64,000 bases of DNA from Larus michahellis (lineage: Eukaryota; Chordata; Aves; Charadriiformes; Laridae), in the NCBI RefSeq assembly GCF_964199755.1, contig NC_133896.1, positions 177,185,092 to 177,249,091 on the forward strand, read 5' to 3'. Below the pieces are notes generated by a model. The model was not told the DNA's origin and searched no databases. It was given only the letters and a program-made list of their open reading frames with translations. The translations under genes were made by a program, and so were the position numbers. Shown here piece after piece: positions 1-64,000 of the stretch. Within the stretch, counting starts at the first letter, position 1, and each line of letters begins with the position of its first letter.

Positions 1-1374
1 TGAACAGACGCTGTTCAAGCATGTAGGAATACAGTTGGGAAAAACCAAGTGCAACTTGAAAGTAGAAAGGGAGGCAAAGGGCAACAAGAAAGGTTTCTAT
101 AAGTACAGCAGTAGCAGAAAGAAGACTAATGAGAGTGTGGGCTCATTGCTCAGAGGGGCAGGGAATATTGTGACAAGGGACATGGAAAAGCTCAGGTACT
201 CAATGCAGTTTTTTCCTCAGTTTTTATCAGCAAGGTCTGCCCTCTGCCCTCCCAGGTCCCTGAGCCTCCTCACAGTCTGCAGGTGTGAAGCAGTACCCAC
301 AGTAGAAGAAGAATCAGGGAGCACTTAACCCACTTAGACATTTACATGGGACCAGATGGGATGCACCCGAGGGTGCTGGAGGAGCTGGCTAATGTCATTG
401 CGATGCTGCTAACACTTTTGAAAGGTCGTGGCAGTTTCAAGGTGGGGAGGCTCCTGGTGATTACAAAAAGGTAAACCTTGCACCCATCCTCAGGAAGGGC
501 AAGAAGGAGCATTTAGGTGGTTACAGACTGGTTAACCTCACCTCGGTCCCTGAGACAGTTAGGGTCCAAATCCTCCTGGAAGCCATTTCTAAACATACGA
601 AGGACAAGAAGGTGATTGCAAGCAACTAGCATGTGTTTATCAAGGGCAAACCATGCCTGACCAACCTTGTTTTTTCGTTTCTTTTCTGTGATGATGTTGT
701 GCACAAGGGGAGGACAGTGTGTATTGTATACTTTGACTTTAGCAAGCATTTGACACAATCATCTCCTGTAGTCTTCTTATCACCAAACTGTTAAGATATG
801 GGCTAGATAAATGGATGATAAGGTGAGTGGAAAATTTGCTCTACTGTTGGGCTCAACAGGTTGTGATCAGTGACGCAAAGTAACTTGTCTGGTGGCCAGT
901 AACTAGTGGTGTCCCTCAGGGATCAGTTCTGGGACCAGCAGTGTTTAATCTCTTCATTGATGACCTGGCTGAAGACCTTGCAGATGACACCGAACTGAGG
1001 GGGGAGCAGTCAACACACTGAAGAGCAGGGCTGCTATTCAGAGGGACTTTGACAGGCTGGAGAAATGGGCTGTTAGGAATTTCATGAAGTTCAACAAAGA
1101 CAAGTATGAAGTCTTGCATCTGGGATGCATTAAATGCATGCAACAATGCTGGCTGAGGGTTGGCTGCTGGGGAAACAGCTTATCTGAGAAGGACCTGGAG
1201 ATCCTGGAGGATGAGAAGTTGAACATGAGCTAGCAACATGACCTTGTGGCCAGGAAAGCCAACAGCATCCTGGGCCATCTTAGCAAGACAGCAGCCAGCA
1301 GGTCCAGGGGGGTGATCCTCCTCCTCTGTTTGGCACTTGTGAGACTGCATCTGGAATAGTGTGTCCAGTTTGGG
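1..1374 (+). mobile_element. CR1 LINE, decayed ORF2 fragment, cut by the window start
   Basis: A non-LTR retrotransposon copy covering part of ORF2, the endonuclease/reverse transcriptase polyprotein. The first 200 bases give a CR1 linker-type frame (GNKKGFYKYSSSRKKT). Around 280-400 comes the stretch ending in GPDGMHP-like sequence. Near 735-760 lies the decayed motif A (reads FDFSK with a frame slip before FDT). At 955-970 the catalytic motif C reads FIDD. From 1085 to 1374 it continues into the C-terminal region shared with the copies at 11.9 and 22.8 kb, then stops short of any 3' tail. Many stops and indels show an old dead copy. A short direct repeat (GGGTAGATGAA, twice, around 1373-1394) marks its right edge. 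The left end lies outside the window. Confidence 0.9.
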
Positions 1375-3620
1375 TAGATGAAGGGTAGATGAAGATATAT
1401 TTACAACGGCAACATCAAGTGGCATCTAGAAGTCAGCATAGGTAGTTAGGCAGGGTCACAAACCATAGTACTATAGAAACAGATCCCAGGTAGTGGTAGG
1501 GGGAGTTCGTACCACGTTGTGTAAATCCTTGTCCTGCAATTTTTAAGGTTGTGTCCATTGCTGGAATTGTTCCAGCAAGCACCTGTGCCAAATTACGGAT
1601 CCTATTTTTATCTGAGTGGCTGGAGGTTCCGAATCCAGTTTCCGCCTTTGAAAATGATTGATATTGAGCCAAAGAACAGGGATAGCCAACCTGTATATGG
1701 CAAATAACGCTTATTAATAATGGAACATGAAACTGAACTAAACTGATAACCATAACGATATGCCTGGTCAGTCAAGAAATGCAGAAATTTTCATGTCATC
1801 AGCAACGTTTCAGCCAAAGTATGTAAGAGCGAAACAAAAAAGGGAAGCGTGTCCCAAAACTGGGACAATTCTCACATGAGTATAACCCATCTGAAAAGAA
1901 ATATCAACAATAAAATACTGGGAGAGCCCGAAAACTCATAACTCTGTACACAGTGTAGATGATGCATGCTAATTCAATCCTCTGTGAACTGGCATTTCTA
2001 GCGAGGCTGTTCCAAAATGTTATTAAGGGCACTGCAGCATATTGCAGAATGTGTTGGCAATGCCAGAAACAGAGGGAAATCAGGAACATAGCAAAAACAC
2101 AAGGCAGCTGCCAAACATTGGTTTTCTTTAAAGGTGGGAAGCAAAGATACTGGGGTTTTTTTTTTAAGAGTGAGGAAAAAATGTCGGGAGTGTTTTTTGC
2201 ATGTCTGTTCACAAGGGCTGAGGAGGCTCAACGTAGCGGTTGAAACGGGTTTAACGTGTTCGCGTTCTGTGCGTAATTACACTTGGGGGAACACATTTGA
2301 CAAGAAACCAATAGCAATATATCAGTGCCTGCCTAGGAGCGTCTCAGTTGTTACTGTGCAGAAACTCATGAGCCCTTGGGTCTCCACAGTGACTGCCAAC
2401 TTATACTCCTACCCTCCAAAAGCTTAAATCCCTGCCTCCTGAAATTAATTAAAAAATAAATAAAAAAAAAAAAGCTCCATGAACTGCAACACATCAAAGG
2501 TAATTTGGAAAAGCGGCGAGTCAAATCCTAGTTTCATTTTTACTGTTGCAACGTGGTAGCTTTCAGAAAGTTGATCAATGAATGCAGATGCTGGGAAGTG
2601 AAAAATGTAGGAACTGTATTTTGAAAGGTTCTTACGCGTGATCCAGGTGGGTCACTTGTCACAGAAACTGCGCAGCGGATCGTGGCAAGTACTGAACAGT
2701 TAAAATTGAGATGCTGAATGAAGCAGAATTCTGGCAAAGTACTTGGTGCTGAGTAACCACTGAATCACACATGGTATCAGCAATAAAATGAACTAACTAA
2801 AAAATTCCCGTAGGGAGAAATGGACCAGCCAGCAAAAAGTCCCACTGGAGTTAAAGCTCTATGAATGTGGAAGACAACTAGAAAAGATTTAAGTAGCACT
2901 CCTCCATTGACAAATCGTGCCTGGAAGAAAGAAGAGTCAGAAATTAACTTTACTGCTGGCTCAGAATCATTTAATGTTTTTAATTCTTTTCAGTTAACTG
3001 CAGTAGGGGAGGCTGACCATGAAAGCACTGTAGAAATCTGAGGAAAATATTACTCCATATAAAAATGAAAAATATGAGTGATACGTTTTTAAACTCAGAA
3101 TAAAATCGCAAAATGAAAGTATAAGCACTTGTGACTGATTTAAGGGCTTGCATCCAGCTTCGCTTAGCAAACGGTTCAGGTGCTTGAAGATGTTACTGCT
3201 TCCCAGCTGTTTCTTGCGGTCTCTTTGTAACCGGTTATCGCCCTTTCGCAGAACTGACAGGAGGAAATGTATGCCCCTGCACAGGCGACTTCAATACGGG
3301 AACGGTACCTTCTTCAAGCCCACCTTGGCTGGTGATTGAAGGCTGGCTGTCAGCGTCTGCGTTTAGCACAGCAGAGGCACAAGCAGACGTTCCCTTGTGC
3401 CAGCCCCTGCACTGGGGACGGTAATGGAGCTGTGAGAAAACTTGCCGACAACTGCAGGAAGTTTTGCTGGGTTTTATCTGTCAAAGTCTTAAACCCACCA
3501 AGACCGTCTTGCACTTTTAGAGGGCTTTTTTTCTTCTTCTATGTGGGAAGGGAAGTTGAGGGTCTGAGTTACAGGGATGAGGGGCTAAATGAAGGAGTAG
3601 CTGTTAAACGAGCAACATAA
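1375..3620. other. Intergenic DNA, nothing recognised
   Basis: No coding, RNA or repeat family was recognised. A minus-strand frame of 106 codons at 1433-1753 has no motif I know. There is an A-rich stretch at about 2450-2475 and a mildly GC-rich stretch at 3150-3440. An old, unrecognisable transposon is possible for 1400-2300 but cannot be supported. Confidence 0.4.
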
Positions 3621-4111
3621 GATCATAGAACCATAGAATAGTTTGGGTTGGAAGGGACCTTTAAGGGTCATCTAGTCCAAACCCTCTGCAGTGAGCAGGG
3701 ACATCAACTAGATAGATTTGCTCAGAGCCCCATCCAACCTGACTTTGAATGTTTCCAGGGATGGGGCATCTACCACCTCACTGGGCAACCTGTGCCAGTG
3801 TTTCACCACCCTCAATCGTAAAAAATCATTTCCTTATATCCGGTCTAAATCTACACTCTTTTCGTTTAAAGCTGTTACCCCTTGTCCTATTGCAACAAGC
3901 CCTGCTAAAGTTTGTCCCCAGCTTTCCTGTAGGCCCCCTTTAGGTACTGAAAGGCTGCAATAAGGTGTACCCGGAGCCTTCTCCTCTCCAGGCTGAACAA
4001 CCCAACTCTCTCAGCCTGTCCTCATAGGGGAGGTGCTCCAGCCCTCTGATTATTTTTGTGGCCCTCCTCTGGACCTGCTCCAACGGGTCCATGTCCTTTC
4101 TGTGCTGTGGG
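3621..4111 (-). mobile_element. CR1 LINE, 3' end fragment
   Basis: Minus-strand CR1. The left edge is the 3' tail (ATCATAGAACCATAGAATAG), followed by the conserved terminal segment (GGTTGGAAGGGACCTTTAAG) and then the antisense C-terminal part of ORF2: the conserved NRLP-like block, the RKKFF-like block, and the antisense of the ERVQRR-like region near 4075. It is 5'-truncated at about 4111, as usual for this family. Point changes and small indels break the frame throughout, for example about 3830-3960. There is no flanking target duplication, which is typical for CR1. Confidence 0.93.
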
Positions 4112-5608
4112 ACTTAACATTCATACAGATACTCGGTTGGAAAGAAAAGGACAGACGCATTGGAGTAGATCTTCCAAGGACTTTCAAAGATCTCAGTGGG
4201 TTTCAGAACACAGATGACCACATTGCCTTGCTTTTGCCACTGTCCTACGCCCTCAGGTTCAAATTCCTGGGAAAACACCGTACTGAAACAAAAAAGTGCT
4301 TTGGAACAGGACAGTTACTGCTCTGCAGGAGGAAAGCAAGCGGAACAGCGTGTACCATGGGTGCAACTTCCTGGCCAGAGCAGGAAGCACAGTGAAAAAA
4401 AGGGTGGAATCTTTCATTCCTCTATAGGTATGAAATAATGAAACCTGTAAAGTGGGAACATTTTCCACCACAGACTAGGGTATACGTTTCTGTAGAGAAA
4501 CATTTGAGATATTTTTCTGCCCTTGATGTAAAAAACCCAATGTATTCTTTTGGCCATTTTCCTCCCCATTGGGAAATGTTGTTTTTGAGGATCACCGTCT
4601 GAGTTCTTTTTAACAGATGTTTCACATGAAAATACACCTTTCTGACAGTCTAGAGGTTGTTAAGGTATACATAGATGAAATTTTGATGTGAGAAAAAGAG
4701 TAGGCTGACAAGTGACTCCTAGCAGCTTTGAAAAGAGTTAGAGCTCCTGGAATAAAGCAAAAAGAAACAAAAAAAATTGTAAATTTCCTACGGTGGAAAT
4801 AGCGTACCTCATTAAGAAGCTAACCCAACAATATATACAGGGAAATGGAAGTGCAGCTGAGGCCGTCACCTACCTGCCTTAACAAGTCGGGAGGTACTTT
4901 CTTTATTTTTTTTTAATGTTTCTCAGAACTGTGTTGTCAAAACTAGAGATCACTGCCTCAGAGAGGCTAACAAATGCAGACTGGTGATGAGAGCAAATGG
5001 AGAGGCACTCCTTGGCTCTAGTAATTAGGTGTAGGAAGTTTTGTCTTTATTAGTGAGAATGTTATTTATGAGGTGTTGGGTGGAAGCTCACCATAAACCA
5101 CTTCTTGCCATTGCCAAAAGCACCTCACAAACACCCTTTCTACACCTTGGAGAACAGATACTCCCTTTTTTCAGCTCTGGGTATATGATTTCAGACTGAA
5201 TTCACATCCGGGGAAAAATGCGATCGTGGGTATATTCCCAACAGCAGAGCTCTGCAACCGACAATTTAATCTGGTCCAAAAAGTGTTTTTAACATTTCTG
5301 AAATGCATTTACGCATTACCAGTTGTTTAGTCCTGTGAGCTGCCACTGCATCCGTAAGACATAGGAGAGTAGTGTGAGAGGTTTCCAGAACAGGTATCCA
5401 GCCCTGATGCAAAAGGTCAGACATCCCTGGCATGAAGGTTTGGCACAAGTCTGAAGAGGGATTATGAGTCTGTTGACCTGATAAAGGAAAAATATCAAGG
5501 TGTCTGATCTCAGATGCAATTGGGATTACTGGTGGGGGTGAGATACTAAGGAAAGAAATAATACTACTGTTGTATTACGACATCTAAAATAAAAATGGAA
5601 AGTAATGA
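4112..5608. other. Intergenic DNA, nothing recognised
   Basis: AT-rich sequence with no family recognised. I looked here for reverse transcriptase or RNase H sequence belonging to the integrase relic that starts near 5610 and could not recognise any. A 120-codon plus-strand frame at 4033-4395 starts inside the neighbouring CR1 and has no known motif. Confidence 0.4.
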
Positions 5609-5609
5609 T

Positions 5610-6455
5610 GATATAATCATAGCGTATTCCCAGCTATTGCTATTGATTTATGGATGATCCTCACAATACTAGATGAGATTTTCTCTAAATACGCTAGAAT
5701 AATGTTTCCAAGATGTTGCACAAAAGCTATTTCAAAAGCTACAAAGAGGGAACTTAGGCATTGGAAATATAAGAAATGGAAAGGAAGTATTTCTAAGTTT
5801 GTTGCGTATGCCAAAAATAGAGGCCAAGTCAAATGAAAGAGCTCCTGTTGGCACCACAGAAATTGTTGGACCCCTGGAGCAAGGTAGGCATAGATTTGTT
5901 TATGCTGGCTCAAGAAGATTAATATTTGTCCTAGCTTGCTATTTTCACTTTCTGATGATAGCTTTACTAGAAAGTATTGCAACTGAGTGGGCAATTAGGC
6001 ATAACAAATTATTTTCTGGTGTAGAAAGAACGAAACTTAAGCCACAAAAATTAGGAGATAGCTTAAAGAATTTTGTGGGGAGTGGAGCCATGTAACTGCC
6101 AATCCTTGTTATCTCAAATCTAAAGTGTTGTTAGAAAACAATATCAAAATAATAAAGTACTGTAAAATAACCTGCAGAACCAGACTGATCTGTATTTAGG
6201 TTAAATTACAGAAGGGCAATGATTAAATTTAGGTTGTCATCCATTGATGTTTTACTTGACAAGATGCTGAAAACTACTGAAACCCAATGGCTGCTGTATG
6301 AAGAAAGGAGTACAGCAGGATAAAAAGCCTGCTATGATCTCATGACCCAAGAGCTGCCATCACTTCATAAACTGACACTATGCATCACGGAATAATGGTC
6401 TTAGATGACAATGTCAGGCTTGTACAAGAACATCACCCTTCATATCCACTGTGAA
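5610..6455 (+). mobile_element. Relic integrase of a Ty3/gypsy-type LTR retrotransposon
   Basis: Integrase joins retroelement DNA to the host genome. No long ORF survives, but blocks in changing frames occur in integrase order. At 5665-5690 there is a LDEI-type zinc-finger approach. At 5803-5919, in one frame, a Cys-x-Cys-Gln-Lys block carries what remains of the zinc-finger cysteines, a stop interrupts, then RPSQ and PWSKVGIDLF follow. The Asp of the last (5893-5895) matches the first catalytic Asp. A YL..YF-like stretch follows at 5921-5960. At 6062-6166, 35 open codons include FCGEWSHVTANP, and a Glu at 6134-6136 sits at the third catalytic position. A LNYRRA block lies at 6201-6218, and a YD..TQELP.L block of the C-terminal domain at 6333-6365. 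The second catalytic Asp is not recognisable near 6030. At least two stops and several frameshifts make it dead. Neither LTR is seen. The assignment rests on motif memory, not a search. A domesticated gypsy-derived gene fossil is the alternative. Confidence 0.72.
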
Positions 6456-6589
6456 AGGATGGGTGACCCCTTTTCACAAATGGTAGTAGGAGATACAGCA
6501 ATCTTGCCAAAAAATGCCGTCATGCCAAGGACATCTGTCCCGAGAAGGTCTCTGAAATAAACCAAAACAATTGTTAATTGCTGAGCCTT

Positions 6590-6860
6590 ACGAGGCTGCC
6601 ATCCAGGCCCCAAAGGGCCTTCCTGGCTTTGACCAGCCTTGCCTGGGGCCTCCCCCCACACCCTGCCCATGGCCCAGGGGCCCCATTTCAGCTCAGCCCC
6701 AGGCACCCAGCCCTGCCCTAAGAAACACTGGAGGCGTCCCTCTGTCCTGATTGTTGCTTGGGCATCCTGGATTGACCTCACACCTAGCCAGTGGCCTCGC
6801 ATATGTCTGATGGTCACTGGACTGCCATCTCAACCTGACGCTGCTGTCTAACACAAAGAA
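6590..6860. other. GC-rich patch of unknown origin
   Basis: A locally GC-rich stretch, rich in CCC, GGG and CCAGG but poor in CpG, in otherwise AT-rich DNA. It lies directly downstream of the integrase relic. It could be a decayed repeat or part of the same element's 3' side, but no LTR ends, poly-purine tract or other hallmark is visible. The frames crossing it show no known domain. Confidence 0.3.
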
Positions 6861-7199
6861 AACCCTTTGTGTGTCAGGCTCGTTTCTCCACTGGAGACTT
6901 GGTGTACGTGACAAGTATATTTCAGCATTTTATGTTTCAAGGCCTCACTCTCATTTCGGTTTCTTTGAATGATCTGACTTCAAAAGTTCCTATAAATTAA
7001 TCCATTTCAGTGTCCAGCTGAGATGCTCTAACTCTGCTTCTGTAAGAAGTGCCTGAGTTCCAATGTAATAACCTGCTTTTCCCTTTTGCGGTTGAAAGAA
7101 CCGTGTCCTTCTCACTAGTCAGCTACCTCATGCATGAAAATCATCAGTCGTCATAAGGGATGGGAGCCTTTTCTTGAAGACTCCAAAACTGATGAAATT

Positions 7200-7770
7200 T
7201 CAATCCTATCACTTCTAATTCTGACCGTGTCTCTGCTACTCCAGTGGAACAGAAAACCTTGCCCTTTTGAAATCTGCGAAAACAGCCCTTTTGAGCCTTT
7301 AGAATGTCACACCTTTATTTGTGAGATCCCAGAGCCCGTTATTACTGAATTCCTGTTCTCCAGGTAGGTACTTAAGAAATTTTTCACCTGTCTTCAATGC
7401 CTTAAGTAGTTTATTCCATGAGTTCCATGAGGAAGAGTTTCCATTTTAATCATCCCTGAGGACCTTGTCTGAAATGTCTTTGATTTTTCAAAATCTTTAT
7501 CAAATTGTAAACACCAGAGCTGGGCTTATTAGTCCAGCAGGATGACATGCAGCACTATGTAACCTTCCTACGCTTTCTGAGTATAAATTCCTGGGTTATG
7601 TGTAAGCATTGCATTACCACGGGAGAGCCTGTTCCCCTCATTTATTTCTCACAAGCTTCTTCAGATTCATTTCTTCCCCCATTATTTGTAGAGGAGCGAG
7701 TTTTCCTGTCACCATGTTGTTTTATTAAACCATGTGAGTTTTATTAAACTATTTACCAAGCAGTACAGAG
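7200..7770 (-). mobile_element. Ancient CR1-type LINE fragment, highly diverged
   Basis: Antisense CR1 of an old amniote-wide type, not the younger type seen elsewhere here. Recognisable pieces occur in the right order: GAGCCCGTTATTACTGAAT at about 7332, CAGGTAGGTACTTA at 7361, TTTAATCATCC...GAGGACCTTGTCTGAA near 7447-7472, then AAATTGTAAACACCAGAGCTGG at about 7502-7523 with CCAGCAGG after it. These match the 3' part of old CR1/L3-like consensus sequences as I remember them. Divergence is so high that the exact ends are uncertain. A similar copy lies at 53.3 kb. Confidence 0.68.
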
Positions 7771-10700
7771 TTCTCCATGATACTGACCGGTCACTCCCCT
7801 AATATTTTAGTCTTCTACAGACTTTAGGGGCAATATTTTTGTCTCTTCTTTAGAGGTCTGTGATAACAATTTCAAGAGCGTAGGGGCCCAAACCATCTAG
7901 GAGTATACCTATTTGGTGAAGAATACTGTCTTACTGTTTTGGTCCCATGAAGTAACCACATTTCATATTGATTTTGAGTTGGTTTGGTTCTTTGTCAATA
8001 TTGTGTCTTGAAATGACTTTAACTGTATTATTAGGCCAAAAAAAATCTGCCTCAAAACGCAGTAATTAAAGCTTCAGTCAGCAAAGGTGAATTTATGTGA
8101 CTACAAATAATCCCAGCTTTACCAGCGACAATTAAGTTTAATGGGAATGTTTTGCAGAGCCATGCAAGGTTCCTGGAGCTGATTTTCAGGTCTTATCTCT
8201 TGCCCGTTCAGGCAGAAAGAAAAAAAAATAATAAAAAAAAGAGTGCATCGTACTTTGCTCCCAAGGTAGAAATTTTTCCCATCATTCAGGGAATGTTTAT
8301 GACAAACAGCTGAACGCAGCACTGTTGGTCATCTGCCACCACGGTGATGCCATGCAGTCCGTCTCATGTGGTGGAAGAAGAGGAGGGAAGAAGAGGGAAG
8401 AACTGGAAGACACAGAAGAATGCAGAACATTTTCCAGGCCCTATCTCGCTTCAGCTCCTTAAAACCTTTGCGTTAAAATGCATTCCGCAGCATCAGGAAA
8501 ACAAAGTCCAATTTTGGGGAAAGAAAACGAGATTGGTTTTTTGGTGCCTGTTTAGCGTCAGCCATGAAAGCTGGCCCTTCCAGAACAGCCAGCCACTGAT
8601 CCAGAAGAAAAATATTCAAATAAGAGAATGGTTAATCTCAGCGTGAGGCATCCCACAATGATTTGATTTGAGACCCTATATTGTGAGGCACATCTGAGAA
8701 ATAGTTAGTGGCTTAACTGTCCCCGAGGAAGCCCGAGAAATGAGTCACTGAAACTAGAGCACCTGTTATTTATGCACTCCATTCGTAGCCCAGCTGCAGG
8801 TAGAATAAAAAAGCTCAATTCCAGTTGCAGACGCAAAGTATTTAAACATCTACTTACATGTGCATTAAGTAGATCATACGCAGTAATCAAATCGATTTAT
8901 TTCTTTTTCAAAACATTTGGATACATTTAAAATTATGATTAATTATTCTCCTACAGTACTGTCACACAGCACTACTTACAAATAAGTCTGAACCAAAAAG
9001 TATTAACACTATAATGTTAATATTAATAAGCAGATCCCTGGAAAAGGTTGATACATTTTTAAAAGTAATTAAAGTGGGAGAATCTATGGATAACATTTTA
9101 AAAGCCTGTAGAATTTATTAAAAAATACATGGCCATAGAGTTTGAAACTAGTTTGTAGGATATCATAGCAAGTTTTCTCTTTGGCAATGCTTGCTGTTTG
9201 GAGTAGAGACCACGTACCTTTCTTTGTGTTGGCATTGCATCTATCATGCTGTGGAATGCTAAAAGAAAATAAAAAAATGGTGCAACTGCAGTCTCGAGTA
9301 GTCAAAAGGGCTGTTTTCACTGATTTCAAAAGGGCAAAGTTTTCTGTTCTGTTTTTCTAATTCTATAGAAGTGTTATACTCAAATGCTAAATGAGTTTTC
9401 CAGAAGGCCTATTTTAATATCGTAAAAGCAGATCCAAAATTCTACCAGCACGTTTATGACAGAAATAAGTATGGGTAGGAAGCAGTTAAAAAAAATGGGC
9501 CAGCCAACTCAGAAGAGCCTAAACCGTGTACTCCATTCTATGAATAATCTAAGTTTCAAATACCTCTTACTTGCGTACCCCTTTCTCCTTAACGAAAAGG
9601 ATAAATTTAAACTACAGAGCTGGGCTGTATTCCATTTCCCCTCTACTGTTTTAAATAAGATATCCAAATTCTTTCCACTTGTCATGGAGCATTAAGGGCA
9701 TATTTTCATCGTGGATTATATAGTATCAATTGGTAATGTGCCACGTTGTGATGGACCACAAAACGTCATATAACCTGGAGCAAATCTCAGATGTATGGAA
9801 GAAATTCTAGTTGAACAACAAACCATGAAAATCTAGGGGAAGCTGGGCCTCTTTGACTACAATTAAAGCATGCAGCAGATTTGTTCCACCGACAGGTTTT
9901 CCTGTGTTCTGTGATTGACAAGGTTTGTTCAACTTCTGCCGCACTGCGCGTACTAAAGTTTGTGCATGAAATTATTACCATGTATGGATTATACTGATGT
10001 TCTACAAACCGAGAATACAAAAGCGATTAAGCAAACGAGGCAAACCCCAAGGATACAGTTCACATCCCTTTATGTTTATAGTTATATTCCTCTCTTAAGC
10101 AGGAGACAGTACTTTTTTTTTTTACTTCCAAATCAATATTTTATTGAATGGATGTGGTATTAGTCCCTTTGATAAGTCTGAGAGAAGAGTCTTCCATTGA
10201 CAGGAGATGCACCTTCTTATAGTGCCCTGCCACCAGCAGCACCACACGGTGTCCCTAACTTTTCCCCGGCTTGATGCCAGTGACCAGTTTCTTCTTCTAG
10301 ATACTCAGTTCCTTCGCCTTTTCTGAGGATCCAGAAGAGTCCTAGGGACAGCTGTGGTTTTGTAACGAAGACTTTGATCCTTAGGGTTTTCACTAAAACG
10401 GCTGACTTATTTCAAATCTGCAATTAAATGAGAATCATTTTCTTGGTCAGACTTTGAATCAGTAGTCTCCGTAAGAAAGGTGACATGTTGTTACCAGCTC
10501 ACAGGCAGTGGGGTTTCAGACCATCCTAGGTATTGCTAAGTTGCTTGCTCGTGGTGCCGTGTGTAATGACACAGGAGATGTAGGAAGATCCACTTTGAGT
10601 AGTTGGTTTCTGAATATTTTGTTGCAACCATGCGTTTCTCTTAGCAAGTTTTACGTAGGTGTAATACCCTCACAAAGCCCTGTCTGATGATTTGTATACA

Positions 10701-11917
10701 TCAGTGTTGCAGTAGTTGGGGGCCAGGGGGGAAATAACTACAGGCCAGGTTTCACGGCCAGATTAATTTTTACCGCAGCCTTGGATTTTTACCACACTTT
10801 GATGATGGAGGACCATAATAATCTGTCGCAAGTATCTTCAGATGTCTGTATCACTGTATGTAGAGTGCTGGATTGAATTTGGTACAGTGGCTATTATTGT
10901 TACCATGAAACAAGCTTACTGCTTCGTTATTAAGAAGCAAGGAAAGAGCAGCGTGTGCCTGACCTTTGAATAGCATAGGTGATTTGAAAAGACACATTCC
11001 TTTTCAGATTTTCTTTAAGCTGGTCCCTTCATCCAGAGTTCCTATTGCTGGCTATTTTTAGACAATTTTTTGCTATAGAGATAAATACAGCATAGGGTAA
11101 ACGTGTAAATTGGTGCTCAACTGAAGTAAAAGATCACTTTCCTGTGCTACACTTACTATTTCTTCACTGAATTTGGGCATAAAGGCTGGCATCTACTCAG
11201 GAAATACAGTGATTTGAGGACATTTGATCCAGAGAAATGATGAAGAGTGACCCAGTCAAAACCAATGGGTAGCAGTGCTTCTGAAATTCAGTCCAGTATT
11301 TCTATAGCTGACACATTCAGCATGTAATTAGCCCCACACATTTCACCTGTTTCTTCCTCCTTTTTATTATGTACGTAGGCTACACCTTTATCTTAGGAGT
11401 GGTACAACAGATAACTGGTTCTGAGAGGAAATATAATCACTATAATCGTGTCTATCAGCTTGTTTTTTCCTGATTCTTGCTGTCATTTTAGTCCTGGGTT
11501 CTGTATTTCCATAACTCGGGAAAACAACAGTAACAATAACCAACTCAGTCCATTTCTATACCTTGAAAGTTCTATCGGTAGCATGCAGCCACCAACATTG
11601 CTGCAAACAGTGTGCACGCTGCCTGTGCCCACGACATGCATCTTCGCAAAAAGTCCAGGACATTATGGACAAGTATCACCGTTCACTTCCTCTCCGTGCC
11701 CTTTCTGAGGCATTTTTGTAGCGAGCTGTGAAATACCAGTAGTGCACTGAGAGAATTATGGGAACTCAGAGCCAAGTTTGCACAGGTACTTTTATTTTGT
11801 CTTTAATTTTGGGGGTTTTTTTAAGACTTTTTAGTCTTTAAGTCTGTAAGACTGCACTGTTCCTCATTCCTTCTAGCGTCTCACACGCAGCTCCTCAGCA
11901 GACCAGCAGAATGTAGG
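7771..11917. other. AT-rich intergenic DNA
   Basis: Mostly featureless. Short A- or T-rich tracts occur near 8219-8241 and 10111-10122. The segment 10108-10400 read on the minus strand ends in an AATAAA-type signal followed by an A run and is discussed as a finding. No CR1, RNA gene or convincing exon was recognised in the rest. Confidence 0.4.
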
Positions 11918-12752
11918 CTCTACAGAGAGACTTGGATAGATTGGACTGATGGGCCAATGCTAACGGTATGAGCTTCAACAAGGCCAAGTGCCGGGTCCTG
12001 CACTTGGGCCACAACAACCCCAAGCAGCGCTACAGGCTGGGGGAAGAGTGGCTGGAGAGCTGCCCAACAGAGAAGGACCTGGGGGTTCTAATTGACAAGA
12101 GGCTGAACATGAGCCAGCAGTGTGCCCAGGTGGCCAAGAGGGCCAATGGCATCCTGGCTTGTATTAGAAATAGTGTGACCTGCAGAAGGAGGGAGGTGAT
12201 TGTCCCCCTGTACTCTGCACTGGTGAGGCCACACCTTGAGTATTGTGTCCAGTTCTGGGCACCTCAATACGAGAGAGATGTCGAGGTGCTGGAGCGAGTG
12301 CAGAGGAGGGCAACGAAGCTGGTGAAGGGCCTGGAGAATAAATCTTATGAGGAGCGATTGAAGGAGCTGGGACTGTTTAGTGTGAGGAAGAGGAGGCTGA
12401 GGGGAGACCTCATCACTCTCTACAACTACTTGAAAAGCCATTGTAGAGAGGTTGGTGCTGGTCTCTTCTCACAGGTAACTAGCGATAGAACAAGAGGGAA
12501 TGGCTTCAGGCTGCAGCAGGGTAGGTTTAGGCTGGACATTAGGAAAAAATTCTTCACAGAAAGAGTGGTCAGACGCTGGAATAGGCTGCCCAGGGCGGTG
12601 GTGGAGTCACCATCCCTGAATGTGTTTAAGACTCGTTTAGATGTGGTGTTAAGGGATATGGTGTAAGGGAGAACTTTGTAGAGTGGAGATGATGGTTGGA
12701 CTCGATGATCCCAAGGGTCTTTTCCAACCTAAATGATTCTATGATTCTATGA
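11918..12752 (+). mobile_element. CR1 LINE, 5'-truncated, nearly intact 3' end
   Basis: A relatively young CR1 copy. It starts with the AGAGAGACTTGGATAG segment, covers the C-terminal part of ORF2, then the 3' UTR with GATGATCCCAAGGGTCTTTTCC, and ends in two copies of the tail octamer (GATTCTATGATTCTATG) near 12735-12751. The ORF2 frame is uninterrupted for 232 codons, so decay is limited. The catalytic reverse transcriptase core is missing because of 5' truncation, so the copy cannot move by itself. Confidence 0.96.
11968..12666 (+). pseudogene. CR1 ORF2 C-terminal fragment (after the reverse transcriptase core)
   Basis: This 232-codon open frame is the longest clear piece of retrotransposon protein in the window. 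It carries the conserved order of blocks after the RT palm: KCRVLHLGH, the EKDLGVLID block, [76 protein letters not shown] and WNRLP. It runs in frame to a stop (TAA) at 12664-12666, close to where CR1 ORF2 normally ends. The first Met is simply the first one after the truncation point. It is not a host gene. Confidence 0.93.
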
Positions 12753-15700
12753 ATTCTTTTGAGACATAGCAGCTAAGTGGGATATTCCAGGAATAATTTA
12801 GTAACTACAGAAGCTGTTCAAATAGTGATCAGAAAAGGGCAATCTTCTAAGTAGATGATGTAGGTAAATCATGAAAACCACCAGGTCTTGTAGGTACGTA
12901 TTGACCGGAAGGACTACCATGCTAGGTGTGACTGAGCAATGAATAAATAAAGTTGTGGAATAAGCATTGCAAAAAAGGTGTTATTTATGATAGGGATATG
13001 CCCTGACCTCTATCTTTGAGTCTGCAAATACATTTTGAGTACTGTTATGGAGTTTTATGAGCATTAATGGATCATTGAGGTTGTGTCATTAACGTCAACA
13101 CTGACTGCTCAGAGGAAGTAAGTAAAGCCCGTATCTTTAGAGAGACAGAACTTAAGAAAAAAAGTTATATTTGGGCTTTTTTCTTTTTCTTTTTCTTTTT
13201 TTTTTTTTTTTTGGCAGATTAACACAGTAGCAGTTATTGTTGAGGGGCAAGACTACACTTTGCTTCCTGGCCTCATAAATCCCTATTCCGGATATCAGGA
13301 CTACTGCTAGGAAAGATCTGTTTGCTATCAAAGCAAGTACAGGATGCTTTTCTTATGATAAAAGACAAGAAGAGTGATGGGGTGCATCACGACAAAGTTG
13401 GTTTTCAGTAAAGAAAATATTACCTTCTTTTTTCTCCCTTGTATGTTAAATATGGCATAATATATGTGTGAAGCAAAGAGGGAAATACGATTATCAAGGT
13501 AAAGAGTGAGGTTAAACACTTGATTTTGAACAGCCTGTCAAGATGCTATATAGCTGAAAGCTTCTTTATGGTTTGTCACAATATAGCAATATGTCTTGTA
13601 CATACTTCTCCCTCTATTTGACTTGCAGAGGAATTTGAAATGACTTCTCAAATGCATGTTCTGAATTCAGTAGGAGTTTGCTGGCTTGCCGTCTGATATT
13701 TCTGATTTTTGAACATAGATGCATAAATCATTACCCTTTAAAGCCTCTTCTAAAATTTATTGGATTATAATTAACAAGGACCAATTTAATAAAAGAGGGA
13801 ACACTTTTTAAAACACATTAAATCTAACCAAAATTATTATGACATTTAAGAGCAAAGAGCAAGGTGCTTAGTGTTCCAACATTAATCATGTGCCAGTATG
13901 GATGGGATTCAGTTCACCTCACTATAGCCATCTAAAAATAAGTCATCACACCTCATCTACTCACCTAAATTCCTATTAAATCAATGGATAGAGACAGGAA
14001 TCCCCAGGGGCCACACCAGCCCATTCTCCGATAGGTGAGATAAATAGAGACCTATTTCCTACTAGGAAATATAGACAGAGCTAGATGATGTGAGATAGGA
14101 GCTTAATTTATTTGTCCACAGATAAGGATCTAGTGCTGTTTGAGATCACTTATGGTATCCAAGATACCCATCCGCGTGGGGATGGCAGATGTGACCCAGG
14201 ACCGACCCACAGAAGACTCTTCCACAGTGGCAGCTGGAGGCTAGACAGGTAGGCAGAACTATGGGTACCTTGCAGTGCCTAAAAATGCACTAAACACGTG
14301 ACTCTTGCCCCTGAATCATGTCCAATGACTATAAAGGATGCTCAGGCACATCCAAGTACCAACACTTACCTGACAGTATGTACCACTGCCACACCGTCTA
14401 AAACCAGTAGGTTTGCAGAAAGAAGGAAAACTCAAAACAGACTGAAAGTTTCTCCATAAAGATACTCAGAAAAGTAAGCAGGTTGGCATCGGGAGAAGAT
14501 GGTGCAGAGCCTCTCTTCATCCCCTCTGACTGCTCTGGGACACGTAATGTTGAGCTGAAGATCTACAACCACCAGCTAAAATTATTCCTAGGGAATGAGT
14601 GCAAGAATGCTGCAGGGGAGATTGAAAAAACATATTATAAGCAGTGGATATCACCGTTGGTATAGGTTGATGAAGGCAAATTAGCAAAGTAGCTTGAAAT
14701 CACCCTGGCTTGCATGATACCAGCAACGGCATTAACAGAGAGCACCACAAAGTAGTTTTGGAAGAACAGCATCCTGCTGCTTCAGTTGGCTTCCATTCCT
14801 AGTCCAGGAAAGGGTCAAAGACTGTCTTCCTGAACACAAAAATGGGATTGTTAGAAGACAAAGGAGACATTCATGCTTAGAGCAACAGAAAGTCTACAAG
14901 CAAAGAATGATTGTGGCTTCCTAGCTTCCCAGGCCAAAGCAAAGTGAACACTATCAACCACCCACACTGCCTTTACCACGTCCCTCTGCCTCAGTCCAAG
15001 TACTGCAGGAAAGTAAATTGTTCTTGACTTTAGCAATGGGACTTGAAAACCATACCTCTGGTTTCTGCAGTCTTCAATTTACATGCATATCTTACAAGCT
15101 TACCCTTAATGTGGGCTGACTTGCCACTGGATTGTTTGCAATGATAACTTTAATATTTTTTTTATGCTCGTTTGTATTTATTCTCAGGTATGAGTTGCAC
15201 AAAAGGTTCTCTTTATACTTATGCCCCCCTGCCTCCCACCACCCTTGCCCTACTCATTGAGTACACTTTTTCTAGCCGTGGCTGAGATTCCTTCCTCCTG
15301 GCCACTGATGGCTCACCATGATGTTTAGGACCACTCCATTGACACAGAAAATGGCATTCATCACAAGCATGGTCCTGGACTTTCTCCTGTCTTCTCATGT
15401 ATTCTGGTAGAATGGGTCATATTTCTGTCACTTGATATTGTCAGCAATCTGTGTTGTAACCCAGCTTTATGAGTCCTCTGATCATCCAAATGAACTTTCA
15501 TGGTCCCTGCTAGGAGGCTGAGGACTGCTGCCAGACACTGTCCTCAAGTTCAGCCCGAATATTCTCTCTCCCAGCTGTGCATGTTTGTTTGCAGAGCTGG
15601 CAACTGTTGTCAAAAGGGTGGACTAGCAGGAAGTAAAGCCCGTTTCTACATCGTGACAGCCATTTGAAAGCTGTTCCAGGAGTTTCAGGGACAATGACAG

Positions 15701-18002
15701 CCTGGGCAACAGGAGTTAAACTTGTGACAAGGATAATCACTGTAGCATACGCGCAGGGGATGGTGGATTGTTGCTGAAGAGACATTTTGGGCAACAGATG
15801 CAAGTCAACGTTTAACAAAAGGTTGAGCATGCCTACATGTTGACCCAGCTCACAAGTGGACTTCCCTGTCTCTTTGTGAACCCAGTAAGATAACCTTTCT
15901 AGCACACCTACAACAGGAGCAGGAAGAATAGGAAGCTCCCACAACCTCAGTGATTTCACGCTACACATCAAGAACGAATTACTCTTGAGGAATTAATTTT
16001 TTTCCCATAGGCAATACTCCTGAGGATTTTGCAGTCATCCCGTTGAGGTATTCCCAAAGGTTGTTTTCGAGTGCAGCGCCCACCCAGCAATGGGCGCAAA
16101 TAACACTGAGGGTTCTGGTTTTCAGATAAGGGTAAAGACAGACTTCTAAATAACCAGATTGTAACCTCAAAGGCTTTTTTTTCAAGAAAAAATAATATTC
16201 GCTTAGTTGCCCTCTCATCCTTCATATTTAGATTCTCCAAGTCTGGCTTCCTCTTAATTTCAGTATCTTAATAGGCATCTAGATATTAAATGTGCTTTTA
16301 TTTTTTGCTTTATCTTTAACAGAGCTGTAAGTGGGAAAAAGTGATTCCTGTCCATGTCCAAACCTCAAATAATGTTTATTAAGCACATGCTGTGTCCCAG
16401 TCTGGAGAAAGCTGCACTTCCCTGAGAGGTCAAGTGACAACTGTATGTCCGATTTAAGTACACTTGGGATGACAAGTTCTGTATATATACTGTACTGCTG
16501 TTACAAAATGTTAGTTTATACTTGGTGCTTTTTTCATACTGTAGACTCATATATCAGTATTAGAAGTTGTAAAGGCAGTTCAGCATATATAAGAAGAGAA
16601 ATACATCGCCAGCATTACCTCCCTCTCTGGTATTTGATTGTTGAAACAAAGAGGTCTAGAGGAATGTTTGGCTCTTAAAATTATGCAGCTATGTCCCGCA
16701 GAAGCTTAGCGGTTATGGCAGGGCAGTAATTGTATTTTGCCTGGGAGTTTTTTTAAATTATCCGGGCACTAAAAGAAATAATGAAATTTTTTAAGTGGGG
16801 GATTCAGTTGGGGCTACGCAGGTATGAGCAGTCTCTCTTCGTTAGCATTTATATCGTGGCAGTGCCGAGGGACATCAGCGGCGAGCAGGGCCTGATTGCG
16901 CTTGGCACTGTACAAACAAGGTAGAGTTTGCCCCAGAGAGGTTATAACCTAAATACACAAGTATGGGGAGGTGAGGAGAGCGGCCCCGCATCGCGCGGGA
17001 GGTCGGGCGCTGAGGCGAGAGCCCCCTCCTCCCAAAGCTGGACCCCTCACAACCAGATTGCGTCTCTCCTGAAGCTCTCTTCTTCATGTCGCGGGTGCCT
17101 TTCTAGCCAGCTTGGGGTTTGTGTTTGGTTTTGTCTTTTTTTCTGCAAAAGCTTTAATGTTCTGCCTGCCAGGTAGACGATATTGATTTAAAAAACAAAA
17201 CCAGAAAAAGAGCAAGAAGGGTCTGCTTAGAGTTGTCAAGGTTAAACTTCGAAATGATTAGTCACTCTCCATTGCAGCCAGTGCAAACTACCAGCATTTC
17301 TTAAACATTTCTTTTAGCAGTCACTTACTTGAATAATTAACTCCCGCGACCCTGCCTTGTCATTTGCTGGTTAACGTGGTCAAGTGCCATCGTTAACTTT
17401 CAGCATTAGATGTGCTTTCTCATACTTTCCACCCGCTGATGCAAATGCCCGGGCTGGAAGCTCACATTTCTAAATGTAGACGTGGGCGAACTCTGCCGAG
17501 GCCTCCTCCTGCGCAGGCGGTTGGCTCCGGTGCTGCCGTCCCCGTGTTTTCCTTGTCTTCTCGGGTCCCTTGTTTCTGGGCAGCCGCAGAGGAAATGTGT
17601 CGGGGAGAGAGCAGAGGTTTACCTCACAGTGGCCCTTCTTTATCAGCAAAGCCAGGAAGCTGCACAAATCCCTGGCACGCATCCACCTTCGGCTTTCTGA
17701 GAAGCAGATAGCGTGTTCCAGCCTGTGCTTCATTTAAAGAGGCAGACCGGTTGGGGTGAATAGTTAAGAGTATGGAGCACCGGGGCATCGTATTTGCACG
17801 TTTGTGTTTGTTTTGTTTTTTTCTTATCCAAGGAAAAATGCGACCAAAGCAATGGTGGGGACTTTGCAGCTGATGGTGGGTAACAAAGTGCTAAGGGCTC
17901 CTCAGGATGTTACGGAGCACTCATGAGATCTTCCCTACGGGACTAAATTTTGCAGGTCTTAATCTGATGGGAAATTTTGTTCTGGAGACAAATACAGGAT
18001 TT
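12753..18002. other. Intergenic DNA with simple tracts and scattered unexplained pieces
   Basis: Contents include a T-rich tract at 13179-13213 and possible but unassigned old repeat sequence at about 13900-14420. An open minus-strand frame of 153 codons lies at 15510-15971 with no domain I recognise; its middle is hydrophobic. A short CpG-dense patch lies near 16980-17025, and a moderately GC-rich stretch at 17450-17720. No exon with good splice signals was found. Confidence 0.4.
13179..13213. repeat. T-rich simple tract
   Basis: Interrupted T tract with CTTTTT units that becomes a pure T run at its right end. Simple sequence, and not a CR1 tail because the ATTCTATG octamer is missing. Confidence 0.8.
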
Positions 18003-18399
18003 GATCATAGAATCATTGAATCATAGAATCATAGAATAGTTTGGATTGGAAGGGACCTTAAAGATCGTCTAGTTCCAACCCCCCTGCCATGGGCAGGGAC
18101 ACCTCCCACTCGACCAGGCTGCTCAAAGCCCCATCCAATGCAGCCTTGAACACTTCCAGGAATGGGGCATCCAGAACTTCTCTGGGCAACCTGTTCCAGT
18201 GCCTCACCACTCTCACAGTAAAGAATTTCTTCCTAATATCTAATCTAAATCCCCCCTCTTTCAGTTTGAAACTGTTACCCCTCGTCCTATCACTCCACTC
18301 CCTGATGAAGAGTCCCTCCCCATCTCTCCTGTAGGCCCCCTTCAGGTACTGCAAGACTGCTGTAAGGTCTCCCCAGAGCCTTCTCTTCTCCAGGCTGAA
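18003..18399 (-). mobile_element. CR1 LINE, 3' end fragment
   Basis: Minus-strand CR1 beginning with a tail of at least three octamer-like units (ATCATAGAATCATTGAATC and on), then GGATTGGAAGGGACCTTAAA, and the antisense C-terminal ORF2 blocks. Read from right to left these give EKRRLWGDL, the DRTRGNSF block, RLDIRKKFF and HWNRLP. The open minus-strand frame at 18058-18483 holds this peptide fused at its start to unrelated flanking DNA, so that Met start is not real. It is 5'-truncated near 18399 and moderately young, since the ORF part is still in frame. Confidence 0.95.
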
Positions 18400-19580
18400 A
18401 TGTAAATCCAAATGTAAAGTTTTCATTTTGCGCTTCCGACTAGGAGTAGGGTGAGAAATTGCTGCAGAGCAAGCTCCCTCCATCCTCTTGACGCACAGGC
18501 AACGAGCAAAATGCCATCAATCTCAAAGAAAGATTTATGTTCTTGTCCTTTTAAATCGCTACCTTGCACTACACCCTTATCACAATACATAAGGTAATGG
18601 CAGAAGTTGAACGAGTCATGGGAGACTTTCACTTAGATTTAATCCAAACTTTCAAAGCTGCCTACTCTGCATTGCCACAGCGTGGCATGTTTTTAAGCTA
18701 CAGGAAATATGCTGCACTCAGCAACATCGCATAATGTTAATTGCAGAATAATCTACCCCATGGTCCTCAGTGTCAGCGCTGCAGGTGATAGGCAGGGTTA
18801 AAAACCGAAACTCTGATTATTAATTTTGCCTGTCGCTAGCAAAGATAATTCTTTGATTATGGAGGTTATTACGGAGCTTGATTCAGGGACACACACAAAA
18901 AAAATTACTTTTAAACTCATCGTAGTGGAAAATCTTTAAACTGCTCTTTGGTACATTTAAGGATTCCTGTGCTCCCTCTGGGAACAAAATCTAAAACAAA
19001 ATCTAACATGAAGGGAACAGGTTTGCTCCGATGCCAAAAGTGCTCTAATTAATGTATCTGGTTTTCATGGTGATAAATGGGGTCTGTCAGAGGGTAATAA
19101 TTAATCCTTAATAACGTGAACTTCTCAAGGTCATTTTGCCCTTAGGTTTTTGAAGAGTTCCCCATAACCAAAACCAAGACCGTAAATAAACACACCTTGG
19201 TTTGCTACACGTGTGGTACAGGAAGGTGTCTGCATTAGTGAGCTCGGCACCCCTCAGAAGCAGGCGTTTCGTTTTTGATGCTCTGGCTGCTGCCCTCCCA
19301 CCCTTTGTTTGCCTTTACTTATTGGTCGTGCAAATAGCCGTGTGGACTCGCACCGTCACTGCAAAGCTAGCCAGCCTCTTTGTAGCCAGGGCTGATCCAC
19401 GGTCTGGGTTTGATGCCAGCAGCCATGGTGCGGGTGAAAAAGCACCCGTTCCTCTGCTTTAATAGTCTCACCTCTAAAATTAGGGTCTACTTTACTGCTG
19501 GAAGGCCCGTGCCAACCAAAAGGACATGAAACGTTAAAATGAGGGGGCGTTTTTTAAAAGCAATCCTAACACCCAGGGTG
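18400..19580. other. Non-coding DNA with an enhancer-like AT-rich segment
   Basis: At about 18720-19160 the sequence has closely spaced homeodomain-type cores (GATTATTAATTTTG, TAATAATTAATCC), a GATA-type AGATAA and a nuclear-receptor half-site AAGGTCA. That look is common in conserved vertebrate enhancers. Nothing in a single sequence can prove conservation, so this is only a candidate. No gene or repeat was seen. Confidence 0.25.
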
Positions 19581-19919
<339 letters not shown>

Positions 19920-22758
19920 CCAATATGTTTTTTCTTAAAACACTAATCTCTGTTCTGCATCTGTCTACTCATTTACCCTCTGGTAACGCTGTCAGCTCCC
20001 CCTTTCCCAACAGTTCTCTCTCTCTCTCATGGAAAAACTGGGCAGGAAGAGGTCATTGAAAACATTCTTGGGGATTGAGGCTACCGGGGCTTGCTGCTGC
20101 ACAATTACGCAAGCAGATCCTTTTGAAAACAACTTTTAAGAAGGAAATAGGGAGCTTATAGCGACCAAGTGAGAACAGTACTTATTGTAACTGCGTGCCC
20201 AGTACTGACTTTCCGGCCTTATACTGTAAATTGGGCTGCGCTAAGGCATAGCTGAAGGGCATGAAATTGAAGATAGAGGAAAAAAAATCAGACAGCTATC
20301 ATTTTAGCCTTTTTTCTGTAATTTAAACTCTTAGTAGAGGAAGCTTGGAATCCTGTGAAATTTGATTTTAGTAATAAAGAAAATGTAGCAGCGTGAGCAT
20401 AGGTGGCAACCCCCAAATTTCCACTTGTCGTTACACAAGTCATTTTCCTGTGAACAGTTTGGGCTATTTTGACTTGTTTTTTATTCTTAACATGGGCTTC
20501 TTTCGAGGGTTTTGGAATGGTGAACTCAGAGCTGAGCTAGGTAAACACAGTTATGGATCCTGAGTAATCTTTCATTGCCAATGAAAGTAATGACTTTCTT
20601 TTGCTTGCCCTTTTTCTTTCTCTCTCTCACTTTGATTTATACCCTGGAGTTTTGCTCAGTGATTTTTCAGAAGCTTCAGAGAAGTTAAAATAAACATGTT
20701 CAGCGCTGAACAGATTCATCGTCTCTTCATATTTTCCCTCCAGTTCTTTGCCACGTTCGCAGAGCTGCCGTGCAGAATCGCTGCCTCTGGATGACAGCCC
20801 CCGCCGTCCTCTGAAACCACATCTGTCCCAAGCGGAGATGTCCTCCTGGGGCAAGTTTCTCCTATGGAGGGGCGGCAGTACTGTGCCCTTAAAATTGTCT
20901 GCCCTCTGGGTTAGGAATCGTGTTTTATCTGGGTCACTGGTCAAGTTTATCACATCTGCATGCGCAACCATCTAGGCTTGTCCGAAAGTCTGCTGGAGCC
21001 AGTGGGAGGCTGCGCAGGGACAGGGTCCAGCTGCAAGGTCAGGGGCTGAGTTTGGGAAATACCTCCGCTAGTGACTCTGCACATCACAGATGCACTTCGG
21101 GGGAAAATGACAGGATAGGAAAGGACAGGAAAATTTCAGACAGGAAAATGACAGAAGCTGATAGCGTCTGGCTCTAGCACTTATTTATTAAATTCTCCTC
21201 TCCTCTCCTCTTCTTTCCCCTCCCTCTCCTCTCTCCTTTCTCCTTTTTCCAGATATGTTTTTTTGGTTTCCTATTTTACCTGTCTAAAACAAATTCACCA
21301 AGCCAGCTGAAAATAATCTTACACATGCTGGATCTTTCACACTCTTCAAATACATGTATGGGAACACTGAAATTTTCATTTTAATAAGAACTAGATCATG
21401 TTTTCTGCTGATTGCTACAAGTGCAACTCACCTTACTGTAATAAACCTATTTAAGTCAGAAGGGCTACTTAGCATAAAAGAGGGCAGAATTTTAAGATAA
21501 AAGATGAAAATTATCACACTTCTTTTTAAATGCTGTTGAAAATTCAGGGCTAATATTTAATAGAGGGTGCAGGCCACAAGAGTGGAGTCATTATTATACT
21601 GTGTTTATACATTTCCCTGTAAACTGATTTTACTTTATTTTTACACTGCTGCCACTATGGAAAGCAGGACTTGGAAAAAAAACCCACAAAACCAAACCAA
21701 ACCAAACCAAAACCCCTCAGCTACTCACAGCTGTGCAGATGTCCCTAACCAGAGCTGCTTTTACGCTAATGATTTTAGATGCTCATATCAGGGAAATCTC
21801 CAGTAATTGGGTAGCTGCCACACTCCCACTTCTGTGGATGCCTCTCTCCTCCTTTTGCTTTTTCTGGTTGGTGGCTCCTTCGCATTGTTGCTCTTTATCA
21901 TTAACGGACCAGTGGCATATTGCACTCGCAGCTGGTACTGGGCTTTCCTGCCTGTATGCCTTCATGTATAAAAACCCACTGAATCGATGCCTTGCCAACA
22001 TGTCTAAAGGTTGAAAAAATAACTTAAAAAATGCTGACATGTGTTTGTTTTCTCAAAACGAACCTTGTGCCTGGAATGTCAGAAGCTCTAATTGCCTGGG
22101 GAATTTCTTCCTCTGACTGTGTGAAAGTTGACAATAAAAAGAAATTTTCTTACAGGGAAGTCTTTTCTTTTTTTTTCTTTTTACCAAATTGTTTCACTGT
22201 GAATCAACGTTACGACTAGAATTACGAAGCAGCAAAGGGAGATGGGGCTTTCACTCAGACCTTGTTTTGCCCTGAGTTCTCAGGACCAGGCCCACCTCTG
22301 TGTTTCCCGGGATGTTCCCACAGCTGCGGAGGCGGTGACAGCTCTGCCTCCGGACAGGACGAATCCCCAGGGCGCAGGGATAACAAGGGTAGGATGGGAG
22401 TAGCTGCTGCAGGGGTAGGACAAGGCTGCTGGGGTTAGAGGTGCCCAGAAGGGTTTGGGGAAGATGCCTCTTTCCTTTTCCATGGGTGCAAAGCAGATGC
22501 TGGGGCTTGATGCCAAGCAGGTATCGCTGCAATAGGAGAGAGGGGAAAAAAAAAGGTAAATTAAAAAAAGGCATAATCTAATCCTCCTGCATCAAATAAC
22601 CCTGCATTGGAAAGAAATATTTTCAACTTGTTTTAATCTAGAAGAAAAAAACCAGTGGATCTCAGAATGATTTAACTTTCTGGGTAGCATCAGAGGAAAG
22701 ATTGAGACTGACTGTGTGTCAGCATTACATATGCCAATATGTATATAGTGAAATATAT
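19920..22758. other. Intergenic DNA with small simple repeats
   Basis: Contains a short CT run at 20015-20028, a pyrimidine tract at 21192-21250 rich in CTCCT, and a short (AACCA)n-like array at 21689-21715. An exon-like segment on the minus strand at 22296-22526 is described as a finding. AT-rich sequence with TATA repeats precedes the next CR1. Confidence 0.5.
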
Positions 22759-23572
22759 ACAGAGGTGGGCCCATGCCAACCTCATGAATTTCAACAAGAC
22801 CAAGTGCAAGGTCCTCCATCTGGGTCGGGGCAATCTCAAGCACCGATATAGGCTGGGCAGTGACTGGCTTGAGAGCAGCCCTGAAGAAAAGGACTTGGGG
22901 GTGCTGGTGGACGAGAAGCTCAACATGAGCCGTCAGTGTGCACTAGCAGCCCAGAAAGCCAACCATATCCTGGGCTGCATCAGGAGAACCATGGCCAGCA
23001 CGTCGAGGGAGGTGATTCTCCCCCTCTACTCCACTCTCGTGAGACCCCACCTGAAGTACTGCGGCCCGTTCTGGAGCCCCTACTACAGAGAGATATGGAC
23101 GTGCTGGAACGTGTCCAGAGAAGGGCCACGAGGATGATCAGAGGGCTGGAGCACCTCTCCTATGAGGACAGACTGAGAGAGTTGGGGTTGTTCAGTCTGG
23201 AGAAAAGAAGGCTCCGAGGAGACCTTAGGGTGGCCTACCAGTATCTTAAGGGGGCCTACAAGAAAGCTGCTGAGGGACTTTTTAGGATGTCGGGTAATGG
23301 TAGGACTAGAGGGAATGGATTAAAACTAGAGATGGGACAATTCAGACTGGACGTCAGGAAGAAGTTCTTCACCATGAGGGTGGTGAGACACTGGAACAGG
23401 TTGCCCAGAGAGGTGGTGGAAGCCCCATCCCTGGAAGTTTTTAAGGCCAGGCTGGATGGGGCTCTGAGCAGCCTGGTCTCGTGGGAGGTGTCCCTGCCCA
23501 TGGCAGGGGGGTTGGAACTAGATGACCTTTAAAGGTCCCTTCCAACCCTAACAATTCTATGATTCTATGGTT
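22759..23572 (+). mobile_element. CR1 LINE, 5'-truncated, one frameshift
   Basis: Plus-strand CR1 copy. It starts at the AGAGGTGGGCCCATGCCAAC segment, carries the C-terminal ORF2 blocks, the 3' UTR (GATGACCTTTAAAGGTCCC) and a tail of two octamers ending near 23570. The protein is open in two overlapping frames (22739-23137 and 22936-23532). A frameshift near 23085-23100, between the block reading [13 protein letters not shown] and [10 protein letters not shown], divides them. The frame then runs to the normal ORF2 stop at 23530-23532. Compared with the 11.9 kb copy it belongs to a different CR1 subfamily (for example the [15 protein letters not shown] form). Confidence 0.95.
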
Positions 23573-26500
23573 CAATAAATATAGGCTGAAGCTTGAAAAC
23601 TGCGCACTCGGGTCCTCTCCCAGCAGTGTGACTGCGCAGGGGGGGCTGCCCTGAGGTACCACCCTGTTCGTAGGCCAGGTCCAGGTGCTGCTGGGAGCAT
23701 CAGGGCTTGGCAGCAGCCACACGGGCAGTGCTGCCACCCTGGGATCACCCCAGCCAGAGAACCGAAGCCAGCATCGAAAATGTCCTGCAGGCTTTGGGGA
23801 GCCACTCCTCTGGCGCGTACACAGCGTCCCTCCCTTCCGCAGGGCATTGCATCTGTACCGGGGCTGGCCGGGCAGCACAGGGTGCCACAGAGAGCAGGGG
23901 CTCAGTCTCGGCTGCTAGGTCTCAAGCCAAAAGTTACTGATATTTTATGTAAAGTTCATGTGACTTCTGGTGATTTCATCTGAACTCTTGCCACGCAAGG
24001 CCCGAGGTGGAAGCTTCTGTTATTGCTGGTACTTTTCCCATAGGGTCTGCCATAAATCAGGAACTGAAAATGAGGTGGGATACCCGAGGCTCCTGACTCG
24101 CTTTGCAAAAACAGGGTGTAATGTGCTGAAGGGGGAGTGTCAGGCTTTGGCTTTCTTAAATTTCCTGGCTATTGTTGATTTATATCAGATCCTTAAAGCT
24201 ATTTAAACACAGTGTTTTGTTGGTATTTCCTTAGTGTAAATGAGTGAAAGGGATGACATATTTCATGGAAGCCTACGTATGTATTCTTCTCAGAAAGACC
24301 CAAAGGGTTCGTTTGGCATCAGCACATCCATTAGGCGATTGTTTAACGTGTACCAGGTAGACTTTGTGGCTCCTAGAGGTTTGCCATGCTTTCTTCCTTC
24401 AAACAGATACCTATAGTATTTTGTGTATGGCATGTATACAAAATTAGATGTATTTATACTATATACCAAACCACGCTCCATAAAACTCTCTGGTCTCTCT
24501 TATAAAACATTTGCTTGGGATATATGCCATGTTGTGGGAAAATACTGTACCAAATTAGATTTTACAAGTTTTCATGCATGCTCATTTAGATAATTTATCC
24601 ACCTCACTATCAGGATCTTTTAAGAAAAAAAGATCTTTCAAAGTTACCAAAGGAAGCATATGCCATATTAATACTGCCAGGGCTTACTTTTAATTAAAAC
24701 TGCCCTGAAATAAAACAACAATAAAAAACATATGAAAATAAGTATCTTCAGAGTAATTACATTAATTCCTGTGTTTTTTCATTCTTACTAGAGGCCAGTG
24801 ACAATTCTGTGAACAATTCACAAGGACATCCCTTTTTATCAGTTCACACTTGGTCTAAATGAATGGTCTTTTCCCTTTTTTTTCCGATGCGGTGATAAAA
24901 GACCAGGGGTGTGCAGGTGAGAGCTGAGTTCAAAGCTCTGCCTCAGTGGCTGGAGACAGCAGAAGCTGGGCAGCAGCTCGGGGCCATGGGGAGTCCCCCC
25001 CACCACCACCAGTGACGGTGACACTCCTCAGACAACACTGATTTGGCCAGGAGCTCAGCCCAACAGAAGGGTCTCAAAAGCCAGGAGGGCAAACCACAGA
25101 GCAAGCTGCTTGGACGGACAGAAAATAGTCCACAGCAAGGCTTCTCTTGACCTCTGTCTTGCTCACCTGCAAAAACATCTTTTCCGGAAAATTCCCCAGG
25201 AAAGCGCTGCATTGGCATCATCCTTTGAATTCCTCGCCAGCAAATTCTCCCTCTGAAGAGCGCCAGCTTTCAGCTCATCTTCTTGCCTGTGTAGCTTAAA
25301 AATGTCCCCATCAAATTCCAGGTGGCATTTACAAGGATGACAACACGTTGATGCTGTGCAGAGCGTCCTCCCTGGCTGCCTCCAAAGCTTGCAACGAAGA
25401 CTATAAATTCTGGGAGCATTTCTGATTTAAAGAGTGCAGCAACCAGGTTTCTAAACCCAGATCATGCCTTTACCGCTTGCTGGTACCATCATCAAATCAC
25501 TAAGCCCGTGTTACGCTGCGTTTCTCAGACCCAAGCCATGTGCAATGGCAAGTTAAAAAAAAAAAAGTCCAGAAACTGCCCAGTCCCACTGAAAATGTGG
25601 GAAAAGGCTCTATATTTCAGACATCTTTGTTCTTATGCTATTTTTTCTTCTTCATAATACTAAAAATGCAATTTTTCTCACCAATTAATTCTGTTTTTGT
25701 TCAGGACCTGCAATTAAATTACTGGAAATATTATAATAGTAATTTCTCACAATCTAAAAGAAGTAAAAACCAAACCATTACAGAATACATCCAGCAGCTA
25801 CAAAGAAGATGCTCTTTTGACTTGAAGGTGCGACAAAAATATGTTTTTCCTACTGAAAGATAATGGCAAAGGCTAACCAAGACCAGCTGGGAAAAAAAAT
25901 CATTAAAAATTACTTGAATTATAGGGAAATATTGCTCTCTTATTTTAAAACACATGCACACACACCCAGGAGTGGGGAAGTAGGGTGTACCCTTTTTGTA
26001 AATGTGGAAGATTTACCTTTTCCCAAATTAAACAGTATGAATCCCCAATCATGTCTCATAGCCTAAATCTCAAATAAAAGTTGCACGGGTTAAATTGGTA
26101 AGTTATTACAAGTTAAATAACCAGAGGAGAATATTAGTCAAAAGCTTGCTCCCACCAAAGATTTGATATATAGTTTCTGAGAAAAAAAGAGACTGCTCAG
26201 TTCTGAAATGGGCCCTGGAGACATTCAGATATTATTTAATAGGAAGAGGGTTTATCCTGGAACAGACCACGGTGCGTGAGAGTGACTGAGCAGGATGAAA
26301 GACTCCAGCAGCAGAAGCACAAGGTGGTATCTATCACTCCAACCTTTTCATTTCCCAGCCAGACATATGGCTGAATCTTGTAATTTAAATGCAGATTATC
26401 TGTCCCAGCAGGAGTGCCTGAACATCCTGGAACCAGTGTCACGTTTCAGTAGGGGTGGCGGTGACTGTTTCGTGTTGCATCATTACAAAATATTTTGTTC

Positions 26501-26819
26501 TCTGCCAAATTTAAATGTTTTTCATGCCTTTAAAGGACGGGTCTTCCTTCTACAGATGCTTTTTCCTCTTTTAAGGGGAAAAGCATTAATTTCTGGGTTT
26601 CTGTGCTACCTGAAAGCTAGTTTGTCTCCTATTTGCACAGGAGAAATGAGTGTTCCCATTTAAAGTACCCGAATGGCTGAACTTCAGAGTGTTCGGCACC
26701 TCGGCCTGGGACGGAGTTGCAGTGTTCAATGCACCACGGTGAGCTGCATGCCAAGGGCCTTTTGATGCAGACGCATCATTTAGTTGTGTAAATATAGGCA
26801 TTTCATTGAAAATCAAAGC

Positions 26820-26880
26820 CTGTAGGTATATGTATATAGTATAGGGTATATAGTATATGGGTATAGGTATATAAGTATTA
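26820..26880. repeat. Imperfect TATA/GGTATA low-complexity repeat
   Basis: About 60 bases of alternating TAT with GGTATA interruptions (TAGGTATATGTATATAGTAT and variants). Simple sequence. Confidence 0.75.
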
Positions 26881-28043
26881 GCACACACCATTTTTTACCA
26901 GATTTTTTTGAGGAGCAGGCATTGGTACCAACACATACACCTTTGAAAATTATATTGGGACTTGGACAAAATCCGCATGCCTAAATCCCAGGGATCCAGA
27001 CTGCCTACTCTCCAACACTGTCTAACTAGACATTTACCCTCCAGAAACATCCTGGTCTGCTGTCAAATCCCTCAAAGAAAAGATTTTAAGCTGGCTCAGA
27101 TGCAGTCCGGTGTCAGGGAACACCCCGGGTCTTTCACCTAAGATCTGTCATGCTCCAGACTGACCAGACAAGATGCCCAACCTCTTCTAAAATTCCCAGA
27201 GGGGCCTTAACCTATTGGACTCTTGAGTTCAGCTTTCAGGGTCTTCAGTGTTAGTCATCTCACCTTGGAAATGGGGCAGTTTTTGAACTGCCAGGGTTTT
27301 AGGCTGCAGCTCCTCAATACCACAAGAATGCTTAAATCACAGTACTGGGGAAATCTGTAGAGGGGAGTAAGCCCACAAGTTAAGCCACTGTGTGGGTGGC
27401 ACAGGAAAGGTCACATGGGCAGAAGGAGAGCAGGGAAGAAAAAACCTGTCTACCTCAGCAGCTGCAACAGAAGGGTGGAAGAGGGGAATAAGACGGACAA
27501 TGTGAACATGGCGCAATGATTGCTCTCAGGGGAGGTACAGATGCTACGGGTGGCACAAAGTGCTGTGAAGCTCATGTAGAAAGACACGGGCATCCCCAAA
27601 GGCACGGTAATGTTACGGCCCAACAGGCACTTGTTCTCAAGTCACACCGGTGCCGGTAACTTGGGCACAGGTCCAAACACTAGCATGTGATTAGCCACAT
27701 AGCTAAATCAGTAGTGTGGTCTTCTGGGGTTGTATTGGCAATTGTCACCAGGGGTAAGGCCACATCGTATCTAGGACTGATGTGAAAAGTTCAGTTGTGG
27801 CTATGGCAAGGACTAGAAAGTCACTGCTACTAGGACTCATCTTCCAAGTGAAAGAGAAATGCCTTAAAAAGGCTATTTTTTAGACTGGAAGTGGGCAGCA
27901 AATTGCAACGCAGGACCCAGAAGTGACTGGATAAGTGACACATAGCAGAGTGACAGAACAGGATTCAACCTGAGCGCTATAGAGGAAGCCACACTACACA
28001 GCTGATCCTAATAATCTTCAAATTATGAAATGGTGGACAAAGG

Positions 28044-28100
<57 letters not shown>
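28044..28100. repeat. (GATA)n microsatellite
   Basis: About 14 uninterrupted GATA units. On the minus strand it encodes a spurious Ser-Ile-Tyr-Leu repeat frame. It is pure, so length is probably variable between individuals. Confidence 0.98.
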
Positions 28101-29844
28101 CAAACACGTTCTGAGCGTACCTTGATGGAATACCATTACCTTGTATGTCCAAACAGTGCAACTTTTGTTTTAGCTCATGGGCAATTAATTTAGATAGAAC
28201 TGAATCAAACGGGACATATCCCAGCATAAGAAACATTTGAGCTACAGTAAATTTATGTGCAGGGTAAAAGATACATCCCTCAGGGTAGGTTGTTACTACA
28301 TTTATTGTCTAGACTAGTATGTGTGATGCTGTGGAGGGCAATTGCATGTGTAAAAAATTTACATCCCTAAGAGGCACACAGAAAAGAAATGACAACACTG
28401 GAAAGCCCATCAAAACTTATTTCAAAAAGTTTTTGTGATGACTGTGTAAAGGTTCTTTGATTCTTCTTCCATTGCATGCTAGAAGAGCTAAATCCTTCCT
28501 AAAAACTTGCATGCAGGCTGATTAGTGAGCAAAACTGGAGACAGAAGTGAGAAAGGACAAGGTAGGCATTATTTTTTTTTGGCATTACTGTTCTTCCTAC
28601 TGAATCTCCAAATGTCTCTTTAGTAAAATGCATTCGATAGGTTAGGAATCAAGGAGTGTTTCCACATTTTTTGATGCTCATTAGCAATTGGTAGGAGAGA
28701 GAGCGGATCAACATTTGACAGCCTTCTTTCACAAGCATAATCTTAAAATCTCTGTGTTTTAGAGAGAGATTTTGACATGCTCATTCTCCACATCCCTGGC
28801 TTTTAGGTTTGTCTTTGCGTGGTTCGGTTTAAAATCCCAACCAAGAAAATCATGACTTTCTATGCCTTGTAGGCTTTGATCGTTTGAAAATCTGATCTAA
28901 TGAATTCTGCCTTATGCCTCTCACCTAGATAAACAGTCTTTAAAAAAAACAACTAATGCCATCAACAACACTAACAAATGTCCTGTCTCTGAACACAATT
29001 AGTAAGAAAATAGCCTTAGTGGTATTTAGCCTGCAGCCACCGGTGGAACTCCACAACCATAGATTCTAATTAAGGGATTGACTTTTCAAGAAAGATTAAA
29101 ATAACGAAATGCATTTAGCTTTGCTAAACGATGACAGGGAGGGAATAGGAGAACCCCCAGCAACAATAAGAAGATTGTTAACACCAACAATGGACAAGAG
29201 CTGTTTAAAGGAAGAGAAAGAACACTTTCTTAGGCACCAAGAATAATAAGGAATAATGGATGTGTAAATAGAATAAATGAGTTCAGTGTTGATTATTGGT
29301 ATTCTTATTATATTACAACTTTTGAATGAACACAGGGATGTTACTTGTCAAGGATAGATTTATTCATAAGCAAGGAAAATGGAAGGGCTCTGATTACCTT
29401 ATTACCACTGCATAACATCACAATGTGTGCACAACAATACATTACAAGTAACATCTACTTTCATGTGACCAGGGAGAGGCTGTACCACTGTATATCCCCT
29501 CATCACGGAAACGTTTGCATCAGGTCTGCTTTCTAGGCAGCCTTTGTAGAAATGTTCCCCAGAACTGACATTTACAGAACTGCAAACCCACTTCATCCTT
29601 GAAAGGAGCAGTGGTGGAGCCACCACCTCGCTAGTGCAGAGAGAGGGGAGGAGCGATCAGGAAGGTGGCGGAGGCCGTACGGTGTGGCCCTGGTTTTGAC
29701 ACTGCATCCAGGGGCAGGAGGTGTTCTGTTTCTAGCATGAACTTGAGTAGATCCTTGGCTCCACCATCAGGATTGCTTGGTCAGGTGTCTAACCACCAGC
29801 TTGGTAGAAAAGACATAACTAAAGCTGAAGTCCTTATAGTTTGA

Positions 29845-29890
29845 CACAGAATCACAGAATGGTTCAGGTTGGAAGGGACCTTAGAGATCA
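29845..29890 (-). mobile_element. Older CR1 LINE, extreme 3' piece, split by a younger CR1
   Basis: Short minus-strand CR1 terminus (ACAGAATCACAGAATGG, then TTGGAAGGGACCTTAGAGATC). It stops where a second CR1 tail begins. Its continuation is found about 1.3 kb further right, at 31184-31409. Confidence 0.8.
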
Positions 29891-31183
29891 TAGAATCAAT
29901 CATAGAATCTTCATGGTTGGAAAGGACTATTGAGATCATCGAGTCCAACCACACACACACAAAAAAAAACCCCAAACCCCTACAATCTGTGCCACCAGAG
30001 CATGCCCTGAAGTGCCAAATCTAGACATTTCTTAAATACATCTAGGGATGGTGACTCCACCACCTCCCTGGGCAGGCCGTTCCAGTGCCTCACCACTCTT
30101 TCAGTAAAGTAATTCTTCCTAACATCTAATCTAAACCTCCCCTGCCGCAGCTTCAGACCATTTCCTCTGGTCCTGTCATTATTCACCTGGGAGAAGAGGC
30201 CAACACCCACCTCTCTCCAACCTCCTTTCAGGTAGTTGTAGAGGGCAATGAGGTCTCCCCTCAGCCTCCTCTTCTCCAAGCTGAACATGCCCAGCTCCCT
30301 CAGCCTCTCCTCGTATGACCTGGTCTCCAGACCCCTCACCAGCCTGGTAGCTCTCCTCTGGACACGCTCCAGCACTTCAATGTCCCTCTTGTACAGAGGG
30401 GCCCAGAACTGAACACAGCACTCGAGGTGAGGCCTCACCAGTGCCGAGTACAGAGGCACGATCACTTCCCTGCTCCTGCTGGCCACACTATTCCTGATAC
30501 AAGCCAGAATGCTGTTGGCCTTCTTGGCCACCTGGGCACACTGCTGGCTCATGTTAAGCTGGCCGTCCACCAGCACGCCCAGGTCCTTTTCTGCTGGGCA
30601 GCTTTTCAGCCACTCTTCCCCAAGCCTGTAGCGTTGCTTGGGGTTGTTGTGACTGAAATGCAGGACCCGGCCCTTGGCACTTGGTCACCACTGGTGACCG
30701 ACTGTCAAGAGGATTTCACCCCATTAATCACAAGTCTCTGGGCATGGCCACCCAGCCAGTTTTTAACCAGAGAAGAGTACACTTGTCTATGCCATGATTC
30801 GCCAGCTTCTCCAGGAGAATGCTGCGGGGGACGGTGTCAAAGGCCTTACCAAAGTCCAGATAGACAACGTCCACAGCCTTCCCCACATCCAGAAGGTGGG
30901 TCACACGGTCATAGAAAGATATCGGGTTGGTTAAGCAGGACCTCCCTTTCCTAAACCCATGCTGGCTGGCCCTGATCCCTTGGCTGCCCTGCACTTGCCG
31001 TGAGAGCTCACTCAAGATGATCCTCTCCATGATCTTTCCTGGTACCGAGGTCAGGCTGACAGGCTTGTAGTTCCCCAGATCCTCCTTCCGACCCTTCTTG
31101 TAGATGGACGTCACATTAGCCACTCTCCAGTCATCTGGTACCTCCCCTGTTGACCAAGATTGTTGATAAATGATGGAGAGAGG
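29891..31183 (-). mobile_element. Younger CR1 LINE with an internal deletion through the RT core
   Basis: Minus-strand CR1, the longest copy that still has both RT fingers/palm sequence and a 3' end. Read 5' to 3' on the minus strand: the RT start (frame 31123-30728) has TSIYKKGRKEDLGNYKPVSL, HGFRKGRSC and motif A VYLDFGKAFDTV. The copy then jumps at about 30,682 directly into [10 protein letters not shown]-type sequence. A second open frame (30576-29980) carries [29 protein letters not shown] and [12 protein letters not shown]. The jump removes the segment with the catalytic FIDD motif that the copy at 1-1374 still shows. The tail is at 29891-29915, with an A-rich and CA-rich stretch at 29951-29970. 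Confidence 0.92.
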
Positions 31184-31409
31184 CTAGTTCCATCCCCGCC
31201 ACCTCCCACTAGACCAGGCTGCTCAAAGCCCCATCCAGCCTGGCCTTGAACACTTCCAGGGATGGGGCATCCACAACTTCCCCGGGCAACCTGTTCCAGC
31301 GCCTCACCACCCTTACAGTAAAGAACTTCTTCCTGATATCCAATCTAAATCTACCCTCTTTCAGTTTGAGGCCATTACCCCATGTCCTATCATTACACTC
31401 CCTGATAAA
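31184..31409 (-). mobile_element. Older CR1 LINE, second piece of the split copy
   Basis: Starts at CTAGTTCCATCC, the sequence normally just inside a CR1 3' end, and runs through the CTCCCACTAGACCAGGCTG segment and the antisense ORF2 C-terminus ([21 protein letters not shown] on the minus strand). It is 5'-truncated at about 31409. A short internal deletion near 31190-31200 removes the usual CCCTGCCATGGGCAGGGA stretch. Together with 29845-29890 it makes one interrupted element. Confidence 0.88.
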
Positions 31410-33362
31410 CTTTCTTGGGAGAAAGACACATTTTGGGGTTAGAATAGCTCCAGCCTCTAAGAAGCCTCTAAGAAAACACATCTTCTAACTCATATTTAAA
31501 AAGCCATTCTCAACATTGTTATGCATTTCTGGGCTATTGAGATTCAGGCTCAGGCAGAAGTCTATTTGCAGTAAATGCTGATGCTAAAAACTCTCATTAG
31601 AAACACTGTGGTGTAACCCATCGTGTTTTCTGTGTCTTGCTAGTGGAAGTGTGTGCTGTTATTGCTGGGAGAAGTAGGGTCTTTGAATTAACCTGGACTG
31701 TGTCCTTTAAAGCTCTTGTAGAAAAGTCTCAGAATCCGGAGATGGATATGGAGCCAATACACAGTTCTGGGTGTCCAGAGTCAGAGATGAATCCAGCAAG
31801 GCTCGAAGATTGCCTTCTTCCTAGATCACCTGGGGACAGTTTGTAATGGTCCCTCAGAGTGTTTCTTCTTAAACAGAAAAATAATCACCTTTGCCCCTCC
31901 CTACTAACATTAAATGTCCTGCTCTTCCTCCAGCACATGGGCTCGCCAGGTGAGCACCTTCCTTCCGTTCAACAATGTGGACAGAGCTGGGGACATGTAC
32001 TATTTTATGCCATTCTAATGTGATGTTTTTATTAACACTTCCCAGCAGTTATTCAAATAGAAAGATAACTGGGGATTACTTTTTTTGTTCCACTGTAGAG
32101 GATGCACCCGAGTGTAGCATTACAGCGCCTACCATGCAATTGTGATGGCAATGTTTCCAAATAGTCTATCCCACAACAAACGGTCAGCAAGTAACCACTC
32201 AGACAGACACAATGACAGACTTCCTTTCTACCTGACATGCAATCTTCCCAGAAAATGAAGGCAGAAATTACCGAGTACATTTGTAAAACATAGAATGAGA
32301 GGTGTGTGTACAAAACCAATTAAGGAAAGAATTGCTTTTTGCTGCTTTTTTCCTGGTGCACTCTTTTGGAAATTTACTTTCATATACTAATTAACCTCTG
32401 GGTGACTTTATGTAAATTAGATGGCATTCTTTGCAGTATTGCTGTGGTAGTGTAAGTGATTTAAAGTGATATAAAGTGCTTTAAAGGTAGCCAACAAAGT
32501 TTCTTTTTAATATATTGCATTATAAAGATATTGGAATGATCAGGCTCTCTTGGAATGAGAGACAGATGAGGAGAAGGAGGAGAAAAGGTGAAAAGTGATG
32601 TGAAAGATACCAGCAAGATACAGAGTTCACAGGCCACATCCCCAGCTTGATAAACACACCCAGGACCGCTAACTCAATGTAGATGTTCAAATTGACATAA
32701 TCTCAGGACCTGGTCTCCTACATTGAAAATACATATTAAAGATGTTAAGTGGAGTCCTAGAGCCCTTGGGGATCTTGGAGAGGTAATTTCAGTAGATCAG
32801 TATCACTTAGGAAGCCAGGTGATTGGCTTCCCTTATGATGGCTTGCTGTGCAATTAGTTTTCCTGTGTGTCTGAGGCATCAGGGACAAATAGCCTTGTGA
32901 CGAAATTTAACTAAGAAAACAGTGGCCAGATTTATAAAGATCTGTTGTTATGCCTAAAAGATTTCACAGCAGAATTAGTCGAGGTGACCTGGTGTTACCC
33001 ACTAACATTTAAAGCGCTTGGCACAGCAAAGACATGAGGAGCAACCAAATCAGTGTCAAAAGAGCTGGAGTCCGTGCTGAAGCCAAGTGTGCTCATGATG
33101 CCCACTGAAGCGTATAGCACAACAAAAGATGTCTGGCAATGCCCATAAAATTTAGAAACCGATTTTAGGATGAGATAAGTCAGACCCTAAAGGTGAGTAT
33201 CTTTCTCCATTAGAGAGGGTGCAAAGGTGGTTGATCCTGATGTAAATGCCTAAAGTCCACATTTAGTCAGAAATATCCCAGTCCCTCAGGCAAGCACAGC
33301 TAATATAAGCAGTGGTGCTGGGAGATGAGAGAGGTAGGAGACACATCACCTAGGTGCCTGCT

Positions 33363-33385
33363 GTGTATTATTATTATTATTATTC
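33363..33385. repeat. (ATT)n short microsatellite
   Basis: About seven TAT/ATT units in a row after GCTGTG. Simple sequence. Confidence 0.9.
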
Positions 33386-36300
33386 ATAACATATATATTA
33401 AAGCATTATACATTTAAATGTACTTGTTACATATTGTTTTCCACGGCATATACCTATTATTGTCAAGGTACTGATGCATTGTTCGAAAAAAAAAAGTAAG
33501 CTGATCCAGCCCCTGGAAAAGATGGTGCTCAGCTTGAGCAGAGAATACCAGGCTGTGACTCCCAACACCATAAAGCTACCTTTATGGTGCAGCCCACACT
33601 TAGGCTTCTTAGGTGCTGAGAGGGGGGAAATTCTACTACATAACTGGTTTCAGTTGTTCTTCTTGGTTAGTTTAAGAGGGTCCCGGCTCAGTACTCTGGC
33701 TGTGGTGAATCCGAGGCACCTGATTCTCCCCATGACATATACAGAATGGGCATTGCACACTTCACGGTATGAATTTGGTACTGGGAGACTACAAGGGATG
33801 TGCAGCGAAATTCAGTACTGTCCTGTTGTCTGTGGATGTAAAGCCAGGTGTCTAGAAGTTAAGCACGGCAGCAGCTAGCCTGTAGGCTTGCAAATTTTGC
33901 CAGATTTAGCCTGTCATCTGTGAAATGCTCAAACACTTGGAACACCGCCAGACAGCTACCTGGTTCACTGTCTGCATCAAACAGTGGATAGTCAGGCTGA
34001 GAGATTTACTTCCAGGCAGTCTGGGGAAGGAAAAAAAAAAAAGGAAAATTTCAGAGAAATATTAAGGGAAAATTGTACCATCAATTATATCATAATGGCA
34101 TTAGGCAACTTTGCATGCTGCTATTAGATGGGGGAGTAAGTTTTCAGTATGACGGAGAGGCAGGTGCGATAATAGCCATGATGATGAGGGATTTCCTCCT
34201 TGGGGCATCCCGACCATCAGACTCTCCCTAGTTACTCTACTGGGAGAGCAACCTACTTAACACCCTCCACCCACCCTTTTCCCAATAAACCTGTTCCTGG
34301 GCGAAGTGGGGGTACGTAAAATTCTGAAAGACGTCGAGGAAATTTCTAAGATGCTGTTTCCCTTTGCTATCTCCTTTTTGCTGAAAAGAGACGTTGAGTC
34401 TGCAGCACCTTTGGCACAGCAGCACTGAGGCTGCTGGCAGGGCACTCTCTGCAAGAGCCCCTCACTCCCCACACTTTGAAAGCAATGTGCTTTCAAACCT
34501 TCACCCACCGTAGCCGGCATCTATTTGTGTCTCGGTTGCAGAGGCAGGTTCCCCTCCTGGCTCCAGCGTGTAAAATTGAGTAAAAAAGTGCCGGGGTCGT
34601 GAGATGGTGACGCCTTGCAATCACCCCCAGGTTTTCTAGTTTCAGCATAACTTTGCATTGCTGCAAGAGACATACCAAAGACATGGTGGCATAGGAGAGG
34701 CGTTCCTAAAAGTGCTTTAAAAATGAAAAAGAAAGCTTGTTCAGAGAAAAAACGCGGCAGACTGAGGAAAAAGACGGAGCTGCCTTTTCTCTCTACCCCA
34801 CGACTGGCCTCATGCTCCCGTGTGTTTCCATGGAGGCTGTTGCTGTCACTGCATGGCTCACACTAGAGTGTCACATTGGATGGGAGCCAGCTCAACAAGA
34901 AAAATAAAGTGAGTTTTTAGGAGGTAATGTGGTAAATGTTCTTCTCAGTCTGGCTACCAATATGTGCTGTCTAGCCTGAGGCGTGCAGCACATATGGGTG
35001 AATCTACTGAAGTTTGGTACTTTTAACTTCTCGAGTCACTTTTTACAAAACGAGAGGAGACACATTAGACTAATTGAGAAGAAAAAGAAAAAAAAGATAG
35101 GTAAGGAAAGGCAAGGCCGAGCGATTTGATCTCAAGAGACTGCCACCACCGATTTCTTAATTCTTATTCTGAGGCTTACAGGCTTTTCCACATACCGGGG
35201 GATTTTCCCTGCTGCTTAGGCACCAGCAGAGCGGGCAGCTGTTCGCAGCAGCAGACGGCTGGGGTAGCAAAGTGCCCCGGCCATGCTGATGGTGCCCAGG
35301 CAGGTGACAGTGTCCAGGGCAGTGGCAGATGCTGGCATTTGTGCCACCTGCTTGGGGCAGCTGTAATGGTAGCCCTGCCCTCCCGCTCTCCCAGCAGCTG
35401 CTGGAGTAGGAAGCCTGGCTCCAGCTCCTCCTTCCTTTGTGGAAATTCAATTTTACCTCCACTGCTGAGGCTCGAACGAGCTCTGGTGCTAGCTGTTCCG
35501 CAAGGAATTTGGTCAGCCCATTTGTGGGGGCTGTGCTAGAAAGGGCAACTTTTAAAGCAAAATGTAGGTGGTGTCTGCTCTTTGGAAATCAGCTCCTCTC
35601 TCACTTACGGTCTTTCAAGACACTTCAGCAGTCATTTTGCGGTGTGCCCCTGGGCTTCTGGGAGAGCATCACCACCTCCTCCTCTTTTCCCCATCTGTCA
35701 GCTCAGCAGCGACAATAGGGCAGACTGGAGTTTCTTTCAGCTCATTCGATTTCTATGGTTAGCATTTGCCAAGTGCTCAACCATTTGTAAAAATCATGTC
35801 ATCAGTTGTCATTAGAAAGAGAATTGATAACTGGTATTTTCTGAGCTTTGCAGTCACTCAAATGAATTCGTTCTCTTAGACTAGAAAACAAAAACCACAC
35901 AAGGAAGCCCAGACATTAAGTAAGCAATTGCTACAATACGATGCTTAGGTTTTTCAGCTGTTAGATTGATACCCAGTGGCACAACTATGTTTAATAACCT
36001 GTGAAATTCCCCATTTAAAAAAAATATAACTAATTAAAGAAAAAAATAGTTTACTTATCTGAAATGTGATATGTACAACTGAGTCCAGATGAAGCCTCTT
36101 AATGCATGTGAGACATTAACTTTTGATCCAGAAAGCATACGATCCAGAAATCACCACGACCATGGATATGGCCATGATGCCCAGATGCAAACCCAGGCAT
36201 TTCAAGCCAACCTAAGGAAAATAACAGAAGTGTTGAAAAGAACCATTTTCAATGTGTCCCATTTTCCAATCTGATTCTGAATCTTTTCAATTGTCGAGGC

Positions 36301-39300
36301 TGGCTAAATATCTCCCAAATCCAAGAGATTCTGGTACTGGAAAAGACAAGTTGTGTGGCCTTGAAATCAAAACAAAAGTTATCAACATGAATGCCTTAGT
36401 AACACAGGAAAGCCTCTGTAAGGCAGGTTGGAAGACGGGAAAAGAGGAATGCTGTCTGAGTAAAGAAAAAGCATCTAAGTGCTTATTTGTTTGGAGATTT
36501 ATTCTGTTGTAATTTATTTAACACCTCCATGGAGAACAAAGAACTTTGCTGAATTAAAAACAACTGGGAAAAATCAGAATTTCTTAAAAATATTTGTTAT
36601 ACCTAAAAACTGTCAAGAAAAGCATGAAAGATTGCTGTGATAGTATCTGTGAAGAAGACAGCCCAGATGTTTTCGGCTGCCGACTAGGTAGGAAATCAGA
36701 TCCATGCCCTGCTGAACATGTTCCTTTGCTAACCTGACTGCAGAATGCTTCTCAGTCCCGGGTACAAAACCCAGCCGTTTCTGAAACATTTCTTCTGCCT
36801 TTGAAACTGCTCCTGCTCCTCCAGGTCTTTCATGTGCAGAACTTCTGTAGCCTATGAAACCCAAGCACAGGGAACAAATTAGATATCACTCATTTTACAG
36901 AGACACAGTGGAGAGCAAAATAACCAGGAGCCACAGAGAACACAACACAGCGGGAGTCACAGGGAAAATTTGGAAAGGCTGTCCCATACCGTATCTCTAT
37001 CTTACCAAAAGAGATGTAGTAGCTTTAATGTTCATAAGAGAATACAGTACGCTTCTCTTTACAAAGCACTGTTTAAGAGATCCCCTTTTTTTGTCTCCTA
37101 AACAACATAGTATTCAATATGAGGAGCTAAGATAATGGAATTGAACATGGAGCTTAAAATGGTGTAAGAAATTTTCTCAGGGTGATGTTTAGGTCCATAA
37201 ATTCAGCTACAGAGTTTTGAAATGAAAATCCACAGCAACCCGTTCTGTTCCTGGGCGTCAAACTGACACAGTGTTCAGAGCCAGGAAGTGCTTGTCTCCA
37301 TATTTTTTTCTTACAAAAACATTAGCCAAACATTGGAGATACGCAAAACCCAAAACTTCCTTCTTTCCCAGAACATGTTCCTTGGTGATTTCCTACTCCC
37401 TATTAACTTTTGCCAGTGCCAAATTATACTAACTAAGGAACTGTCCCTCCTGTTCTTCTGCCTCTTAAGTAAGGTTATAACCCTTCAAGGGCTCTTGCTG
37501 AAAGAAGACAAGTTTAAAATTTAAAAAAAAAAAATAGTGCATGATCTCAATCCAAGGTTACAGAAAGGGCACAGAGCTTTCAGGTCAAGGGAGTGAAGCA
37601 TTAATACAGTGTGGCCCTGCTTTCCTAGAATATGTGTCTTGGCACCATTGCTAGTCTAAATCTGGCAAATTGAATGTTTCGATCTTTGTCCCTGGAAAAA
37701 AAAAACATGTACCTTTAATATCAGATTATAACTTTTCCTCTTTTGTATAGTTTAACTGAACTATTCTCCACTATATACTTTATTGTATCAGAAGTTGCAT
37801 TGCATACACTAATGCTGCCATTTATGCACTGAGCTAGGTTGGTTTTGTTGGTTTTTTTTAAGGAGAGTGGGCTGAAGGGAAGAAGAGTTCCTGATAGTCT
37901 GTCTAAGAAAGAGAAATTGGTTTATACAAAGTACAGAAAAAAAACCACAAATGTGATGTACAAAATCTCTGATGTTCACACACAAGGAATATTACTGCTG
38001 ATGTTTGAGTGGGTCACACGCAATACGATAGTGCTACTCATCCGTTGTACTTCCACGTTTTAGATTGACCGTTTTGGTTAATGGCCACCTAGAAGTGGTG
38101 GCCTAGCATTTGATGGCAGAGTGCTGTGGACGTTGAAACAATTCAGAAGTAGATTCAAAGAAACAGAAGCTGATGCCCTTTCCCAAAAAGGTCCGCAACC
38201 TCATGCTTGATGGCAGCTGTCAGATAAAGGGACAAGACCCACATATTCATGTTGAGCGTAACACCAGTTTGAGTAGAGAAGGCGTGGAGGAAGCACTTGG
38301 CAGATGATCACAGGCTGGATTGCAAGACAGCAACCATACCTGAAAGGCTGTATCTGCTGATGTCGTCCATTCCTTGTCAAAGAAAACCCGTTTATTTGCC
38401 TGTATCCAAAAGGGAAGGCTTGCGAAAGGAATTAGTAACACAGTCCCTCAACTGCAGGTATTTGAATTGATTATCTGTCAACCCAAAGGTTTCCCTAAGT
38501 TCAGCAAATGAACACAATCTGTCTTCTAAAATATATCACGTAATTTGTTAAAGCTTTTGTCTAACCATGCATCCCAAACAAGAATGCATTTAGGTTTTGG
38601 TTTGGGTAGTAAGTTTGAGTTTTATTTTTTTTTTTCAGTGCGAGTTAGAAAACTGAATACAAGCTGAAATGGAATAAACGATAGATAATTTAAGAGTGAT
38701 TTTTTTATAACTGGTGTTAATTTAAATGACAAAATCCCTGAATATTCAGCACATTACTGATTTATTTCAGATGTATCTTTATGTGTTTCAGGCTTGCATT
38801 GTTAAAATATGCTATTGATTTTCTGTTTTCTTTTGTTCTGAGGTTCCAGTGTGCTCTCTGCTGGTGATGCCATTCCCCATTTTGAAAAATGATTGATTCA
38901 TTATGATTAAACTAAAAAAAAAACACAACACAACAAAAAACCCCAAGACTTAAAACGTGTTTAAGTTAAAGGTAGAAGTTGCTAAATTGCTTTCAAGAGT
39001 ACTAGTTATTTGCACATTTGCTGGATTAGGATCTAAGACGAAATGCAAATAGGACAATAGATATTGGGGAACAATGGTGAAGAAAATTCTGTATCAGTGG
39101 AGAACAAATACAAAAATGACAGGCTGAGGAACATTATGGGGAGATTTTATAGGACCTTCTTTTTTGTAAGCTTTAGGAAACTCCATTAGGTGAAGAACAG
39201 CTACAAGAAGACTGGAAAGAGCCATCTGGGATTGCGAGTCATGGGACTCAATAAAAGTGAATTGGTAGTACTGGTTTGTAGGCAATATGGCAGAAGTGGA

Positions 39301-40826
39301 GAAGGATTACGGAAAAAGTCTAAAATACACATGTAAACACGCTTGTCGGGCTTATGAACAAGTAACCAAAAAATGTTCCGTGGGCCCATTTGTTCCTCTG
39401 GCTTCCAAAAGTATGTTTTTCTATTTTTAGAATTGTATATGGAAATGCACTGTTAAGGTTCCTGTTTCAAAATTTAAGAGTCTTGTTTCTGAAAAAATGC
39501 CATGCTGAAAAGTCCCCCTGATTAATATAATTAAAGTTCCCTCTTTCAAGAAAAAAAAATGAAGGGAAAAAAAAAAAGAGAACTTCCTAAATCTTTAGAA
39601 ATACTAAATGTCTTCAAAGTATTTCTGTGTTAAAATATAAGCCAGAACATTTTCAAATAGACGATGTATGCCCAGCTTTGTTAAGCTAGATGAGAATGGA
39701 AACAGAAGGGTCAGGTATATGGAGTGAGCCAAGACGGTGATTTAATAGGACAGGTTTTCCATAAAAGCGTGTGATTGAGAACTACATTTCTCTATAAATC
39801 TGTGATATATATCAAATACTAATGTGTAATATCCCTACTTCTGTATCAATCTATTGATATACAATCATGTAATACATTCCTCTTGCGAATGTAGCTACAT
39901 ATTTTTCGCTTTAGATACTGCCCTGCAAATTCATGCATATGGGTAATAGTTCTTAGTAGCAGGCAATAGACCATGTAAACAGCCAACATAGCACATAATG
40001 AAGCTCACGGAGAACAAATTTTATCACCAAGTGTCAGTCAGCCAGCCCCTCTTCTAGATGATTTCCTGAGATATACTGGATAAATGAGTAAAAAAAAAAT
40101 TCTAAGTATGACAAAATAAATATTGATGTTTTAAAATATTTTATCTGAAATTCAATGGAAACGAGCTTCACCTGCTTCTCAGGGCACAGCAACGTGTGTA
40201 ACATGATGTTTCTCTGTTACGCACCTTATCACACTGTCTACATGCAATCTTCTTCCCGCTATCACTATTCATTTTTCATGTGCCAAGTATTCATTAATCC
40301 TTTCACCTCAGGAGGTGGAAACCAGTTTTTCTCTGCAGCCCTCTCAGGGCTGGGAAATCGTTGCTCCCCGTTCCAAGTGGTTAAGAAGGATGAATGTTAA
40401 TACTCATGTTTTTTATTGATAAAACTGAATATAAGCTATGCATCTATCCAAGGAATGTTTCCAGCGGTGTTCTATAGTAGCCTGCTTCCTATGGGATTGC
40501 ATATTTTATCTTTTAAAACATTGTGTTACAACGTTAACTTTTGACTTGGGTAAAATCTTCTGAAATCTAATGAATCACATATGTAACTTCTGGTGAATTG
40601 TTGGAACTGATTCTGTATCTGAAGTAATAATATAAGCAAATACCTTGCTCAGGTCATTAGACTGTATTTTAACTCTATGCTCACTTTTCTCCAAAGGAAA
40701 CGATTACACTAGAGGCAAAACTACAACAGCAAATCACACCTAATCCCCTTTATATGTTGCAGAGACATATATATAGGCTGCAAGGTAGACTTCTGTTTAT
40801 ATCCATTTTAACATTTCCAATTTACT

Positions 40827-40853
40827 ATTTTTTTCTTTTTTTTTTTTTTTTTT
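40827..40853. repeat. T run
   Basis: T tract of 27 bases interrupted by one C. No CR1 tail or transposon body is attached on either side. Confidence 0.9.
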
Positions 40854-42164
40854 AACCTTGTGGAAATAGAGGTAAGATGCAGGGACAAATAGTGAGGGGG
40901 GTTACATTACCTAGACCATTTATGCCAAAAAGGCAGCAGAGGACCAGTTACAGGGACAACACACGAAGTGATGCAGATGTATTTCACGCAGTTGGCATGA
41001 AATCTCTAAGGGAACAAACACTGGTTCTGGTTCTTCTGGCTTCCTTGGTAAATATTGTGTAGAGAAGCAAACATTAGTTTGTATTTACTGAAAGTAATAG
41101 CGTTTTAGCAGTAATTATTTACCTGAGCTCAGCCTGGCTTTCTGTGTAAACAGACACACTATAGAGGCTTTTACAACACACTCACATGATGGGCCAACCT
41201 ACTAGGCAAGGGATCATCTTTTTGCATTTTATTTACCAAATTATTGCTACTAGTGGGATCCTCTGGAGCTGCTGAGCTGAGGTTGAATTTGAGGCAGATG
41301 AGGGGTGGAGACTCATAAAGTGCTTGCCATTTTCTACCTGGCCTGACCATGGCTTTTGCCAGTGTCCAGCACGGCCCCCTGATTATTCACAAGGCTATTA
41401 AGTTTAATTATAATAAATCCCCTCCAAACATTGCCCAGAAACCATCTTAGCAACCAGGGCTGGTCAAAGCTCACCTGCATTCTGGCCACGCCACGTTTAC
41501 TTCATGCAACAGGAACCATAGGGGAGGAGGCAGAAAACAGCCACATCAGCTTTACATTAACAAAAGGCTCTCCAAGGCAAGGGAATCCCTAGGTAACCTG
41601 TCAGGCCAGCTTAATAGCTTTGACACTCCTCAGACATGAGCCAGGATCTCTCCACCAAAATATTTCACTGAAATAGAGATTTGCTTCTTAAAGTTTAACA
41701 CTGACTCTCAGGATTTATATCTCTGTTTCCTAAGGTTTTCAAAGCACTCCTTTTAAAAGAGACACGTAACAAAAAGTTTATGTTTTAAACAAACGTTAAG
41801 ATTTCGGAATCTGTTTCTTACGTGTGAAAAACCTTCCCATAAAGGAAGTTCTCAGTTGGCAGAGGCACGACTCGCCCACCTCCACGCAAAAAAACCCGCC
41901 ACCTCACATACTTCTGACAAGCTGCAGTGTGTCTATGTTTAAAAAAATAATAATAAAATAATAGTACGGGCTTGCAGCGCTCAGCCCCTGCCAGCCCGCC
42001 AGGTAACTGCGGGGCCCCGCGGTGCCCGGCACGGCCAGCGGGGACGAAGGGAGGCGGCGAAGGCCGCCCGCGCTGCCCGGCCTCCCGCCGGCAGCTCGGC
42101 CCGGCGACGGCACCGCCCGCTCCCCGCCTCAACCCCCCGCCCGGGCCCGGGCCCCGCCCGCCGC

Positions 42165-42925
42165 CCCCGCCCCGAGGCTCCCCGCAGCGCCCCGTTCCCT
42201 GCTCCCGGGGCTCCCTTCAGTGAAGCGACCGCCATGTCCCCCCTCCGGGCCCGCCTCAGCGCCGCCACCGCTCTGTGTCGTATCTCGTTCCCCCCCGGGG
42301 ATCCCCTCAGCGCTCCCGTTCCTTGCTCCGAGAACCTCCCCGCCCCGGGGCTCCCCTCAGCGTCCCCATCGCCCTGGGCGTCGTCCCCCCTCCCCGGGAC
42401 GCCCCCTCAGTGAAGCTACCACCATGTCCCCCCACGCCGGGCTCCCCTCAGCGCCCCCATCGCCTTGTCCCCTCAGCACACCCATCACCTTGTCCCCCCG
42501 GGGCTCTCCTCAGCGCCCCCATCGCCTCGTTTCCCCTGGAGCTCCTCCCAGCGCCCCCTTCGCCTTGTCGCCCCCGGGGCGCCCCTCAGCGCCTCGCCCC
42601 CCCGGGGCTCCCCTCAGCGCCCCCATCACCGTGTCCCCCCGGGGCTCCCCTCAGCGCCCCCATCGCCTCGTCTCCCCTGGAGCTCCTCCCAGCGTCCCCC
42701 TCGCCTTGTCGCCCCCAGGGCGCCCCTCAGCGCCTCGTCCACCCGGGGCTCCCCTCAGCGACCCCTCTCGCCTTGTTCCCCCGGGGCTCCCCTCAGCGCC
42801 GCCATCGTCTTGCTCGCCAGGGCTCTCCTCAGCGCCCCCAAAAGCCTGACCCCTCTGGGGCTCCTCTCAGCACCTCCATCGCCTTGTCCCCCCCGGGGCT
42901 CCCCTCAGCGCCTCCATTGCCCCGT
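42165..42925. repeat. C-rich minisatellite inside the CpG island, with higher-order units
   Basis: Roughly twenty imperfect units of about 30-40 bases, each built on a CGGGGCTCCCCTCAGCGCC core followed by CATCGCCTTGTC-like spacer. Units are quite diverged at the left and more alike at the right. Within it, two adjacent copies of a higher-order unit of about 141 bases (42500-42640 and 42641-42782) share the same internal order, including CTGGAGCTCCTCCCAGCG and GGGCGCCCCTCAGCGCCTCG. Because it has few stop codons it gives long Pro/Ser/Arg-rich frames in all three + frames, which are not credible proteins. Confidence 0.92.
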
Positions 42926-43168
42926 ACCCCTCCCCCCGCCGCCCCGCACCCCGCCGAGCCTCCCCCGTTGCCCCGTTAACCTGTCCCCGCCCCGCCTGCC
43001 CTCAGCGCTCCCCCGCCCCGGGCCTCCCCTCGGCGCCACCGCGCCCCCGCTGCCGGCCCCGCCCTGCCCCTCCCCGCGGCGCCCCCGGAGGCCCCGCCGC
43101 CCTGCAACCCCGCGGCCGGGCGGGCCGGGGCTGAGGCCGAGGCCGGGGCCGGTCGCGGGGGAAGCGCC

Positions 43169-43183
43169 GGGGGGGGGGGGGGG
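43169..43183 (+). repeat. G run of 15 in the CpG island
   Basis: Uninterrupted G tract followed by CGCGGCCGGG. It is G-quadruplex-prone and also prone to length error in sequencing. Confidence 0.9.
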
Positions 43184-43260
43184 CGCGGCCGGGCGTTCCC
43201 GTCCCCACCCCTCCGGGGCGGGCGTCGCACCGGGGCGGCCGAGGGGCGGGGGCGCGGCCC

Positions 43261-43289
43261 CTCCTTCCCTCCCTCCCTCCCTCCCTCCG
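43261..43289. repeat. (TCCC)n short array
   Basis: About six CCCT units in the island, C-rich on +. Simple sequence. Confidence 0.9.
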
Positions 43290-43324
43290 CCCGGCTGCCG
43301 GTGGGGGCGGGGACGCTCCGCATG

Positions 43325-43523
43325 CCAGCGACGCCACCGGCGCCCGCCGCGGCCGGAGCAAGGGAGGGGGGACACCGGGTCCGGACCGGGCCCTTTGTCT
43401 GAGCGGCCGGTGGGGTGTCCGTGAGGAGAGGGAGGGCGAGGCGGCGCCGGGGAGCCTCCACACACACACCCCCCACCCACCGACCCCCCCTGCCGCCGGT
43501 CCCCGGTTCATCATGTGACGCGG
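43325..43523 (+). other. Probable non-coding first exon (3' boundary only is supported)
   Basis: The right boundary is defined by GCGG|GTAAGT, a near-consensus donor with the intron starting at 43,524. The left boundary (transcription start) is not visible; 43,325 is a placeholder within the non-repetitive GC-rich DNA. There is no long open frame with a convincing start: the last ATG before the donor is followed directly by TGA. A 5' UTR exon of a gene whose coding exons lie beyond the window or far downstream is the simplest reading. RNA data would be needed for its true extent. Confidence 0.5.
43511..43519 (+). promoter_or_regulatory. E-box/M-box type site TCATGTGAC
   Basis: TCATGTGAC contains CATGTG and matches the binding preference known for MITF/TFE-family and related bHLH-Zip factors. 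It lies five bases before the splice donor, inside the presumed first exon. The same bases form ATG (43513-43515) and TGA (43516-43518). Function is inferred from the motif only. Confidence 0.4.
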
Positions 43524-43529
43524 GTAAGT
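43524..43529 (+). other. Splice donor GTAAGT
   Basis: GTAAGT preceded by CGG fits the vertebrate 5' splice-site consensus and is the best donor in the CpG island. It fixes the direction of the presumed gene as +. Confidence 0.6.
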
Positions 43530-43742
43530 CGGCGGCGAGCGGCGCCGTTCCCCGGGTTGCCCCCATTCATTCCCCGGGGGTGGGCGGCCGGCCCGGTCGC
43601 CGGGGCCGTGTGGTAGCCGGTGACACGGCCCAGGGGTAGCGGGCGGAGGGAGAGAGCGGGGACCCTGTGTCAGGGGGAGGAAACAGTTTCTCTTCTGCTC
43701 AGGTCTGTGCCCATTCCCTTTCTTGTACGCGGATAACATAGG

Positions 43743-43825
43743 TATTTTTTTTTTTTTTTTTGCTGCTGTCCCAGTCAGCTTGTTTTTTGTTTTTTTTTTT
43801 CTTTTTTTTTTTCAAGAAAAAAAAA
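43743..43825. repeat. Clustered T and A runs
   Basis: Three T tracts of 10-19 bases and an A tract in about 80 bases, just after the first exon. They form a weak inverted T/A pair around CAAG. Simple sequence. Confidence 0.8.
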
Positions 43826-43942
43826 AATCATCCGTCCGATACAAGTTACAGAATTTTAAAGAAAAGCGAGGGCACGGTGCACCCCCCCCTCCTTCTCCTT
43901 CCCCCCAGCGCCGCCGGGGCGAGCCGGGGGTTAACGGCGGTG

Positions 43943-44034
43943 CCCTCCCCTCCTTCCATCCCTCCCCTCCTTCCATCCCTCCCTCCATCACCTCCATCCC
44001 TCCCTCTTTCCTTCCATCCCTCCCTCCATCGCTC
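43943..44034. repeat. Pyrimidine repeat built on CCATCCCTCC
   Basis: About 90 bases of imperfect CCTTCCATCCCTCC units. Only a few A interruptions; pyrimidine-rich on +. Confidence 0.85.
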
Positions 44035-44113
44035 CCGGTGTGTGTGTGCCCGGGGCCGCCCCCGCCGCCGGCCCGAACTTTTTCCTCAACTTTCCCGCTG
44101 AGGCTTTAAGGAA

Positions 44114-44140
44114 GACGGGAGGGGGGGGGGGGGCGGGGAG
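44114..44140 (+). repeat. G-rich run, quadruplex-prone
   Basis: GGGA, then 13 G, C, GGGG and AGGG. Further G runs follow at 44262-44278 and 44303-44320. Confidence 0.85.
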
Positions 44141-44359
44141 GGATGGGACACGGTGAAAAAAAACGGGGGGGGGAATAATTAAAAAGGCGATTATCGACGA
44201 GGAGTGATGAGGAGCGAGCTGGGAGCGCCCCAGCCCTTTGTGCAGCCGGTCCCCTGGTTTCGGGGCGGGGGGGGGGGGCGGCCGCGGTGCCCCTGCGCCT
44301 TTGGGGGGGGGGGCGGGTGGGGAAAAAAATTAATACACAAAAAACAAATAGAAAGAAAA

Positions 44360-44460
44360 AAATAAAATCGGAGTGTAATGCTGTATGGGGGGAAAATAAA
44401 AAGCAGGGTATAACGCTACATGGGGAGGGGAAATAAAAATCAGAGCGTAACGCTATATTA
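44360..44460 (+). repeat. Imperfect three-copy tandem repeat, unit about 30-37 bases
   Basis: Each unit reads AATAAAA, a few bases, then a GTAATGCTGTAT / TATAACGCTACAT / GTAACGCTATAT variant followed in two units by a G-rich tail (GGGGGGA, GGGGAGGGG). Units begin at about 44360, 44394 and 44431. The units differ at many positions, so this is an old or selected duplication rather than a fresh one. Confidence 0.75.
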
Positions 44461-44632
44461 CCTTCTACAAAAAGAATTATCCTCTATAAAATAAATACTT
44501 GCTTCTCCAGAAGTCTGCTTGGGGAGCAAACCGCTGGTATTTACATTAAAAGCGTGTGCCCAGAGGCATCGGCGTCACCCTGTGAAACCCACCGAAAGCT
44601 TTCGGGTAAATGAGCGCTGGGATGAAATTTGG

Positions 44633-44744
44633 GCTCCTGTCCGCCTCCCCCACCCCCCACCCCCCCCCCACCCCCCGAAATCCCGCACCACCCTGACGGG
44701 TGGTGCGGGATTTCGGGGGGGGGGGGGGGGAGGCGGACAGGAGC
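44633..44744. repeat. Inverted repeat with near-perfect arms and a 4-base loop
   Basis: Left arm: GCTCCTGTCCGCCT (44633-44646), a C-rich middle (44647-44676), GAAATCCCGCACCACCC (44677-44693). Loop TGAC (44694-44697). Right arm: GGGTGGTGCGGGATTTC (44698-44714), 16 G (44715-44730), AGGCGGACAGGAGC (44731-44744). The two outer blocks of 14 bases and two inner blocks of 17 bases are perfect complements. Only the homopolymer-like middle differs: 30 bases with three A on the left, 16 pure G on the right. Flanking DNA is not complementary. Confidence 0.97.
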
Positions 44745-45887
44745 AGCTGGCTGGTTTATTTTATATTTCGCCCCCCCCCCCCCATGGGTCGCAGGGATGC
44801 GATGCTGCTCTCCAGACAGCGGGGTTTTTTGGATCTCGGCAGGGCTTGCGTGGAAAATAAGACGTTTTACGCGCTTAGGGAGCAGGTACGAGCAGTTTGG
44901 TAGGAGGCACCGAAGAGAAGTTGACTTGCATCGGGGTTTATGTCGAGCTTGTAAAATCCTGCTAGCTTTTGGCAGTCCCCCTGAATAAGTAAGTAAACCA
45001 ATTTTTATTGTTATGTTTTTTAATTATCCATCATGAAATAAAAGGTATTTGTCTCCCCCCGTTTATTTTTTTTTTTTGGTTGCTTTTCCCTTTTTTCTGT
45101 CTCGCCACGGCAGGTAGATATTCGCGGCAACTTTGCGAGGCTGCTTTATATAGCGCTGGCGTATGGGCTCCATTTTCTGCTTTCTGGTTGGTCTCCAACT
45201 CCGAAATGTACAGGAACAGCAAAGTGGTCTTAGCGTGGGATTAGTAACTGTGCTGAATAGGTCACAGATGGGGCGATAGGAGCATTTTATTAATGACGTA
45301 AGGCTGCATAAACCGAGTCTGCTTTTTTTTTTTTTTTCAGTATGTTCTTCGTGCTGGGGGAGGGGGAATATCTTTCTAATGGGACGTAATCAACTTGAAA
45401 CCGCTGTCTGCAAGCCGGCGTGTCACCTCATGTCACAAACCCACCACGCGTAGGGAGGAAACATTACATGCGGATTTTTTTAATGTGTTTTTTTTTATTA
45501 TTATCATTATTTTTTTTTTCCCCTTTCCCGTGCTGCCGGAGGCTTTGGCAGCCGGTCGGAGCTGAGCTGCTGGCGGGTGCCCGGGCTGGAGCCTGGTAGG
45601 ATGACATCACCCCCATCAGCAGCCGGGGAGCAGCACCCATCCGCACGCCTTCCCCAAGCCAGCACCCCCCCATTCCCGCCCCCCCCCGCATCCAGAACAA
45701 CAGTGGTGGTATTTTCCTTTTTTTTTTTTTTCCCCTTTTATTATTTTTCTCCCCACCTTTTCTTTTCCTGCGTCTGGTACCTGGAACTGGGGGGGGACAC
45801 CTTTCTTTATGCAAATCTTTCCATTAGGATACTGGCAGCTTTACAAGGTGGCTTGATCTTCCCCCCTCCATCCACCCCCCCCCCCTT

Positions 45888-45919
45888 TTTTTTCACCTTT
45901 TTTTTTTTTTTTTTTTTTA
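45888..45919. repeat. C run followed by T runs
   Basis: Eleven C just before, then 8 T, CACC and a run of about 22 T. Simple pyrimidine sequence. Confidence 0.85.
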
Positions 45920-48900
45920 CCCAGTTCATGGAGTAGTCAATAGCATTTGAAGAGGGCTGCAAAAATTCGTATTTTCCTCTTCTGTCCCCCAAAAAGGGTC
46001 TTTTTGAGGGGGAGGTATGCTGTGGGGCATTTGATGAGTGATTGCACGTGCTCTGGAGGGGGCTGGGAAGCAGTTCAGGATGTGGGAGATGCTCTTTGGT
46101 TTCTGCTTCTGATATTGAGGCAATATCAGATGTGTAAAGAAGTGGGGGGATGGGAAATGAGGTATTTTTAATTATTTTTTTTCCCCAGCAATACTTAGAG
46201 GTAATATTTCCAGGCTTTCCGGCGCTCTCTTGTAGAAAAAACCTTTTGCTGGAACAACCCCTGAGAGTCCAAAAAGACTGTGCGTAACAACTTTTAAAAA
46301 TAAACTTTAAGATTCCAGGACAGGCTAATTGCGGAGCTCTCTGCCAGCTGTTTCTATCGGGATGAGCCAGACCTGAACGTGCTTGAGCAGAGTTTTACTT
46401 TGGAGGAGAGGAGGCTGAAACGTGGCGAGGGCTGGACCAGCCCTTCTTCCCCCAGGAGGTGGTGGAGTGGGGTCAGCTAAGGGCTTGGGCTGCAGAGCCC
46501 CGTGGTCGTGACCATCCTCCCCTTCACCCAGACCAAGGTGGTGCGTAACGGTATCCACCATAATATAAATAGAAATACAGACACTGTTCTTGAGGAAAGT
46601 GGGTGATGCCTCTCATGGGTGCTTGGGGAGCTCTGCCACACTGCAGGTTTGTAGAAGGTCTGCGTAATTCCATGCAGGTTTCAGCGCTAGAAGAGCGTCC
46701 TGTTGTTTAGGTTTTGGGTAGTTTATGAAATAAAAGGAAGGTGTGTGCCTTTTCTTATCACTGGGTGGATGATGCCCGCTTACGTTAGCCTTTCTAAAGT
46801 TGTCGGGCGGTAGCCTCCGTGCTTCAGGGTCACCTCTGCGAACTTTGCATGGCCACTGGTGACACTTTTCAGGATGGCCAGCCTCCTCACTGGTTCCTTC
46901 AGTGAGTGTCATTTGCATTGTGTAACAGGTTTTGTCAGCGCAAGGTTGGTTTTGACCCAGTCAACCAAGTCTTTGTTCGAATCAAGTGTGAATGAGGTGT
47001 TTGTATATTAATAAAGCTGGGGGAATACTTATTTTGACTGAAGTGTTTTGCTTGTGGTTTTTGAAGTATTGTATCTTGATTTGTTTTATTGGAGGATGGT
47101 TGGGGTTTACTTTTCCTTGATGCGACTACTGAATGAAACAAAAAAAAATGAATTTCTTGACATGGAAATTTCATATTTAGAAAAGCTGAAATGGATGCAG
47201 CACCCAGACTTTGACCTTCTCAGCTCCTGACTAGTGGTTGTTTACTACAGCTGCAGCTGTGCGCCTCTGAAAGAGGAGGAGCTGCAAACACAAGCATGCT
47301 CGCTTTCCCCAGCTAAGGGGAAAACATATAATGAACAGGCTGTTTCAAAGTGAGATGTAAAGAGAAGTATTGAGCAGTCAGGTTGTGGCTTTTCCTTTCC
47401 CTTTGTGCAAGGTGGGCTGTGCTGTATCTGCAAGACAAGCTTTGAGCCTCGGAAGTGCAACTGTGAAAGCAGGAGATGACTACGCTTCTTATGCAGTGAA
47501 AAAGAAATTAATTTTTGTTTTTTTTAATTAAATGCATGCTTACGCTTGAAAAGAGAAATGCTTTTTGCACTGTAGTACTAAGAACACTTTCAACATTGTT
47601 CGTCAGTGGAAAAAAGCTCCACGTAACCTTACCCTGTGTTCAACGACTGAACTTTAGACGGTCCTCTTGCTTCAACTGAATGATTATTTTTTTATTTTTT
47701 TTAAGTCAGTGCTAAATGCAAAACAAAAAGGCAACAAGAGTTATATTTGAGGATTCAGTGTCAAAATAATTGTTTTAGTTTATAGCTAGGCCTAGAGCTA
47801 TGTTGACAAACTTGACTGGAGTGTTGACTAGACCTAATATGCGTATGTGGCACTGTTGCAAAAGTGGATAAAATTGGACCAACGTGAGGATAGTTGTGCA
47901 GTCTCTTCTAGTTTATATATATAAAAAACCCCCACAACTGTGCTAGTGGTGCTGTGTTTGTGTTTGGAGGCTCTTTTCTATGCAGAAGGTCTGCTTAGAT
48001 GTTGTGCCCCAAAATCTGTGAACTTTCTCATACTTCTGCAAAGTTTGGTGTGACTTGTAGGTCTGGAGTTTTTTCAGAGTTTGTGCTCTTGTGTTTGCTC
48101 CCAAGCAATAACTATAATACAGAAATGGTAGAGTATTCTTTAATTAGTTTTATTTACCTTTTGGCAGCAGACAATTTTTAAAATAATACTGAGAGACAGA
48201 AGGAAGAGGAAAAATGAACGTGGCTTTGCCAAAAAGTCAGTATATCTACACTGGATGTAACAGTGAGCTTATGTCGACTTTCCTTTCTTGAGTTCAGTGT
48301 AAAATCTCGTGGTATTAATCAGAAAGCATGATCTAGACTTTGGTCTGAACCAAAATCAAATTATAATATACAAATATTTTTTTGCATTTCTGTCTACTGC
48401 AGAATGATGTGTTTTGATTTGAAGAGGACAACTTCAAATTATGGTGTGCCTTGGTCCTATAACTATTTCTGTCATTTCCTGCATTTTTGGGAAGGGATGG
48501 TGGCGTGAGCCATCCCAGTGTTCCTCAACTGAAATATATGGTAAAATTTGGGAGTGAATATGTGAAGTCACGTGAAATATATTGAGGGACAGTATGCTTC
48601 ATACTGACTGTGTTTCTTCATGCACTCCACATCCGTGCACATCAGCTCTTGTGTCAGAGGAGCCCTTTCAGCTGCAGGTACAAGGGTAGGACTTGTCTAG
48701 GTGTTGGCTTGCTGATTATTCCTTGTAATTTTTTTTTAAAATTTTTTTAAAAGTTCAATAAAATCACAAGAACTGAAAAGCTAATGTATATGACAACTAA
48801 AATTGTATGTGTTAGGGTCAAGAGAGATCCCATGATTAAAGACTTTTAATAGTATGCTCAGCAATACTGAATAAAGTTTGCCAAGAGTGGTGCACACTGA

Positions 48901-50633
48901 CATTTCCTACCCTCTGAATACAATCCTAACAGTGTCTGTGGTTTTTTTATAATCTCCTGGTTTGTTTATTTGTTCATAGGTTTTTTTTTTTTATTTTTTT
49001 TTTTATTTTTTTTTCTAAACAAATGCCCTCGTGCAATGGTGTGTTATCCTTTTGTGGGTCGCTGCTATTGCTGGCGTTGACAGGCTTTGGAGTGGCAGCT
49101 TGGACCAGCAGCACTTGAGTTAAGGAATGTCTGGTTAGCAGTAGCAAGCTTTTGTCCGCTCTGTGAACCAGCCTCCAGGAGGGGAATGAAGCATGCTCTT
49201 TGCTAATGGCTGGCACGGTATTTGCTACGTAGCAGAGTAATGATGGGACTCAAAAATCCTGAGCTTTGTTCCTGGCTGTGGGGCGACCGTGTTCTTGTCA
49301 TTTAAACGTAGAACAATCAAATGCATGACCTTGGACATCGGTGCCACAAAGGGGATAATTAATCAGATGATGTATCGTGTCTGGAGGCCCGAGTTCTGGT
49401 CTTGGTTTTGTCAGATGTCACCTAGGACAACCACTTCGTTACCCTCTCTGTAGGGTGGGAAGCAGCGACCCTAATTCCTAATTAGTGTGGGGTGTCGTCC
49501 GGTGGTCAGAGCTGCGAAGAGCACAAGGTGGTGCATGCTAATGCTGATCCTCCTGCTGACTACCTAAATAGTTTCTTTTTCTCTGCCTGGGCCGAGAAGG
49601 GCTTTGCTGGTGGTGGTGTTGCATTTCTTTTCTGGAGCCCTGTGGAGCCCTGTAGGTCCTTGACAGCAATGAAAGCACAGTGATGCTGGCTGGCCTGGTC
49701 GGTGCAGGTGATGTGCAGAGATCTCAGGCCAGCTGGAAATAAGTTCAGGTCCATTAGTGGAGTTGGAGATGCTACCAGTGAGCTCTGGAAGCCTTCCTGA
49801 GCAAGGGCAAACTGCTATTCCTGGATATTTTGTTCAAGTCTCAACAGACTGGCATTGACGTGGGTAAAGGCAACTATCTGACCCCAGCAGTTTCTGACTT
49901 TTTCTGTGGATTCCCAAGGGAGAATCTTTCCAAACAAAATATTCTGAATTACTTTTCAGCTTTTTTTCCCACTACCAAAATTGTCAGAAGTGACTGAAAT
50001 CTTTCAAAATCTTTCAAATCAAACTTTGCAGAAGCAGTCACTGAGAATTTCAGCTGAAATGACTAAAGTTCATTAAATGGAATAATGCAATATTAGAAAT
50101 TTGTAACATGAATTTCAAAGAACAACTGTGTCTGTTGTCATTTACCATGGATGTTATTCCTTTTTTTCCATGGGACCAGTGTTTTCACGTGGCCTGCTAA
50201 AATTGAGGACACCTTTTGTAGCAGATGTGATAACATGTTGTCATCTAAGGTAGCCACTGAGATATTTAAGATTAATGGTATTGGTTGCCAGTTCTTCCTA
50301 GGAAAAAAAGAAAAATACCCTCTGTGAGTATCATGCAGTAACATCTGACATGAATCTGAGCAGGGGTTGGCTTAAAATCAGAATAATATAGATTTTTTTT
50401 GTTGTTGTATCTGTCTTTATTTTGAGTGTGCAATGCTGGCATAAACCATTTTTGAGTTAGTGTTCAAGTATAGGTTGGCAGTGCTCTAGAAGAGCACGTA
50501 AAGAGCTGGGATTGATGACACTTTAAAGTCTTTTTAAGTGTTGGACGGTAGTTGGAGCTTTTCCAGTTGCTTTTTCAGAGAATCTTTCAGTTGCATGAAA
50601 ATTTGGTTTAAGTGGAAATGAGAAGATTTCTCT

Positions 50634-50658
50634 AAAAAAAAAAAAAAAAAAAAAAAAA
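50634..50658. repeat. A run of 25
   Basis: Pure A tract without any SINE or retrocopy body recognisable to its left. Confidence 0.9.
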
Positions 50659-53336
50659 GGTGGGGAAAAACATTCCTTTCCGTTTTCTGTAAATTGGTAG
50701 CAGTTACAAGGTGACTTAATTTTTCACTGTTTTCATCTAACCAAGGAAGTCTTTTGTTTAGACAGTGCCCTACAAAATTTTGAAAGGAAAAAATGAGCAA
50801 AGTGGGTTATTTTCCCTCTGTTGAAAGGGAGAGCACACAAACTCAGTCTAGTGAGCGGGCAGATTTGGAGGCTGCTATTTTGGAAAGCATTGCCACTTTC
50901 ACTTTTACTTTCCAGATCTATATTCAGCGAAATCAACATTTTGCTAAAATGTCTTTGACATTTGTCTGAAGAGTATATATCAATAATTATGGACTTTCTG
51001 TTTGGAGAAGGTGATGACTTTGTAATTTTTAGGATAACGTTTACAATAGTCACATTGAACAATTAAATATCAACATAGCACAAATTGAAAAATATAATGA
51101 GGTTTAGTACACTTTTTCTTCTTTGCATCCCAGCTAGTATCCAAGATGGATTTATTTTTTGCTTGCCCGAGATGTGCTCTACTTTAGGTTTCACGTGTTG
51201 CTGGATTTAGGAAGACAATATTTCTTTTTCATTGCGATGCTAAAGAAGCACGTGGGCTAGGCAGGGATGAGAGGCTTGAGTCTGTGCATAGCAATCACAG
51301 GCACTTGTCTGTGTCAGTTCTGGAAGATGGCTTGAATAAAATACATTCCTTTCCCAAAAGAAAGGATATGTTCCTTGCCTCAGAGGTGTGTACTAAAATC
51401 ATGGCACCAGAATCATTCTCCTGGCCAAAAGACCATCAGAAAACCTCTCTGTTGGCTGACAGCAGAGGAAATCTCAGATGTTGATTGCACACATGGGTGC
51501 ATGCACTGTGCTTGTTTAAACATTGGTGAGAGGAGACCTGCTCTCCTGAAATCCTGGGAGGGATGGTGGTGAGGAAGGAGTAGCAGTTTCTGTGGGCTGT
51601 TCTCATTGCTTTTGTTATTTGGTGTTTAACTCACCCCATGTGTCGCGAGAGCAGGCACCCCTAGCCAGAACGTGGTTTTCTACAATAGGCACAGCACTGG
51701 GAGCTTAGCGGTTTGGTACCCAGGTCCTCTTGTGGGCATAGCCTGAAGTCCATCAGCAGAAATGAAAAATACTTGTACCTTCAGATCCCTGCCAAATACT
51801 ATTGAAGTTCCATGTATGTGTGGCTTTCATTGACGTGTCTTTTTCCTTGCTTTAAAAAGAAAACCAATGAAAAAACAAATCAAACCAAAAACAGAAAAAA
51901 AAGAGGAATTAAAGTAAAAGGAGAAAGTTTCTTCTTGTGATGAATTCTGACCGCAGTCCATCCATGTTGCACATTCCCATCCATCAGTTCTCATCCCTGT
52001 GTGTTTAGCTGCTGCGCTGCCTTCTGCCCGTTGCCAGCAGCGCTGCCCGGCCCTTCTTTGGGTGAGGAGTGCTCTTCTCCCCCATCCACTTCCTCTTGCT
52101 GTAACCCTTCTGCTGATGACCTGAATGGAGCAGTGTCTTGCCATTAAAAAGCTTCTCTAATTGTTATTTCCAGCCGTACTTCCTGGATCCTGGATTATTT
52201 TAAAACTGCCTTAATTTTTGGAAAAGTGTAGGACCTTTAACTACTCTTCCCTCCCCACCCCTGCTTTTTCTTAAAAACGTTTCTACTTGTAATGTTCTGC
52301 TTTCACCCATTTGACCCAAGAAGCCAATGGCCTTTAATACTATTTGTAGCATATATAAATATACATATATGCTTAAAATTGCTACTGTCTCTGCATAAGG
52401 GATATTTTTTCAAGTTGTTCAGCACCTAACTGGCAAGCCCTCTGAGCAGGGCTGGCTTCCCAAAAGCGTGGCTCTCTGTGGTGGCTTCTGCCTGGCCAGG
52501 GAGCAGGGAAGGGGGGGTGAGGATGCTCCCTGGCCTTTGGCCTTGGATGCTGGAGTGTCTTTCAGCAGACCCAAAGCGAGCCAGGCTCAGTCCCGCATCC
52601 AGGCTGGCTCCTTGGGTGTTACTGTGATATCGTAAATGGAAACGTGAGGGTAGCATGAAAAGTTGTCTTCTCTTATCGGTTAATTATTAGAAATATGAAA
52701 ATAGTCAGTGGAAATATTCTCCTAGTGTTATACAGTGTTAAAACTAATTCACCAAACTGGAAAATTTTTATCTATATCAAAGAATCTGTAAAAGTAAATT
52801 CTATAGGAGGGAGCAGAAATGAGACACATGCTATGGCAATCATTTGATATGATATAAAACAGTAATTCCAGTCAGCGTTCGTCAGACATTACAGCGTTTT
52901 CAGTTTAAAAGCTGAACGACTAGAGCACAGCTTTTATGAAGCCTGAGGATTGGCAACTGTGTCAAGTACAGGAATTGTGTCCTAAAAGCATCTTGACTGT
53001 GCTGCAAAGTGCCGTAGAAGAAGTGAAGCCACGAAGCCACATCTAAGCAACGTATAAGACTCTTAAGGTTTTCTGCCTGCATGAACGAGTTCGCGTTTAG
53101 CCACAGATGCCAAATAAAATTTGTTCCCCCAGTTTGTATTATGAACCTTGGTTTTGGAGACCCGTCTAGCAGCTGGTTCTGTTGAAAGTCTTTAATTGGT
53201 GGTGGACATGTTGGCATTTAAGCAGACAGCAGAAGGAAAGTACTGTAAAGGCAAATGAAGTTACACTCATGGGGGGCAGGACTTAGTGAAGTGAGAAGAA
53301 ATAAGAGATCTCAGCATGGGTTCAAATTGTAGATTC

Positions 53337-53690
53337 ATTGATTTGAAGGTCGGAAAATACTGTTATGATCATCTAATTCAATTTAAATAGTGCCATCAGT
53401 AGAGTATGACCTTGGCCTGTGCGAAGCACGCATGGTCTCTTGGTGCTGGAACGTTTTGTGAATACAGAGTTGTAACATAAAAAACTTCATACGGTGGGGA
53501 ATCAACTGTTTGGGGTAAGGCGTTCCAGTGGTTATAATTAGTCTAATCTCTGTGTGTTACTTGTACCCTGAATTTATCCATATATTTGGCTTCCAGCCAC
53601 TTAACCTTGTTCCACCTCTGTCTCTTAAGTGAGTGGTCAACCAGTCTCCTGTCAATTCCTTCTCCATCTTCATTTTCAGAGTTTGCATAA
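53337..53690 (-). mobile_element. Ancient CR1-type LINE fragment, highly diverged
   Basis: Antisense old CR1. The left end resembles the family's 3' terminus (GAAGGTCGGAAAATACTG then TGATCATCTAATTCAATTT). Further right come GGCGTTCCAGTGGTTATAATT, TGTACCCTGAATTTATCC and GGCTTCCAGCCACTTAACC, which recall the antisense 3' ORF2 region of old amniote CR1. It ends near TCTCCATCTTC. It is much more diverged than the 55.3 kb copy and may belong with the 7.2 kb fragment. Confidence 0.65.
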
Positions 53691-55924
<2,234 letters not shown>

Positions 55925-58900
55925 AAATAATGCTTAACTTCTACATATACTGATTTTTAAACTGTGGTCATAGGTAACCTTAATTTATAAGGAAACCAAA
56001 CTAAAGATAGGCCTTTCTCCTTTTTTTTTTTTTTTCTCTCTGTGTTCTCCCTCACTCCTTGAAATGGCAACCGAAGGCCAAAGCAAGATTTTTTTATTTT
56101 TTTTTTTTTGCCAGCTTTGTCATTATATAGTTGTGTTCGGTGTTATAACTCCATTTCTACTTGTATTTCTCGTGGAGCCGGGCAAAAAGATGTAGGATGG
56201 GGAGCTATCAAAAAAGATAGTACAATTAGAAATGTAATTCCCTTCCTCCTCCTCAAAGAGGGAAAAGGAACCTTGTTGGCTGTGTCACTTTCTTCTTGCA
56301 AGTTGACGTAACTGGTGCAGATCCTGTGAGAAGGATCAGGGTTGGGAACAAGGACCATTGTGCGGTGTAGCCCTGTGCAGCAAGTCAGTGAACTGCAAAG
56401 TGGCGGTCAGAAGAAAGGTTTTATTAATGCTTCAAGCTGCCCGAGAGGAAAGTGAGCCAGGTAAAGCGTGCTAGAAATATATTCAGGCACGATGGAGGCT
56501 CTCTGCCAAAGGAGTATCTCCTTATGCTCTTGAGAGGAGTCCAAATGGGTGTTTTCTTATCTGTGTTTTAAAAAAGGAAAGTGAAATACACTGTAAAGCT
56601 AATTTTACCCACATCTCATATACCACTGCTGCAAAACTAATTGGTCTGTGGGGAAACATCACCTTTCCGAAAGCCAGTTGACCTCCAGTCGCTTGTTACA
56701 GTCCCAGCATTTGCTCTAGTTCCTCCTCCTGGCAAACTCTTCTCCAGCATGCACTGCAGTGTCTTGGTTTAGGCTTCCAGTGGGGTGCCTGAAGTAGGCT
56801 TGTGCTTTCCTCCATTGGGCTTACTGCTATTCATGATTTTTATGTTCTGTGTGAACCACCAGTTTATTAAGAAATAGCCCCTTACAGTCCGGCAGTGGTG
56901 TGTGAGGCTCGTGAACAACTCTCCACGGAGCTTTTGAACTTTGTCTTCTGAGTACAGCTCTTTGCACAGCAAAGAAGAAAAGTGAGCCTAAAGCGTTTGC
57001 AGTCATTAGCTTAAAATCCTTTCTCTGCAAAGGCTAATAATGATTTCATTTTTCACTAGAGTGGAGTTTTTAGATATTGTTTGTTGTCCTTCACCAGTAA
57101 TGTTGCTGTTGTTTCTCCACACAATGTCTATTAGACTTTCAATCTTATTTTTACTTTCCAGTTGTGTGTTGTGATGTGTTTTTTTTTAATGCAAATTAGT
57201 TTCCATTGCATACAATTCTAAATGTAAGAAACAATGTAAAAAACAGCCGTCCCTTAATTTATATTTTCATGTTATAGATGACATAGTGTGTTCTAGGTCC
57301 CCGGAGCCCTGAATTTCTGCAAGATTTATTGAGGCAGTTCCTGAAAACACTGCGGTGAAGCAGTAACCCCTTGGTTTCTGGGTCGGCGCAGCAGACAGCT
57401 GGAGCTGCATGTGGTGTCTTGGCGCTGGTGACTTACGTTACTTTTGGGAAAACTTGTGGTACCTTACAAGTTGCCACATGGAAAGTGACTCCATTTCTTC
57501 CCTTTAGGTCAAGCTGTCAAGTGCCATTTGTGTCCTGCTTTTCTGTACCTGGGACACCTGAGGTTTGAGGTGACCGTGACTTCACTTGAGTTGAGCAGGA
57601 GGGTCCCTTGGGCCTTTCCTCTCCTTGCTGTTGGGGTGAGGGCTGCCTTTGGTACTTGTCCTCCTGTCTGTTCTGACTCCAGGATCTTGGTAGAGTATTT
57701 CTGCTCTTTCCTGTCTGTTTCCCAGTTGTGCTGTTGAACTCCTTGTGAGTCACCCTTCTCTGGGATGAAGGCAGGTTGCAGGGGAGAGAAACTACTAAAT
57801 TAAGGGGTGGGGGGAGGACGCGAATTGTACAAGAAAAGTCAACGTGTGTGTGTGTTTCATTTGTAAATGGTGGCAGAAAGCAAGCCTGTTGTTGCTCAGT
57901 GATGACTTAAGATCTTTTGAAAACTATTTGCTGCTGAATAAACATTCATGCAATGTGGATTTCTCTCATTGCCACACTAGCTATTATCCACTGAAGGTTT
58001 TGTCCATTACTAATATCTCAGCCATCAGCTCTGGAATGACATTTCGTATATTGCAGACAACCTTGAGACATTTCTTGAGACAGAAATTGGTTTTTACTGC
58101 TCACCACAGAAGTTTACGTAGCTGATGTGATGCCTGGTATGTTGTATAAAGTGATTCTGTTGCGATGGGTTCATTTTTGTTGTTTGTGCAACCCTCTGTT
58201 GCAGTGTCAGTAGAGTCTCCCAGCTGCTCCTGCTAGGCTTGTTGAGGAGCTGCAGGTTTATTTTGTGTGGTGTTCTTGAATGTGGACCTTTGTAGGTTTC
58301 AGACTGGTGCTGGATGCAGTAAATCTTGTTACAGCCCAACTCCCTGGGTTCGGCTCAATGCCTGCTACGTCAGGAGGAGGTTGAGGTGCTTTCTCAAAGG
58401 GCTGATGTTTCTGTTGTTGCCCTGAGCCACCAAAGAGCATCCGTGTCTTATCCAGCATTGAGTTTCTCTGAGCAAACAAAGTGCAACATCCCAATGAACT
58501 TTGTATATGCTTTTTGTGTATTAAACAGTTGTCGAGGGCATCTTGTAGGTAGATGTGAGCAGATGTGAGAGTGCGAAGTGTGTTTTTCTAGTCTGGATTC
58601 TTCTGGTGAAACTTCAGAGTCTTTGTTTTTCAGCGAGGATGTTTGGACATGTAATGCTCTTTAAGTATATTGTTTAAAAGCACATTACCTGTCTTTTTGG
58701 GAACTGAAGTCTTGCAGAACTTCTACCAGACAGGAAAATGGATTTCTTTGTTGCTTTGATCTGTCTTCACTGTGCAAGAGCACAAAAATACTGTTACAGG
58801 TGCTTTGTTTTAAAGTTTTAAGTCTTCACGTTAATCAAAGTGGAATTCATAGATTTGTTATTTCTGCTTAATGTCAGGCTTTACTTCTTCCTCATCTCCT

Positions 58901-61900
58901 CTCAGAGAGAGATATTATGTCATTGCTGCTTCGCTGATAATCTTGCTTTTTCCAAAGATCCCATCAACAAAATTACTTCAGGTATATTTTGTGCTCCTCA
59001 CCATTTATTTTATGTCTGCAGGATGCAGTAAGCTAGTCATGCCTTAAATTGATTTAAATATCTGTCAAATAAGAAAAATAATAGAAAAAAAAATCAAGTA
59101 AGCAGCATTCTATTACAACATGCTACTCTATTGCTGGATTTGTTCTCTGTCTTCATTAACATTTGAACTTTACTATGAGGTGCATAATACGTTTTTAGAG
59201 AGGGTGGCGAGATATCATCAGACCTCCATAGGTGGTGTACTGGCTGATAATTTGGAAGTCATTTTAGAAATGCCTTGGTTTTGCATGTGCAAAATGAATG
59301 TAATCCTGTTTACCCTGGATACTTTTAGATCTGCCATTGGGGAAAATAGGTAGAAAAGCCGAGTAATACAAGAGTTATTAGACGTGTGCTCCAAATGGCA
59401 AAGTCCATAGGGATTTCTGTAGATGCTATGTACTTGCTTCAGTTGTTTCTGCAGGCTGATGTTTTTTCGGAAGATATAAGGAAAAGTGTAACTTCTTTGC
59501 TTTGTCAGACTGAGAATAACTTCTATGAGCCCTGTAGCCGTGAAAAGTATATTCAAGGAGGCTGTTTGCAAGAGGTATTATCCACTTGGTTTCCTTGGAA
59601 ACATGAAACATGATTTACAAATATTGACTTGAGAAAGCTGCAGCTTAGAGGAAATCCTAAACTGTTGGTTCAGGCTTTTAAATTAATATCTCTGAAGAGT
59701 TCAGGCTGTATTTAAAGTTACTGCATGTCCATGAAATGATATTCATAATAATTCTGTGTTTCTATGTTTCTTGAAGTAATAGCTAATTTTTGGATGCTGG
59801 AGGACTGGAGACAATCCGTGAGAGTTTTGCTGGATAAGGAGCACTGAACTGGGATCCCTGGCTCCAGTTTCACCTGTGTTAAACAACACAACTCCCACTG
59901 GAGTTAAACTAATGCTCCTAAAAATCAGGTTGTTAGTGCCTTACTCACAACTGATGGACTGCAACCTGGAATGTTTTCTTCTTGGTGGAGTTAGACACTG
60001 TAAATCATCATTCATGCCTTGTAAATGTTTCTAAATTCCATGGAGGGTGGTTTGACTGCTCTTTGTTATATTTATGCACAAGATTGTGTGATAACCCCAG
60101 GCAAATTACATTTACTGGATAATTTATTTTTATTGTATAGGAATTTTCATATCCACTTATTTTTAAAGGCTGCTGATCACAATTTGGTCTTGCTGGGCTT
60201 GTTAAGTTTTTCAAAATGAAGCTCCTTTATCCGTGGAGCATGGTGTTAGATTATCCTGAGGCTGGTGGTAAATTCATGCTGGAGGGGGTGGAAAGGGGCA
60301 TCTGTATGGGAGAAAAAGCATACAGCAGAGTGTTCCGTGCTTGTTAGGAGTGATGAGTTGTATACAGAGTGGATAGAGGTTGCTTCAGTGCGCTCATTAG
60401 TGAGGAACAGGTCTTGGCTCAGTCAATCTAACTGAGGTGCTGCTGGCTGTGGTTTTATTTGTGCTTCTCTTAGTGCCAGTGCTGGCTTATGAGAGTTGTC
60501 ACCCCTCTCCTGTGGTGCCTGTCCCTCTGTCACTCATCCCGCTTCCTCTGCCAGCAGACTGGATTAGGTCAAGAAACTGCCCTAACTTCTTGGCGTTCAC
60601 TGATTTGTTCTTAACTCTGGTTATTTTCCCAGTTCATCCCCCCAAACAGCTATGGCTGTGCAGGAACAGACCAGGTGGTTGGAGTCCACCAGTGCAGGAA
60701 AGCACCTCTAGCCGTTCCCAAAATTAGGAGTGTGACAGCCTTGCATCCCCAGTGTTTTTAATCCAGAAGAATGCCTCCGGAACGGAGGTGAGATCTTGGA
60801 TTTCCCTGGGGAAAAGCCTATCCCACGTGTGTTTGCCTCGCTGTAGTGATGGTGGTTTCGTGGCCATGAGAAGATGGCAAGGCATGGCTTTTAAGGAGGT
60901 ATGATGTATTATGATGAACAAATGATGTACTTGGAAAGAACATGAGCAAGCAAGCCAGTGCTTGTGTTTTACACCTGGGTAAGACTTTGTGTGTCTCAAA
61001 CCATTGAATTTTCCCTCAAAAATGTGTGACATGTTTTATGCAAAATATTATTACTTCTTAGGAACTGAACCTTACTTGGTGATTATACAGGTGTTTATGC
61101 TGAGTGGCATTTATGGTAAGTAGCCTAAAGTAGCCTTATGTGGCTACGTTAATTAAGGCAGGATGAATCTAGGTCTGCCTACGTCGTGGGGCTGCAGGAG
61201 GATTTTACACTGGAAGTAGGAGGTGAGATGCAGGCAGGCGGCTGCACAGGTGCTTGTAGGGATCAGGTCCTAAATGTCCAGAGGCATTGGTAGTGTAGGC
61301 AAGCAAGGACTGCTGAAACCTGTATGTCTGTGTGTCACAGGTGAGACATTTATATCTATGGGCTATATGTCTTGTGGAACTTAAGAGCAAATAGGGGACC
61401 ATAGAAGCCCTCCATGCATGAATCAAGTGATGCTGCTTTTCTCATCAAGCCAGTTTAACTGAGGAGAAAGGCTTTGTTTAATGTTTCTGTAAATAATGCT
61501 TAACATCCTGAAGGTTACAAGGATGTTTGATGTGGGTGCTAAGGAAGGATTCAGCTGTCTTGTTTTTCAGCGTCTGGTTCTAGGAACTGAAGGCAGCTTG
61601 CTCTTGATTTGCCACCTGCAACGACTATGGATTACGGTGGCAGAGGACGTGAGATGGCAGAAAGATTAATGAATGGGAGGAGGGAGTCGGGGACATATGG
61701 AAAGGGAGAGAAGTGCATATGTAGAAAAGACATAGTGGAAAATGGCAGTGATGCAGAATCCCGTGGAGACTCCTGCTGTTGGCATCTTGTGTACAGCAGT
61801 GTTAAGCTGAAGGGGATGTCAGTAAATCAGGAAAAAAGGTTTGTCAGTTGGTGTTTGCAGACAGAAGACTGAGAGAGGGAGGTGTTTGGTGAGTCTTAGG

Positions 61901-63213
61901 GTGGGGTGGGTTTTTGTTTGCTTACTAGTTTTGAAGTCCGCAGATAATCAAAGCAGGAGGTAGAGTTTTGTGTGGGTGAAGGCACCACAGCAGGTATACT
62001 GAGTCATCCATTAAGGATCATGAACACGCATCAAAAAAAGTGAGTATGGCAGTTTAAGATGCCAAACTAACAGAAAAGGAAGATAGTTTTGTCAAATGAA
62101 CTGTGGTTCTTTGTGTAACCAAACAAACTACATGGATTACTGCCAATTTAGTCAAAATGGGAACAAGGATTTGCAGTGTAAGAGTTTGGCTAAAATTATG
62201 ATTGTTTTTATGTGAAGCTCTTGTGCCAATACAAACTGAATTTCATACTGCAGGATTGATTGTAAGATAAACGCCTCCAGGTGACAGCTAGAGAGAAGTA
62301 ACTGCTCTTCACTTAAAAGGAAGAAGGGATAACTTCTCCCGGTGAAGGTGTATAGAGAATTCTCAGAATAGGAAAATAAAAGATGGAAATGTATGAGATG
62401 TCAGTGTGATATTGCTTTTATTTGAAGAGAGAGGATTATTCTGGGTTCTTTCATTTTATAATATGATGAGTGTCTTATGAGTATCACTCATGTTAAGTCA
62501 TTAGAATAGTAGCCATATGAGTAAGGTATGCAGCCTCTAAGGCAGCAGTCAGGGGAAAAAAATATACCCTTACACCTATTGCACTTTTCCAATTTCCTCT
62601 GATTTTCTAGGATATCACCAGTAAATTGGTAGTTGCAAAAACTCAGTCCTGTAGAAATACTGGGGAGCTTTATATGTTCGGTGTTTTTCTGGCAGAATAT
62701 TGATAATATTTTCAGCTTTAGACTCCTTGTTGTTTCTAGCAAGTATAGGTAGATTTTAGAAATAGTTACGTGATATTTATTTAACTGTTGCTTGTGTAAT
62801 ACTGGAGGCTCAGAGCATCTCTCAGCTTTGTGGTGGCTCCAAAGCAGCTCCAACGCAGCATCAGCATCAGTCCTCAGATACGTTGGCTCTTACCCTAGGT
62901 TGTATTGACTTCTGGGAGTAAGGTGATGAAAGAAGTGAGAGATGACACTAGTTGCAGATTAAGTGAAATATCAGTTCAAGAGAAAGTAAATATCTCTTTC
63001 TTACTTACCTTTAGCCTGTAATGGTGTGAATCTCTGACTATCAGCCAGTTCTCTGACTAGGCATGACAGCTACAAGGTGTTAAAGCTTTCTGGACAGAGC
63101 ACTTGAATTCTGTGTAGCCTGATGTGATGAAAGAGTGAGTGAGCTATTTCTGCTAGAGGGAAGATGTAGACTTCTGTTTTCAGCTCCATGACAAGACGCT
63201 CTTCAAATTGATG
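55925..63213 (+). other. Probable intron DNA, T- and G-rich on +
   Basis: No CR1 or exon recognised. T tracts at 56021-56035 and 56090-56110, and a short GT run at 57844-57857. Open frames on both strands near 59120-59613 overlap each other and have no known motif. The + strand is visibly richer in T and G than in A and C, in line with transcription to the right. Confidence 0.45.
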
Positions 63214-63359
63214 TTGAAATCACCATTGGAAGTGTTCAAGGTCAGGTTGGATGGATCTTTGAGCAACCTGATCTAGTGGAAGATGTCCTTCCGTAGCAGG
63301 GGGGTGGGACTAGATGGTCTTCAAAGGTCCTTTCCAACCCAACCCATTCCGTGGTTCTG
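63214..63359 (+). mobile_element. CR1 LINE, short 3' end fragment
   Basis: About 145 bases of CR1: end of ORF2 (GAAGTGTTCAAGGTCAGG), the AGCAACCTGATCTAGTGGAAG and TAGCAGGGGGGTGGGACTAG 3' UTR parts, and TTTCCAACCCAACCCATTCC with a degraded tail GTGGTTCTGA. Strongly 5'-truncated. Confidence 0.92.
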
Positions 63360-64000
63360 AATGAGAGAAGTTAGTATGGATGTAAGTTGCAGATGTCATC
63401 TCCTTTGAATTGGAATCGTCTCTTTCATGTCTTCCAGTGTGCGCTTGTCACAGAGCTGTCATTGCTGCAGGCTGCCTGGGGAGGTTAGAGCCAGTGGGCC
63501 AATGGCTTCCTCTAAAAAGAGGACAGGGTGAGGAAGAAAACTGATGGCGGAATTGGCAAGGCCCATGGAGTCCTCTTCGCTGACTGAAAGGAACTAATTA
63601 TTCTGGACTTTTGTGTCAGGTGTACTTGGTCTGCCTTCAAATCTGCACCCTGTACGACTTGAAGATAAATTCACCGAACAGCAATATAATGGACTGGGCA
63701 TATGTAAACAGTGAAGTTAGTGAAAGAATAGGAAATACTGGGTTTAAGAGGGAAAGACTCATGTGGCAAATGGAGTCTTGTGCAACAAGCCCGGTTTTAG
63801 TGTACTCCAAAAAAAAAAAAAAAAAATCTGAGATACTGGCAGGCATCCTCTTCAGTTAGCAAACTGCAGAAGCGTGTCTGTGCAAAATGAGAAATGTGTT
63901 TGCTTGGCCAGCTTTTCTGTACTCAAGCATTAAAGGTGTTGTGAAATACTGTAGAATGTACAAATGAGCATGTTGTCAAGAAAAATCACTTTGCAACATG
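63360..64000 (+). other. Probable intron DNA to window end
   Basis: No exon or repeat recognised apart from a run of 18 A at 63809-63826. Confidence 0.45.

What the first reader, a model, noticed from the sequence alone, without database searches (positions are those of the whole stretch)
5610..6455. Fossil Ty3/gypsy-type integrase in a bird-like genome
Reading the three + frames in turn gives integrase blocks in correct order and at credible spacing over about 850 bases: a zinc-finger remnant, the PW.KVG.DLF block with the first catalytic Asp (5893-5895), an EW..HVT..P block with a Glu at 6134 at the third catalytic position, a LNYR block (6201-6212), and a YD....ELP.L C-terminal block (6333-6365). 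Such an ordered set is very unlikely by chance. Metaviridae are abundant in fish and reptiles but, as far as I know, very scarce in birds, so this would be an old germline fossil or the remnant of a domesticated gene. It carries stops and frameshifts and is not functional.
Basis: partly seen in the sequence, partly recalled or inferred. Interest (0 to 1): 0.78.

Follow-up and report, generated by a model that had tools for sequence, protein, structure and literature searches.

The report
Ancient Gypsy integrase fossil in bird
The stretch is a badly decayed relic of the integrase of an ancient Gypsy-type jumping element, with at least five other decayed copies elsewhere in the same bird-sized genome, so it is a real but ordinary kind of genomic fossil that standard searches miss.

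Summary
The blocks stand where stated. A profile of 15 Ty3/Gypsy integrases, run over six frames of the window, has its best hit at 5782-5901 (iE 0.024; next 7); 0 of 100 window shuffles reach that score. Decisive is the family: window 5772-6218 matches five other places in the same 1.4-Gb genome at 60-74% identity, and two of these match the integrase profile better than the window does (iE 6e-5, 3e-4). Differences between copies fall evenly on the codon positions: neutral decay, dead transposon copies, no domesticated gene. RT-like pieces lie in order upstream (4495-4879; 1 of 1500 shuffles), which favours an LTR retrotransposon; but of five other copies four show no RT and one is marginal, so a Ginger1-type transposon or a retrovirus is not excluded. 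No LTRs found. A second, unrelated Gypsy fossil (RNase H, 26176-26414) lies in the window. Pfam, PDB and protein searches of the finding itself gave nothing relevant. Age very roughly 50-200 million years (inferred). New member of a known kind; moderate interest.

The parts
4495..4536 (+). RT-like piece, region of the first catalytic Asp (RYFSALDVKN)
   Evidence: 18.1 bits against positions 68-81 of the 52-sequence Gypsy pol profile; part of a chain that 1 of 1500 shuffles reaches
4650..4685 (+). RT-like piece, YxDD region (VYIDEIL, second Asp is Glu)
   Evidence: 17.2 bits, profile 134-145; HMMER A3 hit 4626-4763, hmm 124-172, iE 3.1
4748..4879 (+). RT-like piece, region after YxDD
   Evidence: 18.8 bits, profile 167-210; HMMER A3 hit 4760-4873, hmm 170-207, iE 3.5, adjoining the previous hit
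5074..5230 (+). possible RT tail or RNase H remnant, assignment ambiguous
   Evidence: two incompatible placements at 13-15 bits, profile 253-285 or 357-398; not tested alone
5723..5811 (+). integrase zinc-finger remnant; only C-x2-C (5800-5811) kept
   Evidence: 12.5 bits, profile 501-527; copy L112 gives Pfam Integrase_H2C2 E 0.04, below the cut-off
5782..5901 (+). integrase block with PWSKVGIDLF, first catalytic Asp at 5893-5895
   Evidence: best hit of the IN profile in the window, iE 0.024; 0 of 100 shuffles; DNA matches to five other places
5916..6060 (+). integrase core continued, other frame
   Evidence: DNA matches to L109 (to 5972), L111 (to 6030) and L114 (5923-6218); the C2 copy keeps this part more clearly
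6068..6160 (+). EW..HVT block with Glu codon 6134-6136 at the third catalytic place
   Evidence: read directly; inside the DNA match to L114, which itself matches IN profile positions 103-177, iE 5.8e-5
6198..6370 (+). LNYR block and YD....ELP.L block, integrase C-terminal part
   Evidence: read directly; only up to 6218 supported by DNA homology
3611..4111 (-). CR1 LINE 3' end directly upstream, limits the fossil
   Evidence: blastn to other such pieces of the window, up to 77% identity; CR1 label recalled
26176..26414 (+). second, unrelated Gypsy fossil: RNase H in two frames
   Evidence: tblastn E 3e-5; Pfam PF17917 in two adjoining pieces, E 0.035 and 0.076, both below the cut-off; HMMER A3 iE 6.6e-7; 0 of 400 shuffles

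Best explanation
A decayed, 5'-truncated pol remnant (RT pieces, then integrase) of an ancient Ty3/Gypsy (Metaviridae) LTR retrotransposon family. Inferred mechanism: the family copied itself through RNA and used its DDE integrase to insert in the germ line of a bird ancestor; the copies found have since drifted without selection, gathering stops, frameshifts and deletions. Shown: integrase-type homology, order of pieces, dispersed copies, neutral decay. Inferred: LTR-retrotransposon life cycle, age, insertion before the living bird orders split. As far as the sequence shows it does nothing now.
For: IN profile best in window, iE 0.024, 0 of 100 shuffles. Six places in G000, five beside the window (one of them also); each of the five matches the window fossil, E 3e-29 to 4e-7 for that 2.5-kb target. 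Copies match the Gypsy IN profile: L114 iE 5.8e-5, L112 2.9e-4, L109 0.01; L111 0.25 and L113 3.8 are weak. L112 piece hits Pfam Integrase_H2C2, E 0.04, below the cut-off. C2 copy L107: integrase chain 43.3, 0 of 600 shuffles. RT pieces upstream in order: 1 of 1500 shuffles; 4112-6600 as a whole: 0 of 1500. Differences by codon position, summed over: 109 of 346, 90 of 348, 104 of 349. One reference checked, L041, has Ty3 Gag-Pol as best PDB match, E 1.4e-104.
Against: No direct repeat of 30 bases or more in window 1-11000 or in the 9.5 kb round the C2 copy. RT is not significant upstream of copies L107, L111, L112, L114 (113/88, 42/35, 123/144, 152/146 of 200 shuffles as good, two settings) and marginal in L113 (11/4 of 200). 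DNA homology among copies was seen only in the integrase part. Pfam, PDB and protein searches of the window pieces gave nothing relevant. Blind whole-window chaining is not significant. The chain settings used were chosen after I had seen the region. No retroviral or vertebrate Gypsy comparators were at hand.
Confidence: 0.74

Rival explanations
1. Relic of a Ginger1-type DNA transposon, whose transposase resembles a Gypsy integrase but which has no reverse transcriptase.
For: DNA homology among copies covers only the integrase part; RT not seen upstream of four of five other copies; Ginger1 relics are reported in alligator, turtle, coelacanth and frog (PMC9004415 passages), and Ginger1 transposases share the whole Gypsy integrase architecture (PMC2836005 passages).
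Against: RT-like pieces in order and at fitting distance upstream in the window (1 of 1500 shuffles; two adjoining weak HMMER hits).
Confidence: 0.13
2. Old endogenous retrovirus (for example spuma-like) rather than Gypsy.
For: ERVs are the common LTR elements of birds (recalled); retroviral pol also matches Gypsy pol: the Gypsy query lists PFV integrase and retroviral RTs among its hits.
Against: The hits here are to Gypsy-only profiles, and to Pfam Integrase_H2C2 in copy L112; the PW.KVG.DLF style is, from recall, of Gypsy elements. No retroviral profile was compared, so this is weak.
Confidence: 0.1
3. Remnant of a domesticated integrase gene (GIN1, GIN2 or like).
For: GIN genes derive from such integrases and exist in birds (PMC3424704 passages).
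Against: Six dispersed places, decayed; no third-position excess; RT-like pieces upstream in the window.
Confidence: 0.02
4. Chance pattern of blocks.
For: Blind whole-window chaining is not significant; tblastn and Pfam negative for the region.
Confidence: 0.01

Closest known systems
Ty3/Gypsy (Metaviridae) LTR retrotransposons of vertebrates
   Same: Integrase with C-x2-C, D1 block and Glu block; RT-like pieces before integrase; dispersed copies
   Different: No LTR or clear RNase H found, gag and protease not tested; heavily decayed; exact clade not resolved (no vertebrate references at hand)
Paleozoic Gypsy protein fossils (Frith 2022, PMC9004415, passages read)
   Same: Short frame-broken pol relics missed by standard tools; its table 5 counts 83 other pre-amniote Gypsy fossils in human
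   Different: Genomes used were human, alligator, turtle, frog, coelacanth and chimaera; the passages seen list no bird genome
Ginger1 DNA transposons (PMC2836005, passages)
   Same: Transposase like the entire Gypsy integrase
   Different: No RT (recalled); here RT-like pieces lie upstream in the window copy
GIN1/GIN2 domesticated genes (PMC3424704, passages)
   Same: Integrase-derived
   Different: Conserved host genes; here broken dispersed copies

Membership tests
Ty3/Gypsy LTR retrotransposon | integrase core related to Ty3-type integrases | tested here: met
   reference set checked against Ty3 for one member, L041
Ty3/Gypsy LTR retrotransposon | DDE triad | tested here: inconclusive
   D at 5893 and E at 6134 present, second D not recognisable
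Ty3/Gypsy LTR retrotransposon | H2C2 zinc finger | tested here: inconclusive
   C-x2-C only in the window; copy L112 hits Integrase_H2C2 at E 0.04, below the cut-off
Ty3/Gypsy LTR retrotransposon | RT and RNase H encoded before integrase | tested here: inconclusive
   RT-like chain in window, 1 of 1500 shuffles; not seen in four of five other copies, marginal in the fifth; RNase H ambiguous
Ty3/Gypsy LTR retrotransposon | flanking LTRs | tested here: inconclusive
   none found: no ungapped direct repeat of 30 bases or more in window 1-11000 and L107; the fragment is truncated and so decayed that the test has little power, so membership is probable, not proven
Ty3/Gypsy LTR retrotransposon | gag, protease, primer binding site | not tested
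   no references at hand
Ginger1 DNA transposon | transposase without RT, terminal inverted repeats, CCGG-type target duplication | not tested
   TIRs and target duplications not searched; RT-like pieces in the window speak against
Endogenous retrovirus | better match to retroviral than to Gypsy pol | not tested
   no retroviral profile was built or held
Domesticated GIN-type gene | single locus, open frame under purifying selection | tested here: not met
   six dispersed places, even codon-position differences, stops and frame changes in the window

The most novel reading that the evidence does not exclude
Bird genomes, held to be almost free of Gypsy elements, carry an unannotated layer of very old Gypsy families, dead since before the living bird orders split and too decayed for standard masking: one 64-kb window holds two unrelated Gypsy pol fossils, one of them a family with at least six dispersed copies.
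Probability: 0.5. Interest if true: 0.5.

Novelty: new member of a known kind. Interest (0 to 1): 0.36.

Why it matters
If such relics are common in birds, the near absence of Gypsy from bird genomes is a matter of early extinction plus poor detection, not of never having been there. Dated copies would tell when the Gypsy lineages of the reptile-bird line died, next to the rise of retroviruses, which PMC9004415 (passages) reports as not found among the ancient LTR fossils where Gypsy is.

Tried and rejected
Eye assignment of 'HHKPLLAI' (about 5089 on) to the RNase H DHxxL motif: the distance from the YxDD-like site is short and the profile can also place it elsewhere, so it is left open. Pfam on whole frames and pieces of 4200-6600: only chance families (for example DUF2179 0.095, Op_neuropeptide 0.0024, below its cut-off), none of pol. 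PDB sequences: no pol match (one cysteine-rich protein at E 0.88), none for a piece of the C2 copy or of fossil 2. Protein database: nothing at E<=10 for two queries on the finding and one on fossil 2. Viral contigs by piece or pattern: no Gypsy recognised (translations, L003 only in part). Pfam scan of the three + frames of 43.0-58.0 kb and one + frame of 1-15 kb: nothing at 0.01. Pfam on six pieces of the C2 copy and four of L112 and L114: no integrase core family; H2C2 in the two L112 pieces only. Rfam: nothing. Frame-shift-tolerant single local score: RT 24 of 300 shuffles, whole region 36 of 300, integrase 5 of 300. Integrase half alone by chaining: 12 and 9 of 300. Sub-profiles (60 shuffles each): 0, 0, 28, 0, 3 and 50 reach the region's score; four of the six are single sequences. 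Extension of fossil 2: RT side 16 and 14 of 400, integrase side 302 and 245 of 400 shuffles as good, so not claimed. No other copy of fossil 2 found by DNA. Control: 4 of 13 other stretches of the window also match some of the copy loci; I take these for shared CR1 in the flanks but did not check. In one search the codon phase for L113 and L114 is arbitrary (a lookup failed); redid it. The D1 frame is used throughout although the reading frame changes inside the fossil.

Full report
Observation. The zinc finger keeps C-x2-C (5800-5811); I recognise no His of it. Asp to Glu is 241 bases, about 80 codons; in reference L037 the invariant columns are D68, D128, E164, so some 16 codons and a recognisable second Asp are missing.

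Direct searches of the finding gave nothing relevant: Pfam on frames and pieces, PDB sequences, the protein database, viral contigs. The collections seem to hold little vertebrate sequence, so I built references: a DNA pattern for the RT motif PFGL..AP..FQ found 94 stretches in bacterial and archaeal assemblies, many of them evidently eukaryotic contaminants with long Gypsy pol frames; 60 ORFs of at least 200 residues carry the motif and 52 went into a pol profile. One member checked, L041, has Ty3 Gag-Pol as best PDB match, E 1.4e-104. These references are probably distant from vertebrate Gypsy, so negative results with them are weak.

Test of the integrase. A profile of 15 of the 40 integrase segments listed (A2) was run with HMMER without filters over the six frames of the window, X at stops: the best hit of the 64 kb is 5782-5901, model 30-71, iE 0.024; the next is iE 7. 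In 100 shuffles of the window the best score was 7.5 bits against 8.5 observed. A home-made chaining score of single-frame pieces gave for 4112-6600 39.9 and 40.3, reached by 0 of 1500 shuffles of that region, and for RT alone (4112-5080) 31.8 and 32.0, reached by 1 of 1500; the integrase half alone is weaker, 12 and 9 of 300. These settings were fixed after I had looked at the region. As a blind scan of the whole window the same kind of score is not significant: 5 of 40 shuffles and 5 to more than 12 of 100 do as well, a - strand chain elsewhere is better, and the reversed window is better in three of five settings. Among 100 overlapping 2.5-kb windows of both strands the region ranks third, behind the two that hold the second fossil.

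Upstream RT. Three pieces of 17-19 bits lie in order at 4495, 4650 and 4748 (profile 68-81, 134-145, 167-210); HMMER with the RT-RNase H profile A3 puts two adjoining hits at 4626-4763 and 4760-4873, each only iE 3 and below two - strand hits elsewhere (0.83 and 1.8). The spacing to the integrase fits a pol order RT then IN. A CR1 3' end at 3611-4111 bounds the fossil on the 5' side. No LTRs were found.

The family. In the window's own genome (G000, 1.4055 Gb, 616 contigs; window at C1:177185092-177249091) the fossil matches C2:143206695-143206882 at 74%, E 3.3e-19. A search with that copy finds six places: C2:143.21 Mb itself, the window, C3:87.46, C1:175.63, C2:52.07 and C1:54.10 Mb, the last two at E 1-2e-5 (the tool calls its counts lower bounds). 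Each of the five others matches the window fossil, together over 5772-6218, at 60-74% identity. The copies match the integrase profile: L114 iE 5.8e-5 (model 103-177), L112 2.9e-4 (11-71), L110 which is the window itself 0.0065, L109 0.01 and 1.0 (E for the six loci searched); L111 and L113 are weak (0.25 and 3.8). The L112 piece gives Pfam Integrase_H2C2 at E 0.04, below its cut-off. The C2 copy scores 43.3 by chaining over 1 kb, 0 of 600 shuffles. This is the strongest evidence: a DNA family whose other members are integrase by profile.

Decay and age. Over the alignments differences fall on codon positions 1, 2, 3 as 109 of 346, 90 of 348 and 104 of 349: no trace of purifying selection between copies. 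K2P distances are 0.29-0.49, so 0.15-0.24 per copy; at recalled bird rates of about 1.2-3e-9 per site and year this is very roughly 50-200 million years. Not tested by synteny.

What it is. Most likely a dead copy of an ancient Ty3/Gypsy LTR retrotransposon. The main doubt: homology between copies is confined to the integrase, and RT upstream is not seen in copies L107, L111, L112 and L114 and is only marginal in L113, so a Ginger1-type transposon is possible; a retrovirus was not tested against. A domesticated gene is not supported.

Second fossil. At 26176-26414 (+) lies a clearer Gypsy RNase H relic in two frames: tblastn E 3e-5, Pfam RT_RNaseH model 51-75 then 73-105 in the two frames, each below the cut-off, A3 iE 6.6e-7, 0 of 400 shuffles. 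It has no other copy by DNA search. I read it as a different insertion, since it covers a part of pol that the finding's own pol remnant should also hold.

Known or new. PMC9004415 (passages) describes Gypsy protein fossils of this kind in human and uses alligator, turtle, frog, coelacanth and chimaera; it says that ancient vertebrates had many element types, unlike mammals or birds. PMC5486457 (abstract start, passages) describes low diversity of elements in five birds. Among the papers listed by searches I saw none whose title or abstract start is about Gypsy fossils in bird genomes; only the listed papers were looked at, and most subscription journals are not held. So: a new member of a known kind, moderately interesting because the host is a bird-sized, CR1-rich genome and two such relics lie in one window.

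Noticed in passing
26176-26414 (+): Second Gypsy-type fossil, RNase H in two frames, clearer than the finding itself.
   Followed up: yes
444-1374, 3611-4111, 11950-12757, 18009-18399, 22712-23569, 29883-31413, 55343-55924, 63227-63358: CR1-like LINE pieces in both orientations, 58-77% alike (label recalled).
   Followed up: partly
42001-44500: GC-rich island (74% GC at 42-44 kb) with tandem repeats of 18-141 bases; possibly a gene promoter; no Pfam domain in the + frames of 43-58 kb.
   Followed up: partly
19583-19919 and 28044-28100: Long AAAG (83 copies) and AGAT (14 copies) microsatellites.
   Followed up: no
7247-7294 and 9302-9349: Inverted pair of 48 bases at 94% identity, unexplained.
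   Followed up: no
Genome-contig loci such as L020, L024, L031 (Trichormus bin) and L041, L051, L064 (Erysipelotrichaceae SIG219 bin): Bacterial reference assemblies contain contigs with long eukaryote-type Gypsy pol frames, so they look contaminated.
   Followed up: partly
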